A DNA stretch of 64,000 nucleotides from a virus, in IMG/VR virus record IMGVR_UViG_3300045806_000063, positions 62,001-126,000 of that record. One strand, given 5' to 3'. Positions within the stretch are counted from its first letter, which is position 1. The number at the start of each line of letters is the position of its first letter. The translations under genes and the position numbers were made by a program. Of the stretch, positions 1 to 64,000 are shown in pieces. The notes under the pieces were generated by a model. It ran no database searches. It was not told the DNA's origin and worked only from the letters and a program-made list of their open reading frames with translations.

Positions 1-306
1 TATGCTGGTAGATTGGCAAGTATCGGAGGACCTACTCCTGCACTGACTAGTTGTGGAACTAGCCCTAGTGTGACTACCGGTAGTGTTGCTAACATGGGTC
101 AAATAACTTTTGGCACTGGCACCCCTACTAGCTGTACGTTAACATTCCCTGTTGCTTTTGATAGTTCTGCTTTCTGTACAGCAACTCCTGCTTCAGCTTA
201 TACCGGGACTTATTATTTTAGTACTTCTTCAGCTACAGGGTTTACACTAACTTTAGGTACCGGAACAAATTCAGTTGTATTCAATTACATCTGTTTTGGT
301 AATTGA
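1..306 (+). CDS. Tail spike/fibre C-terminal end (partial)
   Basis: The frame is open to the left edge of the window, so only the last 101 codons are present and the true start lies upstream. The visible part is rich in Ser, Thr and Gly. It has the pattern TPALTSCGTSP, then a GTGTPTSCTLTF segment and an ending NYICFGN. This matches the C-terminal beta-rich domain found at the end of many phage tail spikes and pectate-lyase-like fibre proteins. It is followed 12 bases later by another gene with a good RBS, so it belongs to the fibre operon. The family match is from memory of the pattern and the enzymatic part, if any, is outside the window. Confidence 0.65.
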   Translation, partial: YAGRLASIGGPTPALTSCGTSPSVTTGSVANMGQITFGTGTPTSCTLTFPVAFDSSAFCTATPASAYTGTYYFSTSSATGFTLTLGTGTNSVVFNYICFGN

Positions 307-318
307 TAGGAGATTACA

Positions 319-1080
319 ATGACCGATTACAGTAGTGATGGGTTTAGCGGCGATGGTTATTTTAAGAATGATGCAATACGTCCCAATGTAACTACCGATA
401 ACCCGATATTACCAACTGGTTATTTGGCTCCTGGAGTTAATTATCTTCAAGAGCCTACCACCATAGTTTATGACCCAACAGGAGCTTTACTAGGAAACCT
501 TGTTTTCGGTGAAACTACCAGCCCTGTTACAGAACCCGATATATGGACATTAGAAGGTCCTTTCTATCAGCAAGGTTTAACAGTCACAGGAGTCTTATCT
601 TCCGGTGGAGCGCCTCAGGAATTGGTTCCTTTCCTTGATTATACCTTCTCTCCTTTATATGGTAAGATGACTGATCAAATTGGACTACCTATTTACAGTT
701 ACTTATTGTTAACAAATACTTCAAACTGGGCTAGTGTCACCACCACTTATCAAGCTGTAGGTTGTGCAAGGGACGCTATTTTATTACAAGAGATAGTAGA
801 CCTTGGAACTTTTGATAGAACTAATTTAACAGTCTGGGAAGGGTTAGTAGGTGATAGCATTATTACCACGGATGACATCTTACCTGATGTATTAACAAAT
901 GGCGAAACTGTTTATATACTGTCAAAGAAATTAAACACGTTAGCTGCTCAGTTACAAGGGCCTAACGTATATAAATCAGGGCTAGAGGCTCTGAAATTAG
1001 ATGTGACTAATGAACTATCTATTCTGCAATCTACAGTTAATAGTTTATCAGCTACAGTGTCGCAATATTTAGTGGTGTAA
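319..1080 (+). CDS. Unknown protein of the fibre cluster
   Basis: A 253-aa protein with an AGGAGATT ribosome site just before its ATG. The first 180 residues look like a globular beta-rich domain (many Thr, Tyr, Gly, Pro). The last 50 residues have heptad-like spacing of Leu/Ile (KLNTLAAQLQ onward), suggesting a trimeric coiled coil such as those that end fibre or fibre-adaptor proteins. It sits between a spike end and further fibre genes and is closed by a 13-bp palindrome. A virion fibre-associated role is an inference from context; no family is recognised. An SGLEAL tripeptide region near the coiled coil resembles the protease motif discussed elsewhere but may be chance. Confidence 0.6.
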   Translation: MTDYSSDGFSGDGYFKNDAIRPNVTTDNPILPTGYLAPGVNYLQEPTTIVYDPTGALLGNLVFGETTSPVTEPDIWTLEGPFYQQGLTVTGVLSSGGAPQELVPFLDYTFSPLYGKMTDQIGLPIYSYLLLTNTSNWASVTTTYQAVGCARDAILLQEIVDLGTFDRTNLTVWEGLVGDSIITTDDILPDVLTNGETVYILSKKLNTLAAQLQGPNVYKSGLEALKLDVTNELSILQSTVNSLSATVSQYLVV

Positions 1081-1091
1081 GTTTTAATTCA

Positions 1092-1122
1092 ATATACCTC
1101 ACATGTAATATGTGAGGTATAT
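1092..1122. terminator. Palindromic terminator
   Basis: A 13-bp perfect stem (arms 1092-1104 and 1110-1122) with loop GTAAT. It directly follows the stop of the 253-aa gene and precedes an independent RBS-bearing gene. There is no T-tract, so termination by the phage polymerase or mRNA end protection are both possible. Confidence 0.55.
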
Positions 1123-1148
1123 ACACGAATTTAATATGAGGTTAAACA

Positions 1149-1844
1149 ATGATTAAATCAATACGGATGATAGATTTTGCAGATGGACATCCTTTAGTTA
1201 TAGAAAACTTAGGGTTAATAAACTTACTAATATCAGAAAATCATGGATATGGAAAGACGAAACTACTCCGTCATATCCATATGGAATCTAGACCAAGAAT
1301 CAAATATTTTTCAGCACCTTACTTAGATACAATGTTGGTAAGTGTGATTAGTCAGATCGAATACAGTACTGTAAGTTCTGATGTTTTAAATGGATATATT
1401 GATCGAGTTGGACAATTATTTGACTTAAAAATACCCTTAACAGAAACACTACACCAGTGGCAGCGCTCAACTGATTTTGTAAACTTAAGAGTATGCAAAG
1501 TTCTTTTGATGATAATAAGATTAGTGAATAGCCGAGATGGAACTATCATAGTAGATGAAATCGATTATGGTTTGCATTATAGAAGCCAGTTAGCTCTTTG
1601 GGAACTCATTTATGAATTAGCTTTGATTTATAATGTGCAGGTAATTGCTAGTACGATGAACAAAGATAGCCGTATGGCTATGTTGGCTACTGGATTAAAT
1701 GACCCTATGACTGACGCCAAGTATATCATGTTACGTTATAGTAGCACTGAGTCTAATTATGGTAGTCCTATCGCTAGGACATACCCGTTACCTGCTTTTG
1801 ATTGTTTATTAAAGGTATTAGCTTCTGATAGAAACTTTACATAA
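1149..1844 (+). CDS. Small AAA/ABC-type ATPase (AAA_21/OLD-like)
   Basis: A 231-aa protein with a Walker A motif ENHGYGKTKLL around residues 30-40 and a Walker B region TIIVDEIDYGLHY around residues 130-143. The DE-D-GLH pattern is typical of the AAA_15/AAA_21 (OLD-like) branch of ABC ATPases, where it reads DEIExGLHP. Here the Pro is Tyr. No coiled-coil arm and no TOPRIM nuclease domain are present, so this is a compact ATPase head. It lies alone between two terminator palindromes inside a fibre gene cluster, which is an odd place for such an enzyme. Possible roles are DNA repair, a defence or counter-defence ATPase, or a structural ATPase; the sequence does not decide. Confidence 0.6.
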   Translation: MIKSIRMIDFADGHPLVIENLGLINLLISENHGYGKTKLLRHIHMESRPRIKYFSAPYLDTMLVSVISQIEYSTVSSDVLNGYIDRVGQLFDLKIPLTETLHQWQRSTDFVNLRVCKVLLMIIRLVNSRDGTIIVDEIDYGLHYRSQLALWELIYELALIYNVQVIASTMNKDSRMAMLATGLNDPMTDAKYIMLRYSSTESNYGSPIARTYPLPAFDCLLKVLASDRNFT

Positions 1845-1858
1845 AACAATATCCATTA

Positions 1859-1895
1859 TAGTACACACCTGTCCATTATGGACAGGTGTGTACTA
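1859..1895. terminator. Palindromic terminator
   Basis: A 17-bp perfect stem with the three-base loop TTA (loop at 1876-1878). It follows the small ATPase gene and precedes the next fibre operon. No clear T-tract follows. Confidence 0.6.
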
Positions 1896-1947
1896 GTCAT
1901 TAAAATTTATGCCAGAATTATATGTCATCTTAACTAGGAGGTGTGTT

Positions 1948-2754
1948 ATGACTTTAGAATTACCATTTAATTTTGACACAGTGGGTAATGTAATACCTAT
2001 AGAAGATTTACAGTTATCACTTGAAACTATAGTCACCTACGTGAATGATCTAGGAACTTCAATAGGGGCTACTGGACCTACAGGTGCTACGGGTTCTGTA
2101 GGTCCTATTGGCCCTTCTCAATTTACCACTGTATCATCAGATTTTCAGATAGTGGACAACGTGCTAGAACTATATAGAGCTATTGCAATTAATCATTTTT
2201 ATAATTCAGTAAATACTGTTGAAATAGGAACAACTATAACCTCAGTAGATTTAATCTGGTCTAGTAATAAAACTCCAACTACTATATCGTTAACTGGAGA
2301 TGGGACAACCTCTCTTTTATTAACTGCTACGGGGCAGAATATTACAGGTCTGTCATTAACCTCTACAGCAACGTGGAACCTAACTATGTCTGATGGAATT
2401 AATGAAGCTTCAGCATATACTACGGTTAATTTTGAACCATTAGCTTATTGGGGAGTCTCTTCATTAACGGCCCTTGATAATGCTGAGGTTTTAGCTTTAG
2501 CATCTAGTGACTTTAGCTACGGTACATCCTTAAGTAATGTAGTTTATGACTGCACTGGAGGAGCATATCCGTACTATGTCTATCCTGCTTCATTCGGACT
2601 ACTTTCAAATGTGACAGTAGGGGGTTTATCCTTCTCAGATTATGAAACAACTGTACTATCGTTAACTAACACTCAAGGCTTCACTCAGTCGTATAATGTC
2701 GTTAGATTTAACGGACTTCAAACTGGTAATTCACTTAGGGTGAACTGGTCATGA
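1948..2754 (+). CDS. Tail fibre protein with short collagen-like segment
   Basis: The start is placed at 1948 because a strong AGGAGGTG site lies 8 bases upstream; an upstream in-frame ATG at 1909 has none. The 268-aa protein begins with a [17 protein letters not shown] segment that is clearly paralogous to the N-terminus of the gene at 9548, probably a shared attachment domain. Residues about 50-65 are collagen-like ([10 protein letters not shown]). The rest is Thr/Ser/Gly-rich beta structure with Ig-like repeats. It overlaps the next gene by an ATGA junction, so the two fibre proteins are translationally coupled. The role as adsorption fibre is inferred from composition and cluster. Confidence 0.7.
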
Positions 2755-4073
2755 CAGGAACTACACCAATCGCAGGAACTAATATAGCGGCACCAGTGAC
2801 GCCGTTTACTTCAGCAGATACTTACCCCACTCATTATTCCAAGTATGGACAAGGTGGTTGGCAGGAAATAGACACATTTACTGATACTGCTACTATCTCT
2901 ACGGAAAGATTAGTGGTGGGGATGGCTGTTTCCTGTAAGGATACTGGAGAGGTCTACCGATTATTAGCAGACAGCTCCTGGGAACCGCTAGGAGTAATAG
3001 GTCCAACTGGACCTGCAGGTCCAACTGGTGATATAGGACCTACTGGTCCTACGGGTCCGACAGGCCAAGCCGCTTCTGGCAATCCTATTTATGTTCAAAC
3101 CATAGCTCCTACAAATCCAGTTCCTGGAGATATTTGGATAGATCCACTTTCCCCGTCTCCTGCCTTTGTAGGACCTACTGGTCCTGCTGGACCTACAGGA
3201 GTAAGTGGGCCCACTGGGGCTGATGGAGTTACTGGAGCGACTGGAGCAACCGGTTCGGTATCTACAATAGCTGCTGCTCGTAACACATCCTATCTGTTTA
3301 CTGACTTTATTTCGTCTACACCTGTTGGAATTGCTCCTTATAACACTTTAAGCATAGGAACTGAAGTACCATGGACAGGACCTCCTACGAGTCTACCTAA
3401 TGTAAACCACCCTGGAATAATTACGTTATATACTGGCGGAACTTCTGCAGCATCAGGAAATTCAATAACTAGTGATACTGCAGAATACGTCATTGCTCCT
3501 GTAGCAATTACTGCTAACCCAAATGGTACTCAACTAGACCATGTGGCTTGTGTACAGTTTAGTACATTTGATGCTACTGACAATTTCTTATCTGGGTTCT
3601 CAGATTCGAATGGAGCTAACTACGGTTCTAATGGTGTATTTTTCTATAAAGATACAGCGACCACAATGCGCGGATTCGCTTATTTACAAGGAGCTTGGTT
3701 ACCTGGTGTGACAGGATATGTACCTGCTGCAGTTACTGCTGGGGGCGCTGGAGCTCAGACAGTTACTTCATTTACCCCATTAGTAAATACATGGTACACT
3801 CTACACTTGATAATTTCTATGTCATTTTCAAGTGGTTTAGTCACTGTAGCTGACACCACCGATATAACCTTTACTATAACCGATTCTACAGACACTGTAG
3901 TTTGGACAGATACAATTACTCCAACTACTACAGGCGTTCCATCAGCAGATTATATTCCAGGTCCGGCATATCCTGTTAAAAGTCAGGTATCAGGATGGTC
4001 TACGGCTGGCACTAATGCTCCATTTTTAAATTTAGATTACATTATCACTCAGGTAAGTAATTTAGTTCGATAA
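2751..4073 (+). CDS. Collagen-like tail fibre protein
   Basis: A 440-aa protein with two collagen-like blocks of Gly-X-Thr/Pro triplets (around residues 83-107 and 140-172), separated by a short non-repetitive segment that contains a PGDIWIDP motif often seen in phage fibre proteins. The C-terminal 270 residues are a Thr/Gly/Ser-rich beta domain, probably the tip or receptor-binding part. The start overlaps the stop of the previous gene (ATGA). Collagen-like triplets form trimeric stalks in phage fibres; that function here is inferred from the sequence pattern. Confidence 0.75.
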
Positions 4074-4089
4074 TTCAAAGGAGATTTAC

Positions 4090-4554
4090 ATGTCAAATTC
4101 TTTATATGATAGTGCTCGAATTGCATTCGGTACTGCTGGTATTAATTGGTTAGGAGATAACATTAAAGCCGCTATACTAACACCAGCTTATCCCGGTGGT
4201 AGCGTTTCCATCTCTGGGGATAGTGAGTTTACTGCCATTGCCCCGTATATACTGGCAGGTACAACTGCTAGCGTTACACTCACCACTAAGGTTACCTCAG
4301 TTGGCGCATTGGCAGGGGCAATGTCTTCTGATCCCGTTACCTTTGTAGCACTGACAGCTGGGCAGATTATAGGGTATATCGCATTATACAAAGATCCCGA
4401 CCCCACTAATATCAATGGTATTCCTGCGATTGGTAATCAGGCTTCATCTCCATTGATTGCTTTATTTGATTCAGGGTATGGGATTGGTGCAGGAACTAAC
4501 GGGAGTAACATTGAGATAACATGGGACCCGATTAACGGTATTTTTAGATTGTAG
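4090..4554 (+). CDS. Conserved phage fibre-cluster protein
   Basis: A 154-aa protein with a clear AAGGAGATTT site. The sequence starts SNSLYDSARIAFGTAGINWL and ends in EITWDPINGIFRL. This start and end pattern, with a central YIALYKDP segment, matches a small protein found beside fibre genes in many phages, usually annotated only as hypothetical or tail-associated. It lies between a collagen-like fibre and the giant fibre. A role as fibre accessory or tip component is likely but not proven by sequence. Confidence 0.6.
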   Translation: MSNSLYDSARIAFGTAGINWLGDNIKAAILTPAYPGGSVSISGDSEFTAIAPYILAGTTASVTLTTKVTSVGALAGAMSSDPVTFVALTAGQIIGYIALYKDPDPTNINGIPAIGNQASSPLIALFDSGYGIGAGTNGSNIEITWDPINGIFRL

Positions 4555-4560
4555 AAATCT

Positions 4561-7500
4561 ATGAACCTTATACCTTTTCCCTTAAGTTATGACTTTAACT
4601 ACTGGAACTTTACTTACTCCACGTTAGCAGCAGGAGGTTCACAAGCTGGCATAACTGTTAGTACTGCCGAGTACATGAACCCTGCGAGTTCCTCTAACCT
4701 TACCACACAGATAGTCGCTGATGTAGGCTCTTTTGGCGGAGTAGATATTAGTATGGATCTACTCCCTAATACGGAGTATACGATAAGCTTTTCTGTAATG
4801 GGTATTGATAGCAATGTAGGACCTTTGGCTTTACGGTTATCATATTCTGCACCACCCGGTCCGCCTGAAATGTACTGGAATGGATCAGGAGTAGCAGGGT
4901 ATAATACAGCGGGAGATGTGTTTGAGTATCCACCACTCTATGTTCCAGGTACTGATTCTTATGTTCAGTACACATGGACACTCACTACGCCATCTACTTG
5001 GGTTACTGGATCTACAAATAACACGATATTTACTATCTATCTAACTGGCGCAACTGCACTATCATTCTACGGTTTAGAAGTTAACACAGGGCCAACTCCT
5101 GACACATACGTCGAACCTACTTCATTTGCATATGACATAGCGTCAATTCCATACCTTAACAATTATGTTGAACCGTATGCCGCATATTACCCGTCAGTGG
5201 ATTTATACAATAACATTGGTGAAAGACTCACTATACCATTTGATCCTAGTAGTTTAGCCACTACCACGATATTAGGTAAAAACTTTATCCCGTATGGGAA
5301 TACATTTGGGAAACTGTTAAACCCTACCACTTATGCATACACTGTAAATCCTTATTCAGGTTTAGTAGTCAATGCTAACACGGTATTAGCTCCAGTAGAC
5401 CCTATAAATAACCCAGCTTACTTAGGTTATTGTGCAGACGTATTAATGCCATCCTCTAATCCAGCACTGTTAACTAATTATAGTGGTGCTACGATAATCT
5501 GGCCTAATATTCCAGCTATGGTGATTGGAGATGTGTATACCGTCAGTGTATGGGCAAAAGCTAAATACTTACCATTAACCGCCTCAATAACAATGTCTCC
5601 TGGAGGAAATTGGTCTACTGGTATCCAGTCGCCAGGCTCTGAAGGCAATCTAGCAGATCCTGCATGGAAAACTCTTAATGGGTATTTCAGTATAATTCTA
5701 CAGAACGACACAAATAACGCAGGGCTAAGCAGTGATGAAGGAATTCCTTCGTCGATACATATCCCTACTGCTGATTTATTATTTACTAAACGTGCAGATC
5801 AAATTTCTGCTACTTCCATTAATGGAGTATCCTCCTTAGTAATGCAGAGTTATTTAACTGGATTAACTTACGATATATCAACAGTTCTAGAATCAACTTT
5901 ACCGGTAGATGTCTTAGCTGCTAAGTACGGGGTTGTTCTTTATCAAGATATTCCATATAACGCAAACCTTGATACTTACAATTATGATTTTTGGGCTAAA
6001 ATAGCTCAGGATCAGTTAGTGACTATCGGTGGTACTTCTTCGGTAGTTATCAATTCTGCAATCCATGCTGAAATAATTAGCTGGGCTATGATTTACACAT
6101 TACTAGATGGTAGTAAAGTAGTAGTGTTGCAGAAATGGTTTGATACACTTGAAGGAGATTCTTGGAGATGGCAACAGAGTTATGGATATTTAACCTACTC
6201 TAGTACATTACAAGATTTTACAAAACCTGTAGGGTTTGGCTTTGTTTTTAGTGGATCGTTGTCCATTTATGGAGGTCTTAGAATTTATGACCATAACCCA
6301 GCCGCTTCAGCTCCTTTAGTAATTGACACTGCGACTTGGACTAGATTTAATTTAACATTCACTGCCACGGAAGGAATGTCTGCCTTATCACATTTTTATG
6401 ACCAGCCTGGTATCAGTACAGGGTCATATGTAGCACCTCAAGACAATAGCTTAAACATCTATATATTTCAACCAACAGAGCCTATTCCTAATACTACATT
6501 TTTACCTTGGGCTCCAGTATGGTCGGCGGTAGAACTATATGGATTAATGATTAATGCAGGTCCTACCCCTGGGATTTATTTTCCTGATCCATCATCACCT
6601 GTAACCTATGGAACTAATGGGATTAAACCTCTAGTCAATACGTCTTCTCCTGCCATCTCATATGCAACTGGAGATATAACGATTTCTGTACCAGGCATTC
6701 CTGCGTGGTCAGATAAACCACATCATCCAATTGGTATAAATGTTACTGGATCTAACTCCTACTCATCAGCTTTAACCTTTTTAAATCTGATGAAGTTATC
6801 AACTGCTGGAAAGGTCAAGACTATCAATGATCCTACTGGTACTTGGGTTAATGGCCCTGTGCATGGCTGGAACCTTTATAGATCGATATCAGTGAATGGG
6901 ATAGATACGTCTTTCAATGTCTTAGATACCGAAGTAAATTTATCAGCTCCAACTTTTGTTACAGCAGCAACTACTATGACTAGTTTAGTTGCATCAGGTG
7001 ATAACTATACTGCTTTTAACCCTACAAACCTAGTACGAACTTTAACAGGTATAGGTGTAGCTCCAAACACAAAAGTAGTTGACTATGTTGTAAGTTTAGA
7101 TGGTCTCACTATTACATGGACAGTTGACACTCCATTTACAGGGGACTCTAGTGGGTCTTACCAGATACACATGGAATTAGTGGATAGCATTGATGCAATG
7201 GCATTAGACTCTGATGGATACCCTACCATCTTACCAGCAGGATATTACCTATATGGGATTGTTTACCGAAGCACTCCGTTGTCATTTATGATGGCAAATG
7301 TTTCCATATATGACATGCCTTATCTTCGCTCTGGACTCTATAAATTGACTTGGGATGGTACAGGGACTGTTAGTTTAAATACGAACATCTCCATGGTTCC
7401 AGCACAGTTTCCAGCTACTGTAGTATCTGGTACTTCAAATAGCGTTATATATTCAGTAGATTGCAGTGGGAATACCATTGATGGAATATCTACAGCTACA

Positions 7501-9069
7501 AAAAGCTGTTATGGTCCAACGACCACTATACCGATAACTGACAGTCAAACTGGTTTTGTAATAGCTATACTATCTACCGACCCAGGAGGAACAGGAGATT
7601 ATGTCAGAAACATTAAGTTGTTTGAAGTGGCTTATGAATCAAACGTATTAGCAGGTGAGATATTCTATCCTGAGTTTATAAGTCGTTTAGCTGATTTTAA
7701 ATGCTTGAGATTTTTAGACTGGGTACGCGGTGATTCATATCAGCCTTTAACTACAATTGAAAACTTAACAGTAGAATCTGAAGTTAGTTGGACTAATAAT
7801 AACATGGTTCCTTACAGTGTCATTATTAGCTTATGCAATCAATTGCAAAAGGACTGCTGGTTAAATGTACCACCATATTCAACAGATGGTGATGCATTCT
7901 ATAAACATATCGCTAACCTCTTTCAAACTACGCTGGATCAGTCATTACGTTTATATGTTGAATATGGCAATGAACAATGGAATGGCGGTTTAGGACCTGG
8001 TTACTGGCTAGATAAAGGGGCGGCGTACTACGGGATAGTTAGTCCTATAGTAAACCCTCCCAATCCTGCATTTTATAATGAGATGTATTTCTACGCAATG
8101 ATGTCCCAATATGTGTTCACTATCTTTGATGATATATTCTCTGGATTTAAGGGACAGTTAATACCTGTAAGGCAATGGGATAATCCTAGAACACAACGAC
8201 GGCGTCTATTCAGATGCTTAAGTACTATGATTAATGGACAGACCATTACTAGTCAGATATGGCAGTTTGCTTTACTCTTTACTAAGGGCGCATATGGGAT
8301 ACCATATGACGTTATAACACCTAACGCATATATCGATATTTTAAACGATCCAACATATGTTGCTAATCAACGGTCAGCAGCACCTGCTGAATACCCATGG
8401 ACTATGTCTGAACTAATACCTATCTACTGGAATCAGGCTAATGTACAGATGACCCAGGAGGCTGCGGCTACTGCAGGGATATTAGCTAGTCAACCGTTAG
8501 CAGGATACCCCACAGGGTTGTTAGGTGTAGATGCCACAGGTACGCAGTTTAACCCATTAATATGCTTTTATGAAGGAGGCATGGGGAGTGCCGGTCCTGG
8601 CCCGCATATGCTTCAAGGATTAACAGATCTATTACAAGGATACGATGGAGCTTTAGCGACTACGTATAACATTACACTAACACAGTTAGAGTGGTGGAAA
8701 AATACCATGATACCAATGATGTCTGGAGATACAGATGCTATCGTGTATAATATCTGGGAAACTGCTGGTAACTGGGGAGGGTCTGATCAATGGGGATTAG
8801 CAGACAAAGGACTGTATAGCGATACCGAGTATTATCAGTTTCCTAAAGCTACAGTCTTTACTCAGTCTTCAGGTCGTATGGGGTACTCTACCACGATTTT
8901 AAATGGAGCACCTCCAGGGTTAATGTTAGCGAAACCACAAGTAAGAATAGGGAATGCCTGGGTTCCTGCTTATAACGTCTATGTAGCTGATGAAACAGGT
9001 AATTGGATAATAGCAGGAGGCAATACCTTAAACGTATGGTTAGGTGGTGCTTGGACTAACCCACCATAA
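4561..9069 (+). CDS. Giant tail fibre with glycoside-hydrolase-like domain
   Basis: A 1502-aa protein starting 6 bases after the previous stop, with no strong RBS, so translation is probably coupled. The first ~700 residues hold repeated carbohydrate-binding-type beta-sandwich modules (repeats of the kind NTGPTPDTYVEP and NAGPTPGIYFPDP). Around residues 1030-1420 is an alpha/beta region with LYVEYGNEQWNGG near residue 1132, the pattern of the acid/base Glu loop (NE) of clan GH-A enzymes such as cellulase-like hydrolases. A later ICFYEGGMG segment near 1340 could supply the second Glu. The likely job is binding and cutting host surface polysaccharide. The protein ends with a short repeat-like beta tail. 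Confidence 0.65.
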   Translation: MNLIPFPLSYDFNYWNFTYSTLAAGGSQAGITVSTAEYMNPASSSNLTTQIVADVGSFGGVDISMDLLPNTEYTISFSVMGIDSNVGPLALRLSYSAPPGPPEMYWNGSGVAGYNTAGDVFEYPPLYVPGTDSYVQYTWTLTTPSTWVTGSTNNTIFTIYLTGATALSFYGLEVNTGPTPDTYVEPTSFAYDIASIPYLNNYVEPYAAYYPSVDLYNNIGERLTIPFDPSSLATTTILGKNFIPYGNTFGKLLNPTTYAYTVNPYSGLVVNANTVLAPVDPINNPAYLGYCADVLMPSSNPALLTNYSGATIIWPNIPAMVIGDVYTVSVWAKAKYLPLTASITMSPGGNWSTGIQSPGSEGNLADPAWKTLNGYFSIILQNDTNNAGLSSDEGIPSSIHIPTADLLFTKRADQISATSINGVSSLVMQSYLTGLTYDISTVLESTLPVDVLAAKYGVVLYQDIPYNANLDTYNYDFWAKIAQDQLVTIGGTSSVVINSAIHAEIISWAMIYTLLDGSKVVVLQKWFDTLEGDSWRWQQSYGYLTYSSTLQDFTKPVGFGFVFSGSLSIYGGLRIYDHNPAASAPLVIDTATWTRFNLTFTATEGMSALSHFYDQPGISTGSYVAPQDNSLNIYIFQPTEPIPNTTFLPWAPVWSAVELYGLMINAGPTPGIYFPDPSSPVTYGTNGIKPLVNTSSPAISYATGDITISVPGIPAWSDKPHHPIGINVTGSNSYSSALTFLNLMKLSTAGKVKTINDPTGTWVNGPVHGWNLYRSISVNGIDTSFNVLDTEVNLSAPTFVTAATTMTSLVASGDNYTAFNPTNLVRTLTGIGVAPNTKVVDYVVSLDGLTITWTVDTPFTGDSSGSYQIHMELVDSIDAMALDSDGYPTILPAGYYLYGIVYRSTPLSFMMANVSIYDMPYLRSGLYKLTWDGTGTVSLNTNISMVPAQFPATVVSGTSNSVIYSVDCSGNTIDGISTATKSCYGPTTTIPITDSQTGFVIAILSTDPGGTGDYVRNIKLFEVAYESNVLAGEIFYPEFISRLADFKCLRFLDWVRGDSYQPLTTIENLTVESEVSWTNNNMVPYSVIISLCNQLQKDCWLNVPPYSTDGDAFYKHIANLFQTTLDQSLRLYVEYGNEQWNGGLGPGYWLDKGAAYYGIVSPIVNPPNPAFYNEMYFYAMMSQYVFTIFDDIFSGFKGQLIPVRQWDNPRTQRRRLFRCLSTMINGQTITSQIWQFALLFTKGAYGIPYDVITPNAYIDILNDPTYVANQRSAAPAEYPWTMSELIPIYWNQANVQMTQEAAATAGILASQPLAGYPTGLLGVDATGTQFNPLICFYEGGMGSAGPGPHMLQGLTDLLQGYDGALATTYNITLTQLEWWKNTMIPMMSGDTDAIVYNIWETAGNWGGSDQWGLADKGLYSDTEYYQFPKATVFTQSSGRMGYSTTILNGAPPGLMLAKPQVRIGNAWVPAYNVYVADETGNWIIAGGNTLNVWLGGAWTNPP

Positions 9070-9105
9070 CACTTCCCATGTAACTATAAGAAAGGATAAT
9101 TCGTT

Positions 9106-9417
9106 ATGAAATTAACAGATCTTAATCCACGCTGGGTGCAGTATAGTGGACAGAAACTTGGTATTATATTTGACTGCCCACACTGCAGACAAATTAGACT
9201 GTCAGTTGCTTTTCATCATGACTTTTTCGAGATAAATAGAAGCTTTGAACTAGACATAGAAGATCAATTTATACTTGCAACTAACCCATCTGCTAAAATC
9301 TGGACAGAAACAAATCCAGAACCAGATACGTTCGATAATCTAACACTAACCCCTTCCATTGACTGTTCTGCTAGTGGACACTGGCATGGTTTTATATCAA
9401 ACGGGTTCATTAAATGA
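9106..9417 (+). CDS. DUF6527-like small protein
   Basis: A 103-aa protein with AAGAAAGGATAATT ahead of its ATG. It begins MKLTDLNPRW, has a CPHC pair near residue 24, and ends with LTLTPSI...HWHGFISNG. This start, the C-x-x-C and the final H-x-H-G-F motif match the small putative metal-binding family DUF6527 seen in phages and prophages. The biochemical role of that family is unknown to me. It closes the fibre operon and is followed by a strong palindrome. Confidence 0.55.
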   Translation: MKLTDLNPRWVQYSGQKLGIIFDCPHCRQIRLSVAFHHDFFEINRSFELDIEDQFILATNPSAKIWTETNPEPDTFDNLTLTPSIDCSASGHWHGFISNGFIK

Positions 9418-9448
9418 AGTGTACTGCTCAATAACGTAGCGGTTGATA

Positions 9449-9480
9449 AAGAATGGGTGACTATAATGTCACCCATTCTT
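9449..9480. terminator. Palindromic terminator
   Basis: A 13-bp perfect stem (arms 9449-9461 and 9468-9480) with loop TATAAT, followed by a T-rich stretch (CTTTTAATTATTT). It separates the giant-fibre operon from the next small fibre genes. Apart from this hairpin the 130-base gap 9418-9547 shows only the RBS for the next gene. Confidence 0.65.
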
Positions 9481-9547
9481 TTAATTATTTGAAATCATTC
9501 TATGTCATACCAGTCGATATCATATTCTTCAATATAAGGAATTCAAA

Positions 9548-9988
9548 ATGCCTGCACAATTTACACCACCGTTCAATTTTGATACAATAGTAGGAGCCGT
9601 TCCTATTGATGACTTACAGCAAACAATTACTGCAATTGCTGCAGCAATCAATAACAATGCTGCCGCTACTCTGCAACTGCAAACAGCTACTTTGTCTACT
9701 GGCGTCTCCGGTATCACACTGCCTGCAAATTCCGCAATCACACAAATTGCTGTTCGTAATGCTTCAGATACCGCAGTCACTGCATTTACTGCTGGTACGA
9801 CCAGTTCTGGCACTGAAGTGTTGACCGCTACTGCCGTAGCTGCTAATGGTAACACTGCTAGTGCTCTTACAATCGTGCATTCTTCAACTTTGGAAGTTAG
9901 CGCTTTTGTACCCAGTACCGAACTGTTCTTTAACTGGGTAGGCGCTACTCCTTTGACAATAACCGTTGCTTACTTCATTGTCGGTTAA
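9548..9988 (+). CDS. Small fibre-like protein, paralogue of 1948
   Basis: A 146-aa protein. Its N-terminus (PPFNFDTIVGAVPIDDLQ) is paralogous to that of the fibre protein at 1948. Its C-terminal ~100 residues (LPANSAITQI to ITVAYFIVG) are paralogous to the C-terminal domain of the next gene at 10034 ([10 protein letters not shown] to ITIAYTLAG). It therefore looks like a minimal head-plus-tip fibre lacking the collagen stalk. Base composition is less AT-rich than in neighbouring genes, as in a highly expressed virion gene. Function as decoration or fibre tip is inferred. Confidence 0.6.
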   Translation: MPAQFTPPFNFDTIVGAVPIDDLQQTITAIAAAINNNAAATLQLQTATLSTGVSGITLPANSAITQIAVRNASDTAVTAFTAGTTSSGTEVLTATAVAANGNTASALTIVHSSTLEVSAFVPSTELFFNWVGATPLTITVAYFIVG

Positions 9989-10033
9989 GGTTAGTCCTGT
10001 ATACTCAATTTATTTTTAATAAGGATTTATTCT

Positions 10034-10633
10034 ATGCCCGATACTACTATAAAAACGATAAATAACGTAAAGTTAGACCATAACTTTTCTGTTCTGGATT
10101 CCCGAGTACATACACTTGAAACTACCCCATCTGGTGCCACCGGTCCTACCGGAGCCACCGGTCCTACCGGAGCCACTTCTGGCATCACTGGCCCAACCGG
10201 TGGTACTGGACCTACCGGTGGTACTGGACCTACTGGTCCTACCGGGGCCACTGGACCTACCGGGGCCACTGGACCTACCGGGGCTGCTGGACCTACCGGT
10301 CCTACTGGGGCTACCGGTGCTGCTGGCGGTCCATTGACCGCTACTGTTACCTTAGCTGCCAATGGCACTATCGACCTGCCAGCAAAGGCTGTAATTTCAG
10401 ATATTATCTTTGATAATCCATCTGGAACAGGCGTAACATTGACAGTTGGTACTACTCTGGGTGGGACAGATGTTGTGACCGCTGTTGAATTAGCCAGTGA
10501 AACTATTCAAGCTGTCGGAGCTGCAGGTTTAGGTATTCGTGCATTTTACAATATACAAACCCTGTATATCGATTCTGGATATTGGGGCACTGCATCTGCT
10601 ATCATTACTATAGCTTATACGCTGGCTGGTTAG
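10034..10633 (+). CDS. Collagen-like fibre protein
   Basis: A 199-aa protein with a short N-terminal helix ([21 protein letters not shown]), then about 60 residues of [13 protein letters not shown]-type collagen repeats, then a C-terminal beta domain shared with the preceding gene. The repeats use several synonymous codon sets (ggtcctaccgg, ggacctaccgg), showing local DNA repetition and probable slippage or recombination. It is the last gene before a strong palindrome. Trimeric stalk-and-tip architecture is inferred from the repeat type. Confidence 0.7.
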
Positions 10634-10647
10634 TCACTGTTAAAATG

Positions 10648-10683
10648 AGATTGTCTACCGTCCTTAGGGACGGTAGACAATCT
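10648..10683. terminator. Palindromic terminator
   Basis: A 16-bp perfect stem (10648-10663 with 10668-10683) and loop TTAG, followed by TTATTAATA. It ends the fibre cluster before the SbcC-like gene. Confidence 0.65.
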
Positions 10684-10737
10684 TTATTAATATACGACTT
10701 TTGTCAATTTTATAGTGCAATCAAATAGAGATATCTA

Positions 10738-13200
10738 ATGTTCTTTAAATCAATATACTTGAAAGGCTGTAAATCCTTACGAGTTTTAAGTAACACTGAT
10801 GCAATCCAAATCTTCCCAACTACTGATCTAACGATGGTACTTGGAACTAATGGTGGAGGGAAAACAAGTTTACTAAGACAGATAACTCCAGAAGGAGCTA
10901 CGGAGAAAAACTTTATAATCGGTGGTAGCAAGATAGTAGATATAACTCATCGTGGATCTGAATATAAACTAACTTCAATAGTTGGGAAAACACCAAAACA
11001 TACTTTTGTTAAAGATGGGACCATTATACATGAGAATGTGACAACCAGTGTCCATAATCAAAAGGTTGTAGAGGAGTTTAACTTCAGCCCAGTTATCCAT
11101 AAGCTTTTAATAGGTGACTTGCATTTTACTCAAATGACTCCTACTGATCGTAAGGAAATATTAACACTAATAAACCCACTAGATTTAACATATGGGTTAA
11201 AGTTTCATTCTGACCTTAAGGAACAGATACATGATACTCAAGCTGTGCTTAAGCATATAACAATTAAAAATGCTGATAACAGAACTAAGTTAAATGCATT
11301 AAAGGTACCAGCAAACATTAATGAAACAAAGGAAAAGATAGAAGCTGAAATTAGCAGACTGCTTCCCTTCTCTGTTATGGAAGTAGATAGCGTTCCAGGG
11401 ACTATCAGCGCCATGCAAAAACAGTTACAAGAGTTAGAAAAGAAGTTTGATAGGTTTGATAACAGAAGAGTTTCGTCTGATAAGATTACCACAATTGAAG
11501 ATTTAAATGAATATGTAAATGAACTTAGTACTGAGCGTTTAATTATTCAAACTGGGATTGATAACCTAAATAAAGAACACTTTGCTTTGTCTAGTATTGG
11601 TTCTGATATTTTAACTCAAGAAATGACAAAAGTGGAAATTGAAGAAAAGATATATTATCTAACTGAGACTCTGGCTAATAAATATAAAGTCGCCATAGAT
11701 ATCCATTTAGACGGAGCTGACTTAGATAAGATGCAGTTAGGCTATGGTAAGATAGGTGAAACCCTTCATGATATATGGAGTTGGTTACCTGCAGTAAATT
11801 ATACCCAAGAGGAAATTGCAGTTAAAAGAAAGCGTAATAGTTGGATTAATGAAATCGTCATCGATAAGGAAAGAGAGAATAGAGTACTGCAGTCTGACCT
11901 TGATCATTATAAAAACCCAGAATCAATTATGACCTGTCCAAGATGTAATACTCAGTTCATTAAGTCAGGTGGAGATCTAGTCACATTAATCAACCATACT
12001 AACATAACCTTTAGTGCAAATGTTCAGTTAATCGATGGCTTAAATAAGGAACGTGAAGCACTCTCTATTGAACTATCAGATATACTGGCACAAGAGGAGG
12101 CAGTTAGTCGTATCTCCTTACTAAAGCGATATACGGCGGAATGTATGGAGTTCTGGAGTGAGTTTAGTTTAGCGACTGACATTATATTCAAAAGAGACAT
12201 CACAGCTAATAAATTACACCGATATATTTCAGGAATAACATATGCTAAAGAAAAATTAGAATTGGAAGCAGAACTTAACAGATATTCAAATCATCTATTA
12301 GTAGCTCAGTCATATGGGGCACACACAGTAGTTCGAACTGAAGCTATCCAAACTGAAATAAATTACAAACTTGAAAAGGTGAATGAACTTAAGGATGAGT
12401 TATCAAAATGTATTAAATTAACAAAGTACATTAAACATTTTTCAGATATATCGGATCAGTATAGTGAACTGGTTAAAGCTCTTAAAGCTAAAGCAGTTGA
12501 AGAAGCAGAACAGTCTGTAAAGAAATATGCTAAAACTAAGATATCCGAACATTACAATGAGGTAGCTCAGCTTCTGCATGTCTGGAATAAATATAATGCT
12601 CTTTTAAATTCCATAACAGAGCTGGATGATGAGCAAGCTAAGTTATCTGAAGAATTAAAGAATCTACGGATAGCTGAAGTTATTATCTCCCCAGTTAAAG
12701 GTGAGATAGCAAGACAGATGCAGGAGTTTATTAATGAGTATACTTCAAGAATTAATCAGATAATAGCTTCTACCTGGTCGTATCATCTGGCTGTTGAACC
12801 ATGTCCAATAGCAAATGAAACACTGAACTATATATTTCCATTAACTGTGATGGATAAAAACATTAGTGATATTTCCGTTGGTAGTAAAAGTCAACGAGAA
12901 ATGATCAATCTAGCGTTTACGTTAGTCATGCGTGAGTATCTGGATCTTAAAGATTATCCCTTATACCTTGACGAATTAGGGGTAGGCTATGATGAAGTCC
13001 ATAGGTCTAACTATATAGAATTTGTAAAGGGACTGTTGAATAGCGACGATTGTAGTCAGATATTTTTCGTTAGTCATTACGATTCAATATTCGGAGCATT
13101 CGCTAATGTAGATACTGTTGTTCTTAATGGTGACAACATTACAGTAGACAGAGAAGTGAATCAAATTGTAATATTTAATGAGGAGTATAAAAATGTCTAG
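10738..13200 (+). CDS. SbcC/Rad50-like ATPase (T4 gp46 type)
   Basis: An 820-aa SMC-type protein. Walker A is GTNGGGKTS at residues 36-44. Two long charged coiled-coil segments flank a zinc-hook CPRC near residue 400. The C-terminal half-site has an ABC signature region (DISVGSKSQREM near 710) and a Walker B LYLDELGVGYDE near 741. This order is that of Rad50/SbcC/T4 gp46, the ATPase partner of an Mre11-type nuclease used in end processing and recombination-dependent replication. No SbcD/gp47 nuclease gene is seen in this window, so the partner must lie elsewhere. Weak RBS. The end overlaps the next gene by eight bases. Confidence 0.8.
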   Translation: MFFKSIYLKGCKSLRVLSNTDAIQIFPTTDLTMVLGTNGGGKTSLLRQITPEGATEKNFIIGGSKIVDITHRGSEYKLTSIVGKTPKHTFVKDGTIIHENVTTSVHNQKVVEEFNFSPVIHKLLIGDLHFTQMTPTDRKEILTLINPLDLTYGLKFHSDLKEQIHDTQAVLKHITIKNADNRTKLNALKVPANINETKEKIEAEISRLLPFSVMEVDSVPGTISAMQKQLQELEKKFDRFDNRRVSSDKITTIEDLNEYVNELSTERLIIQTGIDNLNKEHFALSSIGSDILTQEMTKVEIEEKIYYLTETLANKYKVAIDIHLDGADLDKMQLGYGKIGETLHDIWSWLPAVNYTQEEIAVKRKRNSWINEIVIDKERENRVLQSDLDHYKNPESIMTCPRCNTQFIKSGGDLVTLINHTNITFSANVQLIDGLNKEREALSIELSDILAQEEAVSRISLLKRYTAECMEFWSEFSLATDIIFKRDITANKLHRYISGITYAKEKLELEAELNRYSNHLLVAQSYGAHTVVRTEAIQTEINYKLEKVNELKDELSKCIKLTKYIKHFSDISDQYSELVKALKAKAVEEAEQSVKKYAKTKISEHYNEVAQLLHVWNKYNALLNSITELDDEQAKLSEELKNLRIAEVIISPVKGEIARQMQEFINEYTSRINQIIASTWSYHLAVEPCPIANETLNYIFPLTVMDKNISDISVGSKSQREMINLAFTLVMREYLDLKDYPLYLDELGVGYDEVHRSNYIEFVKGLLNSDDCSQIFFVSHYDSIFGAFANVDTVVLNGDNITVDREVNQIVIFNEEYKNV

Positions 13201-14083
13201 TACTGATGATTTGGAAGCAGCTTTAGGTAAGGCTATGCAATTGATAGATAAGTTAAATAGCCGTGTAAACGAGTTAGAAAACCCAAAGACTACTCTGAAG
13301 GATATAGGGTATGGTACTGTACTAGCAGATAAAAATAACGACTCTAAGCACCTCTTAGTGCATCTCCATGAGGAGTTTCCAAATATGGAAGGTGATTTAT
13401 CATCACTTCATACTAGTGTTGAATATTCAGGGACTGATATTCATGGAGAGTCCTATAACCATACACTTCAGTTTAATAGTGGAGTTAAGGCGATCTGGCT
13501 TGAAAAACCTAACCAAGCCACTGCAGATTGTTTAGTCACAGGTCAACAGGTAAAGATGTATCAGGCAGGAGATGGAGATAAGTATTATTGGGAAGCATTA
13601 GGTAGACAAAAGGAGAAGATGAGAGCTGAGAAAAAGACATACGTCTTTAATGCTTCCAGCGCCCCTAAGGATACTGATATAAATGTAACTCCCGATAACC
13701 ACTATGTCTTTGAGATAAATGGCCAGGATGGTCATATCACTTTAACGACTTCAAAGGACAACGGAGAAGCTTGTACCTTTACGGTACAGTTAGATACAAA
13801 GAAAGGTGCATTTTCCATATCAGATAGTTTAAATAACCATTTTAATATCGATAGCGTAAATGCTAATTTCTTGTATCAGAATACTAAAGGTGGTAAGATT
13901 TCTGTGTCAGGAAAGGATATGGTATTAGAAGGAGAAACTCTTCATGCAAGTTTTACTAACATTATTTTAAACGGAGATACTCAAGTAGTAAAAACATTAA
14001 CAACTGCTAGCATCAAAAATAGCGGGGATATCGCCACTGCAACTATTGGTGATGTTCCGGTAGCTAATTACCAACATAGTTAA
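13193..14083 (+). CDS. Putative baseplate spike-type protein
   Basis: The start is set at 13193 because GAGGAG lies 7-12 bases upstream; an in-frame ATG at 13178 lies upstream of that site. The 296-aa protein begins with a short coiled coil (DLEAALGKAMQLIDKLNSRV). The middle holds KMYQAGDGDKYYWEALGR, a pattern I associate with baseplate or spike proteins of myoviruses. The rest (residues ~145-296) has beta-strand repeats with regular Gly/Asp/Asn turns, like a triple-stranded beta-helix or OB-plus-helix spike. Its position behind a recombination ATPase is unusual for a structural gene. The assignment is tentative; a plain structural protein is the safer reading. Confidence 0.45.
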   Translation: MSSTDDLEAALGKAMQLIDKLNSRVNELENPKTTLKDIGYGTVLADKNNDSKHLLVHLHEEFPNMEGDLSSLHTSVEYSGTDIHGESYNHTLQFNSGVKAIWLEKPNQATADCLVTGQQVKMYQAGDGDKYYWEALGRQKEKMRAEKKTYVFNASSAPKDTDINVTPDNHYVFEINGQDGHITLTTSKDNGEACTFTVQLDTKKGAFSISDSLNNHFNIDSVNANFLYQNTKGGKISVSGKDMVLEGETLHASFTNIILNGDTQVVKTLTTASIKNSGDIATATIGDVPVANYQHS

Positions 14084-14097
14084 CAAGAGGAAACAAA

Positions 14098-14185
14098 ATG
14101 AAATATCAAGTAAGGTGGCATTTTACTGATTGATGAATTTGAAACAGGGATGAGTCCAGACCTATTGGAAATATTCATTCCATAA
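14098..14185 (+). pseudogene. Possible frameshifted small gene
   Basis: After an AAGAGGAAAC ribosome site, an ATG at 14098 opens an 11-codon frame (MKYQVRWHFTD) that ends in TGA. In the +1 frame, starting at 14129, coding-like sequence continues (IDEFETGMSPDLLEIFIP) to a stop at 14185. One base change in register would give a 29-residue product. This looks like a small gene broken by an indel, or a decayed remnant. The remaining bases to 14224 carry only the RBS for the next gene. Confidence 0.25.
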
Positions 14186-14224
14186 ACTTTTACACGTAGC
14201 TGACGTAGACTTAAGGAAAGCACA

Positions 14225-15820
14225 ATGAATACCAATCTAAAATGTTACATCAAAGGATCTCCGGAACAAGAATTTGACGAAACTGTTACTTATTCAGTTT
14301 TACAATTTTTACTAAACGATGAATCAAACTGCGCTGATCCATATCAGGCAAGTGTCGTTTTGGTGTCTGAATATGGTTTCGTATTAGTAAGACCAGTCCA
14401 TGAAATTTGGATCCTTGTTCCAGTTCCGACATTAATCCGGGTCAGATATGATCAGCCTGAATTTAGTTTTACTTTTGATAAAGTAGCTAGGGTAGAGATG
14501 GTTTGGCTCGATCCTGAAAATCCTTTAAGTGACAGGGCAATGGCGTTCACCTTTAAAGACCCATATCCTCCAGTGACAATTAATTTTGGATCGGATCTGG
14601 AGAATAATCCTGTTTACCAGGAGGCTAATCGTATCATGCTAAATTTAATGACAGCAGAACCACATAAGCGACCTGCTTCAGTTCTCCTCACTGATAAAAT
14701 AGAGAGTGATAAAATTGATGAAAGTCTGAAACCTTTATTTAAGGAGTCTGATAGAAGTATGATGCGAACAATGTATGGTTCTGCAGAGGCTCATGGGATG
14801 TTCAGTCCTTTCCCTCACCTAGATGAAAGTCTGAAACCTTTATTTAATATGGTTCGAGACTTTCATACAGAAACTATTGGTGAACTATCAGATAAAGAGG
14901 ATGGAGGGAATCAACTGGATGAGATGTCAGCTTATAAAAAATATGTAAAGGAACAAGAGGCTGAAGATGTTAAACCTTTATGTGAACTACGGCATACGGT
15001 AGTGGTAGCCAAGGCCGAAGAAGATGTAGCCGCCATGGTCAAATCTCTAGAAGGACCATCTAAGAAATTAAAAGGTATGACGGATCAGATAAATTTACTA
15101 CAATTGGTGGCTGACCATGAAGCTTCTGCCGGGAATGAGTTATCTCAGATCGTGCCCAAATATCCCGATGGGTTAGTGGCAGAACCAGATGGGGGGGATA
15201 AAGCGAGTGATGATTTATGCGAGTTCCTTCGGCGAGCGTACGAACGTTTAAGTAAGGATAAGGAATTAAATTTGAACAGTCCTGAGGGGTCTATCAGTTC
15301 TGAACATCTTCAAGAAATCTTTGATGAAAATAAAACGGAGCCTGATAGAAGTATGATGCGAACAATGTATGGTTCTGCAGAGGCTCATGAGATGTTCAGT
15401 CCTTTCCCTCACCTAGATGGAAGTATCAAAAGTTATTGTCTGGACTTGAATGAGTTACCTAAGGAGCTACCCACACCCTCGGGTAGAGATGTCGTAGTAC
15501 CTCAAACCGCTGAATGTATGAAAGTTTTGTCTGATTCAGTTCAGGGTGTAGATGAGAGAGCTGACAAGAAGATTGATGAAGCTTACCAGCGTCTTAATAA
15601 TGATGATTTGCGTGAGTTACAAGAGCCAGCCATTGAATGTTTATCCAAACATAAGTGGGAACCTCATCAGGACTCTCACTACTATCTACGTTATCTACGC
15701 CTTCGCAGTTGGGAGGAGGGTCCTAAACAATCATCTGGTTTCAGTGGCCAGAGTAAACCTCAGCCATGGCCTTTTGAAATTCTTATAAAAATCTTAAATA
15801 AATGTAAAGGTAAGGGTTAA
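14225..15820 (+). CDS. Unknown 531-aa protein with internal duplications
   Basis: A 531-aa acidic, hydrophilic protein with AAGGAAAGC before the ATG. The N-terminal ~150 residues look like a compact alpha/beta domain. From about residue 160 it is Glu/Lys-rich and contains two copies of DRSMMRTMYGSAEAH, encoded by an 83-base direct repeat with two mismatches. A 26-base exact repeat (encoding DESLKPLF) also occurs twice. Near-identity at the DNA level implies recent internal duplication. No enzyme motif is recognised. The C-terminal part has mixed charge and may be disordered. It lies just upstream of thymidylate synthase with 2 bases between them. Confidence 0.55.
   Translation: MNTNLKCYIKGSPEQEFDETVTYSVLQFLLNDESNCADPYQASVVLVSEYGFVLVRPVHEIWILVPVPTLIRVRYDQPEFSFTFDKVARVEMVWLDPENPLSDRAMAFTFKDPYPPVTINFGSDLENNPVYQEANRIMLNLMTAEPHKRPASVLLTDKIESDKIDESLKPLFKESDRSMMRTMYGSAEAHGMFSPFPHLDESLKPLFNMVRDFHTETIGELSDKEDGGNQLDEMSAYKKYVKEQEAEDVKPLCELRHTVVVAKAEEDVAAMVKSLEGPSKKLKGMTDQINLLQLVADHEASAGNELSQIVPKYPDGLVAEPDGGDKASDDLCEFLRRAYERLSKDKELNLNSPEGSISSEHLQEIFDENKTEPDRSMMRTMYGSAEAHEMFSPFPHLDGSIKSYCLDLNELPKELPTPSGRDVVVPQTAECMKVLSDSVQGVDERADKKIDEAYQRLNNDDLRELQEPAIECLSKHKWEPHQDSHYYLRYLRLRSWEEGPKQSSGFSGQSKPQPWPFEILIKILNKCKGKG
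14748..14830 (+). repeat. Direct repeat copy 1 (83 bases)
   Basis: First copy of an 83-base direct repeat within the 531-aa gene. The second copy is at 15342-15424, exactly 594 bases downstream and in the same frame. I count two mismatches. Shorter exact 26-base copies at 14717-14742 and 14822-14847 abut it, so the block seems to have been built by successive duplications. Confidence 0.9.
15342..15424 (+). repeat. Direct repeat copy 2 (83 bases)
   Basis: Second copy of the 83-base in-frame direct repeat of the 531-aa gene, offset 594 bases (198 codons) from the first. Confidence 0.9.
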
Positions 15821-15822
15821 AA

Positions 15823-16719
15823 ATGAAAGAGTATTTTGACTTAATTAATGCCATCCAAAAGGACGGAGAGTTTACTGGAGATAGAACTGGTATGGGAACT
15901 CAATCTCTTTTCGGGTATCAGTACCGGATTGATTTAAGAAAAGGATTTCCATTACTGACTTCTAAGAAGATGAATTATAAAAAGATCTTTTTGGATATGC
16001 TTTGGATGTTATCAGGTTCAACGAATGTAAAGGACTTGCATAAAGACGGAGTTCATATTTGGGATTCTTGGGCTACCGAAGATGGTAATCTAGGTCCTAT
16101 CTATGGAAAATTGTGGAGGAGATGGTCAGCTGGTAGGGTTAAGACAGATAGTAGATTTTGCCCAGAAAATATGGAGACTACATTATCAATTTCAACTAGA
16201 GTGATCGATCAGATTAGTACGGTAATTGAGAAGATCAAAAAGTTTTCAAATTCAAGAGCTTTAATTGTAACTGCATGGGATCCTGATACAGTACCGGATG
16301 AATCAGTCAGTCCCCAAGAGAATGTAAGACAAGGGAGACAATCTCTAGCATCATGTCAGACATTGTTTCAGTTTAAAGTCTACGGTAATCATTTAGATCT
16401 TCAGTTATATCAAAGGTCGGCAGATTGTATGCTAGGGGTGCCGTATAACCTAGCAGAATATGCATTGTTACTTCACATGGTGGCTCAACAGTGTGACCTG
16501 GTTCCTAGGTTCTTCATTCATAGTTTCGGTGATGCGCATATTTATAATCACCATCGTGAAACTGTAGCGTATCAGTTGACTAGAGAGCATGATCTTTATG
16601 ATCTACCTACTCTGGTTATTAAGAGAAAGCCTGAATCAATCTTTAAGTACACTTTGGATGATTTTGAAATTATTGACTATGAGTGCCATCAAGCTATCGA
16701 GTTTAAAGTAGCAGTTTAA
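15823..16719 (+). CDS. thyA: Thymidylate synthase
   Basis: A 298-aa ThyA-family enzyme that converts dUMP to dTMP with methylene-THF. Visible family segments are GDRTGMGTQSLFG near the N-terminus, WATEDGNLGPIYGKLWR around residue 85-100, the catalytic Cys178 (ASCQTLFQF), LYQRSADCMLGVPYNLAEYA, and the RKPESIFKY ending. The Asn of YNLAEYA, which sets dUMP over dCMP specificity, is kept, so this is unlikely to be a hydroxymethylase. The usual PCH around the catalytic Cys is SCQ here and RSCD is RSAD, both unusual. A ~30-residue insertion precedes the SRALIV strand. The DHFR-fold gene downstream fits a folate/thymidylate module. Confidence 0.9.
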   Translation: MKEYFDLINAIQKDGEFTGDRTGMGTQSLFGYQYRIDLRKGFPLLTSKKMNYKKIFLDMLWMLSGSTNVKDLHKDGVHIWDSWATEDGNLGPIYGKLWRRWSAGRVKTDSRFCPENMETTLSISTRVIDQISTVIEKIKKFSNSRALIVTAWDPDTVPDESVSPQENVRQGRQSLASCQTLFQFKVYGNHLDLQLYQRSADCMLGVPYNLAEYALLLHMVAQQCDLVPRFFIHSFGDAHIYNHHRETVAYQLTREHDLYDLPTLVIKRKPESIFKYTLDDFEIIDYECHQAIEFKVAV

Positions 16720-16729
16720 TTATTACATT

Positions 16730-16760
16730 TAGTCTCCTGTCATTAAATGACAGGAGACTA
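16730..16760. terminator. Palindromic terminator
   Basis: A 14-bp perfect stem with loop TAA just after thymidylate synthase. No T-tract; the next RBS (ATGGAGGAAT) follows within 10 bases. Confidence 0.55.
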
Positions 16761-16777
16761 TCTAATGGAGGAATAAA

Positions 16778-17029
16778 ATGAAAAAACCTATAACTGTAAT
16801 TAAATCAACCTTTGAACAAAGGGAGGAACGAAGAGAGTTAGAAGAAGATATTAAGGATAATATCCGAGAAGTGATTCATTCTATTTTAATAGGTACTGTT
16901 GATACACATTTCGTAGGAGACATCGATGTAACTGTACGTGGTAGCAGGGAAGGTATAGTTCGTAAATCTAGTCTTACTATAAGGGTTGAAAACCCAGTAA
17001 CTTATACAAGGGCCAATACGATAGAATGA
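16778..17029 (+). CDS. Unknown small protein
   Basis: An 83-aa protein with a strong GGAGGAAT site. The N-terminal 35 residues are charged and helical (EQREERRELEEDIKDNIREV); the C-terminal part is a short beta-rich segment (FVGDIDVTVRGSREG). It overlaps the HigA-like gene by ATGA. It does not look like a HigB/RelE toxin (no RelE-type basic core), although its place directly upstream of a HigA-like gene is where a toxin would be expected. Confidence 0.55.
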   Translation: MKKPITVIKSTFEQREERRELEEDIKDNIREVIHSILIGTVDTHFVGDIDVTVRGSREGIVRKSSLTIRVENPVTYTRANTIE

Positions 17030-17277
17030 AAATCATATCACATCCTGGTGAAACAATAAAAGTTCTTTACTTTGAACCTTTAAATGTATCTCAGGCTACA
17101 TTTGGTAAAATGGTAGGTATAGATCAGAGAACAGTTTCAAAATTATTAGCAGGGAAAATTCCCATTACTACTAATCTAGCTACCAAGTTAGAGCGTTCAA
17201 TAGGCGACACTGCTGCAAGTTGGCTATTGCAACAACAGTGGTACGATTTAGCACAACAGAGGAAAACTAATGATTAG
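17026..17277 (+). CDS. HigA-like HTH protein without HigB
   Basis: An 83-aa XRE-family protein of the HigA/VapI branch. It begins with HPGETIKVLYFEPLNVSQ, has the HTH TFGKMVGIDQRTVSKLLAGK, and ends with the family signature ITTNLATKLERSI...ASWLLQQQWYDLA. HigA antitoxins normally pair with a HigB toxin encoded directly upstream. No HigB-like protein is visible here. It may act as an orphan repressor, or as a phage-encoded antitoxin that neutralises a host HigB. It is coupled by overlap to both neighbours. Confidence 0.75.
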   Translation: MKIISHPGETIKVLYFEPLNVSQATFGKMVGIDQRTVSKLLAGKIPITTNLATKLERSIGDTAASWLLQQQWYDLAQQRKTND

Positions 17278-17644
17278 TACACAACGTAAGTCTACCTTTG
17301 AAAGCAGAGAATATAATAGAAAGTGTCTGAACTACTATCGGCAAAGTTTTGCCGATAGTTACAATGGGTTAGAGGCTGAAGTAATAACGAGATATATCCG
17401 ACATGCGTCATCATCTATTGCAAAGGCAAGTAGATTATTGACCTATGGTCCTCTTTATGGACATATGGTGGATTGCTTCATAAATACCTTGACAGACGTA
17501 GAATTGGATATAAAAGATTTACAAGAAGAAGGTATAATCGAATCTGACCAGTATGCTAATATGGTAGCGGAATCTAAACTTTATAGACCGCCGCTAACTT
17601 CCTTACATAGAGAAGTGCTAGAGAATACTAAGTGGTCTTTTTAA
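17270..17644 (+). CDS. Unknown small protein
   Basis: A 124-aa, largely helical protein whose start overlaps the HigA-like gene. No motif is recognised. Codons 22-31 sit in a perfect 12-bp inverted repeat (17334-17359), unusual inside a reading frame. It is followed by the DHFR-fold gene after 14 bases, within the same short operon. Confidence 0.5.
   Translation: MISTQRKSTFESREYNRKCLNYYRQSFADSYNGLEAEVITRYIRHASSSIAKASRLLTYGPLYGHMVDCFINTLTDVELDIKDLQEEGIIESDQYANMVAESKLYRPPLTSLHREVLENTKWSF
17334..17359. repeat. Intragenic perfect inverted repeat
   Basis: Arms 17334-17345 and 17348-17359 are exact reverse complements (ACTATCGGCAAA), giving a 12-bp stem with nearly no loop, inside the reading frame of a 124-aa unknown protein. 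Confidence 0.85.
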
Positions 17645-17658
17645 ACTGGAGATATTAA

Positions 17659-18168
17659 ATGGCAATTTCAATAGTGGTTACGATAGATCCTAATGGGGTA
17701 ATTGCTCTTAATGGGGATCTACCTTGGCAATACTCGAAAGCATTAGAACACTTTGCTCCTATCACACGAGCTATGCCTGTTGTATTAGGGTTCAATGCCT
17801 TCCGCTGTACGTCTAACAGTATCAAACGTACCCATAACTTATACTCTCTTTCACGTCGCAATACGGAAGGATTAGTTCAATTGATGGACGGTCTCTTTAC
17901 TTCAAATAGTCTGGAGAATGTAATAGAAGCTGAAGCAAAGATAGGGAATACTGATTTAGTAGTACTTGGAGGGTATGATCTGTTTGAATTAGTCCTCCCA
18001 TTTGCGGTAAGGATCTATTTTACTAAGATGCATCTTCCTGTAGAATATACAGAAAAGGATACCATTATTAAATTTCCTCAATTCAGTAAACGAGAATGGG
18101 AGTGTACCGAATTAGTTCGTGCAAAGGACTGTAGTCATATAACGTATACACGGAAAGTTCAAAAATAG
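17659..18168 (+). CDS. Dihydrofolate-reductase-fold protein
   Basis: A 169-aa protein of DHFR length. It shows the DHFR first strand and loop (ISIVVTIDPNGVIALNGDLPW), a VLGFNAF segment where DHFRs have the NADPH-binding GRxTxES, and VVLGGYDLFELVLPFAVRIYFTK matching the GG-x-x-L and DxxxxT region. The active-site acid (Asp27 in E. coli, in LPADLAWF) aligns with Ala28 here, with a Glu two residues later. The Arg/Thr of the cofactor motif are also absent. It may be a divergent reductase or a DHFR-derived structural protein (T4 carries DHFR in its baseplate). Its neighbour thymidylate synthase favours a folate role. Confidence 0.75.
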   Translation: MAISIVVTIDPNGVIALNGDLPWQYSKALEHFAPITRAMPVVLGFNAFRCTSNSIKRTHNLYSLSRRNTEGLVQLMDGLFTSNSLENVIEAEAKIGNTDLVVLGGYDLFELVLPFAVRIYFTKMHLPVEYTEKDTIIKFPQFSKREWECTELVRAKDCSHITYTRKVQK

Positions 18169-18176
18169 TTAAAAGA

Positions 18177-18186
18177 TATATTATCT
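18177..18186 (+). promoter_or_regulatory. TATATTATCT early-type promoter element
   Basis: A match to the recurrent TATATTATCT element found about 50-90 bases ahead of several small genes here. It lies 48 bases before the ATG at 18235. A 9-bp hairpin (18189-18212) sits in the presumed leader. Confidence 0.45.
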
Positions 18187-18188
18187 GA

Positions 18189-18212
18189 GAGATGCAGCAA
18201 GTTCTGCATCTC
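18189..18212. terminator. Hairpin (terminator or leader structure)
   Basis: A 9-bp perfect stem GAGATGCAG with loop CAAGTT, between the DHFR-fold gene and the gene at 18235. It is directly downstream of the promoter-like element, so it could either end the upstream operon or shape the 5' leader. Confidence 0.45.
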
Positions 18213-18234
18213 CCTTATTCATTTTGGAGAATTT

Positions 18235-18429
18235 ATGGAAATCAGTAGAGTGAGAGTATCTTTAGAGGATCTTGATTTTTGTCTAATGGAGTTACAATCA
18301 GAAGGCACTCCAGCAATAGGTGTAGCGCCTGTGGATAACGACCCTGAAATGGTTGAGGTAACATATATCTCCAATGATACTGGAGAGGTTAAAAGAACTT
18401 CTAATTTATGCGCAAAGTTAACAGACTAA
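18235..18429 (+). CDS. Unknown small acidic protein
   Basis: A 64-aa protein with TTTGGAGAAT before the ATG. Acidic, with alternating strand-like stretches (MEISRVRVSLEDLD, MVEVTYISND). No family recognised. It overlaps the following membrane protein gene. Confidence 0.5.
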   Translation: MEISRVRVSLEDLDFCLMELQSEGTPAIGVAPVDNDPEMVEVTYISNDTGEVKRTSNLCAKLTD

Positions 18430-18602
18430 ATTCAATGCTAAGAAATATTAAATTATTTTCTATGATGATTATAGAGGACGCTGTTACAATTGCTGGAATC
18501 TTTATTCTGTTAGCCATCGCTACGATCATCTATGGTTTAATTTCCTTGGCATTCTGGTCAGTGGTTTTTACATTTATAGGTGCAGGAATCTCTATCTTTT
18601 AA
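18408..18602 (+). CDS. Small membrane protein
   Basis: A 64-aa protein with a basic N-terminus (MRKVNRLNSMLRNIK) followed by about 45 strongly hydrophobic residues, enough for one or two transmembrane helices. The start overlaps the previous gene by 22 bases. Weak RBS. Such small proteins in phages may be membrane anchors, superinfection or holin-like factors; nothing in the sequence selects one. Confidence 0.5.
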   Translation: MRKVNRLNSMLRNIKLFSMMIIEDAVTIAGIFILLAIATIIYGLISLAFWSVVFTFIGAGISIF

Positions 18603-18684
18603 ACTATCGCACATACCTTGCGGTGATGAAAATCGAGAAATTGATGCCAGGAACAAAAGACGAGGATATTAGTAATTTCAATTG

Positions 18685-18723
18685 ATTGATGATGCAGAGC
18701 CCTAAGGGCTCTGCATCATCAAT
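18685..18723. terminator. Palindromic bidirectional terminator
   Basis: An 18-bp perfect stem (18685-18702 with 18706-18723) and loop TAA, located between convergent genes. T-rich sequence follows on the plus strand (TTTTACTTTTTTTATTTT). The rest of 18603-18684 has no convincing gene. Confidence 0.7.
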
Positions 18724-18726
18724 AAA

Positions 18727-18813
18727 CTATTTTACTTTTTTTATTTTCAATTTAATCCGTTTGAATATACCTTTGAAAATCAAAAAGAATACTTCAATGA
18801 ATAAGTTCCTCAT
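18727..18813 (-). CDS. 28-aa basic amphipathic peptide
   Basis: On the minus strand the stop of the 274-aa gene is directly followed by an ATG (TAAATG) opening a 28-codon frame. The product starts MRNLFIEVFFLIFKGIF and ends in a Lys/Arg-rich tail (KRIKLKIKKVK). A hydrophobic front with a basic tail suggests a membrane-interacting peptide. Translation would be coupled to the upstream gene. Too short to be sure it is real. Confidence 0.35.
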   Translation of the reverse strand: MRNLFIEVFFLIFKGIFKRIKLKIKKVK

Positions 18814-19638
18814 TTATCTTCCTAATGTTTTTATACGTTTTAGACTTTCCGTATGAGCGTATGCAGCCACTTTAATTAAGTGGATCACTAATGCCAATAG
18901 TTCGAGTTCTTTAGCTCCTTGGTATACCAAGGTCGAGATCATTTGAGATTTAGCCTGACTAAGAGACGATAAATGATTTTCATTTTTTCTTTCAGCATCT
19001 GCTAGCTTTCTAAAGTTATTAGATAACTCTTCAGCCTTTTCAGATAACTTCAAGCTTATAATTTTACCAGCTGCAGTCACTGTACCATCGATTAATTTTT
19101 CAATAGTCTTTATACCAGTTGAATCTTTATAGATATCGTAAAACTTTCTTTCAGCCAAAGCTTCATCACTTCCTCCACTCTGATTAAAGAACCCTTGTAA
19201 TTGTTTTAAATTCTCCTCAACTGAATCATCGTAGGTTGGTAATAGCCAGATCTCATCTGCATAATTAGGCTGTGTTGCCATTTTTAAAGCCCATATATTT
19301 AAAGGGTCAATCAACCTAACACCTACGTCTTTGTAACTGACTATTATTTTATCCAGTAGTTGTAGATATTCAATGTACTTACCCTGTACATATTCTGGGG
19401 TATAAATCGTAAAATGTTCAAGTTCAGTCCTGCTAAACTTTGAAATGATACTTACTGCTTGAGCTGAATCAGAAGCAAGCAAGTTAGCAGGAGATGCAGT
19501 AGCTAAAAACTGAGGAACCAATTTACTGACATACCCTGAGAAGTACTTTGTAATCTTTTCAATATTAAGTCCTTCAAGTCCTATGTCTGGATGACTGTAA
19601 AGATCAGAAGATAGGAGAAACGCATTATCGTGTGGCAT
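18814..19638 (-). CDS. Probable virion protein with N-terminal GLE site
   Basis: A 274-aa protein transcribed opposite to its neighbours; AAGGAA precedes its ATG. Residues 19-24 read IGLEGL, matching the G-L-E motif seen at domain borders of the polyprotein at 39361 and near the end of the prohead protease. Cleavage after Glu22 would remove a short propeptide, as is common for inner-capsid proteins. The body is helical with a long coiled coil around residues 195-245 (KLSEKAEELSNNFRKLADAERKNENHLSSL, given here only as landmark KLADAERKNE). No enzymatic motif. The virion role is inferred from the motif and the strand, which is shared with the other structural genes. Confidence 0.5.
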   Translation of the reverse strand: MPHDNAFLLSSDLYSHPDIGLEGLNIEKITKYFSGYVSKLVPQFLATASPANLLASDSAQAVSIISKFSRTELEHFTIYTPEYVQGKYIEYLQLLDKIIVSYKDVGVRLIDPLNIWALKMATQPNYADEIWLLPTYDDSVEENLKQLQGFFNQSGGSDEALAERKFYDIYKDSTGIKTIEKLIDGTVTAAGKIISLKLSEKAEELSNNFRKLADAERKNENHLSSLSQAKSQMISTLVYQGAKELELLALVIHLIKVAAYAHTESLKRIKTLGR

Positions 19639-19711
19639 GGAAATTCCTTAATAAAAATGAGTGAAAGCTATTTTATAGTAAACAAATAACAATGAGCAAT
19701 GAGGATTAGAT

Positions 19712-21232
19712 ATGAGTTTTGGTTCAAGAGTACCTTCCACTCCAATTTTAACACCGATGTATAACCTCGGATATATGTTAGACATTCCAACCGGCGAATA
19801 CCATGAAGGAGAATATGGGAATTATGTGCTCAATGGCGGCTGGGGTGACATTATGTCAATCACTGGCATTGGTCACAGTTATAAGTCAACAGAGAACACC
19901 TGCTTTGAACTTAGGGTATTAGACCGTTACCTTTGTGCAGAAGCTCATAAGTATGATTCGGAAAATGTTATGTCTCCAAGTCGTGCAAATGAACTAGGTA
20001 TCCGTATGGTCAATATCAGCAAAATAGATTTCATGGATCCAGATGACCCAAACATTGGTAGATATACCATTTCATCAATGGGAACAGTTACTGCTGATGG
20101 TAAAGTGTTTTACGGTGATTTATTCCAAGAACAAGTGCAAAATTATGCTTTAGAAGTATTTAAAGATAAGAAAGCGAAGTTATACACTACTCCTTTCTTT
20201 ATAGGAAAACATCAGGTTAAGGTTAAAAAACCATTGTTCCTCTCATACGATTCCCTTTCCATGCTGAAGTTCAGTAAGATAGAGGAAGGTGTGGTAGAGG
20301 ATCATAAACTTGGAGATAGTGAACAGAATACGATAGCAATGACAGAAGGTAGACTCAAAACGCAGCTGAATAACTCAATGCCTGCATTATGTAGGATGGC
20401 AGAAATTCGTATATGCATGACTGCTCATACCCAGAAAGTAGGAGGGATAGTAGGTAAGTTTGATGCTCCTAAACAACGACTAATCTATGGTAAACGGGAT
20501 TACGAGATTAAAGGAGTAGGTACCTCTTTCATTAAAATCAATGGTCTTATTATAGATATTCAGTCTTGTGATAAGTTTAACAATAAAGAAGCTAAGACTG
20601 GAGTGATGTACCCTCTAGTAGAATCCGATAGAAGTGAGCACTGTACTGATTTGAATCTGCTAACAATCGTGATAGCCAGAAACAAGACTGGCTCATCAGG
20701 TATGACAATTAGTCATATAGTGTCACAAAGAGAAGGTATATTAGAACATCTTGGTATGTTTAAAACATTAAGAGATCATGGACCTGGTATAGGGTTTGGA
20801 ATGACTGGGGATAAAACAAAGCAAAGCCATGTTATGGTTCCTGATATTACCTTAACCCGCACTACTGTTAGAGAAAAGATCAACAATAGCTACACTTTAC
20901 GAAGGGCATTTGAAGTAACATCAGAACTCCTGCAACAGCGCTATATCTTTTCCCCTGAATCAAACATCTACTGGTGCACTCCAGAGGAACTGTACAAAGA
21001 TATTAAAGAGCAAGGGTATAACTGGGAAACTCTGTTAGGAAAGTCAAGATACTACTGGGTCTTTAAAGAAGAAGAACATATGAACCTACCACAGTTAACA
21101 ACAATGGATTTATTGAGAATGCGAGCTGGCTTATATACACCTTACTGGTTAAAGTCAGATTTTATTGAAAAAGCAAAAGGTAAGTTAAGAGAAGTACTCG
21201 ATACTATACCAAAAACAGAATTGAGGGGCTGA
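19712..21232 (+). CDS. UvsX/RecA-like recombinase
   Basis: A 506-aa RecA-fold ATPase. The P-loop is GIGHSYKST at residues 52-60. The Tyr where most P-loops have Gly mirrors T4 UvsX, whose P-loop is of the form GxxxxFKS. A Walker B-like LFLSYDSLSML lies near residue 180, and ICMTAHTQKVG near 235 matches the RecA strand after Walker B. These support a strand-exchange recombinase acting with the SbcC-like ATPase in recombination and repair. Length is above T4 UvsX (about 390 aa), the extra part being C-terminal. It starts 73 bases from the divergent 274-aa gene and runs into a four-gene coupled operon. Confidence 0.65.
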   Translation: MSFGSRVPSTPILTPMYNLGYMLDIPTGEYHEGEYGNYVLNGGWGDIMSITGIGHSYKSTENTCFELRVLDRYLCAEAHKYDSENVMSPSRANELGIRMVNISKIDFMDPDDPNIGRYTISSMGTVTADGKVFYGDLFQEQVQNYALEVFKDKKAKLYTTPFFIGKHQVKVKKPLFLSYDSLSMLKFSKIEEGVVEDHKLGDSEQNTIAMTEGRLKTQLNNSMPALCRMAEIRICMTAHTQKVGGIVGKFDAPKQRLIYGKRDYEIKGVGTSFIKINGLIIDIQSCDKFNNKEAKTGVMYPLVESDRSEHCTDLNLLTIVIARNKTGSSGMTISHIVSQREGILEHLGMFKTLRDHGPGIGFGMTGDKTKQSHVMVPDITLTRTTVREKINNSYTLRRAFEVTSELLQQRYIFSPESNIYWCTPEELYKDIKEQGYNWETLLGKSRYYWVFKEEEHMNLPQLTTMDLLRMRAGLYTPYWLKSDFIEKAKGKLREVLDTIPKTELRG

Positions 21233-21233
21233 T

Positions 21234-21530
21234 ATGGCTAAGGCAAAAGAAAATGTCATTCATTCCATTAGATTAATGGCAATGGCATCGTTTGACACTG
21301 ATAAAGTAAGATCATTAAATGAGTTGTTAAACCTACCAGTAGAAGGTAATAAGGAGGACAATGGTAGTCAGATCGATAACATTAATGCTAGCTTAGAAAC
21401 AGTATTACGGAATCATGCTGATACCACGGATATACGCTTACATCTTGAGCCTACCTCAGATGTTAAAGCTTATGTTAATATGTTAAAGGTATCCGTACTA
21501 CCAATGATGATAGAGAAAGGAATTCTCTAA
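21234..21530 (+). CDS. Unknown small protein
   Basis: A 98-aa, helical, acidic protein that begins one base after the recombinase stop and overlaps the next gene by one base (TAATG). The N-terminal part has a SIRLMAMASFDTDKVRSLNELL pattern; I cite only SIRLMAMASF as landmark. No family recognised. Its tight coupling between a recombinase and a polymerase fragment suggests a replication or transcription accessory, but this is context only. Confidence 0.5.
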   Translation: MAKAKENVIHSIRLMAMASFDTDKVRSLNELLNLPVEGNKEDNGSQIDNINASLETVLRNHADTTDIRLHLEPTSDVKAYVNMLKVSVLPMMIEKGIL

Positions 21531-22195
21531 TGAAACGTAGAAAAGAAGCCACTGAGTATTGGATTAATTTAATCACTGATCTAAAGAAAGGCAATCAAAA
21601 CATTGCCTTTTACACAAAGTATCTAAATAACTTATCAGACAAAGCTTTTGATGATTTAGTGGACTTATGTGATACTGGTAATAAGATTTTACCTTACTAT
21701 GCCCCGAATATAACTGAACCAGATCTCGATGTTGCAGACTGTATTAGAGTAGGTAAGAAATTAAAGCTTAACTTCTTCCAACGATACATAAAGACCTCAC
21801 CTAGTACGGGAGTTAGACGTTTAACACCTAAACGGTACCCTGTTTTATTAGTTCCATGGAGACGTTTATCGCAGCATGTATCAATTAAAAAGTCAGTAGC
21901 TGAAGATACAAAGCATATTGATAATTTATCAGGGCAGGTTATTGGAGCTAGTAAGACTGCAAAGATGTCAAATCCTGAGCTACAGGTATTAGATGCTAAA
22001 AATCTTCATCATGGAATATATGAGCTTGCTGGTGTAAAAGGGGGTAATGTTAAAGGACTAAAGCTAGCACAGCGGGATATAATTAATCATGGGACATTCT
22101 CACTTGAGGATATAAAGAATTCAGGGCATCGTGCCAAATCACTTGATACAGCTAACGCAATACTGCGTGGTATGTTATATGACTCCAACTTATAG
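21530..22195 (+). CDS. RNA polymerase beta C-terminal fragment (split beta)
   Basis: A 221-aa protein that aligns by eye with the C-terminal clamp part of bacterial RpoB. The landmarks in order are: YPVLLVPWRRLSQHVSIKKS, where RpoB has PVTVGYMYMLKLNHLVDDK; after similar spacing NPELQVLDAKNLHHGIYEL, where RpoB has [20 protein letters not shown]; and a final 40 residues ending in a leucine-rich helix as in RpoB. The large beta-like gene at 47492 stops shortly after the conserved GDKGVV region and lacks precisely this part. In phiKZ-like phages beta is known to be split into two polypeptides. The join is an inference; a profile search would settle it. Confidence 0.6.
   Translation: MKRRKEATEYWINLITDLKKGNQNIAFYTKYLNNLSDKAFDDLVDLCDTGNKILPYYAPNITEPDLDVADCIRVGKKLKLNFFQRYIKTSPSTGVRRLTPKRYPVLLVPWRRLSQHVSIKKSVAEDTKHIDNLSGQVIGASKTAKMSNPELQVLDAKNLHHGIYELAGVKGGNVKGLKLAQRDIINHGTFSLEDIKNSGHRAKSLDTANAILRGMLYDSNL
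21587..21610. repeat. Intragenic inverted repeat
   Basis: Nine-base arms AAAGGCAAT (21587-21595) and ATTGCCTTT (21602-21610), loop of 6, inside the beta C-terminal fragment gene. Confidence 0.75.
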
Positions 22196-22203
22196 GAAAA
22201 ACA

Positions 22204-22815
22204 ATGCAACTGACTAATAGTTTAAAACATCAAATCGGTACAACCGCTTATGACTCTGCGGTAGCATTGATTAAAAAATACCCTTCATTAACCAAAAGAG
22301 AAGTAGCTCATCTACTAGGTCAGTGTTCACAGGAGAGTATGAACTTTCTGCGAGTACGTGAAAACCTGAACTATAATGCTGCAGGTCTTTTCAGTATGTT
22401 TAAGTCTCATTTTAGCACCCTTGCTTCAGCTGAAGCATATGCGCATAATCCTGAAAAAATAGGAAACTATGTATATGCTAATCGTGAAGGTAATGGAGAT
22501 GAACAATCTGGTGACGGTTATCGTAATAGAGGGGTAGGTTATATCGGACTTACCTTTAAAAACAACATTGAAGCCTTTTGTAAGTTTGCAGGTATACCAT
22601 TGGATACCGATCCAGACAAGATAGCTTCGAATTATTCCTTAGAAGTAGCGCATTACTTTTTTCATGTTAACCATATCTATCCGCTATGTGTTGATGTGTC
22701 AGAAGCTGCAGTGGCTAATGTTACTCGTAAAATCAACAAAGGTCCTCTGGGAGAAATAGGTTTTGATCATCGATTAGCAAACACAAAACTATACGATACT
22801 CTGATAAACCCATGA
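22204..22815 (+). CDS. GH19 chitinase-like endolysin
   Basis: A 203-aa enzyme of the glycoside hydrolase 19 type used by many phages to cut peptidoglycan. HLLGQCSQESMNF holds the likely acid Glu44, followed by LNYNAAGLFSMFKSHF, and NREGNGDEQSGDGYRNRGVGYIG (landmark GDGYRNRG) holds the second acidic site around residues 95-100. No signal peptide or cell-wall binding domain is seen, so it is a single-domain endolysin that needs a holin; the candidate at 54149 is far away. RBS AGGAAAAAC. It overlaps the next gene by ATGA. Confidence 0.85.
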   Translation: MQLTNSLKHQIGTTAYDSAVALIKKYPSLTKREVAHLLGQCSQESMNFLRVRENLNYNAAGLFSMFKSHFSTLASAEAYAHNPEKIGNYVYANREGNGDEQSGDGYRNRGVGYIGLTFKNNIEAFCKFAGIPLDTDPDKIASNYSLEVAHYFFHVNHIYPLCVDVSEAAVANVTRKINKGPLGEIGFDHRLANTKLYDTLINP

Positions 22816-23597
22816 GACCATTAAGAATAATTGTTGAACTGGATGCGTTGTTTGATACCTATCTAGCATGTGTCCACATGCTAGATCGTACGCATACTGA
22901 ACCACTAATAATGGCAGGGTATCGAGAAAGATACCATAACGACCTATCATTACTTTATAACAAGATAAGTGATAAACATGTCAAAGATTTATATTCTAAA
23001 CGTGATTTACCAATGTTGAAGTTTTCATTTTCAACTAATATGGTAAACCTTTTAGCAGATAGAATAATAAAATCAAAACTCTTAGGGGATCAAAGCCCTG
23101 AAAGCCGAGACATTCAGATTATCTTTAACACATATCCGTACAATTTAACGAGTGCTATTGTTAGAGAATATGCGATTGAATTATCTAATGTCTTAAACAC
23201 CAAACAAATTAGCAGGATACACCTTCCTCCTGAAGAATTAACTCCAACATTTTTAAAGGATTCATATAGTCGTCTGATACTAGCTAGGTTAGATGACTGG
23301 ATGATAGCACAAACTGAAAACTTAAAACAATTACCAATTCCATTATTTACAGTGATAGCTCCTGGGTTTATAAAAGATCCGGTAGGACTTGCAGCAGAGA
23401 TGCGGAAGAAAGGAATTCCCACTGATGACAATAATCTAAAGAGATATCTATCCGGAACCCTTAATCATATTAAACAAACTCTATCCAGTGTAATAGATTT
23501 AGAGTTCTATGATCTATCAGATTTTAGCATGACTATCCCTAGCTTATCCACTTTAACTGATGAAGAAAACGATGAAGGTAATAATAGCGGGGAGTAG
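22812..23597 (+). CDS. Conserved phage protein of unknown function
   Basis: A 261-aa protein starting with RIIVELDALFDTYLACV, an opening I have seen in hypothetical proteins of jumbo phages but cannot assign. Mixed alpha/beta, with an acidic tail. Its early codons contain a 12-bp perfect inverted repeat (22861-22886). It overlaps endolysin at its start and the SLOG gene at its end, so it is part of one coupled operon. Confidence 0.5.
   Translation: MRPLRIIVELDALFDTYLACVHMLDRTHTEPLIMAGYRERYHNDLSLLYNKISDKHVKDLYSKRDLPMLKFSFSTNMVNLLADRIIKSKLLGDQSPESRDIQIIFNTYPYNLTSAIVREYAIELSNVLNTKQISRIHLPPEELTPTFLKDSYSRLILARLDDWMIAQTENLKQLPIPLFTVIAPGFIKDPVGLAAEMRKKGIPTDDNNLKRYLSGTLNHIKQTLSSVIDLEFYDLSDFSMTIPSLSTLTDEENDEGNNSGE
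22861..22886. repeat. Intragenic perfect inverted repeat
   Basis: Arms ATCTAGCATGTG (22861-22872) and its exact complement at 22875-22886, with a 2-base centre. It lies 50 bases into the reading frame, where a stable hairpin could slow ribosomes. Confidence 0.85.
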
Positions 23598-23949
23598 AGG
23601 CATAACTGATTACGGCATTTTGTGTAAGGCCATAAAAGAAAGTCAGTTTGATGAGGATCAGGGAATAACCAGCATAATTTCAGGTCTAGCTAAAGGACCT
23701 GATTCATTAGGTAGACTATATGGTAAATACTTTAATATACCAGTGATTGATATGCCTGCTAATTGGGATTCAGATGGTAAAGCCGCAGGCTTCATAAGGA
23801 ATCAGGCTATGGCTAATCTCTGTGATCATGAGGATGCATTAATTGCTATCTGGGGTGGAGTTTCTAAAGGTACGTCTGATATGGTAAACCGAGCAAAGAA
23901 AAGAAATATGAAAATTTTTATTTATCAAATGGAGATATTGAATGAATGA
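23572..23949 (+). CDS. SLOG-superfamily protein (YspA/DUF2493-like)
   Basis: The ATG at 23572 is preferred over 23560 because the product then begins MKVIIAGSRGITDY, the usual family start; the extra four residues at 23560 add nothing conserved. The 125-aa protein shows the SLOG pattern: IIAGSRG, then IISGLAKGPDSLG (nucleotide-binding GxxxGxD type), and a central MPANWDSDGKAAGFIRNQAMA before ALIAIWGG. YspA-like SLOG proteins are thought to bind nucleotide-derived ligands, and some act in anti-phage signalling; the role in phages is unknown. It overlaps both neighbouring genes. Confidence 0.75.
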   Translation: MKVIIAGSRGITDYGILCKAIKESQFDEDQGITSIISGLAKGPDSLGRLYGKYFNIPVIDMPANWDSDGKAAGFIRNQAMANLCDHEDALIAIWGGVSKGTSDMVNRAKKRNMKIFIYQMEILNE

Positions 23950-24244
23950 CAATGAAATAAATGATATGATTAATACTTCAGCAGAATTACTTCTGTTGTA
24001 TTTCCATCATGATGCCTGTGCACCATGTAAAGCTTTTAAACCTACTGTAAATAAAATAGTAGGTAAATTCAATGGTAGAGTAAAAATCATTTCAGTAGAT
24101 GTAACTGAGAGTAATCTTGGGCAGTATTACTCGGTACAGTCAGTACCTACCTTTGCCTTAGTGAAACAAGGTGTGACTTATGAGATTCATTCAGGTAGTA
24201 TGAGCGAAGCCCCATTAACCAAACTGATTCGGGAATACGTTTAG
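23942..24244 (+). CDS. Thioredoxin
   Basis: A 100-aa thioredoxin-fold protein with active site CAPC (residues 26-29; the usual form is CGPC), the following KxFKPTVNKI helix, VDVTESN, and the cis-Pro motif SVPTF. Length is close to standard thioredoxin. It probably reduces disulfides or supplies electrons for ribonucleotide reductase, which is not in this window. Ends in a strong palindrome, closing the operon that begins with the recombinase. Confidence 0.85.
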   Translation: MNDNEINDMINTSAELLLLYFHHDACAPCKAFKPTVNKIVGKFNGRVKIISVDVTESNLGQYYSVQSVPTFALVKQGVTYEIHSGSMSEAPLTKLIREYV

Positions 24245-24251
24245 ACATTAC

Positions 24252-24284
24252 ATTATCGCAGACACTTAAAGTGTCTGCGATAAT
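24252..24284. terminator. Palindromic terminator
   Basis: A 15-bp perfect stem (24252-24266 with 24270-24284) and loop TAA. A T-rich region follows at 24293-24306. Confidence 0.7.
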
Positions 24285-24320
24285 AGAGTATCTTTTACTG
24301 TTTTTCAATATTTAATTAAA

Positions 24321-24330
24321 CATATATTAT
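24321..24330 (+). promoter_or_regulatory. CATATATTAT early-type promoter element
   Basis: AAACATATATTATCATC matches the recurrent early-type element. It lies about 45 bases before the ATG at 24372, similar to the spacing at 18177 and 43609. The gap 24285-24371 holds only this element and the RBS TTTGGAGA. Confidence 0.55.
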
Positions 24331-24371
24331 CATCATGCGTAAACATAATTGAATATATTTGGAGACTACGA

Positions 24372-24893
24372 ATGGCTACAATGGTTAGAAACGGATTTAA
24401 AATTACACTTAGAAGATGGACTGCTATAAGACAGACCTTGTTAAGTATCATTTGGTCAAGAGAAGATTATCAAGCTCTAGCCAAAGTAATCATTACTAAA
24501 AAAATGGTATTGGGCCCTGAGGTATTACTAAATGTCGATTTTAGAGATAGAGAGTTGTCAGTTATTACTGATGACGAAACCTGGCTGGCATTAGATACAA
24601 AACTGTTAGGTGAATCAATCTATAAAGATACCAAGGATAAACATCATTCAATTGGACATCTTCTGCGCTATATTTATCAGGATTTAAAACTAACAGCTTT
24701 AATAACTCCAGAGGAAGAAAAAGCTATATGTGGAACACTAGCTTCAGTATACACTGGGGAGATTATAGAAACAAGCTCCAGTGAGTCTTTTGAGAAAGAT
24801 ACTCTGGAATTTAATATTCATTATCATAACTGGTTATTTGTACTTATGCTAATCGAGATTATATCTCCTTTAGATATAATCCCTTCTGAGTAA
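24372..24893 (+). CDS. Unknown early-type protein
   Basis: A 173-aa protein with TTTGGAGAC before the ATG and an early-type promoter element upstream. The N-terminus is basic and helical (KITLRRWTAIRQ); the centre is acidic; the last 25 residues are hydrophobic (WLFVLMLIEIISPLDIIP). No family recognised. It converges on a minus-strand gene with only two bases between the stops and no palindrome. Confidence 0.5.
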   Translation: MATMVRNGFKITLRRWTAIRQTLLSIIWSREDYQALAKVIITKKMVLGPEVLLNVDFRDRELSVITDDETWLALDTKLLGESIYKDTKDKHHSIGHLLRYIYQDLKLTALITPEEEKAICGTLASVYTGEIIETSSSESFEKDTLEFNIHYHNWLFVLMLIEIISPLDIIPSE

Positions 24894-24895
24894 TT

Positions 24896-25288
24896 TTAAA
24901 GATCTTCCTCATCGAAGATATCAGTCATCAGGATATCGTCCTGTGTAGTAGATAGCTGTCCTGGAACTGGTATGACCTTTGGTAGTTCTAATGCAAATTC
25001 TGCTGCTCTACCCACTATATTGGTTAGTGATGGAGTAAATGTTAGCTCTGCATTATCCAATACTTCAAGAACTGCATTAGCTACCTTCCGTCTCATCTCG
25101 GAGGATGCTTCTTCTTGTTTCAGTCGTTGTTGTGTCAGTGCTGTTCTGCTTAATGCAGAGGCTGCACTGACTCTTTCTTTAGGAGGCATATCAGTAGCTG
25201 AAGCTATCTCTACTAAAATTCGCTGAGATAATGATATTACTTCAGTTGTATTGGTTACATCCACAACTGTCTTATTTTCGTTAGACAT
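24896..25288 (-). CDS. Unknown minus-strand protein
   Basis: A 130-aa, mostly helical, acidic protein with GGAG ahead of its ATG. Sequence landmarks are MPPKERVSAASALSRTAL and an acidic tail DIFDEEDL. No family is recognised; a small virion or terminase-small-type protein is possible given that the other minus-strand genes look structural. It is divergent from the next gene with only 19 bases between the starts. Confidence 0.45.
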   Translation of the reverse strand: MSNENKTVVDVTNTTEVISLSQRILVEIASATDMPPKERVSAASALSRTALTQQRLKQEEASSEMRRKVANAVLEVLDNAELTFTPSLTNIVGRAAEFALELPKVIPVPGQLSTTQDDILMTDIFDEEDL

Positions 25289-25307
25289 TTAAAGCTCCGA
25301 GTATTAA

Positions 25308-25817
25308 ATGATAATAAATTATTTATTAAGCCTATTACAGCCAAAACATAAGGACGTATCTGAACATCAAAAATATTTAGACATTCTTCATAGTGATGGT
25401 CTCTACATTGATAAATGCATGGGAGTATCAGATCTACTAAATGGCATAGTAGTTGAAAATGTTAGCTATGCTACGATGCGGGAACGCTATATAATATCGT
25501 ATGTGGAAAACTTAGCTAGTCTAATTACTAGTTTAAAGACCCACCACAGTAGCTTATTAGCTACTGGTAACTGTAACATCTCACCTGCTTGTGACTCTGT
25601 AGAGTATCGGTTAGATGTATGGGTTATGGACGACATTGCCTTGTATGGCTATATTGGTATCATTGAAGGCTGGAAGATAGCATTATGGTATATTACTGAA
25701 ATTAGTAGTTTAACAAAAACAAAGATACATCGAAATTATGTTAGCCGTTCCCTTTATAAGGAACTGGACACATTCTTATCCTTAACTGAGTTTCTAATCA
25801 GGGAAGTTCTAAAATGA
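25308..25817 (+). CDS. Unknown protein
   Basis: A 169-aa helical protein. Weak RBS. Landmarks YLLSLLQPKHKDVSEH at the start and a W-rich centre (WVMDDIALYGYIGIIEGW). No family recognised. It overlaps the following gene by ATGA, so the pair is coupled. Only 19 bases separate it from the divergent gene, leaving little room for a promoter. Confidence 0.5.
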   Translation: MIINYLLSLLQPKHKDVSEHQKYLDILHSDGLYIDKCMGVSDLLNGIVVENVSYATMRERYIISYVENLASLITSLKTHHSSLLATGNCNISPACDSVEYRLDVWVMDDIALYGYIGIIEGWKIALWYITEISSLTKTKIHRNYVSRSLYKELDTFLSLTEFLIREVLK

Positions 25818-26407
25818 GTAAATCTACAAACCCCCTTACCAGGATAGTCGATTCTGGGACTTATGGTATTTTAACTGCTAGGTTGGCATTAACAAAAATA
25901 TTTAGACACTTAACAAATCAGGTAGTCGGTACAAAGGAGACTGAACTACACAGTAGGATGGATCTATGGATAACTAGGACGTACAAGAGTACATTACCTA
26001 GAGAAAGGAGTAGTCTTAAAGGTAATACCGCTAATGCATTAGCGGCAGATAAGATGACATGGGGTACGTTTGCTAAGGGAGTTGATATATTAGGATTCCC
26101 CAGTTTGTATATCAAAATGATCTTTCTGAAAAAAAATGCAGAATTAAATGGAGTATACACGAATAATAAACTGTATAAAGCAATAGTGGCTGGAGATGAG
26201 TTTGATAAAAAGGATATTATATTACATTCTCAAACCTTTAACTTTGCTGACCACTCTTTACTATATGAGCTATGGTATAACAAAACTGCTCAAAAGTTCA
26301 TTAAGATAGAGAGTACCAAAGCCTTTAAAGAGATCAATGAGTTTAATGAAGCAGATGCATACATACCTGACATTACTGCTGAATATTCAAAAGACCAAAT
26401 AGACTAA
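25814..26407 (+). CDS. Unknown protein
   Basis: A 197-aa protein, basic in the first 80 residues and acidic at the end. Landmarks RMDLWITRTYKSTLPRERS and NALAADKMTWGTFAKGVDIL. No family recognised. Coupled to the previous gene and ended by a strong terminator. Its neighbours in the same operon are also unknown. Confidence 0.5.
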   Translation: MSKSTNPLTRIVDSGTYGILTARLALTKIFRHLTNQVVGTKETELHSRMDLWITRTYKSTLPRERSSLKGNTANALAADKMTWGTFAKGVDILGFPSLYIKMIFLKKNAELNGVYTNNKLYKAIVAGDEFDKKDIILHSQTFNFADHSLLYELWYNKTAQKFIKIESTKAFKEINEFNEADAYIPDITAEYSKDQID

Positions 26408-26410
26408 GGG

Positions 26411-26442
26411 TATGACACTGGGAGATATCTCCCAGTGTCATA
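26411..26442. terminator. Terminator (palindrome plus T-tract)
   Basis: A 32-base near-perfect palindrome (15-bp stem, centre GATATC) followed by TCTATTTTTTTT. This is one of the clearest intrinsic terminators of the window. Confidence 0.8.
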
Positions 26443-26470
26443 ATCTATTTTTTTTATAAAAGGATACAAC

Positions 26471-28594
26471 ATGAACATTAACGGAATGCCTACATCGCTA
26501 TTACCTAATATGTCAAATATTTTACCAGTAATGCCTAATCTTAACATAATGAATTCATTGTCAGGATTAACTATACCTACCATACCTAACCTAGGCATTA
26601 TAACCCCGCCGTTCCCTATGGCAGTTAGACCAATAATACCTACGGTAAATAGCTTTAGAAGAACTCCATTTGCAGAAAGCAATTTAATAGACCCATTCAA
26701 AACTTTTGAATTAGCTGTTTTAACTGAGGAACAATTAGCAGTAGATGTAATAACAGATACAATAAATACGATTTTACCACCTGAGATGGTAAATGAAATA
26801 TTAGCTATGCCAGATTTTGTAGACTATCTGTTAGCTACTGGACAGGATATAATGGGCGTCCTAGGTAATATCATGAATCAGCTTCCTTCACTCTCCTCTT
26901 TAGGTAATTTATTGCGAGCATGTCCAATCATGAGCGTGATTAATTCAATCGCTGGGGTAGTTAATGCTGCGATATCAATGGGTCTATCTTTAGTTCATTT
27001 TGCTGAAGGGGCTATAATCGCCACATTCCAATTTATCAGTAATGTAGCTAGTGCAGTTAACTCTGTAATTTATAATGCAGAATTTATGGTAGGATCTGTT
27101 TTAGCAACAGTTGGAGCTATCGCTAGTGTAGGAACGAGTATTCTCTATAGCGCTGCATTAGTAGCTGGTGTAGCTAGTATGATGATTGGTACTGGGATTT
27201 CACTCGTAAGTACTCTAGCTACTATAGGGGTAGGTAGTGTAGCTGCAATAGTAGGAATTAGTTCAATGATGTCCTCTTCTATATTTGGCGCTGTTGCTAC
27301 AACTGTAGCCTTATTACCATTAGCGGTTGCTTCTAGTATAGGTATGGCTGTAGGAACTATAGCTGCTGTTGGCGCATCGGTATTAGTCAATGCTGTAGCT
27401 GGTTTAACCAATGGTTTAGTGGTAGGTGCTTTATCGACTATTGCTGCTGTTGGCGGCATGGCGGCTATAGCTACTTATAGTGCACTGGCTGCTATCTATT
27501 CACCTGTTGTAATGGCCTCTAGCTTTACTAATATAGGGTATTACAGTAGTGGGCAGATGGGTTACATCTCTAGCTGCTACAGCGGTTATAGTGCATTTAA
27601 TCTAAATGCTATTATCCAAGAGTTTTCTCAATTTGCTTTACTGGATTTACAGAATTTTGCACTTCAGTTAAGTTCAATGGGAATTCCTTTATATTTGGAA
27701 CAATATGGTAGTAGCCCGTATTTACCTTTGGTAAGGTTTGCTCAAAGTTATGGTAGCTCAATAATTAATATTGGAATAACTGCAGTACAGCATAATGCGT
27801 CGTATACTCTGCCTGTTTTTAGTCAGGATAATAGAGCTCATGCAATACAGTTAATTACTGTGCTGAGTGCTGTAGGAGGCACTTATGCTCAGACCCTTAC
27901 TACCTTCGGTTTAACTGATTTAAATGCCGCTAACGCTGAGCTAGTCGGCTTAATTAGCACGTTTGGTGAGACCGCAGTGTTAACATCAGTAGGGTCGTTA
28001 GTTACTGCTTTAACTACCACATCTGCGGCTAGTTTAATACAGTTAGTTGATAGCACTTCTAGTTACCCTAGTAAGACTTTATCTTCAGCCTTCAGTGCGA
28101 TGTCTCAACTGACAGTAGCTAACATTCAATCTATCGTATCAAAACTTTCCTTAACTGAATTAGTTACTTTAATTCACAATTTCAATATAACTGGGGAAGT
28201 ATTAAACTTCCTAATTAGACAACTAACTGAACTAGCCGCTAAAGTAGGAGATGTAAAAACAGTTTCTTCATTAGTTAGTAATTATCCAAATGTCTTATCT
28301 AATGACTATCTAAAATACTTAGTCACTACCATTTTAGCTAATTATAAAATCGGCGCAGATGAAGCATCTGCTGGTTTAACAGTAAGTGCTATTAACCTTA
28401 CCAACGGTCTGTCACTTATCCTATCTACATGGAATACTACAATTAGAAACAATGAAACCGTCTATGATATAACTTGTTTATTAACAGCAAGTCATGACTC
28501 TTTGCTTACATTATCTTATAGTTCAACCTTTGCAGATTCTGCTATATTGCAAATGGATAATGTGTATAATTTACCCTCTTACTTAGCAGCATAG
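26471..28594 (+). CDS. Very hydrophobic 707-aa protein
   Basis: A 707-aa protein with AAAGGATACAAC before the ATG. Residues 1-60 are Met/Pro/Ile-rich. Residues ~145-345 are an almost continuous run of Ala/Val/Gly/Ser/Ile with Gly-rich turns, suggesting many transmembrane or membrane-inserting helices. Residues 370-707 are a more polar helical part rich in Leu/Ser/Thr. Large proteins with a central hydrophobic stretch are often ejected tail or inner-virion proteins that form a channel in the host membrane; this is inference, and no family is recognised. Confidence 0.5.
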   Translation: MNINGMPTSLLPNMSNILPVMPNLNIMNSLSGLTIPTIPNLGIITPPFPMAVRPIIPTVNSFRRTPFAESNLIDPFKTFELAVLTEEQLAVDVITDTINTILPPEMVNEILAMPDFVDYLLATGQDIMGVLGNIMNQLPSLSSLGNLLRACPIMSVINSIAGVVNAAISMGLSLVHFAEGAIIATFQFISNVASAVNSVIYNAEFMVGSVLATVGAIASVGTSILYSAALVAGVASMMIGTGISLVSTLATIGVGSVAAIVGISSMMSSSIFGAVATTVALLPLAVASSIGMAVGTIAAVGASVLVNAVAGLTNGLVVGALSTIAAVGGMAAIATYSALAAIYSPVVMASSFTNIGYYSSGQMGYISSCYSGYSAFNLNAIIQEFSQFALLDLQNFALQLSSMGIPLYLEQYGSSPYLPLVRFAQSYGSSIINIGITAVQHNASYTLPVFSQDNRAHAIQLITVLSAVGGTYAQTLTTFGLTDLNAANAELVGLISTFGETAVLTSVGSLVTALTTTSAASLIQLVDSTSSYPSKTLSSAFSAMSQLTVANIQSIVSKLSLTELVTLIHNFNITGEVLNFLIRQLTELAAKVGDVKTVSSLVSNYPNVLSNDYLKYLVTTILANYKIGADEASAGLTVSAINLTNGLSLILSTWNTTIRNNETVYDITCLLTASHDSLLTLSYSSTFADSAILQMDNVYNLPSYLAA

Positions 28595-28603
28595 GCAGAT
28601 ACC

Positions 28604-29194
28604 ATGACCCCTTCAACTCTATTCATTGCATTAATTTTATTCACTGTATCTAATCTAGTTTTTAGATACTGGCGAGAAAGGTATATCCTTAAATCGGTAA
28701 ACTCGTTAAAGATATTGAAGTTAATTGACAATGTAGCAAACTGTAATGTTAAAGAGATCCAGACGATGTGCGATGAGGTAGTAAAAGAATTCCCCTACTT
28801 TGCCAGTACCATAGACGCTCTGTATAGTTATTATTACGCACTTGATGTCCTTAAATCTGAATGCAGTCATCACACTCATGCTGGTTTAAATACGAATAAG
28901 TTACAGGTTATGCCATATCTGATGTTATACAATCAAACCCCTACTAATACTACTGCCGAAATGATTCTTTCTATTCTTGCTATGCGAGTTAAGATACTGG
29001 CTGTCATAAATTATCCCAGTGTGAATAAAGCTAAAAAAATATACATCTTAACTATCTTAAGTAAAACACCTGAAGACCTTCGTGGTTTATTTGATACCAT
29101 GAATAAATTACACCTGATCCATAAAGGGTTAGGGTTAACTGATAAATGCTCATCATTATATCCAAAACATCAATATGCGGTTCATACAAGGTGA
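28604..29194 (+). CDS. Unknown protein with N-terminal membrane anchor
   Basis: A 196-aa protein with a hydrophobic N-terminus (TLFIALILFTVSNLVF) likely to be a signal anchor, followed by a basic stretch RYWRERY and a helical body. It starts nine bases after the hydrophobic 707-aa gene, so the two are probably co-translated and may act together at a membrane. No family recognised. Confidence 0.5.
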   Translation: MTPSTLFIALILFTVSNLVFRYWRERYILKSVNSLKILKLIDNVANCNVKEIQTMCDEVVKEFPYFASTIDALYSYYYALDVLKSECSHHTHAGLNTNKLQVMPYLMLYNQTPTNTTAEMILSILAMRVKILAVINYPSVNKAKKIYILTILSKTPEDLRGLFDTMNKLHLIHKGLGLTDKCSSLYPKHQYAVHTR

Positions 29195-29318
29195 CATAGT
29201 AAAATTGACAATTAAAGGTCAGTTTGATTTCGTATTACACTGCTGTAATTGTCAGATTGTAGACTTTAAGATTCCAGCCTATATTCAAAAAAAATTTAAA
29301 CATATATCATCTAAGTGA
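29175..29318 (+). pseudogene. Macro-domain N-terminal remnant
   Basis: A 47-codon frame overlapping the end of the previous gene by 20 bases. It reads MRFIQGDIVKL, then a FDFVLHCCNCQIVDFKIPAY segment (landmark FDFVLHCCNC). This closely follows the first two strands of macro domains, which bind or hydrolyse ADP-ribose: typically xxGDIxxL followed by FDxIVHGCNC and then a Gly-rich GAGIA loop. Here the loop is replaced by FKIPAYI and the frame stops after 47 residues. It looks like a truncated macro-domain gene, although a tiny functional protein cannot be excluded. Confidence 0.45.
29301..29312 (+). promoter_or_regulatory. CATATATCATCT early-type promoter element
   Basis: TTTAAACATATATCATCT, close to the elements at 24321, 32917 and 43076. 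Unlike the others it is followed, about 60-90 bases later, by a terminator (29370-29400) before any gene, so it may drive a short transcript. Confidence 0.4.
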
Positions 29319-29369
29319 ATGAACCTAAAACATTCATTAAAAAGATCTACCAAAAACCTCCAAAGAGTT

Positions 29370-29400
29370 GCCGTTGCTCACAATCAACGGCTATTTTTTT
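29370..29400 (+). terminator. Intrinsic terminator
   Basis: GCCGTTG (29370-29376) pairs with CAACGGC (29385-29391), then a T-tract at 29394-29400. It sits upstream of the RBS for the gene at 29430, so it either ends the upstream operon or a short leader RNA from the element at 29301. Confidence 0.65.
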
Positions 29401-29429
29401 GTCTTGGTATAATTTAAAGGAGAGTAAGA

Positions 29430-29870
29430 ATGGCAATAAAGTTAGCGCTGATTGAAATGATATCTACTGATCCCAGTTTAACACCGAACCAGATATATAC
29501 TCTGGTAAAAAGAATTAGAGCAAAAGAGTTCTCTTCGTCGGAAGAGAACTCTTTTGCAGCTCTTTTACCGTCTCTCATAAGAGAGGATACGGAAGTGGGT
29601 AGTAAGTCAAGGATTAGATCAGTAGAGGATCAGATTGTGATTTTCTGTAATCGGTATCATATCGGTACTGTTACTGATGAACGAGTTCTGCCATTAGCGA
29701 GATGTCATCCAGATATGGAACGGCAATCTACAAAGAACCGTTTAATCTACGCTAGAGATAGTGTACGAGAGAGTACCTGGTATCGAAAGATTGTAGACGA
29801 GTTGGGAGTTGGTGGAACGCTAAATTCCTCAGCGATAACCTCTATATTTGGAAGGAGTATTAAGAAATGA
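29430..29870 (+). CDS. Unknown protein (possible DNA-binding)
   Basis: A 146-aa basic protein with AAAGGAGAG before its ATG. Helical throughout, with PSLTPNQIYTLVKRIRAKEF near the N-terminus and GTLNSSAITSIFGRSIKK at the end, both HTH-like in pattern but not assignable. Codons 31-43 form a 16-17 bp perfect inverted repeat. It overlaps the sigma-like gene (ATGA), suggesting a paired regulatory function. Confidence 0.45.
   Translation: MAIKLALIEMISTDPSLTPNQIYTLVKRIRAKEFSSSEENSFAALLPSLIREDTEVGSKSRIRSVEDQIVIFCNRYHIGTVTDERVLPLARCHPDMERQSTKNRLIYARDSVRESTWYRKIVDELGVGGTLNSSAITSIFGRSIKK
29521..29556. repeat. Long intragenic inverted repeat
   Basis: Arms 29521-29536 and 29541-29556 are exact 16-base complements around a 4-base GTCG loop (flanking G/C extends to 17). 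It lies entirely within the reading frame of the 146-aa gene and would form a very stable mRNA hairpin. Confidence 0.9.
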
Positions 29871-30280
29871 AACCAAGTAGATTTAATAGATTTCTGCTGG
29901 AAGTTTATTGGGCCGGACGATCCGATAATAACGAAACAACCAGACGAGGGATGGCTGTTCTGGAACGGATGTTGATGTCTGGTAACTATCCTGAGTTATC
30001 TCTGGATAGTTTTGTAAAAATACTGTCAGTGGAAGATATGAGTATTTCAATGACTGGCAGATACCAGAAAATAGTAGTAGCTTACTACGGGCTGGATCAT
30101 AGAAACAAATGCAGTTCTACTGCTGAACTTGCATTACAATATGACGTAAGTAAGAGCAGGATTAACTATCTCAGACATGCTGCTCTGAAGAAGTTAGCAA
30201 AATTAGTCATCTTTAAAAACTTGCACCTTCTGGTGCAGGTAAAGATGATGGTAGACGCATTAGCTGGCGAATCAGCTTAA
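29867..30280 (+). CDS. Sigma-region-4-like HTH protein
   Basis: A 137-aa protein whose second half resembles sigma-70 region 4: VVAYYGLDHRNKCSSTAEL, then ALQYDVSKSRINYLRHAALKKL (landmark SKSRINYLRHAALKKL). This follows the usual yYGL...t..EiA..ygvS..rI..l...AlkKL pattern of sigma factors. No region 2 is evident, so it is not a full sigma factor. It could bind promoters as an accessory of the phage-encoded polymerase or interfere with the host enzyme. A nested hairpin (CATCTTTA ... TAAAGATG around a GCACC stem) lies near its 3' end. Confidence 0.5.
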   Translation: MKPSRFNRFLLEVYWAGRSDNNETTRRGMAVLERMLMSGNYPELSLDSFVKILSVEDMSISMTGRYQKIVVAYYGLDHRNKCSSTAELALQYDVSKSRINYLRHAALKKLAKLVIFKNLHLLVQVKMMVDALAGESA

Positions 30281-30308
30281 ATTTTGTTTTAATTAAAGGA
30301 GAAAAGAA

Positions 30309-30593
30309 ATGAGTCTTTATATATTGTGCCACCGCGATAAGAGAAAATGGTTGAGTGAGAATGGGAGTAGATTAGATTATACTCCTGCTACCGTCAAGGA
30401 TGGAGGTGAGAGTACATTACTGGTAGCATTCATGGACGATTATTACTACCCGTCCGCAGCCCTCCTTTATAACAAGGAAGATCTACACTACTTTAAAGGT
30501 TATGGTATTACTCCACAGCCGATATGGTATGCTGTTGAAATTAATAAGTTAAAGGAGGTGACTATTCCATATTACCATAGATTAATGGAGTAA
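30309..30593 (+). CDS. Unknown small protein
   Basis: A 94-aa Tyr-rich protein with AAAGGAGAAAAG before the ATG. Landmarks MSLYILCHRDKRKWL and IWYAVEINKLKEVTIPYYH. No family recognised. Last gene before a palindrome and a convergent structural gene. Confidence 0.5.
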   Translation: MSLYILCHRDKRKWLSENGSRLDYTPATVKDGGESTLLVAFMDDYYYPSAALLYNKEDLHYFKGYGITPQPIWYAVEINKLKEVTIPYYHRLME

Positions 30594-30599
30594 CGTGAA

Positions 30600-30636
30600 T
30601 AATCAGAGGACTCCCGGAATGGGAGTCCTCTGATTA
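30600..30636. terminator. Palindromic bidirectional terminator
   Basis: A 16-bp perfect stem with loop GGAAT (30616-30620) between convergent genes. Followed by TATATTTTTTCTTTT on the plus strand. Confidence 0.7.
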
Positions 30637-30655
30637 ACTTCATATATTTTTTCTT

Positions 30656-32860
30656 TTAGTGCCCAGTAATATGTCCTTGCTTAACAAAGAAAGAGACTAT
30701 ATCCCCTCCTGCAGTTCCACGAGCCCATGTCATAAGGTTATCCATAGTCCAAAAGCTATCAAAGTTCTGTTGTTTTTTAGCATTTCTTATACGCCACCGA
30801 TTACTTGCATAATACTGATCAGCAAGTCCTAATGACGACCATACTGCCATCAAGTCAGTAAACTTAGTATCTTCATCAAACATAGATACCGCATAACCTG
30901 TTCCGGCTAAACTAATAATATCTTTTAATGATAAATCAACAGTAATCGGGATATGTGTAATGCTCGATAAATCCTTTATTGTAATATGAACATCTACTGC
31001 AATTGGCTGACCAAATTCATTCCAGCCTAGATTTCCAGCACCACGGGTAATGCTAAAACTAGTTACAATACCAGTCTGAATTTGGGCATAGCCCTTTTGC
31101 CACATTTTGCAATAAAATGGATTAGAGTAAGCAGCCCTGCCTGCTGAACGAGCGGCTGCAAAAGGCAACAGCATGGCTAATGGGAAGTATATGTTTTGTA
31201 ATAGGGCAGTAGGATGACCAGACCAGGATCTAAGAGGTATCACATATGAAGTGCTAGGCATTGTTACGTCAGAGCTATCCCAAAATTCTGGAATGTCTAC
31301 AAATGCTCTGCCGCCTAACATTGCTAAACCTGATAACCCTACAGCGTCTGCTGTCCCTTGTACTACTTTACTGGCCAAACCTAGAAAGGACTCGACGCTA
31401 TCTGCTATAAAACTATCCCCGATATTACCATTAGCTACAGAAAACAATTTCTCCCTATTAACACGTGACGTGTCATTCATTTTACCTGCGATATCAGATG
31501 GTTTAGTGGTACTAGAAAATGACTCAGATACTGTACGCTCATAGTCTACTGCAAAGCTTACAAATGCAGATCCGTCTCTCAGTTCTGCTTCCATATAGTC
31601 AGCATATTTTTGTAGATGATCAGCTACTGTCATAGATAGCTGTGTTTCCGCTTTTAAAATTGAACTGACAGATTTATTATCTTTAATTGAAGTAGCGGCA
31701 ATAGCAATAGTCTCTCCTTGTTTATCTGTAGTTTGGACTGCAGGTTTATTAAATAACAAAGTATCAACCAAGAAGGTGCCCATACCGGCCACTGTAAGTG
31801 CATACCCTGCCAGCGAACTATGGATATCAGGGTAGGTCATTGGTGGCACATCATTAGGCTGTAATCCAGTTTGAAGATATGTATTAATTGCAGCTGTAAC
31901 ATCGGCAAGTTTAGGGTATGAATTCTTTATATCCATCAGTTTTCTTTCATGTGCATCTGCTAGTCGCTCATATCTAGTAGCAACCGCTTTTACGTTAATA
32001 CTGCCTTTTTCATCTAGAAAGACATCAGGTAATACTCTGACTAGTTCTGCTAGATCAGCTTCATCATTAGGGCTATTAGCATCTTTGGTTAATGATGTTT
32101 TGTCTATGATAGTAGCGCCATCGTTACCTTTAATTAACGACCCTGGATTCAAACCACCTTGCTGTCTTAAATTTACAGTGATAGCATTCATTATACCTTG
32201 GACAGTTGACCAGTATATTGCCATCGTTGGCTTAACATAATAGAACTTACTCAATGGTCTTCTAGCTAAGTCTGCATATATCTTTTTACCAGTAGAGTAA
32301 GCAAAGCTTGATAACATATATAAAGGAGCTATAGCAAAACCTACTACATATCCTACAAATGCACCAATGTTAAATGCCATCCCTCCAACTACACCAGTGT
32401 TAATCATATCAGCATGATAAGGGTCATAGAACCCAGTCATGAAATTCGTTAATGAGTTAGTAATAGGTGTACCTGCCTGAAGAGTGATATACTGAACATT
32501 AGCAGCTATTTTTTCTGCATACCATCTACCCTCACCTAGTGTCTTATTCTGATCTAATCTACCTGATTTTTTACCAGTATAGTCTAAGTTGGTTTGTACA
32601 GTTGCAATGATCGAGGACAGTTTAGGATCTGCAAACCTGCAAGCTTGTGGTTTAGGGTTCATCACTTTACTACCACCTAATGCTGTATCTTCAAACATTA
32701 AACTAGCATATGAAAGCGATTGATTAAACCTCCATGAACCATCAGTGTCCCGAGCCATACCCCCAGCTGCACTACCTCGATACGGTACGAAGAGGGATTG
32801 TCTGATCCATCCATTATCCTGCAGCTGTGTTAATGTAGATGAACTGCTATAAGTAGTCAT
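30656..32860 (-). CDS. Virion structural protein (tail/baseplate type)
   Basis: A minus-strand gene. The start is set at 32860, where AAGGTGAG lies upstream, rather than at 32887, which has no RBS; this gives 734 aa. Two membrane-like segments occur near residues 165-190 (GAFVGYVVGFAIAPLYML) and 350-370. The C-terminal third contains FSITRGAGNLGWNEFGQP followed by VDVHITIKDLS, a pattern I link to tail-tube-initiator and baseplate proteins that describe a tube-like beta fold. It lies 938 bases downstream of the giant tail gene on the same strand. Structural assignment is moderate; exact role unknown. Confidence 0.5.
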   Translation of the reverse strand: MTTYSSSSTLTQLQDNGWIRQSLFVPYRGSAAGGMARDTDGSWRFNQSLSYASLMFEDTALGGSKVMNPKPQACRFADPKLSSIIATVQTNLDYTGKKSGRLDQNKTLGEGRWYAEKIAANVQYITLQAGTPITNSLTNFMTGFYDPYHADMINTGVVGGMAFNIGAFVGYVVGFAIAPLYMLSSFAYSTGKKIYADLARRPLSKFYYVKPTMAIYWSTVQGIMNAITVNLRQQGGLNPGSLIKGNDGATIIDKTSLTKDANSPNDEADLAELVRVLPDVFLDEKGSINVKAVATRYERLADAHERKLMDIKNSYPKLADVTAAINTYLQTGLQPNDVPPMTYPDIHSSLAGYALTVAGMGTFLVDTLLFNKPAVQTTDKQGETIAIAATSIKDNKSVSSILKAETQLSMTVADHLQKYADYMEAELRDGSAFVSFAVDYERTVSESFSSTTKPSDIAGKMNDTSRVNREKLFSVANGNIGDSFIADSVESFLGLASKVVQGTADAVGLSGLAMLGGRAFVDIPEFWDSSDVTMPSTSYVIPLRSWSGHPTALLQNIYFPLAMLLPFAAARSAGRAAYSNPFYCKMWQKGYAQIQTGIVTSFSITRGAGNLGWNEFGQPIAVDVHITIKDLSSITHIPITVDLSLKDIISLAGTGYAVSMFDEDTKFTDLMAVWSSLGLADQYYASNRWRIRNAKKQQNFDSFWTMDNLMTWARGTAGGDIVSFFVKQGHITGH

Positions 32861-32916
32861 AAAGTTTCTCACCTTTAAAGTAAACATAGAATTAATAGAT
32901 TCAATTTAATCTCATT

Positions 32917-32980
32917 TATATATCATCTAGATGAGATTACTAAATAGTGATTCTTAAGTAGTCATTCTTTTAATAGCAAA
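32917..32980 (+). promoter_or_regulatory. Conserved promoter/leader block, copy A
   Basis: A 64-base block beginning TATATATCATCTAGATGAG, then ATTACTAAA, then TTCTTAAGTAG and ending CTTTTAATAGCAAA. Near-identical blocks are at 43076 and 56192. It contains the perfect palindrome TCATCTAGATGA (32923-32934), a plausible operator. The start codon follows 22 bases after the block with TTAGGAGAT between. Confidence 0.75.
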
Positions 32981-33001
32981 ATTTGTTAGGAGATATAGAT
33001 T

Positions 33002-33775
33002 ATGAGTACTGAAATGACATGGGCAGATAGACAAGGAAGCCGTGATCGGAAAGCATGGTTACTCCTTATAAAGGAAGGACAAGTACTATCCTTCCGGGGG
33101 AGTGACATCCCTGGAGTATGTGCCGTGGTTGGTACAGACTACAAAAAAGACGGTAAGTGGAGTTTCACCACTTACCGTCTGCTGTTGGCAGAAGGGGTTA
33201 GTGCCGTCCCTGGCAGAGCAGGCTGGGAAACCGGCCGGTTTACTGAAGGGTTAGGATCAGCTATGGGCTGTAAAACTCCAGATACATGGAGTGAAGTAGC
33301 GGGGCTTCTTGGAGTCTCAGTACCCAGCTGTATGAGCTGGATGCGGGTGTCCATACCTTCCGCTGCCGAGCGGTTGGACAAAGTGGAAGAGGCTATTCAG
33401 ATGCTGGAAACAGCATCTGATTCTGCTGATCAGAAGGAGAGCATCACCGTAACACTATCCTTTGGTTGCCCCACTCGTCGCCAAAGCGACGAGGGCTACT
33501 GGGATGCACCAAAGGAAATACCAGGGTATAAAGGATCAATCAGTAAGATTGACCCTGAGGAAGGATGGTATGAAGGGAATATCCGCGTTAGCGGGATTAC
33601 CGGAACAGTAATATCCGCAGTACACTCCCGAGGGAGAGCAGGCGGGTACTATGACATTACCCTGGCAGTGGTGCCTGGGAGTGAACTACCGAACCAAGCT
33701 TGCCCAGTAGGACCGGTAGGACCGGTAGGTCCACTTACTCCTTTCCAACAGGGGTTAAAATCTCTATGTAAATAA
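33002..33775 (+). CDS. Unknown protein of expression cassette A
   Basis: A 257-aa protein, richer in Trp, Gly, Cys and GC than its surroundings. The N-terminal 110 residues and the C-terminal 90 (ITVTLSFGCPTRRQ onward) look like two separate compact domains joined by a helical linker (LDKVEEAIQMLETASDSAD). A short [10 protein letters not shown] tail is collagen-like. No family recognised. It has the conserved promoter block and a 36-base terminator palindrome, and its frame holds at least three perfect hairpins. Likely an early host-takeover gene by context. Confidence 0.55.
   Translation: MSTEMTWADRQGSRDRKAWLLLIKEGQVLSFRGSDIPGVCAVVGTDYKKDGKWSFTTYRLLLAEGVSAVPGRAGWETGRFTEGLGSAMGCKTPDTWSEVAGLLGVSVPSCMSWMRVSIPSAAERLDKVEEAIQMLETASDSADQKESITVTLSFGCPTRRQSDEGYWDAPKEIPGYKGSISKIDPEEGWYEGNIRVSGITGTVISAVHSRGRAGGYYDITLAVVPGSELPNQACPVGPVGPVGPLTPFQQGLKSLCK
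33148..33180. repeat. Intragenic inverted repeat (13-bp stem)
   Basis: AGACGGTAAGTGG (33148-33160) and its exact complement (33168-33180), 7-base loop, inside cassette gene A. Two more perfect stems lie in the same frame: TCAGATGCTG closed by a GAAA tetraloop (33397-33420), and CTCGTCGC (33474-33493). Confidence 0.85.
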
Positions 33776-33782
33776 TGAATGT

Positions 33783-33826
33783 TACTACAGGGAGGAGCCT
33801 AGGCTCCTCCCTGTAGTATTTTTTTT
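33783..33826. terminator. 36-base CCTAGG palindrome with T-tract
   Basis: A perfect 36-base palindrome (33783-33818) centred on CCTAGG, followed by eight T. It lies between convergent genes and ends cassette A; the minus-strand stop codon of the giant tail gene is in its T-tract. Confidence 0.85.
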
Positions 33827-36800
33827 AACTTACGGACATATCTACCATAGGTGATATTGGTTTGATAGGTGGTGGTGGGTTAGCACTTACTGAACTATTG
33901 TTAGGTTTCGGAGCTTGCTGATTACCAATGAGAGCATTTAATGATTTAATACCATTATCGATAGATGCTAATATACCGCCACTTACATCACGTTGTTGAG
34001 CTGCTGCATCGGCAGTGGTTGTTATAGCCTTATGTAAAGGAGCTATATCCACAGGGGGAGTAGAAGAACCTGCCCCAGTATCTGTAGTGCCTGATGCTGA
34101 AGCATTTGTCGTATCAGCACTAGCCGCATTATCCGTAGCACTAGCTATGGCGGTAGGTGGCATTGGGTTAGTTCTTTTAGTTCCATCTAATCCAGCAGCT
34201 GTTGAGTCTGGTACTGGGGCAGGAGACCCAGTATCTGAACTAGGCTTAGGACTAATTCCTCCGCCAGCACTGGCCATAAACTTTTCAGCTAATGCTCCAC
34301 GAACACTCTTTTCTTTTTCGGTATCTCCAGGCCTTTCATAAAACTGAGATACAATAGCGCCAGCGTCTGCCGGACTGGTAGCATTCTTTAGTTTATCACC
34401 AGCTCTTTTTTCACTATTTTTAAGTTCCCAGTCTACGAACTGAAGTTCTTCTGCTAGACTAGCCCCTTGGATAGATTTACCAAATACCTTTTGGAATATA
34501 GCTTGTCGATCTGGGTGCCATTGACCTATCCCATATGCCTTTCCACCATCTCCCACTACATCTGGTCTAAAACCAGATTCGGTACTGATGTTAGCTGCTA
34601 TACCAGCCGCTTGTGCTGCGGGCCATCCTAATTCCATTAGTACAGAAATGGCATATTTTGCTTTATCTAATAGACCTTTCCCAATATTACCAGCGGCAGT
34701 GGTGATCTTACCAATTCCGGTTTCAATTGAAGTTGTAGCTTGTGAGGCTAATGCTGTAGCTGGTTTATAGATATTTTCACTAACATAGTTAGATGCTCTA
34801 TCGGCTAATTGTCCTACTTGATTTTTAATATTATCCCAAGTACTCGGACTCTCAGATTCGGTTTCATCTTTATTTTTTTCTTTAGATGGATCTTCCCATG
34901 GAAGTATCTCTCTTGGAGGCTTAATGTTATCTGTATTTTTAAGAGTCTTATCGTCTATCATTCTTATACCTGCACGAATCATATCTGATAAGGTATTAGC
35001 TAACTTTAAGTTGTCAGCTAAAGGTATATCTCCGAAAGGAGATTGTTGTTCACTAAATGGATTTGCACCAAGGCGAGATTCAGCATCACCGAATTGTACC
35101 ATATCTAGAAACGCTGTACGTTTTTCAGCAGTTTGGTTATTTACATATTCAAGTTCTGAACTGATTGTTCTAGCGGCTATTACATGTTTAATATATACAG
35201 GCATGAAACGATATGAGACCCATCTGGCAAACTTATTAAAAGCATTCTGATCAGTAGGGTTGTTATTAAAACGTGAAGCGTAATCAGTCCACATCTCTGG
35301 AATGGTCTTTTTAAAGTTAGGTCTACCTTCCTTGGATATAACTACATAATCTGCTATTTCAGATTCAAAGAATCTTATTGTTCTAACCGCATAACTGTTA
35401 TCTATCGGTATACCATACTGGAGATATCTTAATTTCTCCATATCGTTTAATGGTGAGAAATTCATTAGCTCAGCAGTGCCGTACCAGGCAGCAGTGCCTA
35501 CTGCCGCAACACCTAATGCTGCAAGAGTCTCTGGAAACGCCATAACAGCAGCAGTAGCTGCGCCGAATGCGGTTATTTTGGCTAGTCCTCGTATTAGCCC
35601 ACCAGCTATCCCGCCAGACTTTGCCTTACTTAATAGCCAAGTTGCGGTAGCTCCTACCACTCCAGCAGTTAGAGTACTTGGTCCATCTACCTTCTCATCC
35701 TTATCATCATTCTCTTCTGGTTTCTCTGTTTTTTCTGCAGGGGTAGAGTTAATTGATTCTTTAGCAGGTTTGTTAGATGTTAAGTCTGGCATTCCATGGT
35801 TCTTTTTTTTGCTATTTCTTTTCTTGACAATATCATTAGTTCCGCCTTCTCTATCAGCTTCCTTACTTTCCTTATCTTTGATAGGAAAGGCTTCTTGCAT
35901 ATGAGAGTATATCTTATTTAGAAGTTCCTCTACTTTAGTATCGTGACTAACTATAGTGTCTGTAAACTCAGCTACCACATTACTGATACCAGCTGAAACA
36001 GTGGAGTAAACTCCTGCTAAAGGCCTGATAGCCTTTTTCATTAAACCAGTTACTTTTTTGACTAGTTTAGTATTTTTAATACGGGTATTTAATCTAGAGA
36101 GTGCATCAATCGCTTTCATAATTAATCTAGGTAAACGAATACGCTTTCCAGTTAAAGCATCGAACACTCCAGCCTTAACTTCTTCATTACTTAAGACCTG
36201 TTTAGGTTCAGGGCCAGTAATGTCATAGACTGCTCCTCTAATGGCGTAAATGGTATTTATCACCTTACCAGTTGCAGCATCAATATAACCACCTTTCTCC
36301 ATAACCGATGCTAGTATTCGAGGTACAGTATCTCCTGCTACACATAAGTCTTTAAGTACATGGGTTTTTTCCCATAGAGATTTTAATCTAGCTATAGGCG
36401 ATTTTGCATTAGCATAATTTTTAATGCGTTGTATATTACCGTTTAACCCATGACCTTTAATGCCGGTATAAGCATCAACGATATTGTTCTTTGTGTTAAC
36501 AATGAATGGTTTTCCCTTTTCGTCAATCAGCCCTTCAAGATAATCCGCAGCACTTATAATCGTTTCGCCATGTCTATTAACTACAGCGCCTCGTATGTCA
36601 TCATAAGACTTTATTACTTTCTGTGTTATCTTGTCATAGTACTCGCCATTTAATAACCCTTCTAAACTCAATGCAGGAATGTGTTTAGTGTTTTTCTTAT
36701 AGACAGCCTTAATTGTTCTAAATGCTCCGCCTTTAGAACTAAGACTATCCATGGTTTTTGTAAATTTACCACCAGCCCATGTTGCAGCCGATTTAGCGAA

Positions 36801-39335
36801 GTCTTTACCTTTAGTGATTCCGGTGCCTAATAAACCTAACAAACTACCTATCAAACCTAAACCACTACCAGCTAATCCTACAGTCCCATCTGCTAAACCA
36901 AATAAACCACCTAATAGTTTGCGTATACTTGAGGTTTTACCACCAACTTTCTCATAAAGATTTTTACTACCTTCAGAAATCTTCGATCCTAAACCGTGGA
37001 ACATGCTTTCGCCATTAGATCCACCAGAGATATACCCTGTAGGTTTTTCTAATATCTTTTCCAGCATTGAAATTATTCTATCGGTATTACGAGATTGAGA
37101 ATTGACTATTCTATCAGCATCTTTACTAAATGATACTTGAACCTCTTTCTTCTCAGCTCTAGGTTTTTTAGATTTGTATTCTTTCTCTTCTTCAAAGGAG
37201 TCTTCCTTAGTAGATTTAGAACTTGATTTCCTGCCGGTAAATTTTCTCTTTATTTTAGCGAATAGAGAATCTTTCTTTTTAGCTTTAGCTTGAGGAGACC
37301 CTATAGATTCATCGTCCATATAGTCATTATAATCCCCCTTCTCTAATAAGGCTTTGACTAGACTCCATATGTATTCGTCGTTTACTCCGTGGTCATTGAC
37401 AATTCCCATCTGCCTTAAACTATCAGTATCTCCGACCATATAGTGAGTATTTAATATCTCTTGAGCTCCACCAAATGACTCACCTAATCGTTTAAAGTGT
37501 TTAGTAGCTTCTGAGTAGCGTTCACTAGATTCTTTATTACCAGTATGTTTCCATTTAGTTCTTCCTGTATTTAGATTTGTACCATTTTTCTCCACTCCAT
37601 AGGTGCTAGCAAAAAGATCTGCAATAGCAGGATCTATATCACTAGGAAGACTGAAGCTGTCAGCATATTCTGCTGGATCAAATTTTCCTTTCTTCGCCTC
37701 CCTAGCTAAAAATAATCCTAATTTAATTCGTTGATCAGGAGAGATCAGTGTATTATCTGGATCTAACTGTTTGATTATACCTTGTATTTCATGGTTAATA
37801 CCTGAGCTAAGGGTACCTTTAAAGTTTTTGGCTACTTCCTTATGTCTCTCTTTCATTCCTAAAAACTTTTCAGTTTGAGTAGAATATACTATTCTATCAC
37901 TCTTTTCATCTGAACCTGAAAGTATATTGTAAATGTCAGATTCTTTCTGTAAGATACGACTTAAGTACCCAGGTAATATGTCAATCAGCGTACGACGCTC
38001 TAATACACCCCAGGGAACAGCTGTAGTGGCGTCATATTCTAGTCTTCTATTAATCTGGTCATGTTGGTTAAGATCTATATTGGCAATGCGATCTAAGAAT
38101 CCCCAACCTCCTAGACCTCCAGATTCTCTCATTCTACTATATATATCTGCTGGTATAGTAGTTTTTTTCCTATCTAGCCAATTAGCACCTTTAGCAACAT
38201 TGTCTGGTAAATTAGGGAAAACTCTACCTAATGCTGAAATTATATTAGCACCATGTTTTTTTCCAAGTAGTTTGGAACTAAACGCTAAAGCCTCATCCGC
38301 AGCTCCTTCGCCCATCATTTTGTAAATGTCAGCTCCTGGCATCTGACTCATCATTTGCATCATGCCCATCTGTGAAGTTAAATCAGATATGCCAGACAGG
38401 TAATCCTTAGTCTCGTTAGATATCCCTATTTTCAGTTTACGAACTATGTCGCCTAGTCTATTTCGGCTATACTTTTGTAAACTACCGATAAGCATAGTCT
38501 TAGTCTGATTAGCAAATAGTTCATTATTGCTGACCTTTACTTCATTAGGAAGAGCCGTGTTGTACACGATATCTTTTAATTGTTCAAACTGCGCTTTGGT
38601 TGATTCATTGGTTAATGTTAACAGTTCTTTAGTTGCATAGTACTGACGGTATTGTATCTCTAATGTCTTCTTATGCCAAGCATTAAGAATAGTGTCTTGG
38701 TAACCTACTACTCGTGAAAGTAGTTTAGTTTGTGCGGAGTTATGCCCTGCACTATGTTCAAATTGCTTCTTATTAATAGCTCTATCTAATGTTGTGTGGG
38801 CTATTTGCTCTTTCTGTTGTGCATCAGCTTGTGCTTGCTCAGCTCCAAAAATACCCTGTAACATTGATGCAACATCAGAATCTTCCTTATTGTCATCATT
38901 ACTAGAGCTACTCCCGCCACTGCCGTTATCTGTTAAGGCACTTTCTAATCGGCTAGCTAGACCTTTCGGTAGTATTTTATTGGTAAATGGAGTAAAAGTC
39001 TTAAGTGCTGCTTTAGCAGATTTAAATGCAGGTTCGGCATCCCTTTTAGCCGAATAAAAGATACTAGAAACATCATTCGCTACACTCTCCAGACCTGTAT
39101 AAGCATCCGAATAGGATTTACCTAATGTGGCGAAAGCTAAACCAGCGGCAAATTTTCCAGCACCTTTTTTAGAAGCTATAGTACTCCTAAAGCTGGAAAT
39201 AGCTTTAATATGTGCTTTTCGGTTATCGACGACATCTGGGTCAAAGCCACCCAGCTCCATACTTAGATCATCATCATCCTCAAAGTTATATTCCTTCTCT
39301 TCAAGGAGGTCCTCTTTATCTCTATTTTTTGCCAT
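33825..39335 (-). CDS. Giant tail protein with lysozyme domain (tape-measure type)
   Basis: An 1836-aa minus-strand protein. Residues ~1560-1695 form a phage tail lysozyme domain: GIAANISTESGF with the likely catalytic Glu, then GDGGKAYGIGQWHPDRQ, LQFVDWELKNSE and QFYERPG. A hydrophobic stretch near 1230-1280 could insert in membrane. Around residues 895 and 1015 two related segments share a Y-D-x-x-T-x-KVI...IRGAV pattern, an internal duplication. Residues 81-84 (GLES) and an SLEGL before the first repeat resemble the prohead protease motif. Length, lysozyme and membrane segment fit a tape measure or ejected tail protein that breaches the cell wall. Confidence 0.7.
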   Translation of the reverse strand: MAKNRDKEDLLEEKEYNFEDDDDLSMELGGFDPDVVDNRKAHIKAISSFRSTIASKKGAGKFAAGLAFATLGKSYSDAYTGLESVANDVSSIFYSAKRDAEPAFKSAKAALKTFTPFTNKILPKGLASRLESALTDNGSGGSSSSNDDNKEDSDVASMLQGIFGAEQAQADAQQKEQIAHTTLDRAINKKQFEHSAGHNSAQTKLLSRVVGYQDTILNAWHKKTLEIQYRQYYATKELLTLTNESTKAQFEQLKDIVYNTALPNEVKVSNNELFANQTKTMLIGSLQKYSRNRLGDIVRKLKIGISNETKDYLSGISDLTSQMGMMQMMSQMPGADIYKMMGEGAADEALAFSSKLLGKKHGANIISALGRVFPNLPDNVAKGANWLDRKKTTIPADIYSRMRESGGLGGWGFLDRIANIDLNQHDQINRRLEYDATTAVPWGVLERRTLIDILPGYLSRILQKESDIYNILSGSDEKSDRIVYSTQTEKFLGMKERHKEVAKNFKGTLSSGINHEIQGIIKQLDPDNTLISPDQRIKLGLFLAREAKKGKFDPAEYADSFSLPSDIDPAIADLFASTYGVEKNGTNLNTGRTKWKHTGNKESSERYSEATKHFKRLGESFGGAQEILNTHYMVGDTDSLRQMGIVNDHGVNDEYIWSLVKALLEKGDYNDYMDDESIGSPQAKAKKKDSLFAKIKRKFTGRKSSSKSTKEDSFEEEKEYKSKKPRAEKKEVQVSFSKDADRIVNSQSRNTDRIISMLEKILEKPTGYISGGSNGESMFHGLGSKISEGSKNLYEKVGGKTSSIRKLLGGLFGLADGTVGLAGSGLGLIGSLLGLLGTGITKGKDFAKSAATWAGGKFTKTMDSLSSKGGAFRTIKAVYKKNTKHIPALSLEGLLNGEYYDKITQKVIKSYDDIRGAVVNRHGETIISAADYLEGLIDEKGKPFIVNTKNNIVDAYTGIKGHGLNGNIQRIKNYANAKSPIARLKSLWEKTHVLKDLCVAGDTVPRILASVMEKGGYIDAATGKVINTIYAIRGAVYDITGPEPKQVLSNEEVKAGVFDALTGKRIRLPRLIMKAIDALSRLNTRIKNTKLVKKVTGLMKKAIRPLAGVYSTVSAGISNVVAEFTDTIVSHDTKVEELLNKIYSHMQEAFPIKDKESKEADREGGTNDIVKKRNSKKKNHGMPDLTSNKPAKESINSTPAEKTEKPEENDDKDEKVDGPSTLTAGVVGATATWLLSKAKSGGIAGGLIRGLAKITAFGAATAAVMAFPETLAALGVAAVGTAAWYGTAELMNFSPLNDMEKLRYLQYGIPIDNSYAVRTIRFFESEIADYVVISKEGRPNFKKTIPEMWTDYASRFNNNPTDQNAFNKFARWVSYRFMPVYIKHVIAARTISSELEYVNNQTAEKRTAFLDMVQFGDAESRLGANPFSEQQSPFGDIPLADNLKLANTLSDMIRAGIRMIDDKTLKNTDNIKPPREILPWEDPSKEKNKDETESESPSTWDNIKNQVGQLADRASNYVSENIYKPATALASQATTSIETGIGKITTAAGNIGKGLLDKAKYAISVLMELGWPAAQAAGIAANISTESGFRPDVVGDGGKAYGIGQWHPDRQAIFQKVFGKSIQGASLAEELQFVDWELKNSEKRAGDKLKNATSPADAGAIVSQFYERPGDTEKEKSVRGALAEKFMASAGGGISPKPSSDTGSPAPVPDSTAAGLDGTKRTNPMPPTAIASATDNAASADTTNASASGTTDTGAGSSTPPVDIAPLHKAITTTADAAAQQRDVSGGILASIDNGIKSLNALIGNQQAPKPNNSSVSANPPPPIKPISPMVDMSVS

Positions 39336-39360
39336 TATGTTCTCTCTCAGGAGTTAAAAT

Positions 39361-42300
39361 GTGAATATATCAAGACTACCATTTAATGTAAAACTTTTAG
39401 CCAATGACGCAAGTGCTATAGCTGGAGAGCTTGCTGTTGAAAATTTAGATATATTTAGTTCAGACAATCAATTTAACTCCGCAGGACTCTATAGTTCGGA
39501 GATATTTGGTGAGGTCGGAACTGATAAGCGTCTAAAGTCATTTGGCTTTATAGATATGCGTACTGAAATTATGCATCCTAAAATCTTTATGGAGTTGTGT
39601 AAACTCAAAGCCTTATATGAGGGTATACTCTCAGGTAGAGCTTACGCCGTATGGGATGAAAAAGCTAAAGATTTTGTTGGATCAAATGTAATCGACGGGC
39701 AAACTGGTTACAGTTTTTTCATGAATAAATTTTTAGAAATTATTCATGCTACAAACGATTCCAATCTTAGAGAACTCAGGATAATGCTCCTGGATAAATC
39801 TAAAGACAAATGCATGTATCGCTACTATCAAGTTATCCCTGCAGGACTTAGGGATATTGAACTAAATACACAGGAGAGGCCTAAGGAAGATGAGATTAAC
39901 ACCATCTACCGTAAATTAATTAGGGTCAGTAATACGATCTCTATCCACAACCGAAAATCTAATGATCCAATTTTAGATAACCCAAGAGGGCTATTACAGA
40001 CTGCAGCTAATAACATCTATGCACACCTTGAAGCTATCTTCTCTGGTAAACGTGGATGGTATCTAGATAAAGTAATAGCTCGTAATGTTCATGGTAGTAC
40101 TAGGAATGTTGCTACAGCAATGGACCCCTCTCCTGTACGTGTAGGGTCTAAAGAAGCATTAACCATAGACCACACCATCATTGGATTACATCAGTTCATG
40201 AAGGGCGCTGTTGAGCTTACAATCCATGATATACGCAAAGGGCCTATGCGGGATGTTATTGAATTCATGCCATCTATGGCATATGTCGTAGATAGTAAAA
40301 CTCTGCAAAGGAAAACAATTTTACCCAGTAGGTTTACAGTAGATAACTGGGGAACTGAAGAAGGTATTGAAAAATTAATCAATGGATTTGAAAAACCATA
40401 CGCTAGACATAAACCTATCTTGGTAGATGGGGATTATGCTGCATTACTGTATCGTGATACTAAACATTATAGAGTCTTTTATGATATAACTGACCTACCC
40501 AATGGTTTCTCCAAAAGCAATGTAAAGCCTATAACCTGGGCTGAAATGTTTTACCTATCTGTATATGAAAGTGCCGCTAAAGTAGGAGGGTATAACACTC
40601 GGTATCCTGTCGCTGGAATGGGTAGTTGTTATTGTAGTAAGTTATTTTTAGAGACTACTGTTAAATCAGATAGCTTAATTGAACTGGATGATAAGTGGAA
40701 TCCTACTAACAAAGATATCACACCTATTCATATGCCTCAAGCTGGTTTAGCATTCTTAGATAGTTCATCAGTACATATCAGTAAAGAACCAGACCTAGGA
40801 CTAGATCATGATGGTGATACATTCTCATTACCTATTGTGGTTTCAAAAGAAGCTATAAAAGAAGTAGATGATTATCTTAACTCACCTGAAGCATTTTTAA
40901 ATGAATCTGGAGGATTAAGATATGGTATTAATAACAAGATATCAGTAATGGTCTTAGAGAATTTTACCAGAGGATATTTCCCTAGCAGTCATGGGTTAGA
41001 GTCCTTAAATGGTACACCTGAAATCAGTCCAGCTACTAAAAAGGACTCAGATGATCTGGTTAAGTTAGCAATAACAATGATGGAAGAAACCCCATTCTTA
41101 TACCTTGGCTGGGATAGCGAAGACCAAATGGCACGACATGAGAAAAAACAACAAAAGAGGTTTATCGAATCAGCGTCAGGCGATATGCTATATTTTACCT
41201 TAAAACTTAAAGGTAAAATAATCGGTTTTATACGAGCCGCTATTAACAGTAAAAAGAAATCAGCTAATTTTGCAGTTGGTGTACTTAAAGAATATCATGG
41301 ACGTGGATATGGTAAGATGCTAGTCTTATACTTAATTCAAGTTCTTAAGGATAAGAAAGTTAACACTCTGACACTCAGTGTAGATAAGAATAACACAGTA
41401 GCATTAGGGTTATATCAGCGATTAGGATTTGTAGTAATAAGCGATTATACTTTTGAACAAACTCCAATGTATAGAATGTCTCTAGACTTAACCGATTATC
41501 ACTCATTTGGTATAGAGTCTTTATTTGGTGATGATGCAGAAGATATAGAAATCTGTGGGGTTGCTGATTGTACTGAGGTTATTGACTCTAACCATTATGA
41601 CATTAAAGGAGAAATAACAAAAGCCGTTCATGAAGCTGCTACCTCTCCTTTAAACACTTTAGATATTCCATCTGAAGCTATGTATAAAGCTGGTAACTAT
41701 AAAAAACCTTTAATTGATTTACATGGGTTAAAGATTAGAATAGAAAACCCACAAGGGTCAGTTAGATCTGGAACTGACGCAGATGGTAATGCGTGGTCTA
41801 ATCCAATCATGCATCATTATGGATATATCCTAGGAACTGATGGAGCCGATAACGACCCACTAGATGTATTCATTGGTGAACATCCCGAATCTCAAAGTGT
41901 CTTTATTATAAACCAAGTAGATCCTAAGACCCGTGAGTTTGACGAGCATAAGGTAATGCTAGGATTCAATTCAGCACTATCTGCTGAAGAAGGATACCTT
42001 AAGAACTATGAACTTGGTTGGAATGGATTAGATTCAATCGTAGAGACTGATATAGATGGTCTTAAAGATCTCATCAGCATAAATGAGTTTGATGATGAAA
42101 TAACCGACAACGATTTAGATGACTTTGGGTTAGAATCATTAGGATCAGGTCTACTAATCAGAGCTGCAACTATTGATGATAAAGAAGTTTTAAAATCCAT
42201 GCTAATTGAGGAAGCAATAGATTCTTATCTATATGAACCTGACTGCCTCTATCTAGCATTTAACAATAATGAATTGATTGGTTTTATCGGATGTGAAGTA

Positions 42301-43005
42301 AATCCATTTAATTCTAAAGCAGTTATGTCAATTGGAATCTCCGAATCTAATTTAGCACAAGGGGTATCTCTTATTCTAGTTGACACACTTGTTCAGTCCT
42401 TGATGGATAGAAAAGTGCGACATTTAATAACAGCCATACCATCCACATCTCCTGATAGCTTAGCTCAGTTTGAGTACTTAGGTTTCAGAATCATAAAACA
42501 CGATACCATTAATAACTTATATGCATTACAACTCGATATACAAAAACCAACTGCTTTAACTGTTTCAGTAAATAGTTCAGGATGTAACTATGGGTTAGAG
42601 TCTCTTAATAGTTCTGAGTATTATTACCATGGCAGCCCTAAGAGAAATGTCTTAACCTTACAACCAAACCCGTCAAGAGTACTTAATGGAGAGACAGCAG
42701 TATTTGCAGGAGAATACTGGACGGCTATAGCGTACACCAGATCTTGGTCTGATGAAGACTTTATACAAGGAACTATAAATGGCGCTCCATATATGAAGGA
42801 ACGATATGAGGGAGCATTCAAGAAAGTCTATGATGGTGGAGGCTGGGTGTATGCTGTTAGTAAATCCGATTTTCATCATGATCCAAGATTAACTAATTTT
42901 GAATATATCTCAGAACATCCTGTTAGAATTATAGGATCTGAATACATAAAAGACCCTATTCAAAAACTTAAAGAATTAGGAGTCAAACTTCAGTATTACA
43001 AATAA
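39361..43005 (+). CDS. RNA polymerase beta-prime N-terminal module in a cleavable polyprotein
   Basis: GTG start with CAGGAGTT upstream; 1214 aa. Residues 1-540 match the N-terminal half of RpoC: AGLYSSEIFG, SGKRGWYLDKVIARNVHGSTRNV (landmark GSTRNV), RYPVAGMGS and the catalytic triad loop LDHDGDT (Asp482, 484, 486; the bacterial form is NADFDGD). After HGLESL (545) comes a GNAT domain (~605-708; YHGRGYGKML, YQRLGF). After FGIESL (717) an inorganic-pyrophosphatase-like domain follows (~780-900; DNDPLDVFIGE). After FGLESL (923) a second GNAT-like domain, then YGLESL (1078) and a final YYYHGSPKR domain, perhaps ART-like. The beta-prime C-half is not in this window. Confidence 0.75.
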   Translation: MNISRLPFNVKLLANDASAIAGELAVENLDIFSSDNQFNSAGLYSSEIFGEVGTDKRLKSFGFIDMRTEIMHPKIFMELCKLKALYEGILSGRAYAVWDEKAKDFVGSNVIDGQTGYSFFMNKFLEIIHATNDSNLRELRIMLLDKSKDKCMYRYYQVIPAGLRDIELNTQERPKEDEINTIYRKLIRVSNTISIHNRKSNDPILDNPRGLLQTAANNIYAHLEAIFSGKRGWYLDKVIARNVHGSTRNVATAMDPSPVRVGSKEALTIDHTIIGLHQFMKGAVELTIHDIRKGPMRDVIEFMPSMAYVVDSKTLQRKTILPSRFTVDNWGTEEGIEKLINGFEKPYARHKPILVDGDYAALLYRDTKHYRVFYDITDLPNGFSKSNVKPITWAEMFYLSVYESAAKVGGYNTRYPVAGMGSCYCSKLFLETTVKSDSLIELDDKWNPTNKDITPIHMPQAGLAFLDSSSVHISKEPDLGLDHDGDTFSLPIVVSKEAIKEVDDYLNSPEAFLNESGGLRYGINNKISVMVLENFTRGYFPSSHGLESLNGTPEISPATKKDSDDLVKLAITMMEETPFLYLGWDSEDQMARHEKKQQKRFIESASGDMLYFTLKLKGKIIGFIRAAINSKKKSANFAVGVLKEYHGRGYGKMLVLYLIQVLKDKKVNTLTLSVDKNNTVALGLYQRLGFVVISDYTFEQTPMYRMSLDLTDYHSFGIESLFGDDAEDIEICGVADCTEVIDSNHYDIKGEITKAVHEAATSPLNTLDIPSEAMYKAGNYKKPLIDLHGLKIRIENPQGSVRSGTDADGNAWSNPIMHHYGYILGTDGADNDPLDVFIGEHPESQSVFIINQVDPKTREFDEHKVMLGFNSALSAEEGYLKNYELGWNGLDSIVETDIDGLKDLISINEFDDEITDNDLDDFGLESLGSGLLIRAATIDDKEVLKSMLIEEAIDSYLYEPDCLYLAFNNNELIGFIGCEVNPFNSKAVMSIGISESNLAQGVSLILVDTLVQSLMDRKVRHLITAIPSTSPDSLAQFEYLGFRIIKHDTINNLYALQLDIQKPTALTVSVNSSGCNYGLESLNSSEYYYHGSPKRNVLTLQPNPSRVLNGETAVFAGEYWTAIAYTRSWSDEDFIQGTINGAPYMKERYEGAFKKVYDGGGWVYAVSKSDFHHDPRLTNFEYISEHPVRIIGSEYIKDPIQKLKELGVKLQYYK

Positions 43006-43013
43006 CCTCTACC

Positions 43014-43046
43014 TATCACCATATCTGCTAAGTAGATATGGTGATA
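43014..43046. terminator. Palindromic terminator
   Basis: A 15-bp stem with one G-T wobble and loop TAA, ending the polyprotein gene; followed by CTTTTCTTATATT. Confidence 0.65.
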
Positions 43047-43075
43047 ACTTTTCTTATATTCAAATAATTTTCATT

Positions 43076-43140
43076 TATATATCATCTAGATGAGATTACT
43101 AAATTAGTATTTCTTAAGCAGCTATTCTTTTAATAGCAAA
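43076..43140 (+). promoter_or_regulatory. Conserved promoter/leader block, copy B
   Basis: A 65-base block nearly identical to copy A over its whole length, including the TCATCTAGATGA palindrome (43082-43093), ATTACTAAAT, TTCTTAAG and CTTTTAATAGCAAA. The ATG follows 19 bases after the block. Confidence 0.75.
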
Positions 43141-43158
43141 TTAGATTTGGAGAATGAA

Positions 43159-43524
43159 ATGAAAGCAATTACAGTGCCAGGTACAATGGCGTCCATGTTA
43201 TCCATCCTGGATTCCCAATTCGGGAACGAAGGTGAGAAGAATTACCGTGCCTCTGAGGAGGTACGAGTGGTAACTGTGGCTAGTAAACCGCTGAAAAATA
43301 GCACGGTAGTCAAGTTCCTGGTACAGTCCACTAAGGACTACCAGTTAGTGGGAGCGGCACAAGCTACTCTCACAGAAGATGGTAAGAACTACGACTACAC
43401 GAGGCTAGTCTGTACCAATGCAATATACGACCCTAGCGGCTTAGGCTTCTCACTAGTAGGGTTCAGTGAGGAGGACCTAGAAGGGTGGGATCATTTTGAG
43501 GTGGAGCCACTGGCTATCCTCTAA
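43159..43524 (+). CDS. Unknown protein of expression cassette B
   Basis: The start is ATG 43159, with TTTGGAGAATGA upstream. The 121-aa protein is acidic in its C-terminal half (FSEEDLEGWDHFEVEP). It is less AT-rich than neighbours. The sequence suggests a beta-rich fold (VRVVTVASKPLKNSTVVKF). No family recognised. It carries the same promoter block and CCTAGG palindrome as cassettes A and C, but the three proteins show no obvious similarity to each other. A bulged hairpin lies at 43318-43344. Confidence 0.55.
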   Translation: MKAITVPGTMASMLSILDSQFGNEGEKNYRASEEVRVVTVASKPLKNSTVVKFLVQSTKDYQLVGAAQATLTEDGKNYDYTRLVCTNAIYDPSGLGFSLVGFSEEDLEGWDHFEVEPLAIL

Positions 43525-43536
43525 GTAGGACTTTGT

Positions 43537-43568
43537 GGAGTGAGGAGAGCCTAGGCTCTCCTCACTCC
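43537..43568. terminator. 32-base CCTAGG palindrome
   Basis: A perfect 32-base palindrome centred on CCTAGG, with a T-tract (43584-43592) a short way downstream. Ends cassette B. Confidence 0.8.
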
Positions 43569-43608
43569 CATCCTGTTTAATTATTTTTTTTCTTTTAAAT
43601 TGTAAACA

Positions 43609-43618
43609 TATATTATCT
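43609..43618 (+). promoter_or_regulatory. TATATTATCT early-type promoter element
   Basis: AAACATATATTATCTGA, 41 bases before the ATG at 43659 with TTTGGAGAAT between. The same sequence, including the preceding TTTTAAATTG, occurs at 56648. Confidence 0.65.
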
Positions 43619-43658
43619 GATAGCTATAACGTAATTAAATTTATTTGGAGAATAAAGT

Positions 43659-44060
43659 ATGAAAACTAAACAATGTGAACAAAACCCATTCGCCGTTTGG
43701 TTAAGGCTATTCAGAAACCAACGCGGTTACAGTCTGGAAAGACTAAGTTGTGAAGTTGAGTGTGGTATAAGCTATCTTTCGAAAGTAGAATTAGGTAAAG
43801 TCCCTACTCCTTTCTGGTTACCAGACCGCTTGCTAGAACTATACCCACTTCTAAGTCTTAATGAAGAGTTTAAAAAAGCATTAATGTTAGGAGACTTTAC
43901 TACTCACACTAAAGGCAATGGTCAGACAAGAGAAATGCATATTAATAAATCAACTGTTATACGACTGTTTAATGGAGTAATTGATAGTCTGAGTGATCAA
44001 GGTCTAATTGATTTATGTAATCTTTTACTAAAGTTCCAACCTACTGTTACGGAGAAATGA
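43659..44060 (+). CDS. XRE-family HTH regulator 1
   Basis: A 133-aa protein with an XRE/Cro-type HTH: WLRLFRNQRGYSLERLSCEV, then ISYLSKVELGKVPTP (landmark YLSKVELGK). The C-terminal ~55 residues are a helical domain possibly for dimerisation. The next gene encodes a similar protein with the same layout, so the two are tandem paralogues. They probably bind DNA in phage or host promoters; the palindromes in the promoter blocks nearby are candidate targets. Overlaps the next gene by ATGA. Confidence 0.7.
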   Translation: MKTKQCEQNPFAVWLRLFRNQRGYSLERLSCEVECGISYLSKVELGKVPTPFWLPDRLLELYPLLSLNEEFKKALMLGDFTTHTKGNGQTREMHINKSTVIRLFNGVIDSLSDQGLIDLCNLLLKFQPTVTEK

Positions 44061-44440
44061 TGTCAATGAATAGCAAATTAATATCCCCCTTTGGGAAAAG
44101 GTTACGGAAGTTTAGAATTGATACTGGGATTACTCAAGCCGAAATGGCTAAAGCATTAGGGTATTCATCTTCCTTTTTGTCAAATCTAGAATTGGGTAAA
44201 GTTAATGCAACCAAGGAAATGATAGACAAGTTACTAACAACATTCGAAAGTTTACGACCATTCGAATATCAGTTAAGAAAGTTGGCATCCGAATCTCAAG
44301 CCAGAATAGATATTCACACATACAACCTATCCCTCGATAGAAGAAAATTACTGAGCTTAATGGCTGCAAACATAACGCATCTGTCAGATTTTCAAGTAAA
44401 GAGATTTATAGATTCTTTAAACCACGTTACGGAAAAGTAA
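44057..44440 (+). CDS. XRE-family HTH regulator 2
   Basis: A 127-aa tandem paralogue of the preceding gene. HTH: FRIDTGITQAEMAKALGYSS, then FLSNLELGKVNATKEM (landmark FLSNLELGK). The C-terminal helices end in DSLNHVTEK, parallel to LLKFQPTVTEK in the first paralogue. Translation is coupled to the first (ATGA overlap with CGGAG just upstream). A pair of co-translated XRE proteins could form heterodimers. Confidence 0.7.
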   Translation: MMSMNSKLISPFGKRLRKFRIDTGITQAEMAKALGYSSSFLSNLELGKVNATKEMIDKLLTTFESLRPFEYQLRKLASESQARIDIHTYNLSLDRRKLLSLMAANITHLSDFQVKRFIDSLNHVTEK

Positions 44441-44446
44441 AAGTAA

Positions 44447-45130
44447 ATGAACACCACATCCCCTGATGTTAATATCCATAAATTAGCCTTAAATATAGAG
44501 GCTGCTGTTAAAGAAATATCATTAATGGAGAAAGAACTTAGAACTATGAAGAAAGATGGGATCTTAATCCCAGATAAACTGAATCAGTTAATTGATTCCT
44601 CAAAAAAGAGACTGAAGAGACAACGCAGAGAAGTCAATAGAATGATCTGTATAACTGATTTCCAGAAGGGGTTAGAAAGATATAAAGAATTTTTCAGCTT
44701 TACCTGTTGGGAACCAACTCCTTTTGCTATGGTGTCTCGTGAGGTTATCGAGTCTACGTCTTTGGAAGTAGGTGAGTTAGTTTTTATAATATACCCACGA
44801 GATGCGTTGAGTTCTGAAGTTCCTGTTGAGTTCGGTAAAGGACATTTTTGTCTAGTAGTAAAATGGGATTTTACCGACACACATGCAATCATTGAAGACT
44901 CGTTTACTGGAAGACGATTTGAAGTTGATAAGCGTTACATTTATCCTAAATCCACGATATGTAATCAGATAATAAATCTTTTCACATTACAAAGCTGTCT
45001 AGCGAAAGAAGATCTTGCTCAGCAGACAGATACTCTCTGGGATGCCGGAGGATCTATCATTAGATATGGTAAATTAATTAACGATAGACGAATATCGGCA
45101 ATGTGTGAAAGTTTCACTAAAATCAAATAG
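44447..45130 (+). CDS. Unknown protein
   Basis: A 227-aa protein. Residues 20-65 are a basic coiled coil (KEISLMEKELRTMKKDG, KKRLKRQRREVNRM). The rest is mixed alpha/beta with FGKGHFCLVVKWDF and IIEDSFTGRRFEV, suggesting a small beta domain. No family recognised. It starts six bases after the XRE pair and is in the same operon. Confidence 0.5.
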   Translation: MNTTSPDVNIHKLALNIEAAVKEISLMEKELRTMKKDGILIPDKLNQLIDSSKKRLKRQRREVNRMICITDFQKGLERYKEFFSFTCWEPTPFAMVSREVIESTSLEVGELVFIIYPRDALSSEVPVEFGKGHFCLVVKWDFTDTHAIIEDSFTGRRFEVDKRYIYPKSTICNQIINLFTLQSCLAKEDLAQQTDTLWDAGGSIIRYGKLINDRRISAMCESFTKIK

Positions 45131-45163
45131 CAATAACTTATTTAATATAACTGGAGTAAAAAA

Positions 45164-46129
45164 ATGAATAAAACTGAACAACTAATTTGGATCGATATCG
45201 AAACTACTGGATTTGATCCAAGATCAGATAAAATACTGGAAATTGCAGTAATAGTAACTGCACCTGATTTAATCGTAGACGATAGTAAGGTATTCACTTC
45301 TGCTATCAGAAAGGCTAAGTTTCAGTTAAAAGAAATGACAGAATGGTCCACTAAGCAGCATACTGAAAGCGGTCTCATAGCTAAGTGTCTAGATAATGCA
45401 ACACCAGTTATGACGGAAGTGGAAGCTCAGATACTTGAGTTCTTAAGTGTTCATACGGAAAAGGGCAAATGTCCAATAGCGGGCAGTAGTGTTTGGTTTG
45501 ATAAAGCTTTTCTCCAGTATCAAATGCCGTCACTGTATGACTGGTTACATTATCGGATAATCGATGTGTCCTCCATCATGCGTTTCATCAGAATGTATGA
45601 TGAACTCCCTCCAAGTAAAAAACTAAAACCGCACACCGCATTAGCTGATTTACAAGAAAGTATTGGGGAATTTAGAGAGTATAGAGATTCTCTATTTCCA
45701 AACTGGGCAGGGGGGTTATCAGTGCCCGACCTTTATCCACAATCCGCTACTGCAGTAGCGGCAAGGTATAAGAGAGAAGAAGAGGAGTCGTGGAAAAAAG
45801 AACATAACTTTAAGAAAGTTTTCACTGGATTCTTTGATGCTCCGCCTCGTGGATTTAAAGGTATAGATCTTAAAGATTCAGAGGTGCATAAAGAGGAAGA
45901 GGTGGTGCAAGATTCCTCTCAAACTATTTTCGATATACGCACTGATAGATTGTTAACGACCACGATGGTTTGTAACAAATTAGAAATAGTTAGAAGTACC
46001 CTGTACAACTGGATGAATGACTCCCGTAAGGAGTTTCCAAAGCCTATCGATAAGGCTGTACTAGGTAATCAGTGGTCAGAAAAGACGATTGATGAATGGG
46101 TTATGAAGATGAAAGGGGTAAATAAGTAA
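45164..46129 (+). CDS. Oligoribonuclease-like exonuclease fused to AlpA-like HTH
   Basis: A 321-aa protein. Residues 1-180 match DEDDh oligoribonuclease: WIDIETTGFDP (Asp11, Glu13), WSTKQHTESGL, GSSVWFDKAFL (Asp113), HYRIIDVSSI and HTALADLQESI (His157, Asp162). This enzyme class degrades 2-5 nt RNA fragments. Residues 181-255 are a charged linker. Residues ~261-318 look like an AlpA/excisionase winged HTH (LLTTTMVCNKLEIVRSTLYN, then WSEKTIDEWV). I know of no common family with this fusion. The HTH may tether the nuclease to DNA or let it act as a regulator. Confidence 0.75.
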   Translation: MNKTEQLIWIDIETTGFDPRSDKILEIAVIVTAPDLIVDDSKVFTSAIRKAKFQLKEMTEWSTKQHTESGLIAKCLDNATPVMTEVEAQILEFLSVHTEKGKCPIAGSSVWFDKAFLQYQMPSLYDWLHYRIIDVSSIMRFIRMYDELPPSKKLKPHTALADLQESIGEFREYRDSLFPNWAGGLSVPDLYPQSATAVAARYKREEEESWKKEHNFKKVFTGFFDAPPRGFKGIDLKDSEVHKEEEVVQDSSQTIFDIRTDRLLTTTMVCNKLEIVRSTLYNWMNDSRKEFPKPIDKAVLGNQWSEKTIDEWVMKMKGVNK

Positions 46130-46665
46130 TGGAAAAAACAAATGTAGTATCCTTATCCGAGGCAAGATTTAACAAACGACTAGATAAGGTTCTGGAAAAA
46201 GGTGAAGTCTTTATTGGGATCGAAGAGAATAATGGTAATATAGGTAAATTAGTCCTACCATTTATCATTGACCTATTGTCAATTACTGATCCGGTAAACG
46301 TTGAACTGGATGACATGGTCTTTGGATATAGTCATATTTCTTGTGTGAATCTTAGTACTGGAGAAATTACAGATGCTGATAGTTTCGTTACATCCGGAAT
46401 CTCATACACTTTATGTGAAAAATATACTGGAGCAGATACAGAATACCGTATTTCATTTAGACCAACGATGCCGGATGATCTGTCTCAGGCTGTCTCAAAA
46501 TTAAGAGTAGCTGAACTATTGAATCTTAATATCGTCATCCATGATAAACGATGCATTATTGTTAAATCATTTGAATGGAGTACAAATAAACTAGACGGTA
46601 CAGAAGAGTGGTTTTATGAAAAAGGCACGGGAATGTCTTTAATCAGGAAGTTTCTACCCTCGTAA
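46129..46665 (+). CDS. Unknown protein
   Basis: A 178-aa acidic protein whose ATG overlaps the stop of the exonuclease gene (TAATG). Landmarks SEARFNKRLDKVLEKGEVF and a W-rich end (SFEWSTNKLDGTEEWFYEK). No family recognised. Coupled translation suggests a partner of the exonuclease. Confidence 0.5.
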   Translation: MEKTNVVSLSEARFNKRLDKVLEKGEVFIGIEENNGNIGKLVLPFIIDLLSITDPVNVELDDMVFGYSHISCVNLSTGEITDADSFVTSGISYTLCEKYTGADTEYRISFRPTMPDDLSQAVSKLRVAELLNLNIVIHDKRCIIVKSFEWSTNKLDGTEEWFYEKGTGMSLIRKFLPS

Positions 46666-46690
46666 ACTATCAGGTAGTAATAATAAAAGA

Positions 46691-46730
46691 GTTGAAGGTA
46701 TGTTATGAAGCACTATTTCATACCTTCAAC
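46691..46730. terminator. Hairpin with large loop
   Basis: 12-base arms GTTGAAGGTATG and its exact complement, separated by 16 bases. It lies between two genes of the same direction. The larger loop sets it apart from the other palindromes. Confidence 0.5.
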
Positions 46731-46743
46731 CTGAGAACTAAAT

Positions 46744-46986
46744 ATGAAAATATCTGACTACGACGTTCGTCTGACAATTCATTTTGTAGTGGATGTGTAT
46801 GTCAGACGTTTTAATAACGGTGAGTTATCAGAACATGATAAAATGGTGCATTATAATTTAGCTAGAGGGAAACTTAGTGGTATTGAACTACTTATTCAGA
46901 ATAGTAAAGCACTGACTGAAATAGTTACGGATGCTAAACTTCAATTACTGAAATTAAAACCATTGATTAAGAGTAGAAAGACATGA
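46744..46986 (+). CDS. Unknown small protein
   Basis: An 80-aa helical, basic protein, with only a weak RBS (TGAGAAC). Landmark VDVYVRRFNNGELSEHD. It overlaps the next gene by ATGA. No family recognised. Confidence 0.45.
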   Translation: MKISDYDVRLTIHFVVDVYVRRFNNGELSEHDKMVHYNLARGKLSGIELLIQNSKALTEIVTDAKLQLLKLKPLIKSRKT

Positions 46987-47378
46987 TACAATATTTAGAA
47001 GGAGTAAAATATGAAATCCCAGTACCATTAACAACTGAAGTACTGGATGTAGTTTTAACTGATACATTTCTTGAATTTGCCCATATGGGGATGATTGGAA
47101 TAGCGCCGCTAAATGAAGAAGATACTGCGGCATTATTCATCCTTTATAGATGGCCTATGGAAACTGCACAATCGTTAGTTAGAGAAGTGCAGTTAAGGAG
47201 ACCTGGTGTTTCTTTGATGGTAATCAATCTATCAGACGGTATGTTATTGGACTTACAGAAAGAACCAGTAACTGTAAGTGTAGACACCATGCCGTACACT
47301 GTAAGAATTCAGTATACTGAAACTGCTAAGAGTGGTAAAAAACGTGTTATGATTGAATCTGCACCTGGTCTACATTAA
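46983..47378 (+). CDS. Unknown protein
   Basis: A 131-aa protein, coupled to the preceding one by ATGA. Mixed alpha/beta with FAHMGMIGIAPLNEEDTAAL and LSDGMLLDLQKEPVTVSVDT (landmark LSDGMLLDLQ). No family recognised. Ends in a strong terminator before the beta-subunit gene. Confidence 0.5.
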   Translation: MIQYLEGVKYEIPVPLTTEVLDVVLTDTFLEFAHMGMIGIAPLNEEDTAALFILYRWPMETAQSLVREVQLRRPGVSLMVINLSDGMLLDLQKEPVTVSVDTMPYTVRIQYTETAKSGKKRVMIESAPGLH

Positions 47379-47387
47379 AATCCGCTA

Positions 47388-47429
47388 TATCATATCCACT
47401 CAGAGCTTAAGCTCTGAGTGGATATGATA
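47388..47429. terminator. Palindromic terminator
   Basis: A 42-base near-perfect palindrome: 19-bp stem with centre CTTAAG, followed by GTCGTTATTTTTTCTTATCTTTT. It isolates the beta-subunit operon from the small genes upstream. Confidence 0.8.
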
Positions 47430-47491
47430 GTCGTTATTTTTTCTTATCTTTTATATGAATCGTTTGTAATGTTAATTAATCTGGAGTGGTA

Positions 47492-50400
47492 ATGAGTTCT
47501 CTACTAAAAATAAAAGAATTTGAAACAAGATTTACTGTAAATCAAATAACGAAAATATCAGGATCATTCAAAAAATTTACACCTGATGTAATGTTTTTAC
47601 CTGAGAATGCAATGATTCATTTCATTGCTGAGACTAGCACTGAACTAGGTATTGATAAAAGTTTTTCACTACTGAGAAACTACTACAATGCTACGACCAT
47701 TTACCATGTTAAAGAACTTAAAGCAGTAGTAGGCTCTCCTTCTGCAGTTAGAGGGACTACAATTAAGCAACTGATAATTGCATACCATCGTACTCATCTA
47801 GAGATTAAAGAGTTATCTAATTTGGATAGATCTGTGTCTCTTGAAAAGAATCCAATCGTTGTAAACTATGCATTGTTAGCTAGAGTGTATAGTTATCCAA
47901 AACACGTCTTAAGCGAATATCATGAGTGGATGAATATACGAACCACTATGTGGGATACGATAGCTCAGATTGGTAGTAGGCGAGAACATTTTATTCGTTT
48001 TAAATTACCACTTCATCTTCAAACTAAGAATGAGTTAAACAAGTGTTTATCAGGGTTTAATTCTAGTGACTTAAACAACTTCCACACTAAAGATGATTTT
48101 GATTTAATGGAGTTATGGCAGATACTACATCCTCAAATTGAAACTCCAGTAACAAAGATTAGTGACTCTATATTGAGTAATGTATTTTTGACCTTTATTG
48201 AATCTGGGGTAATAGCTATAATTTCTTTAGGGGAGTTAATAGAATGGGCAGTAGAGGACTATGAGACTGCTACGAATAGCTTTCATAAATTCTTGGATAC
48301 CCTGATAGGGTTAAGAAGTCCTATTGATCTGAAGCAATTAGAATCTGATTCTGCTGACTTAGCTGATCATGTTGATGTTGATAGTAAAATAGTAAAGCTG
48401 ATTAATGCACATGGTGAAGTAGGAAATATATCCCATGGTGAACAGAAAGCTTTATTGAAATTATCAGAAAGATATAAAACCATAAAAGATCCAGCAGGTT
48501 CTGGTTTTACAGTAGAAGAATTAACGAAAGGTCCTCAAAATAAACCAATACTGAGAGAAGCTTTAATAAATGATCCTGCTGGTGTTATTAATCAGGATAT
48601 GCTTTATTCAAGTGTAGATTACAAAGAAAAAGCATATGTAAAAGATGTAATGCATAAAAATATGCTGCAAATGATTCTAAAATTACAGGATGGCGGCATC
48701 ATCATTAAGGATATAAAACTTAACAAAAGAATAGATGCAGCTAACAAACAGTTTGAATATACAGTAGCAGTGACTCCTGTAGCCGGGGAAGCTAGTACAT
48801 TGCCAATAACTATACCGGTTATAGAACCTGACGGAAGTTTCCTGCTGGGGGCTACTAAGTATAGGTTAGATACTCAGAAAGGTGAAATGCCGGTAGTAAA
48901 GACTAAAGCGAACACAGTAGCCTTAACTAGCTACTATAGTAAAATCTTTATAATAAGAACTGAATCTGCAAACCTAAACTATAGCAGATGGATTAGCAAA
49001 ATACTATTAAATCAGAGTGAAGCTGGAGGAGTGGTAACTGACTTAATTCATGGGATATCACACATAACCGATAAAGTCCCTAGAGGTTACTCAGCTATTG
49101 GTGAGAACTATAAGAGTTTCACAGTAAAAGGACAGTATGCTTTTACTTTTGCTTACTCTGACATTAACACTAATTTTACACCAGAAGAAGTGACTACCTT
49201 TGAACAGATGAAACTCGTACCTTGCGGTAGAGATTTAAAATCAAAATCACCTATTGGGATGGACGCTGAAGGTAAAATATATTTGGTTGTTATCAAAGAT
49301 AAAAATGATGGTATGATTTATTTGGGAACTATTCCAAATTTAATTAGTGAAGATCTTGGTAATGGTCCTAATGAGTTTACTGAGTTTGGTATGTTTGGTA
49401 AAAGGGTACCTATCATCTTAGCTTTAATGATGAGGGATGGTCTTGAAAAGACTCTAAAAAATTTACATGTAGAGTATAGCATAAATCCAGTTGCATCAAC
49501 CAGGATAGTTTTTGACCCTACTAAGCTTATCTTAAAGTGTAAAGATTCCACATACATCATAGACATAACTAACCCTTTCAGACGATTAATAGTTTCAGGG
49601 TTATATGTGTTAAGGGATATAAGTACACGATATAAAGCTATCGACTTTAACCATACTCAGTCCTATGGTTCAATATTCTCTGCTATTGGGTTAAGCTCCC
49701 ACTATATTAAAGAAATTGATTTAATGTGGGATATGTTTATAGATCCAATAACTGAAGAACTTTTAACAGTGACAAAAGAACCTACCAATTTTAAAGACCT
49801 GCTATTACATGCTAGCGACTTGTTAATAGATGACCATATACCTGATGTAACTAGTGTTAGGAATAAAGGTTATGAACGTATATGCGGAATGGTATATCGT
49901 GAACTCGTATTAGCCATGCGCGAGCATAGAGGCAAAGGATCATCAGTTGGTTCAAAGTTTACACTAAATCCTAATGCGATAATGATGTCGATACAACAAG
50001 ATCAAACACAGACATTAGTCGAGGAATCAAACCCTATACATAACCTGAAAGAAAAGGAATCAGTAACATGTGTTGGTGCAGGGGGACGAAATACTGATAC
50101 GATGATGCATAAGGATCGTGGGTTCACTAAACATGATTTTGGTATTTTATCTACTGATACTCCTGACTCTGGAAAGGTAGGGGTTCGTGGAAGTTTAGCA
50201 CCTGATGCAAACTATACTTCGGTGTATGGTACTGTGGAGGCTCTAGATCCTGCGACAGCTAAAAACCCAGTACAAGTATTAAGTACCTCAATGTTATTAG
50301 CTCCTGGAGTTACCCATGACGATGGTAGACGTGGCAACTTTATAGGTATTCAAAATAGTCACACAGTAGGATGTGAAAATTATGATGCTTTACCTTATTG

Positions 50401-51448
50401 TACAGGATATGAAGAGGTAGTAGCAGGTAGAACCGATGAACTCTTTGCAATAAAAGCTAAAGAAGATGGAACTGTTGAAAAGGTAACTGCTTCCATGTTA
50501 ACCGTTATCTTTAAAGGAGCAGGAAAGGTAAACTATGAAATCGGTGTACGACACGGTGTTGCTTCTGGTAAAGTTACTCCTCATAATAGAGTAACTGATC
50601 TTAGAGCTGGTGATAAATTTAACAAGAATGATATTTTGATATGGGATTCAGGTTTCTTTGAAAGAAGTTTAATAAATCCTAACAACGTAGTTCATAAACA
50701 AGGGATCTTAGCTAGGTTTGTTTTTGTTGACAATGCTTTAACCAATGAAGACGGCTGTGTTATCACTGATAAGTTTGCATCTAAGATATATACCATGAAA
50801 ACTAAGTTACATGCCATTATCATAGATTTTGATATGATAGTCCATAATTTAGTCACTGTCGGAACAGAAGTCACTCCTGAAACCATTCTATGTACCCTGG
50901 AGGGGTTTGTTCACGATGCTTTACAAACTAAAGATCCTGAGGCTATAAAGGCTTTGTCTGACATTAGTGCTGGTAATCCTAAAGCAAAAGTCTATGGTAA
51001 AATAACTAATATGGATATGGTTTACTATGGAAAGATAGAGGATATGCATTCTAGTATGCAGGAATTAGCTACCAAGTTTGATAACAGTAGGGCTAAACGT
51101 GTGAATACTTTTAACCTTGACGAAGCTAAGACTGGAAAGATCTCAAGTTCGATAAGGGTAGGTGGTATTAAACTTGAACCAAATCAAATGGCTATCAGGA
51201 TCTATATCGATGATATACTGGATATGAATACTGGTGATAAAGGTGTAGTGTGTCATCAATTGAAGACTACGATATCTTCAGTCACTCCAGATCCAATAAC
51301 AACTGAAGATGGACAGGAATTAGATGGCGAGTTTGCTTACATGTCAATTAGTAACCGAATCGTCGAGTCTGTTATTATAGTTGGAATGGCGTGTGAGATA
51401 CTGGCTGCTGGTACTAAAAATATGGTAAAGATTTATAAATCACATTAA
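47492..51448 (+). CDS. RNA polymerase beta-subunit-like protein (lacks C-terminal clamp)
   Basis: The ATG at 47492 follows CTGGAGTGGT; a GTG two codons upstream is in the RBS. The 1318-aa protein carries RpoB landmarks in order: a fork-like IPVIEPDGSFLLGATKYR near 450; HDDGRRGNFIGIQNSHTV near 942 (RpoB NDDANRALMG...QRQAV); CTGYEEVVAGRT; ALTNEDGCVITDKF near 1083; GDKGVVCHQL near 1248 (RpoB GRHGNKGVIS), then SNRIVESVIIVGM. It ends about where RpoB has 220 more residues. That missing part matches the separate gene at 21530. Such split subunits occur in phiKZ-type phages, which have virion and non-virion enzymes; which set this belongs to is open. Confidence 0.8.
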   Translation: MSSLLKIKEFETRFTVNQITKISGSFKKFTPDVMFLPENAMIHFIAETSTELGIDKSFSLLRNYYNATTIYHVKELKAVVGSPSAVRGTTIKQLIIAYHRTHLEIKELSNLDRSVSLEKNPIVVNYALLARVYSYPKHVLSEYHEWMNIRTTMWDTIAQIGSRREHFIRFKLPLHLQTKNELNKCLSGFNSSDLNNFHTKDDFDLMELWQILHPQIETPVTKISDSILSNVFLTFIESGVIAIISLGELIEWAVEDYETATNSFHKFLDTLIGLRSPIDLKQLESDSADLADHVDVDSKIVKLINAHGEVGNISHGEQKALLKLSERYKTIKDPAGSGFTVEELTKGPQNKPILREALINDPAGVINQDMLYSSVDYKEKAYVKDVMHKNMLQMILKLQDGGIIIKDIKLNKRIDAANKQFEYTVAVTPVAGEASTLPITIPVIEPDGSFLLGATKYRLDTQKGEMPVVKTKANTVALTSYYSKIFIIRTESANLNYSRWISKILLNQSEAGGVVTDLIHGISHITDKVPRGYSAIGENYKSFTVKGQYAFTFAYSDINTNFTPEEVTTFEQMKLVPCGRDLKSKSPIGMDAEGKIYLVVIKDKNDGMIYLGTIPNLISEDLGNGPNEFTEFGMFGKRVPIILALMMRDGLEKTLKNLHVEYSINPVASTRIVFDPTKLILKCKDSTYIIDITNPFRRLIVSGLYVLRDISTRYKAIDFNHTQSYGSIFSAIGLSSHYIKEIDLMWDMFIDPITEELLTVTKEPTNFKDLLLHASDLLIDDHIPDVTSVRNKGYERICGMVYRELVLAMREHRGKGSSVGSKFTLNPNAIMMSIQQDQTQTLVEESNPIHNLKEKESVTCVGAGGRNTDTMMHKDRGFTKHDFGILSTDTPDSGKVGVRGSLAPDANYTSVYGTVEALDPATAKNPVQVLSTSMLLAPGVTHDDGRRGNFIGIQNSHTVGCENYDALPYCTGYEEVVAGRTDELFAIKAKEDGTVEKVTASMLTVIFKGAGKVNYEIGVRHGVASGKVTPHNRVTDLRAGDKFNKNDILIWDSGFFERSLINPNNVVHKQGILARFVFVDNALTNEDGCVITDKFASKIYTMKTKLHAIIIDFDMIVHNLVTVGTEVTPETILCTLEGFVHDALQTKDPEAIKALSDISAGNPKAKVYGKITNMDMVYYGKIEDMHSSMQELATKFDNSRAKRVNTFNLDEAKTGKISSSIRVGGIKLEPNQMAIRIYIDDILDMNTGDKGVVCHQLKTTISSVTPDPITTEDGQELDGEFAYMSISNRIVESVIIVGMACEILAAGTKNMVKIYKSH

Positions 51449-51462
51449 AAGGAATATAGTAA

Positions 51463-51642
51463 ATGAATTTAACTTCTGAACAACAAAAGTTTAAAGAAAG
51501 TAAAGTGGCAGCAGCAATAACAGTTGATCTGGCTACCGAAATACTTAAACTGGTAGCTAATAAAACAATGGCTAATCAGTTAGATTTGAATGCATTGCCG
51601 GATATCGCTGCAAGTGCATTATCTTCCTCTATTAACGTTTAA
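51463..51642 (+). CDS. Unknown 59-aa protein
   Basis: A short gene between the beta subunit and the next large gene, with AAAAGGAATA before its ATG. The product begins MNLTSEQQKFKESKVAAAIT and is a single amphipathic helical protein ending ASALSSSINV. No family recognised. The tight spacing (14 bases before, 9 after) supports it being real. Confidence 0.55.
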   Translation: MNLTSEQQKFKESKVAAAITVDLATEILKLVANKTMANQLDLNALPDIAASALSSSINV

Positions 51643-51651
51643 GGTGCTGCA

Positions 51652-53070
51652 ATGTTAAATGAAAGAAATCTGAAATTAGGTCATGAGATAGCTGCATCCT
51701 TGGAGTACAGTAATAAGAATCTTCTTCCAGTTCCTCAAGGGCCGATTGATACTATTATGAAGGCCTTATATCTTGATAATGCCACGATTGACAATGGTAC
51801 GATCCTTGAAGTCGCTGAAGTTAAAACTTCCGTCATGGGCAGTTATGAACAGGTACTAACGAAAGTTGCTCACACCTATTCAAACATCGTAAGCAATATA
51901 GTGAATGCTGCACGCAACACTGTAAAACCGTTAGTGGATAGAATCTTTGAAGAGGTTCATAAAAGTAATCAGAGTTCGCTACTGGAAGGAACAAATCTGT
52001 TTAAAGAAATTATTCAACTGGTACCACCAAGAATACTGTATGATGAACAGTTCGTTAATCTATTGGGTGAATACAAAGAAGTAATTTACCCAAACCTGAA
52101 TGAACTGAAAGATATCCTGCCAGTTCTTAACCATGTGTTCAGTTCAGACGAACTGTACGACCTTACCTTGACAGGGAGTCCATTAATCGATGGTAAGTTG
52201 AGAGAAGTAATTAAACCTAACTCAGTACTGTCATTGGCTCCAGACTACAATCATAGTGCAGATATGATACCTTTCATTCCTGCACTTACGCTATTTATGT
52301 TATTACAAGGTGTAATAAATCGACGCTCTGATAAAGTAGATTCCATGTTCGAAGGAGAGTTACTTGAATCTCAAGTACTGAGTATGCGAAATGCAGTAGG
52401 TGGTGCCTTACATCGTCTGTCTAAAGAGTTTATAGATGATATCGAACAAAATCGTATCTTCTGTAAACGTCCAAGACTGTACTGTGTTTCACCTGAGATG
52501 CACGACTATGATCAGGAACAAATATATGTATATGCAAAAGCATACCAGGAATGGATTGCTGGAAGTAATGGATCTATCGAGGCATTATTAGGGTTTGTTG
52601 CAGAACATCCAAATGAACTGTTTAATGAGAACCTTATAAAGGATGCAAAAAGATATGAAGAGATTTATCATCAAAAAATCAGATCTTTGGATATCGTCAA
52701 ATCATTAAACGATATCACTCGTATCAGAAAAATTACTCACACCATCATGGAAAGTTATCTGAATGTAAATAATGATGGTACAACTGCTGAACTAATTTTA
52801 CAGCATCAAAGATTAGCAGCAGCTATTGCTCATGATTACCATGGTCCTAATGATCTCGTACCTTATCTGATTAAAGTGGTAGCACGAACATTGTACCCTT
52901 CATTTAATTCAAAAATAGAAGAATTGAATAAGTCTGATGTTAAAGATGTTTTACTTGAAACATTTGCACTGACTTCTGATGTTGCTGAACCTGATCATGA
53001 GATGGCTTTATTTATAGCCACTACCAGGTTAGTGATGAAAAAGTTATCCAAAGAACTTATAATAGTCTAA
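51652..53070 (+). CDS. Unknown protein of the polymerase operon
   Basis: A 472-aa, largely helical protein with AAGGTGCTGC before the ATG. Landmarks IAASLEYSNKNLLPVPQGP, VPPRILYDEQFVNLLGEY and AAAIAHDYHGPNDLVPYLIK. It contains none of the trigger-loop or bridge-helix patterns expected of the missing beta-prime C-terminal half, so I do not assign it to the polymerase core. It is coupled to the next gene (TAATG). A structural or inner-head role is possible. Confidence 0.5.
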   Translation: MLNERNLKLGHEIAASLEYSNKNLLPVPQGPIDTIMKALYLDNATIDNGTILEVAEVKTSVMGSYEQVLTKVAHTYSNIVSNIVNAARNTVKPLVDRIFEEVHKSNQSSLLEGTNLFKEIIQLVPPRILYDEQFVNLLGEYKEVIYPNLNELKDILPVLNHVFSSDELYDLTLTGSPLIDGKLREVIKPNSVLSLAPDYNHSADMIPFIPALTLFMLLQGVINRRSDKVDSMFEGELLESQVLSMRNAVGGALHRLSKEFIDDIEQNRIFCKRPRLYCVSPEMHDYDQEQIYVYAKAYQEWIAGSNGSIEALLGFVAEHPNELFNENLIKDAKRYEEIYHQKIRSLDIVKSLNDITRIRKITHTIMESYLNVNNDGTTAELILQHQRLAAAIAHDYHGPNDLVPYLIKVVARTLYPSFNSKIEELNKSDVKDVLLETFALTSDVAEPDHEMALFIATTRLVMKKLSKELIIV

Positions 53071-53780
53071 TGGATATTACTCATTTAAAACGTAACCCTG
53101 ATAAAGTTAAAGAGGCTATGAAGGAGGTAGGGGATTCATTAATCGCTGTAAAGCCTTTAAAGATATATCTGCCGGAACATTATGGTAACATAGGGTTCTT
53201 TAACTTAGGTGAAGTAACTACTATGGTAGCTGTCTGGGGTGTTGTAGTAGATGACTACTATGAGTTAAGTGTTGCTGCCACCATAGGCATCACTGCGCCA
53301 TCTAATGTTACTGTAGTGACAATAAATGGCTCTAAGTATTATGAACTCAGTTATGAGAAACATGATAAAATCTGGGTAAACTTAAACATGGTAAAGGTGA
53401 ATACATTATTCCTGATACTATATCAGGAATTTATAGCTAAAGCTAACATCCCATGGTACATGAGCTATGAACAAATTGGACTCATCAGTGAGACTGCTCA
53501 GTTACATGCTGATGCTAATCTAGGTACTGACTCTGCTATTATAGAACTGATGATAAGTGCTACAGCTAGACAGCATAAAGATAAAAAGGAATTTATTCGA
53601 CATCAAGCTAATGTCTCACCTGATACCGTACCAGCGTATATACCTTTAACTTCGGTAGCCTTCCAAGTTACTAATACCTTTGCTAAATTAGCCGGTGGTT
53701 ATTTTAATGAAGGTATGACTAGCGCATTAGTGTATCCAACAACAACCAATGAACCAATTGAAACAATTCTTAGAGAATGA
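53070..53780 (+). CDS. Unknown protein
   Basis: A 236-aa protein, start overlapping the previous stop. Mixed alpha/beta with LKIYLPEHYGNIGFFNLGEV and a central WGVVVDDYYELSVAATIGIT (landmark YYELSVAATIG). A perfect 10-bp inverted repeat sits at 53408-53430 in its frame. No family recognised. Confidence 0.5.
   Translation: MDITHLKRNPDKVKEAMKEVGDSLIAVKPLKIYLPEHYGNIGFFNLGEVTTMVAVWGVVVDDYYELSVAATIGITAPSNVTVVTINGSKYYELSYEKHDKIWVNLNMVKVNTLFLILYQEFIAKANIPWYMSYEQIGLISETAQLHADANLGTDSAIIELMISATARQHKDKKEFIRHQANVSPDTVPAYIPLTSVAFQVTNTFAKLAGGYFNEGMTSALVYPTTTNEPIETILRE
53408..53430. repeat. Intragenic inverted repeat
   Basis: ATTCCTGATA (53408-53417) with its exact complement at 53421-53430 and a 3-base loop, within the 236-aa gene. 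Confidence 0.8.
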
Positions 53781-53788
53781 GGTAACAA

Positions 53789-54124
53789 ATGTCTAACCCA
53801 AGATTAGGATATCGACACACTTTACATATACCAACCGTCATACCTTTAAGTGGCAGTAATAATGCACCAGTCATAACCACTACAATGGTATGGTCTGTAG
53901 ATAATGATGCACTTGCCACTATATCACAAAATGGTGAACTCTTACGGAACTTATCTGCAGACACTGGTACGGTTACAGCTACAGTAACTGGCTTCTATCG
54001 TAACACAGCTAAGGGAGTGCAGGAGGATGTTAAACAATGTCCATTTCGTGGTAGTGTTGCATTTACCTTAATTCCTCTCACTGAACTAGAACCAGTTACT
54101 GATATAAAGATGTCATTTAGTTAA
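53789..54124 (+). CDS. Ig-like (Big_2-type) domain protein
   Basis: A 111-aa single-domain protein with GAGGTAAC before the ATG. The core reads TTTMVWSVDNDALATISQNG, then a LSADTGTVTATVTGF strand, the classic bacterial Ig-like group 2 pattern (vtWsv.n..vAtis..G......GtatVTA). Such domains decorate phage capsids and tails and bind carbohydrates weakly. It lies upstream of a holin candidate and of the prohead protease, so a capsid or tail decoration is plausible. Confidence 0.65.
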   Translation: MSNPRLGYRHTLHIPTVIPLSGSNNAPVITTTMVWSVDNDALATISQNGELLRNLSADTGTVTATVTGFYRNTAKGVQEDVKQCPFRGSVAFTLIPLTELEPVTDIKMSFS

Positions 54125-54148
54125 ATTATTTACAGTTAGGAGATTTAT

Positions 54149-54472
54149 ATGAGTGAAGAAGAACAACCCTTGCCAACTGATGATAGCATTAGTGTAGGGA
54201 CATATGTAGGTACCGTGCGTAGAATCCCTGTAGGTTTTTGGAGATCTATGTTAACAGGGCCTGATAACAATAGTATCGACATTGCTCGCTTTGGGTTATT
54301 GCTCACTATTGGTGTAGCATTAGGTCTAAGTGTTTATGTGGTCATTATCACTAAGGTATTTGTGATTGCAGAATTTGCACAAGGAATGGCTACTCTATTA
54401 GGTTTTGGTGCAGCTGCTATTGCGGTTAAACACCACACTGAACCCAGAATCGATTCAGTATCACAACAGTAA
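54149..54472 (+). CDS. Small two-helix membrane protein (holin candidate)
   Basis: A 107-aa protein with TTAGGAGATTT before the ATG. It has an acidic N-terminus, two hydrophobic helices (FGLLLTIGVALGLSVYVVII and GMATLLGFGAAAIAV) and a short polar tail. That layout, one hairpin with charged ends, fits class II holins and similar small phage membrane proteins. The endolysin is 31 kb away, so this is not a classic lysis cassette. Other membrane roles are possible. Confidence 0.5.
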   Translation: MSEEEQPLPTDDSISVGTYVGTVRRIPVGFWRSMLTGPDNNSIDIARFGLLLTIGVALGLSVYVVIITKVFVIAEFAQGMATLLGFGAAAIAVKHHTEPRIDSVSQQ

Positions 54473-54481
54473 TTATCACTT

Positions 54482-54515
54482 ATACTGCAATTGGCATTAA
54501 TGCCAATTGCAGTAT
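54482..54515. terminator. 34-base palindromic terminator
   Basis: A perfect 34-base palindrome with centre ATTAAT, followed by TTATGTAGTTTTATTTTTC. Confidence 0.75.
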
Positions 54516-54557
54516 GTTATGTAGTTTTATTTTTCATAAGCAAAAGAGAGAATGATC

Positions 54558-55397
54558 ATGCGTCACGCAAAAAAACACCAACTGGATAACCTTTATGCAA
54601 TGGTCTGTAAATGGAAGTTGGATATCCTACTGGAAGAACTTAAAAGACGGTCTCAAGAGCCTTTAATTAGCGAACAAGAGATCAACGATTTCAGAACTAA
54701 TATACCTAACCTCACACAGCTCCAACGTGAAACAGTCTTAAAGTCTTTGTATCCAGCTCCAAGCTCTAATAACAACTCTGAATATCATTACTTTAGTAAG
54801 TTAAAAACCTTAGGAGTGGTACGTGTTGAGATATTGAAATTACTCAATGTAAAAAAGGATTTGATCTTACCAGCAGCTCAGACCTCATTTATACATAGGA
54901 CGTTAAATGAAACACCAAGTACTATTCAAACCATGCACCGCCTCCTGCTTAAATATCATCAGATTATTGATTATATAATCCCTAGTCAATGGGAGGTCTT
55001 TAATACCCATATTCTGAACCCTACACTAATTCCAGCTCCACATACTCTGTCTAACCGACTGTACTTTATCCTTCAGTTTATACTCAAAACTCCAGAGGTA
55101 GATACTTCGGAAGTGTTGGAAATGATCAAATTACAAACAGGTATAAAACGTCTTTTTAATAGTGATGGCGAAATCTGCGATGGATTAAATTCCGATAGCG
55201 ATAAGTTTAATAAGGTAGTCTACTGGACGCCTACTGCTATGAACGAGTTTAATAAAATCTATAATGAACTGGTAGGTATACAGCGTGAACTATACGATAC
55301 TCATGGGATAAATTTATACAGAATAGGAGATAACACATGCCAATTGCCGAATACCGTACAATGGCTTATGGCGGGGCCAACCCTTGTAGTAAGCTAG
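54558..55397 (+). CDS. Unknown protein upstream of the prohead protease
   Basis: The ATG at 54558 is preferred over 54552 because the AGAGAGA site then has normal spacing. The 279-aa protein is helical and basic in its first half (MRHAKKHQLDNLYAMVCKWK) and contains KTPEVDTSEVLEMIKLQTGI in the second. Its end overlaps the protease gene by 61 bases, an unusually long overlap. No family recognised; a head-assembly role is suggested only by the neighbour. Confidence 0.5.
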   Translation: MRHAKKHQLDNLYAMVCKWKLDILLEELKRRSQEPLISEQEINDFRTNIPNLTQLQRETVLKSLYPAPSSNNNSEYHYFSKLKTLGVVRVEILKLLNVKKDLILPAAQTSFIHRTLNETPSTIQTMHRLLLKYHQIIDYIIPSQWEVFNTHILNPTLIPAPHTLSNRLYFILQFILKTPEVDTSEVLEMIKLQTGIKRLFNSDGEICDGLNSDSDKFNKVVYWTPTAMNEFNKIYNELVGIQRELYDTHGINLYRIGDNTCQLPNTVQWLMAGPTLVVS

Positions 55398-56125
55398 AAA
55401 CAGATAGTAACGGGTATCGTAAATGTATCGTTGGCGCTTTTGATGTAATGTCAAGGAATGGACACCGATATCCTGGAACTGAAAGAGTTTTAGCTCTTTT
55501 TGATGAAAAAAGTCATTTCATGATTGGAGTGAGAGAAGGTAACTGTAGAGGAGAGTCTGATCACCCTAATTTAGTTGGGTTATCAATTCCTCAAAAAATC
55601 CATAGGTTGGAACAGATTGAAGACACTAGAGTCTGTGTGCATCATAAGCGTTTCATACTGGATCATGGGTTAGATGAACATAGAAACAAAGTAATATTAG
55701 TCTACAGTTGGCTGAAAGGTTCTGGTGCATTAGGACATGTAACTGAACAACAGTTAGATAATCCTGACGAGAATATATCCTTTAGTGTACGTTCTTTTGT
55801 TATAGATACCCTGCAGAGTGGGATTAAGCATAAAGAAATAACTAACATTATAACCTATGACAAAGTTAATCAAGCTGGATTATCATTCACAACTAAATTC
55901 GACACAGCAGCACTGCGAAATTCTAGTGTTGGTCTTGAGAACTTGAATGATGATGGTTTTGTATTTAGCGATGCTGATCTAGATCTTGCTATACGTGAAT
56001 CTAGAAGTGCTGGAGTGGGCAATGAATCAAATGTCGCTAGGTTAGTTCAAGTGAAAGATTCATTAGGTTGGACAAAAGTACAATCGATAAATCCAGCTTT
56101 CCTTAACTGGAGATCCACGATATAA
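55337..56125 (+). CDS. Prohead core protease (T4 gp21-like)
   Basis: A 262-aa serine protease of the T4 gp21/herpesvirus-assemblin type. Landmarks: SRNGHRYPGTERVLALFDEK near residue 40, the catalytic His in GESDHPN (His76), and ISFSVRSF with the likely Ser150 in S-x-R. A GLENL tripeptide-based site lies at residues 199-203, after which a 60-residue tail follows; autocleavage there would give a 201-residue mature enzyme. AGGAGATAACAC precedes the ATG, which supports this start despite the 61-base overlap. It matures head proteins before DNA packaging, and its likely substrates share the GLE motif. Confidence 0.8.
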   Translation: MPIAEYRTMAYGGANPCSKLETDSNGYRKCIVGAFDVMSRNGHRYPGTERVLALFDEKSHFMIGVREGNCRGESDHPNLVGLSIPQKIHRLEQIEDTRVCVHHKRFILDHGLDEHRNKVILVYSWLKGSGALGHVTEQQLDNPDENISFSVRSFVIDTLQSGIKHKEITNIITYDKVNQAGLSFTTKFDTAALRNSSVGLENLNDDGFVFSDADLDLAIRESRSAGVGNESNVARLVQVKDSLGWTKVQSINPAFLNWRSTI

Positions 56126-56134
56126 GTCTTATTA

Positions 56135-56170
56135 CATTATCACTCCAGCATTAATGCTGGAGTGATAATG
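56135..56170. terminator. 36-base palindromic terminator
   Basis: A perfect 36-base palindrome with centre ATTAAT that closes the protease operon. T-rich sequence (AATTTTTTC) follows 12 bases later and leads into promoter block C. Confidence 0.75.
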
Positions 56171-56191
56171 GTATATTCAAAATTTTTTCAA

Positions 56192-56255
56192 ACATACATT
56201 ATCTAGATGAGATTACTAAATGGTTTTCTTAAGTAGCTATTCTTTTAATAGCAAA
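56192..56255 (+). promoter_or_regulatory. Conserved promoter/leader block, copy C
   Basis: A 64-base block: ACATACATTATCTAGATGAG, ATTACTAAAT, TTCTTAAGTAGC and CTTTTAATAGCAAA. It matches copies A and B closely but has CATTATCT instead of TATCATCT at its start, linking it to the simpler TATATTATCT elements. ATG follows 20 bases after the block. Confidence 0.75.
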
Positions 56256-56274
56256 TTAGATTGGAGATAAGATT

Positions 56275-56556
56275 ATGAGTACAGTACAACCTGCACGTGT
56301 ATTAACTATGACCCGCATGACAGTATTAAATATCGTATTTATCCACTTTTACCTCCGGACGGAAAATGGACCAGCGATGGTCGGACATGCCGCAGTGCGG
56401 CCAGGAGAGAACTATGGAGTAGTGGTACGTCTGTACCACTACCTAATGGGGATAACTGACGAGGCCATGGCCGGCCGCCTGGCCGCACCTTTCATAGATG
56501 ACGACTCGGAGGGGTGGGAGGAAGTAACGATAGAACAATTAGCGGCTAATAGCTAG
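56275..56556 (+). CDS. Unknown protein of expression cassette C
   Basis: A 93-aa protein with TTGGAGATAAG before the ATG. GC-rich for this genome. Landmarks LTMTRMTVLNIVFIHFYLR and an acidic end (DDDSEGWEEVTIEQ). Its frame holds a perfect 10-bp hairpin at 56419-56442, GC-rich palindromes such as GGCCGGCC, and a further hairpin over its stop codon (CAATTAG pairing with CTAATTG, about 56536-56566). No family recognised. Confidence 0.55.
   Translation: MSTVQPARVLTMTRMTVLNIVFIHFYLRTENGPAMVGHAAVRPGENYGVVVRLYHYLMGITDEAMAGRLAAPFIDDDSEGWEEVTIEQLAANS
56419..56442. repeat. Intragenic inverted repeat
   Basis: GTAGTGGTAC (56419-56428) and its exact complement (56433-56442) with loop GTCT, inside cassette gene C. 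Confidence 0.85.
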
Positions 56557-56580
56557 CCACTAATTGCTCGATCGCAGACA

Positions 56581-56602
56581 GAGGAGATCCTAGGATCTCC
56601 TC
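56581..56602. terminator. 22-base CCTAGG palindrome
   Basis: GAGGAGATCCT with its exact complement, centred on CCTAGG, followed by a T-tract at 56623-56630. Ends cassette C and resembles the terminators of cassettes A and B in sequence as well as shape. Confidence 0.75.
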
Positions 56603-56647
56603 ATTCCTTCCTAATCTACTTATTTTTTTTCTTTTAAATTGAAAACA

Positions 56648-56657
56648 TATATTATCT
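56648..56657 (+). promoter_or_regulatory. TATATTATCT early-type promoter element
   Basis: AAACATATATTATCTGA, preceded by TTTTAAATTG, as at 43609. It lies 62 bases before the ATG at 56710. Confidence 0.65.
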
Positions 56658-56709
56658 GAGTGATAGTCCGTAGTTAAATTTATTTTAAATTAGTTAAGTG
56701 GTGAATAGA

Positions 56710-57231
56710 ATGAGCGAAACAGAGAAAAGGAAATTAGAGAGAAAAGAACTGTCAGTAATATTATTGGTATTTAAAGCACTGATGAAATATAGCAATGATA
56801 CTGTATGGTCACAGTTTGTTGATATATCGGAAAGAACAATACAGGGCACCGCTCTACATGAGGAATGGTTATCTGTAACGACCTTAGTAGTACATATGCC
56901 AGAATTATATGCCAGATTAGCGGCGTGTGGGCGTGTAGAAGAAATGTCAAAACTAGACCAATTACTATATAACTCGGTTGTATACATGACTGATGGCGGG
57001 GTCGGGTATAGATATGTTTTAACTAACCTCATTACTTCGTGTCATGACGTTCTTTCCGCAACACAACATGACGAATTGCATGTTGATGAAAATTATCATC
57101 AAGCAATAAAAATCTATGAAGAGTTATTGACTCTTTATAGTGTGATAGCGCGGGATACTGGAAATGATCGTAAGGATCCTCCACTGCCATTCGGTATCAT
57201 TGAGGATATAACCATAATGAGACGTGTATAA
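56710..57231 (+). CDS. Unknown early-type protein
   Basis: The ATG at 56710 (MSETEKRKLERKELSVI) is chosen because AAGTGGTGA lies upstream; two GTG codons before it overlap that site. The 173-aa protein is helical, with a basic N-terminus and a DGGVGYRYVLTNLITS centre. No family recognised. Coupled to the next gene by TAATG. Confidence 0.5.
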   Translation: MSETEKRKLERKELSVILLVFKALMKYSNDTVWSQFVDISERTIQGTALHEEWLSVTTLVVHMPELYARLAACGRVEEMSKLDQLLYNSVVYMTDGGVGYRYVLTNLITSCHDVLSATQHDELHVDENYHQAIKIYEELLTLYSVIARDTGNDRKDPPLPFGIIEDITIMRRV

Positions 57232-57836
57232 TGTTAGAAAGTTTAATTAGTTTTAAATGTGATCTAGATGCTGGGAGGATGCCTGAATGTTCTCCTAAAG
57301 AAAAAGAAAAATTCCAAAACTTTTCTAAGGAATATTTAACCAAGAAAGGATTGCCGGTGAAGGTCGTCAATGATGACCTTTTTAAGCACGTGGACGGCTG
57401 TAGACAGGCCTACATAGCTTCAGAGTTAACACCACTAACACAGGGAAACTTATCCTTGTTAGGTGATAGTTTTAACCCTGAGGTAGGTATTACTAGAGTT
57501 CACTTAGAAAGATGTATAACCTCAAGAAATGTGATAACTGGATCACACCAACGAAGCGTCCCGATAGAGAACGACTGTGGGGAAATTGGGATTGTACTTG
57601 ATTTAGGCGGTGGACGCTGTAGTCTTCATGCTGGTACCATTAATCAATCGTTTGAAACGAATGACAAAGGAGAAATTAAACGCAACTTCCAGGTTGAGTT
57701 TGATGAGTTATTAGAAATGGTCTCTCTGCTTGAAGAATCTTACACTTTACTAATGGAAAACTGTAAAGGTGAGTTAGGTGATGCAAAGGAAGGTGATCAT
57801 GTAGCGGTTGTTTCTTCAGTAGTAGGGATCTTTTAA
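57231..57836 (+). CDS. Unknown early-type protein
   Basis: A 201-aa protein, start overlapping the previous stop. Landmarks CDLDAGRMPECSPKEKEKF, GEIGIVLDLGGGRCSLHAG, and a helical acidic C-terminus ending AVVSSVVGIF. No family recognised. An imperfect inverted repeat (AAGGTC ... GACCTT) lies near 57360-57381. Confidence 0.5.
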   Translation: MLESLISFKCDLDAGRMPECSPKEKEKFQNFSKEYLTKKGLPVKVVNDDLFKHVDGCRQAYIASELTPLTQGNLSLLGDSFNPEVGITRVHLERCITSRNVITGSHQRSVPIENDCGEIGIVLDLGGGRCSLHAGTINQSFETNDKGEIKRNFQVEFDELLEMVSLLEESYTLLMENCKGELGDAKEGDHVAVVSSVVGIF

Positions 57837-57856
57837 ACTCATAGATAATTGAGAAA

Positions 57857-57865
57857 TATATTATC
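57857..57865 (+). promoter_or_regulatory. TATATTATC early-type promoter element
   Basis: GAGAAATATATTATCAG, 83 bases ahead of the ATG at 57948. Between them lies an imperfect AT-rich dyad (ATCGATG region) and the RBS CAAGGATTT. Confidence 0.5.
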
Positions 57866-57947
57866 AGTATGTCGATAAAAAAATAATATCGATGTCAGTA
57901 ATGTGTAGCAAACAGCTACTCAAATTTAACCAACAAGGATTTATCAA

Positions 57948-58379
57948 ATGACTGAAAATACTACAAATGCTACTGTAACTTCCATCACTTCAAGTCCTGC
58001 AAAAGCAAAGATCAAACATGCTGACGGTATAGTGACCGTCTCCGGTCTGAAACCTGAACAGTTCTTGCCTGAAGGCACTGATGCGGGGGTATTCGGTTTG
58101 GTTGATACAGCTCGCGATAATTTGCTGGCGACCGTACTGAATGCAACTACCGATTATGCTGAAAAGCATAAACTGGTCAATTACAATACCAAACCGATCA
58201 GCCTCGGTGGCGCTACCTCGGCAACACTGTCAGCAGTTGACCATAAGGTCACTTCTGATATCAAGCAGATTCACAATGCTGAATTGCAAGCCGCATATGC
58301 TAAGTCTGATGACTATGCGAAGAAACAACTGGAAGCCCTGAATGCTCCAGCAGTAGAAGAAGTAGCTGAAGCTGCATAA
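57948..58379 (+). CDS. Unknown Ala/Thr-rich protein, likely highly expressed
   Basis: A 143-aa protein with a codon mix more GC-rich than its neighbours, its own early-type promoter element and a 38-base terminator palindrome, all consistent with strong expression. Landmarks PAKAKIKHADGIVTVSGLKP and DYAKKQLEALNAPAVEEVAE. The N-terminus is low-complexity Thr/Ser; the middle is helical. No family recognised. It converges on the tail tube gene. Confidence 0.55.
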   Translation: MTENTTNATVTSITSSPAKAKIKHADGIVTVSGLKPEQFLPEGTDAGVFGLVDTARDNLLATVLNATTDYAEKHKLVNYNTKPISLGGATSATLSAVDHKVTSDIKQIHNAELQAAYAKSDDYAKKQLEALNAPAVEEVAEAA

Positions 58380-58398
58380 ACCCTTACCGGTTGTAAAT

Positions 58399-58436
58399 GG
58401 ATACTCCCACACTACCTAGGTAGTGTGGGAGTATCC
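58399..58436. terminator. 38-base CCTAGG palindrome
   Basis: A perfect 38-base palindrome, the longest in the window, centred on CCTAGG, between convergent genes. T-rich sequence (TTATTTTTTTG) follows on the plus strand. The centre matches the cassette terminators. Confidence 0.8.
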
Positions 58437-58460
58437 TAACTTACTTATCTTATTTTTTTG

Positions 58461-59369
58461 TTATTCTGCAGGACTTGAAGTGTATCTATTAGGCGCTATT
58501 GTATCTGGAGTAATAGAAGCCAATGTACCAGCGGATGATGCTGCAACATTAGCGTCCATAGTGTTAAGTATGCCTGCAAGTTCTTGTGGTCTAAGATCTT
58601 GCAGATTAAGACTTTGCAAGATTGCATATGCAAACATTAATGGAGCTTGACCTATTTGACTATAAGCTGTGAATGTTAAATCTACATCCACAGACTTCAA
58701 TGATGCTGCAGTTTCTTTATATCCTTTAAGTTCGCCAATGCTGTCAGTGACTTGCCAGTTAGCAGATAACCATGCCTTTAATGGCCTTGTGAGGGTCATG
58801 TCAGGCTCAACAGCCAATACCACGAATGATTGGTCGGCTGGGGTAATTACTGGGCTACCTGCAGCAATGTAATTAGGATTTTGACAAATAGCTGGAGTTT
58901 GTAAATCGGGATCCATTAAATAGATACGAGAAAATTCAGTCCAGTATCGGGTGATAGATTGATTAATACGATCAGCGCCATATCCTAAAACTGGTTTAGA
59001 AGCCGCTCTAGAGGATCTAGTTATTGTTTCCAATACCTCATTAGCATTACCAATTGGAGTGGAGGCGCCATGTTCATTCGTCACTGTCATATCAAAACCA
59101 TCCACTTTAATTGGATAAGTTTCAATCATGTTTTTCAGCCAATCGACTTCTTTCTGTGGATTAGTAGCATACTGAAATAATCTAGGTGCTGCTATTAGAA
59201 ACAGTCTTAAAGGCTGTTGTATATAAATTCCTGATGATGTAAAGGTCATCGGGATAGGCATGAATCCGTTTTGACCATTGATGGACAAATCAGTCATAGG
59301 CGACCTGTATTCGCCAGATAGTAACGGCGTTAATATATTGCTTTGTATAGCAGTAAGTGGTGTTGCCAT
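58461..59369 (-). CDS. Tail tube-like protein
   Basis: A 302-aa minus-strand protein with AAGGAGGAAT before the ATG, the strongest RBS on that strand. It lies directly downstream of the sheath-like gene, where contractile phages encode the tube. Mixed beta structure (FMPIPMTFTSSGIYIQQPL, VDVDLTFTAYSQIGQAPL) fits a tube subunit. The motif-based evidence is weak; gene order, strand and size (phiKZ-type tube proteins are of similar length) carry the call. Confidence 0.55.
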   Translation of the reverse strand: MATPLTAIQSNILTPLLSGEYRSPMTDLSINGQNGFMPIPMTFTSSGIYIQQPLRLFLIAAPRLFQYATNPQKEVDWLKNMIETYPIKVDGFDMTVTNEHGASTPIGNANEVLETITRSSRAASKPVLGYGADRINQSITRYWTEFSRIYLMDPDLQTPAICQNPNYIAAGSPVITPADQSFVVLAVEPDMTLTRPLKAWLSANWQVTDSIGELKGYKETAASLKSVDVDLTFTAYSQIGQAPLMFAYAILQSLNLQDLRPQELAGILNTMDANVAASSAGTLASITPDTIAPNRYTSSPAE

Positions 59370-59382
59370 TTTACATTCCTCC

Positions 59383-61572
59383 TTAGAATGGTGATGTTGA
59401 AGTTACAGTGCCACCAGATAAATTACCTGTACGTGTAGCAACCACTGTAAACAAAGCTACGTCTTTCGTGACTCCGGCAGCTACAGTTAATACATTATGC
59501 CAACTAAAACCATTTTGAGTATCTACTTCTGTGAAGAATGTAGATGACGTTATAACCGCCTTACTGTTATATATACCGTTGATAGCATTGTAAATCAATT
59601 CATCAGATTTATCAATGAATATCTGCTGTGTAGTTAAGTCATCACGACCTACGAGTTGTCTCCATACTTTAGCTTGTTGCAGTGCTAAGTTGGCACAGAT
59701 ATGTCGTATTACATCAGATGTCAAAATCGACGTATCATTAGGGTAGATAGAGTGAATGAATGGGTAGAAATACTGATTCCCCATACCAGACGGTATACAG
59801 TAAATTGCACCATTGTTCCATGCCTCGTTTGCAGATAATGGTGTAAAGTTAGGACTACTTAATGATTTGAAATACTGCACACCGTTATTATCAGGCATGG
59901 TATAATCAAAGGTTCCGCCAACGGACATCACGCCATTACCAGCCCCCATATAAGCTGCTCGTTTCAACAGCATTTCTATGTTTGCAGTCATAGGAGTTTG
60001 ATAACCATCCACCAATAATCCAGCTTGCATAACCAGAGTGGCTCGATAAGCCGGAGTGCCAAAAGTAGGAGATTCAGCAAAGTTAAGAATAGACTGTTGC
60101 AGAATTGCCGCAGCTGATATTTCTTGAGCCTGGGTCAATAAAGGCCCACCGTCTACGTATGTGGCAAGATGGACCGAGGTGTTTTGACGAAGTGCCATCC
60201 ACTGTGGAAGAATTTCTTTAGTAGCAGACCCGAAACCAGTATCGTAAATTTCACTAAATGGATATTTCAGTATATTCGTTGCAGGGCAGGTATCAGTATT
60301 GTAACTGTATTGTGTCCAGTTTTGAATTTCAAGTTCATAGTCTGATGTTAACAAACTACCATCAGTACCGCCCATCATGTAATAGCTATTCCCAGATGAG
60401 AGAATACTCTCTGTTGCATCTATCTGGAATCCATAAGCGGTGCCACCATTAGCATCTGTAGCTGTTAAAAAGTCAAGCATCCAGATACTTGCTGGAGGAG
60501 TAGGGTTATTTGCCACCTCAGCTGCAAACAGCACGTTTAAGAATTCTTCAAGATTACTTTCAAATACAGTAACTGCACCGATAGGGCTAGTTATTGGCGA
60601 CGTACCTGTGTTAAAGCCATCATCAGACCAGTTTGTTACCAGACCTTGTATGGTTAAATTGAGGTTTGTAATTGGGTCATATGCGTTTGGTTTAAACATA
60701 AACTGCAAACTAGCACTACCTTTCAAATCTGGAATGATTAGAGGAGTGGAAGTATTTATGTTTCTGATAATTTGAGCATTAAATAATAACGCTTGCTGAC
60801 TTGCCACGGTACCGGTATTGCCCGGAAGTGGGTTATTAGGTGTAGCAGCCCACATATTGAAACCGAACATATTACCACCGACACCGGTAAAGGAATCCTC
60901 TACCATAAATAATGGGTATGTTATTTGACCTACCGAGTTAGCCCAGGTAATCGGTTGAGTACCACCTGCCCCACCAGTCCAGGTAATTGGCAATCCGTTG
61001 GTTCCAGTCCATGTATCAGTGCTGCTGCTGGTTAAAGTACCATTGAGTTCAGTTAACGACATACTACCTTGTGGTACTACAGTGTAACTAACCTTAACAC
61101 CGCCAGGTACGGGAACTGGAACACCATCTACCATTAATAACTCTGGTTGGTTAGTAGATGCGTTGTAAACTACCTTACCGTTCACATCTCTTTGATATTC
61201 GTAAATATCCGCACCGTGTTCGATTGTAGCAAGGACTACTGCTGATGCTTTTGTCACTGGTGAGCCTCCCACACCAGGAGTCCGAATGATTTTAACCATA
61301 CAGGGATTGCCTTTTTGCAATGTATCAACCAGGGCTTTGGTTTGGTGATTCCAATAAGGTCCTCTTTGATCGAACGCTGCTGAGCCAATTTGCTGCAAGG
61401 CATCTAAATAGCTCATAATAGCAAGAATGTCCTGATCATTCCCGTATGGGGAACGTATCATAAACAATGGAAAATGCTGAGGCTGTAACAAAGATATCTG
61501 AGTAGGGGCTGTCGTACTTTGATCATTAACCCCTGTAAAGGTAAAGCCTGGCAGGTTTGTATTTGTTGCCAT
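59383..61572 (-). CDS. Tail sheath-like protein
   Basis: A 729-aa minus-strand protein with AAGGAAGTATT before the ATG. It begins MATNTNLPGFTFTGVNDQS, typical of sheath proteins that open with a short strand used for subunit linking. The body is beta-rich with inserted domains, and the C-terminal third has IRHICANLALQQAKVWRQLVG followed by a final beta domain, as in myovirus sheaths whose last domain builds the conserved core. Size is near that of phiKZ-type sheath proteins. The tube-like gene follows 13 bases downstream on the same strand. Confidence 0.6.
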   Translation of the reverse strand: MATNTNLPGFTFTGVNDQSTTAPTQISLLQPQHFPLFMIRSPYGNDQDILAIMSYLDALQQIGSAAFDQRGPYWNHQTKALVDTLQKGNPCMVKIIRTPGVGGSPVTKASAVVLATIEHGADIYEYQRDVNGKVVYNASTNQPELLMVDGVPVPVPGGVKVSYTVVPQGSMSLTELNGTLTSSSTDTWTGTNGLPITWTGGAGGTQPITWANSVGQITYPLFMVEDSFTGVGGNMFGFNMWAATPNNPLPGNTGTVASQQALLFNAQIIRNINTSTPLIIPDLKGSASLQFMFKPNAYDPITNLNLTIQGLVTNWSDDGFNTGTSPITSPIGAVTVFESNLEEFLNVLFAAEVANNPTPPASIWMLDFLTATDANGGTAYGFQIDATESILSSGNSYYMMGGTDGSLLTSDYELEIQNWTQYSYNTDTCPATNILKYPFSEIYDTGFGSATKEILPQWMALRQNTSVHLATYVDGGPLLTQAQEISAAAILQQSILNFAESPTFGTPAYRATLVMQAGLLVDGYQTPMTANIEMLLKRAAYMGAGNGVMSVGGTFDYTMPDNNGVQYFKSLSSPNFTPLSANEAWNNGAIYCIPSGMGNQYFYPFIHSIYPNDTSILTSDVIRHICANLALQQAKVWRQLVGRDDLTTQQIFIDKSDELIYNAINGIYNSKAVITSSTFFTEVDTQNGFSWHNVLTVAAGVTKDVALFTVVATRTGNLSGGTVTSTSPF

Positions 61573-61740
61573 AATACTTCCTTAATTAAAGTTTAAAAAA
61601 ATTCACTTACCCTATAGGGGTGCACTCACACACTATAGGTTGGTATCTATATATAACGTAGTCATAAAATAAAAAACATAAACTGACAGAGTTGCCGGAG
61701 ATCTTATGTTTAAATTCATCACCTATATAAGGAGTAATGC
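61573..61740. promoter_or_regulatory. Divergent intergenic region (late promoter candidate)
   Basis: A 168-base gap between the divergent sheath-like gene and the gene at 61741. It holds an inverted repeat CCTATAG ... CTATAGG (about 61609-61640), an AT-rich stretch ATCTATATATAACG, and the RBS TATAAGGAGTAATGC. No gene is convincing. It is one of few places where late promoters for both strands could lie, but none can be defined from sequence alone. Confidence 0.35.
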
Positions 61741-62706
61741 ATGTCATTAGATCAGGGCGTAATTGAGGAAGGACTTTATAGTACTAACTACTTGGCATCA
61801 GAACAAGTAAAGGCCAAAACAATAATCAAACTTATAGGAAGAGATTATCTTCTTTTTAAAGATGATACATTAGTGTTCAAAACTATTAAACCGTCATATG
61901 GTGGAAGAGAAGGTAGAAGGGTTGTGGCGTTATTAGGAGATTTGCCAAACATACCTACATTTAATCATCCGATTTATCACAATGGAGTCTCATATATAGA
62001 TGCTAGAGCATTTATCAATAGACAAAGTGGTGAAATACGAAATCAAGGTGAGTATGATAATTTAATCAGAAGAGCTATTTTGGACATGCTCTGGATTGAA
62101 GAACGAGATATATTCTTTAGCGGACAAATCTTAAATCTGACAGCTAAAGTATTTAGTGAATGGGTAGGGGCAGGTGTAGAGAGAGGAGCTAATCTTGATA
62201 TGCGAACCGCTGGAAATGTCAAGGTATTGCTTATGGCGTATATCTTATTCCAGGCAGTGACTAAGAATGGAATGGGTGCAGAAGAACGCAGTGCATTCAT
62301 AATCAAAAAAGCAAGGGATATACTAGGTTTGCAAATGGAGTATGTGTTAACCTTAACTGAGACTTATCCAACTGCTTTCAGTGACATATATGAAAATCCA
62401 GGAAGAATATTCTTTTTAGTTAAATCATTGGCGGTGGTAACTAATGATGAGAGATTGAGCTTTGAAAGAACCCTTTATGATATCATTGGTAATGGGGCTA
62501 CGATGCAAAGTAACTCTCGTGAACTGGCATGTATCTCTATTGAAAATATACCGACCTTTGTAGCGCTGATGCACTTTGTTAATTTCCCTAGTATGAAGAC
62601 TACTAAAATTGGAAGTCCTCTTTTCCATAGTCGTACAAAATATGGTGATGTTTTAGAGAGATTCATTTCTCTAAATACTAGCTATGAGACAATAGATGCA
62701 AGATGA
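61741..62706 (+). CDS. Unknown protein
   Basis: A 321-aa protein with AAGGAGTAATGC before the ATG. Helical with basic patches (IIKLIGRDYLLFKDDTLV, PSYGGREGRRVVALLGDLP). No family recognised. Divergent from the sheath-like gene and overlapping the next gene by ATGA, so probably part of a structural or assembly operon. Confidence 0.5.
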   Translation: MSLDQGVIEEGLYSTNYLASEQVKAKTIIKLIGRDYLLFKDDTLVFKTIKPSYGGREGRRVVALLGDLPNIPTFNHPIYHNGVSYIDARAFINRQSGEIRNQGEYDNLIRRAILDMLWIEERDIFFSGQILNLTAKVFSEWVGAGVERGANLDMRTAGNVKVLLMAYILFQAVTKNGMGAEERSAFIIKKARDILGLQMEYVLTLTETYPTAFSDIYENPGRIFFLVKSLAVVTNDERLSFERTLYDIIGNGATMQSNSRELACISIENIPTFVALMHFVNFPSMKTTKIGSPLFHSRTKYGDVLERFISLNTSYETIDAR

Positions 62707-64000
62707 ATATAATCGAAACATTAATTTCTCATCTAAACAGAAAGGTATGGTATAACTCACTGTTGGATAGGACTGGCATTTACCGGTCTCTAATGTTATC
62801 CACTAACAGAGGTGGTGTAGATTCTATTAGTACACCATTGGTGAGTTACGATCTACCTGATAGTACAAACCGTTATATCTTAGTAACTCTCGATGTGGTT
62901 CCTGTTCAAGCTTTAAACCTTGATACTATAGGAACTGGATGGGTGCCTGTATCAACTTTAATTAGTAAAAATATCTGGTTTACTGCAGTCAGAAATGGTA
63001 GACGATTTACACTAGCTGGTGCATTTATAAAGATCACCGAACACAGTGAAGTGTTAATAGCTTTTAGTTATGCTAATAACTTGCAGGTTACTACTTTAAC
63101 CACGCCTATTTTTGTTAAGTTTTATAGCAATGCATACTTTGGCACTAACACTGGGAGAGGAAATACCTTATCCCTTTTTAGTTATACCTTTTCAGGTAGC
63201 AGTACACTCCTGAATTATAATACATTCTGCAGTACCAACATATCACCAGCTAACGCATTAGTGTTTAAAAATGGACTGTTTCTTCCAGTAGGGTTACCTG
63301 CGTATAGTTCGTTAATTCTAGGCGATATAGTGGAGTTCATTAATGACCCATCGATTACAGATGTTCATTTAATACCACTGACTTCAATGCCAGTATATAC
63401 GTCCGCAGCTGACTCAGTTAATAAAATGATAGCTTCATTAGATCTGGTAAATGATACGGCGTTTATACAGGATATTGACTTCTATGTGATAGGGACTACG
63501 GCAGGAGGAACTGTAGAAGGTTTAAGCTTTTTAAGATTAGACAATTCAGTCATTAGACAGTTAACCTATAAGGACTTTGGATTAAACTCACAACTGATCC
63601 AAAATGCAGTTACTGACTTGATATCCTTTACCGATGTTGTAGCAGCAACTGGGATTAACATTTTAATTGTAAGAAGAACTATTGGGATACCCAGAGTAGA
63701 TATCAATGACTCCAACTATCTCTCAGATCTAATGCAATTACCGGTAGTTATTAGGCAGAATGTAATGACTGGTGTAAATGCTAACTTACCAATATGGCAA
63801 GCTAGCAATATTGAATCATGTCCTTTTAATTCATTTATACAACATCTTAACTTACCTTATATCACAAGTAATTACTTCGGAGTTTACACACAACGCGAAG
63901 CTTATAACTATCTTGAAAACTTAACGAAACGAGATACAGGTAATTACTTTCTTCCACCCATCTGTTTAGGAACTGGTCAACTAGTTGAATTTGATTCATC
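62703..64000 (+). CDS. Structural-type protein, 3' end beyond window
   Basis: A frame open from the ATG at 62703 to the right edge (432 codons, no stop). It begins MNIIETLISHLNRKVWYNSL and is rich in Ser/Thr/Asn/Ile with beta-strand repeats (FVKFYSNAYFGTNTGRGNTL, VFKNGLFLPVGLPAY), like virion proteins of the tail or baseplate. The ATGA overlap couples it to the previous gene. Function cannot be fixed without its end. Confidence 0.5.
   Translation, partial: MNIIETLISHLNRKVWYNSLLDRTGIYRSLMLSTNRGGVDSISTPLVSYDLPDSTNRYILVTLDVVPVQALNLDTIGTGWVPVSTLISKNIWFTAVRNGRRFTLAGAFIKITEHSEVLIAFSYANNLQVTTLTTPIFVKFYSNAYFGTNTGRGNTLSLFSYTFSGSSTLLNYNTFCSTNISPANALVFKNGLFLPVGLPAYSSLILGDIVEFINDPSITDVHLIPLTSMPVYTSAADSVNKMIASLDLVNDTAFIQDIDFYVIGTTAGGTVEGLSFLRLDNSVIRQLTYKDFGLNSQLIQNAVTDLISFTDVVAATGINILIVRRTIGIPRVDINDSNYLSDLMQLPVVIRQNVMTGVNANLPIWQASNIESCPFNSFIQHLNLPYITSNYFGVYTQREAYNYLENLTKRDTGNYFLPPICLGTGQLVEFDS

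Follow-up and report, generated by a model that had tools for sequence, protein, structure and literature searches.

Organisation of the locus

DNA sequence analysis of the window, a stretch of 64,000 nucleotides corresponding to positions 62001-126000 of a 181,108-base virus record (IMGVR_UViG_3300045806_000063), identified a single intron-free open frame of 1214 aa at 39361-43005 (+), with a GTG start and an AGGAG sequence located approximately 7 nt upstream. GC and GC3 were uniform along the frame. The ORF joins a fragment of an RNA polymerase to further domains, here called cargo; the fusion is real and is encoded as one chain, as an earlier note made from the sequence alone had claimed.

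The gene located upstream is divergent and codes for a gp181-like tail/endolysin protein (33825..39335, -; phrog_3201, E 1e-131), whose position beside the gene for the beta'-N subunit of the virion RNA polymerase (vRNAP) is conserved in reference phages. Downstream are the gene for the vRNAP beta-N subunit, a homologue of phiKZ gp178 (47486..51448, +; phrog_3148, E 0; BLAST E 7e-166), gp177- and gp176-like genes, and the gene for the prohead protease, a homologue of phiKZ gp175 and SPN3US gp245 (55337..56125, +; phrog_3014, E 1.5e-47; E 9e-23 with phiKZ gp175). This order is the same as SPN3US gp239-240-241-243-244-245 and phiKZ 181-180-178-177-176-175. Lying beside the gp181-like endolysin gene and ahead of beta-N, the ORF occupies the locus of a virion, not a non-virion (nvRNAP), polymerase.

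Approximately eight small genes (43147-47378) separate beta'-N from beta-N, which adjoin in SPN3US. Among these are genes for two tandem HTH-like proteins (43659 and 44057) and for an RNase_T exonuclease fused to an AlpA-like HTH (45164-46129). Elsewhere in the virus record, a weak match to phrog_4795 (nuclear shell) suggests a nucleus-forming phage.

The polymerase module

The polymerase module spans residues 1-547 (39361..41001, +), with homology up to residue 536. Residues 2-536 aligned with positions 2-538 of the 539 positions of phrog_2986 (RNA polymerase beta subunit; PHROGs, E 3e-163), and the module matched phiKZ gp180 by BLAST (E 7e-79). A tblastn search with the whole 1214-aa ORF matched 762 phage records, the best rows covering residues 1-539 at about 40% identity. 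The metal-binding loop (DxDGD) is present as DHDGD at residues 482-486, of which D482, D484, G485 and D486 are invariant in the homologue alignment (A1). On the basis of phrog_2986, phiKZ gp180 and the SPN3US-like gene order, residues 1-536 are identified by homology as the beta'-N subunit of a phiKZ-type vRNAP and not of an nvRNAP.

The RpoC-type identity and the exact position of the loop, both proposed earlier, were borne out. The profile match to RpoC that had been expected for residues 1-540 was obtained over the full length of the PHROGs model, but the homology ends at residue 536. Pfam had no model matching residues 1-547 of the protein. This result was not taken as a refutation, because PHROGs and the BLAST match to phiKZ gp180 were decisive; with Pfam alone, which finds nothing in this region, the test of the RpoC match would have misfired.

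Reference homologues stop at 537-556 aa, except for two that are interrupted by an insertion after approximately 485-501 aa, and most of the IMG/VR homologues likewise stop at about 537-556 aa. The predicted mature beta'-N subunit of the window phage has 547 aa (61.7 kDa) and ends with ...HGLE.

Domains following the polymerase module

The frame continues for 667 residues past the polymerase module. Residues 548-719 (41002..41517, +) correspond to a RimI-like acetyltransferase, GNAT1 (PF00583, E 1.9e-18), for which TIGR01575 rimI was the best NCBIfam match, under its cut-off; the acetyl-CoA (AcCoA) loop is kept as HGRGYGK. Residues 720-925 (41518..42135, +) correspond to an inorganic pyrophosphatase of the polyvalent-protein type, InPase (PF18823, E 1.3e-50). 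Its metal motif (DxDPxD) is intact as DNDPLD, and the conserved Arg and Tyr (R275 and Y293 in the numbering of alignment A3) are invariant; judged from these residues and the profile, the fold and active site are those of a family I inorganic pyrophosphatase. Residues 926-1080 (42136..42600, +) correspond to GNAT2 (PF00583, E 1.8e-5), a paralogue of GNAT1 (E 1e-10) that shows LAQGVS at the place of the R/Q-x-x-G-x-G/A acetyl-CoA loop and is probably degenerate. A Foldseek search with the predicted model of the tail retrieved GNAT structures.

The remaining 134 residues (1081-1214; 42601..43002, +), which begin with SLNSSEYYYHGS, had no significant family in Pfam, PHROGs, NCBIfam, PADLOC or PDB and no relative among phages, plasmids, viral or genome contigs; the single-sequence AlphaFold model of this part was unusable (pLDDT 39.5). 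No peptidase family was found by Pfam or PHROGs in the 1214-aa chain, hence no cis metallopeptidase domain. Of the domain series read earlier, Pfam confirmed the GNAT, InPase and GNAT-like members, and the last, described as a YHGS-type domain, is without assignable family. To call the four parts effectors was too strong: GNAT1 and InPase keep their motifs, but the AcCoA loop is lost in GNAT2, and no family could be assigned to the last domain.

InPase and RimI-like GNAT are among the polyvalent-protein domains listed by Iyer et al. (PMC5512222), who also describe InPase fused to portal proteins. The present chain combines at least two effector-type domains (InPase PF18823 and RimI-like GNATs), and its gene is encoded alongside virion structural genes. 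As a guess by analogy, GNAT1 might have host proteins as its acetylation targets, host RNAP being the target of phiKMV Rac according to a citation in PMC7824862. InPase might remove pyrophosphate or, again as a guess, attack nucleotide-like substrates, which have been proposed for this domain (PMC5512222).

Predicted cleavage sites at the domain borders

The motif G[LI]ESL starts at residues 545, 717, 923 and 1078, on every domain border and exactly where it had been noted before, with putative P1 glutamates at 547, 719, 925 and 1080. The four predicted cleavage sites, all on the plus strand, are GLE↓SL at residues 545-549 (40993..41007), just after the end of the homologues; GIE↓SL at 717-721 (41509..41523); GLE↓SL at 923-927 (42127..42141), which aligns with GTE↓DL of the relative L091 (see below); and GLE↓SL at 1078-1082 (42592..42606), the arrow marking the predicted cut. 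In an AlphaFold2 model of residues 528-1214, GNAT1, InPase and GNAT2 folded as separate units; sites 1 and 4 were within disordered regions, and linkers modelled at low confidence contained or adjoined sites 2 and 3. The predicted released cargo polypeptides have 19.6, 22.7, 17.0 and 15.5 kDa.

Composition shuffles gave an expectation of 0.008 copies of G[LI]ESL in the protein, and the four observed were reached in 0 of 20,000 shuffles. Under uniform placement, the sites would be distributed one per interdomain gap, over all four gaps, with a probability of about 1e-5. The codons at the four copies differ synonymously, so the motifs are not a recent DNA duplication. Taken on its own, each short motif would be weak evidence.

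The same motif in the head proteins

The protease motif of phiKZ is S/A/G-X-E (PMC13282480). SPN3US gp245 cuts A-X-E, with autocleavage at AQE-203; the portal gp81 is cut at ATE-161↓SL, and the MCP gp75 loses 130 residues through an experimentally mapped cut at ATE-130 (PMC5694885). In the window phage, GLE-170↓SFDP of the MCP aligns to Glu-130 of gp75, GLE-170↓SL of the portal aligns to ATE-161↓SL of gp81, and GLE-201↓NL of the protease (residues 199-203) aligns to AQE-203 of gp245.

In 57,192 aa of ORFs, G[LI]ES was found 12 times, versus 2.4 times in shuffles: four times in the 1214-aa ORF, three in the portal, twice each in the MCP and the internal head protein, and once in a tail protein. 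When the 1214-aa ORF was excluded, 7/8 copies were located in the MCP, portal and internal head protein, which represent 3.9% of the residues (p 1e-9). At least two copies of the relaxed motif G[LIVMT]E[SND] were present only in these three proteins and in the 1214-aa ORF. The G-L-E-S sites of the internal head protein, MCP and portal (two to three each; G000:18166-19551, 28785-31109 and 40831-43632) are likely the prohead-protease consensus of this phage, and the borders of the 1214-aa chain carry an S/A/G-X-E motif matching those sites. The earlier suggestion that the prohead protease cuts the chain is thus supported by alignment of the same motif in MCP, portal and protease to mapped SPN3US sites; the one G[LI]ES in the tail protein counts against it, with a chance expectation of about 2.4 per ORF set.

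Related motifs were seen in two other proteins. A 274-aa protein (18814-19638, -; phrog_4682) has GLE↓GL at residue 20, possibly bounding a short N-terminal propeptide, and a 115-aa ORF (G000:10629-10976) with GVE↓SL at residue 15 is possibly a small processed head protein.

C-terminal tails in related phages

Among the relatives, covered by two sets of 80 loci that overlap, beta'-N tails longer than 100 aa occurred in five distinct contigs. L091 (66% identity), from another metagenome, has the arrangement beta'-N, GLE↓DL, InPase, GTE↓DL, GNAT, GNE↓N, HAD-like, and its MCP shows GLE↓SFDP at the same column as that of the window phage. The two InPase domains are 48% identical and align end-to-end up to the C-terminal border, with GLE↓SL and GTE↓DL at the same place. 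The L091 GNAT is closest to GNAT1 yet is placed after InPase, so that the border is the same and the cargo order different. The conservation of borders in relatives, raised earlier as a check, was found in this independent phage; the L091 borders alone are weak evidence, because G-x-E also occurs inside the L091 domains.

No tail was present on beta'-N of L092/L093 (54% identity), and in L092 beta-N begins within a few bases after beta'-N. In L094 (49% identity) a GNAT is fused to beta'-N without a G-x-E border; an uncut fusion seems to be tolerated there. In L170 and L192, beta'-N is followed by ALE↓S or AIE↓S and a ParB-like tail (PF08857 in L170, E 5e-4, under cut-off). L170/L191 and L192 represent two phages with 89% identical beta'-N, in which the linker has diverged and the A-x-E sites are kept. 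L137 has 126 unassigned tail residues beginning with GSE↓K and STE↓G.

Intron-like insertions were observed at the DxDGD catalytic loop of beta'-N in L091 (L091:9483-10112) and L092 (L092:9471-9950). The L092 insertion matched Rfam Intron_gpI; that of L091, which had no Rfam match at threshold, is probably an intron. Interruptions close to this loop are likewise present in the beta'-N genes of phiKZ, vB_pir03 and Yong MS32; the window gene is uninterrupted.

Proposed packaging and release of the chain

We consider it probable that the cargo is packaged with the polymerase, freed by the prohead protease and ejected with the DNA. The precursor would be a vRNAP beta'-N subunit with cargo domains strung along its C-terminal side. 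In SPN3US, the vRNAP is a head ejection protein whose incorporation needs assembly (PMC5694885); since assembly precedes prohead entry, cargo fused to beta'-N would enter along with the polymerase, in a fixed low amount. During head maturation, the prohead protease would cut all four G-(L/I)-E↓S sites on the C-terminal side of Glu, generating a polymerase subunit of 547 aa, near the normal length, and four separate polypeptides. These would be ejected together with polymerase and DNA and be active early in the host, the delivered set consisting of a RimI-like acetyltransferase, a pyrophosphatase-like enzyme, a GNAT-like domain and the unassigned domain. Cutting would also solve a steric problem, because beta'-N ends mid-way in what is one chain in the cellular beta'. 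Against cleavage, SPN3US beta'-N is not listed as processed, and the processing of ejection proteins varies among these phages (PMC5694885). The cuts identified in SPN3US, protease self-cleavage apart, make N-terminal propeptides (PMC10052503), so the protease would be put to a new use if it released cargo from a C-terminus.

The chain might instead be packaged and injected uncut, with the cargo staying on beta'-N and acting beside the transcribing polymerase, InPase for example removing pyrophosphate next to it. The motif-free fusion of L094 and the SPN3US subunit just mentioned are consistent with this, as is the N4 vRNAP, which is packaged unprocessed (PMC5512222). However, four motifs on four borders match mapped sites of MCP, portal and protease, and L091 and L170/L192 retain the borders despite changes in cargo or linkers; we regard an uncut chain as improbable. 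That the tail is cut off as a C-terminal propeptide, an assembly aid or inactive remnant that is largely cleared and delivers no effector set, appears less probable still. In these phages, propeptides of head proteins undergo repeated cutting and clearance (PMC5694885, PMC10052503), and the lost loop of GNAT2 would suit a remnant, but active-site motifs are retained in both GNAT1 and InPase, the latter being 48% identical to its L091 counterpart. In the model the predicted cuts fall between domains, not inside them, and the same types of domain are found in polyvalent proteins that are injected (PMC5512222).

The gene was seen in one metagenomic contig, exact copies not being seen elsewhere, as would be expected if a chimeric contig or a sequencing error had brought two unrelated genes together. 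A chimeric contig was rejected because L091, from its separate metagenome, carries the same design; the single open frame, its uniform GC and GC3 and the SPN3US gene order matched on both flanks leave an artefact a negligible chance.

Relation to known systems

Cleavage by the prohead protease followed by delivery, the reading preferred here, would combine features of several described systems. The subunit, gene neighbourhood and catalytic loop are those of phiKZ gp180 and SPN3US gp240; known proteins of that type, however, end at about 490-550 aa and are cargo-free, and no processing has been reported for them. Polyvalent proteins (Iyer et al. 2017, PMC5512222) are likewise multi-enzyme chains with proposed virion delivery. 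Those of N4-like phages contain a single-subunit vRNAP fused to other domains, whereas the window phage has a multisubunit beta' fragment. A cis metallopeptidase domain is frequent in polyvalent proteins, if not universal, whereas release is predicted here to occur in trans through the prohead protease. The head substrates of S80 prohead proteases (phiKZ, 201phi2-1, SPN3US) and the window phage share the protease family, the S/A/G-X-E cut and the site positions in MCP, portal and protease; the known cuts remove propeptides, while the predicted ones would separate folded enzymes. In a Group 1 Bacillus jumbo phage (PMC7824862), the C-terminal part of RNAP beta is fused to an HD phosphohydrolase, likewise a polymerase piece with an enzyme, but the subunit is different, the enzyme is single and no cleavable borders are described.

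The vRNAP, prohead-protease processing, polyvalent proteins and the N4-type polyvalent vRNAP are all known, and their combination appears undescribed: the literature searched, which was covered in part, gave no example of a cargo chain led by a piece of a multisubunit polymerase and bearing prohead-protease borders. The earlier proposal of a new type of polyvalent protein may hold for this combination, but a polyvalent vRNAP as such is not wholly new, being already described for the N4 type (PMC5512222).

It is slightly more likely than not that the C-terminus of vRNAP beta'-N is a general cargo port in phiKZ-like phages, where lineage-specific enzymes (GNAT, InPase, HAD-like, ParB-like) travel on the assembled polymerase into the head and are mostly freed by the protease. 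Such a port would be an exchangeable protein-injection cassette, with polymerase packaging as the targeting signal. On the preferred reading, giant phages would deliver enzymes at infection by fusion to a protein that must be packaged and by head-protease release, and the prohead protease would have a second job, separating enzymes beyond propeptide trimming. This reading would also provide a short recognisable motif for finding further injected cargo and suggest a route to loading chosen enzymes into phage heads. The matter is also relevant to the activities that operate in the opening minutes of infection, ahead of early gene expression.

A similar cargo pair was found on another carrier in Xanthomonas phage Rb1 (L271:2977-6642), where a protein annotated as 'internal head protein' matches across InPase and GNAT2.
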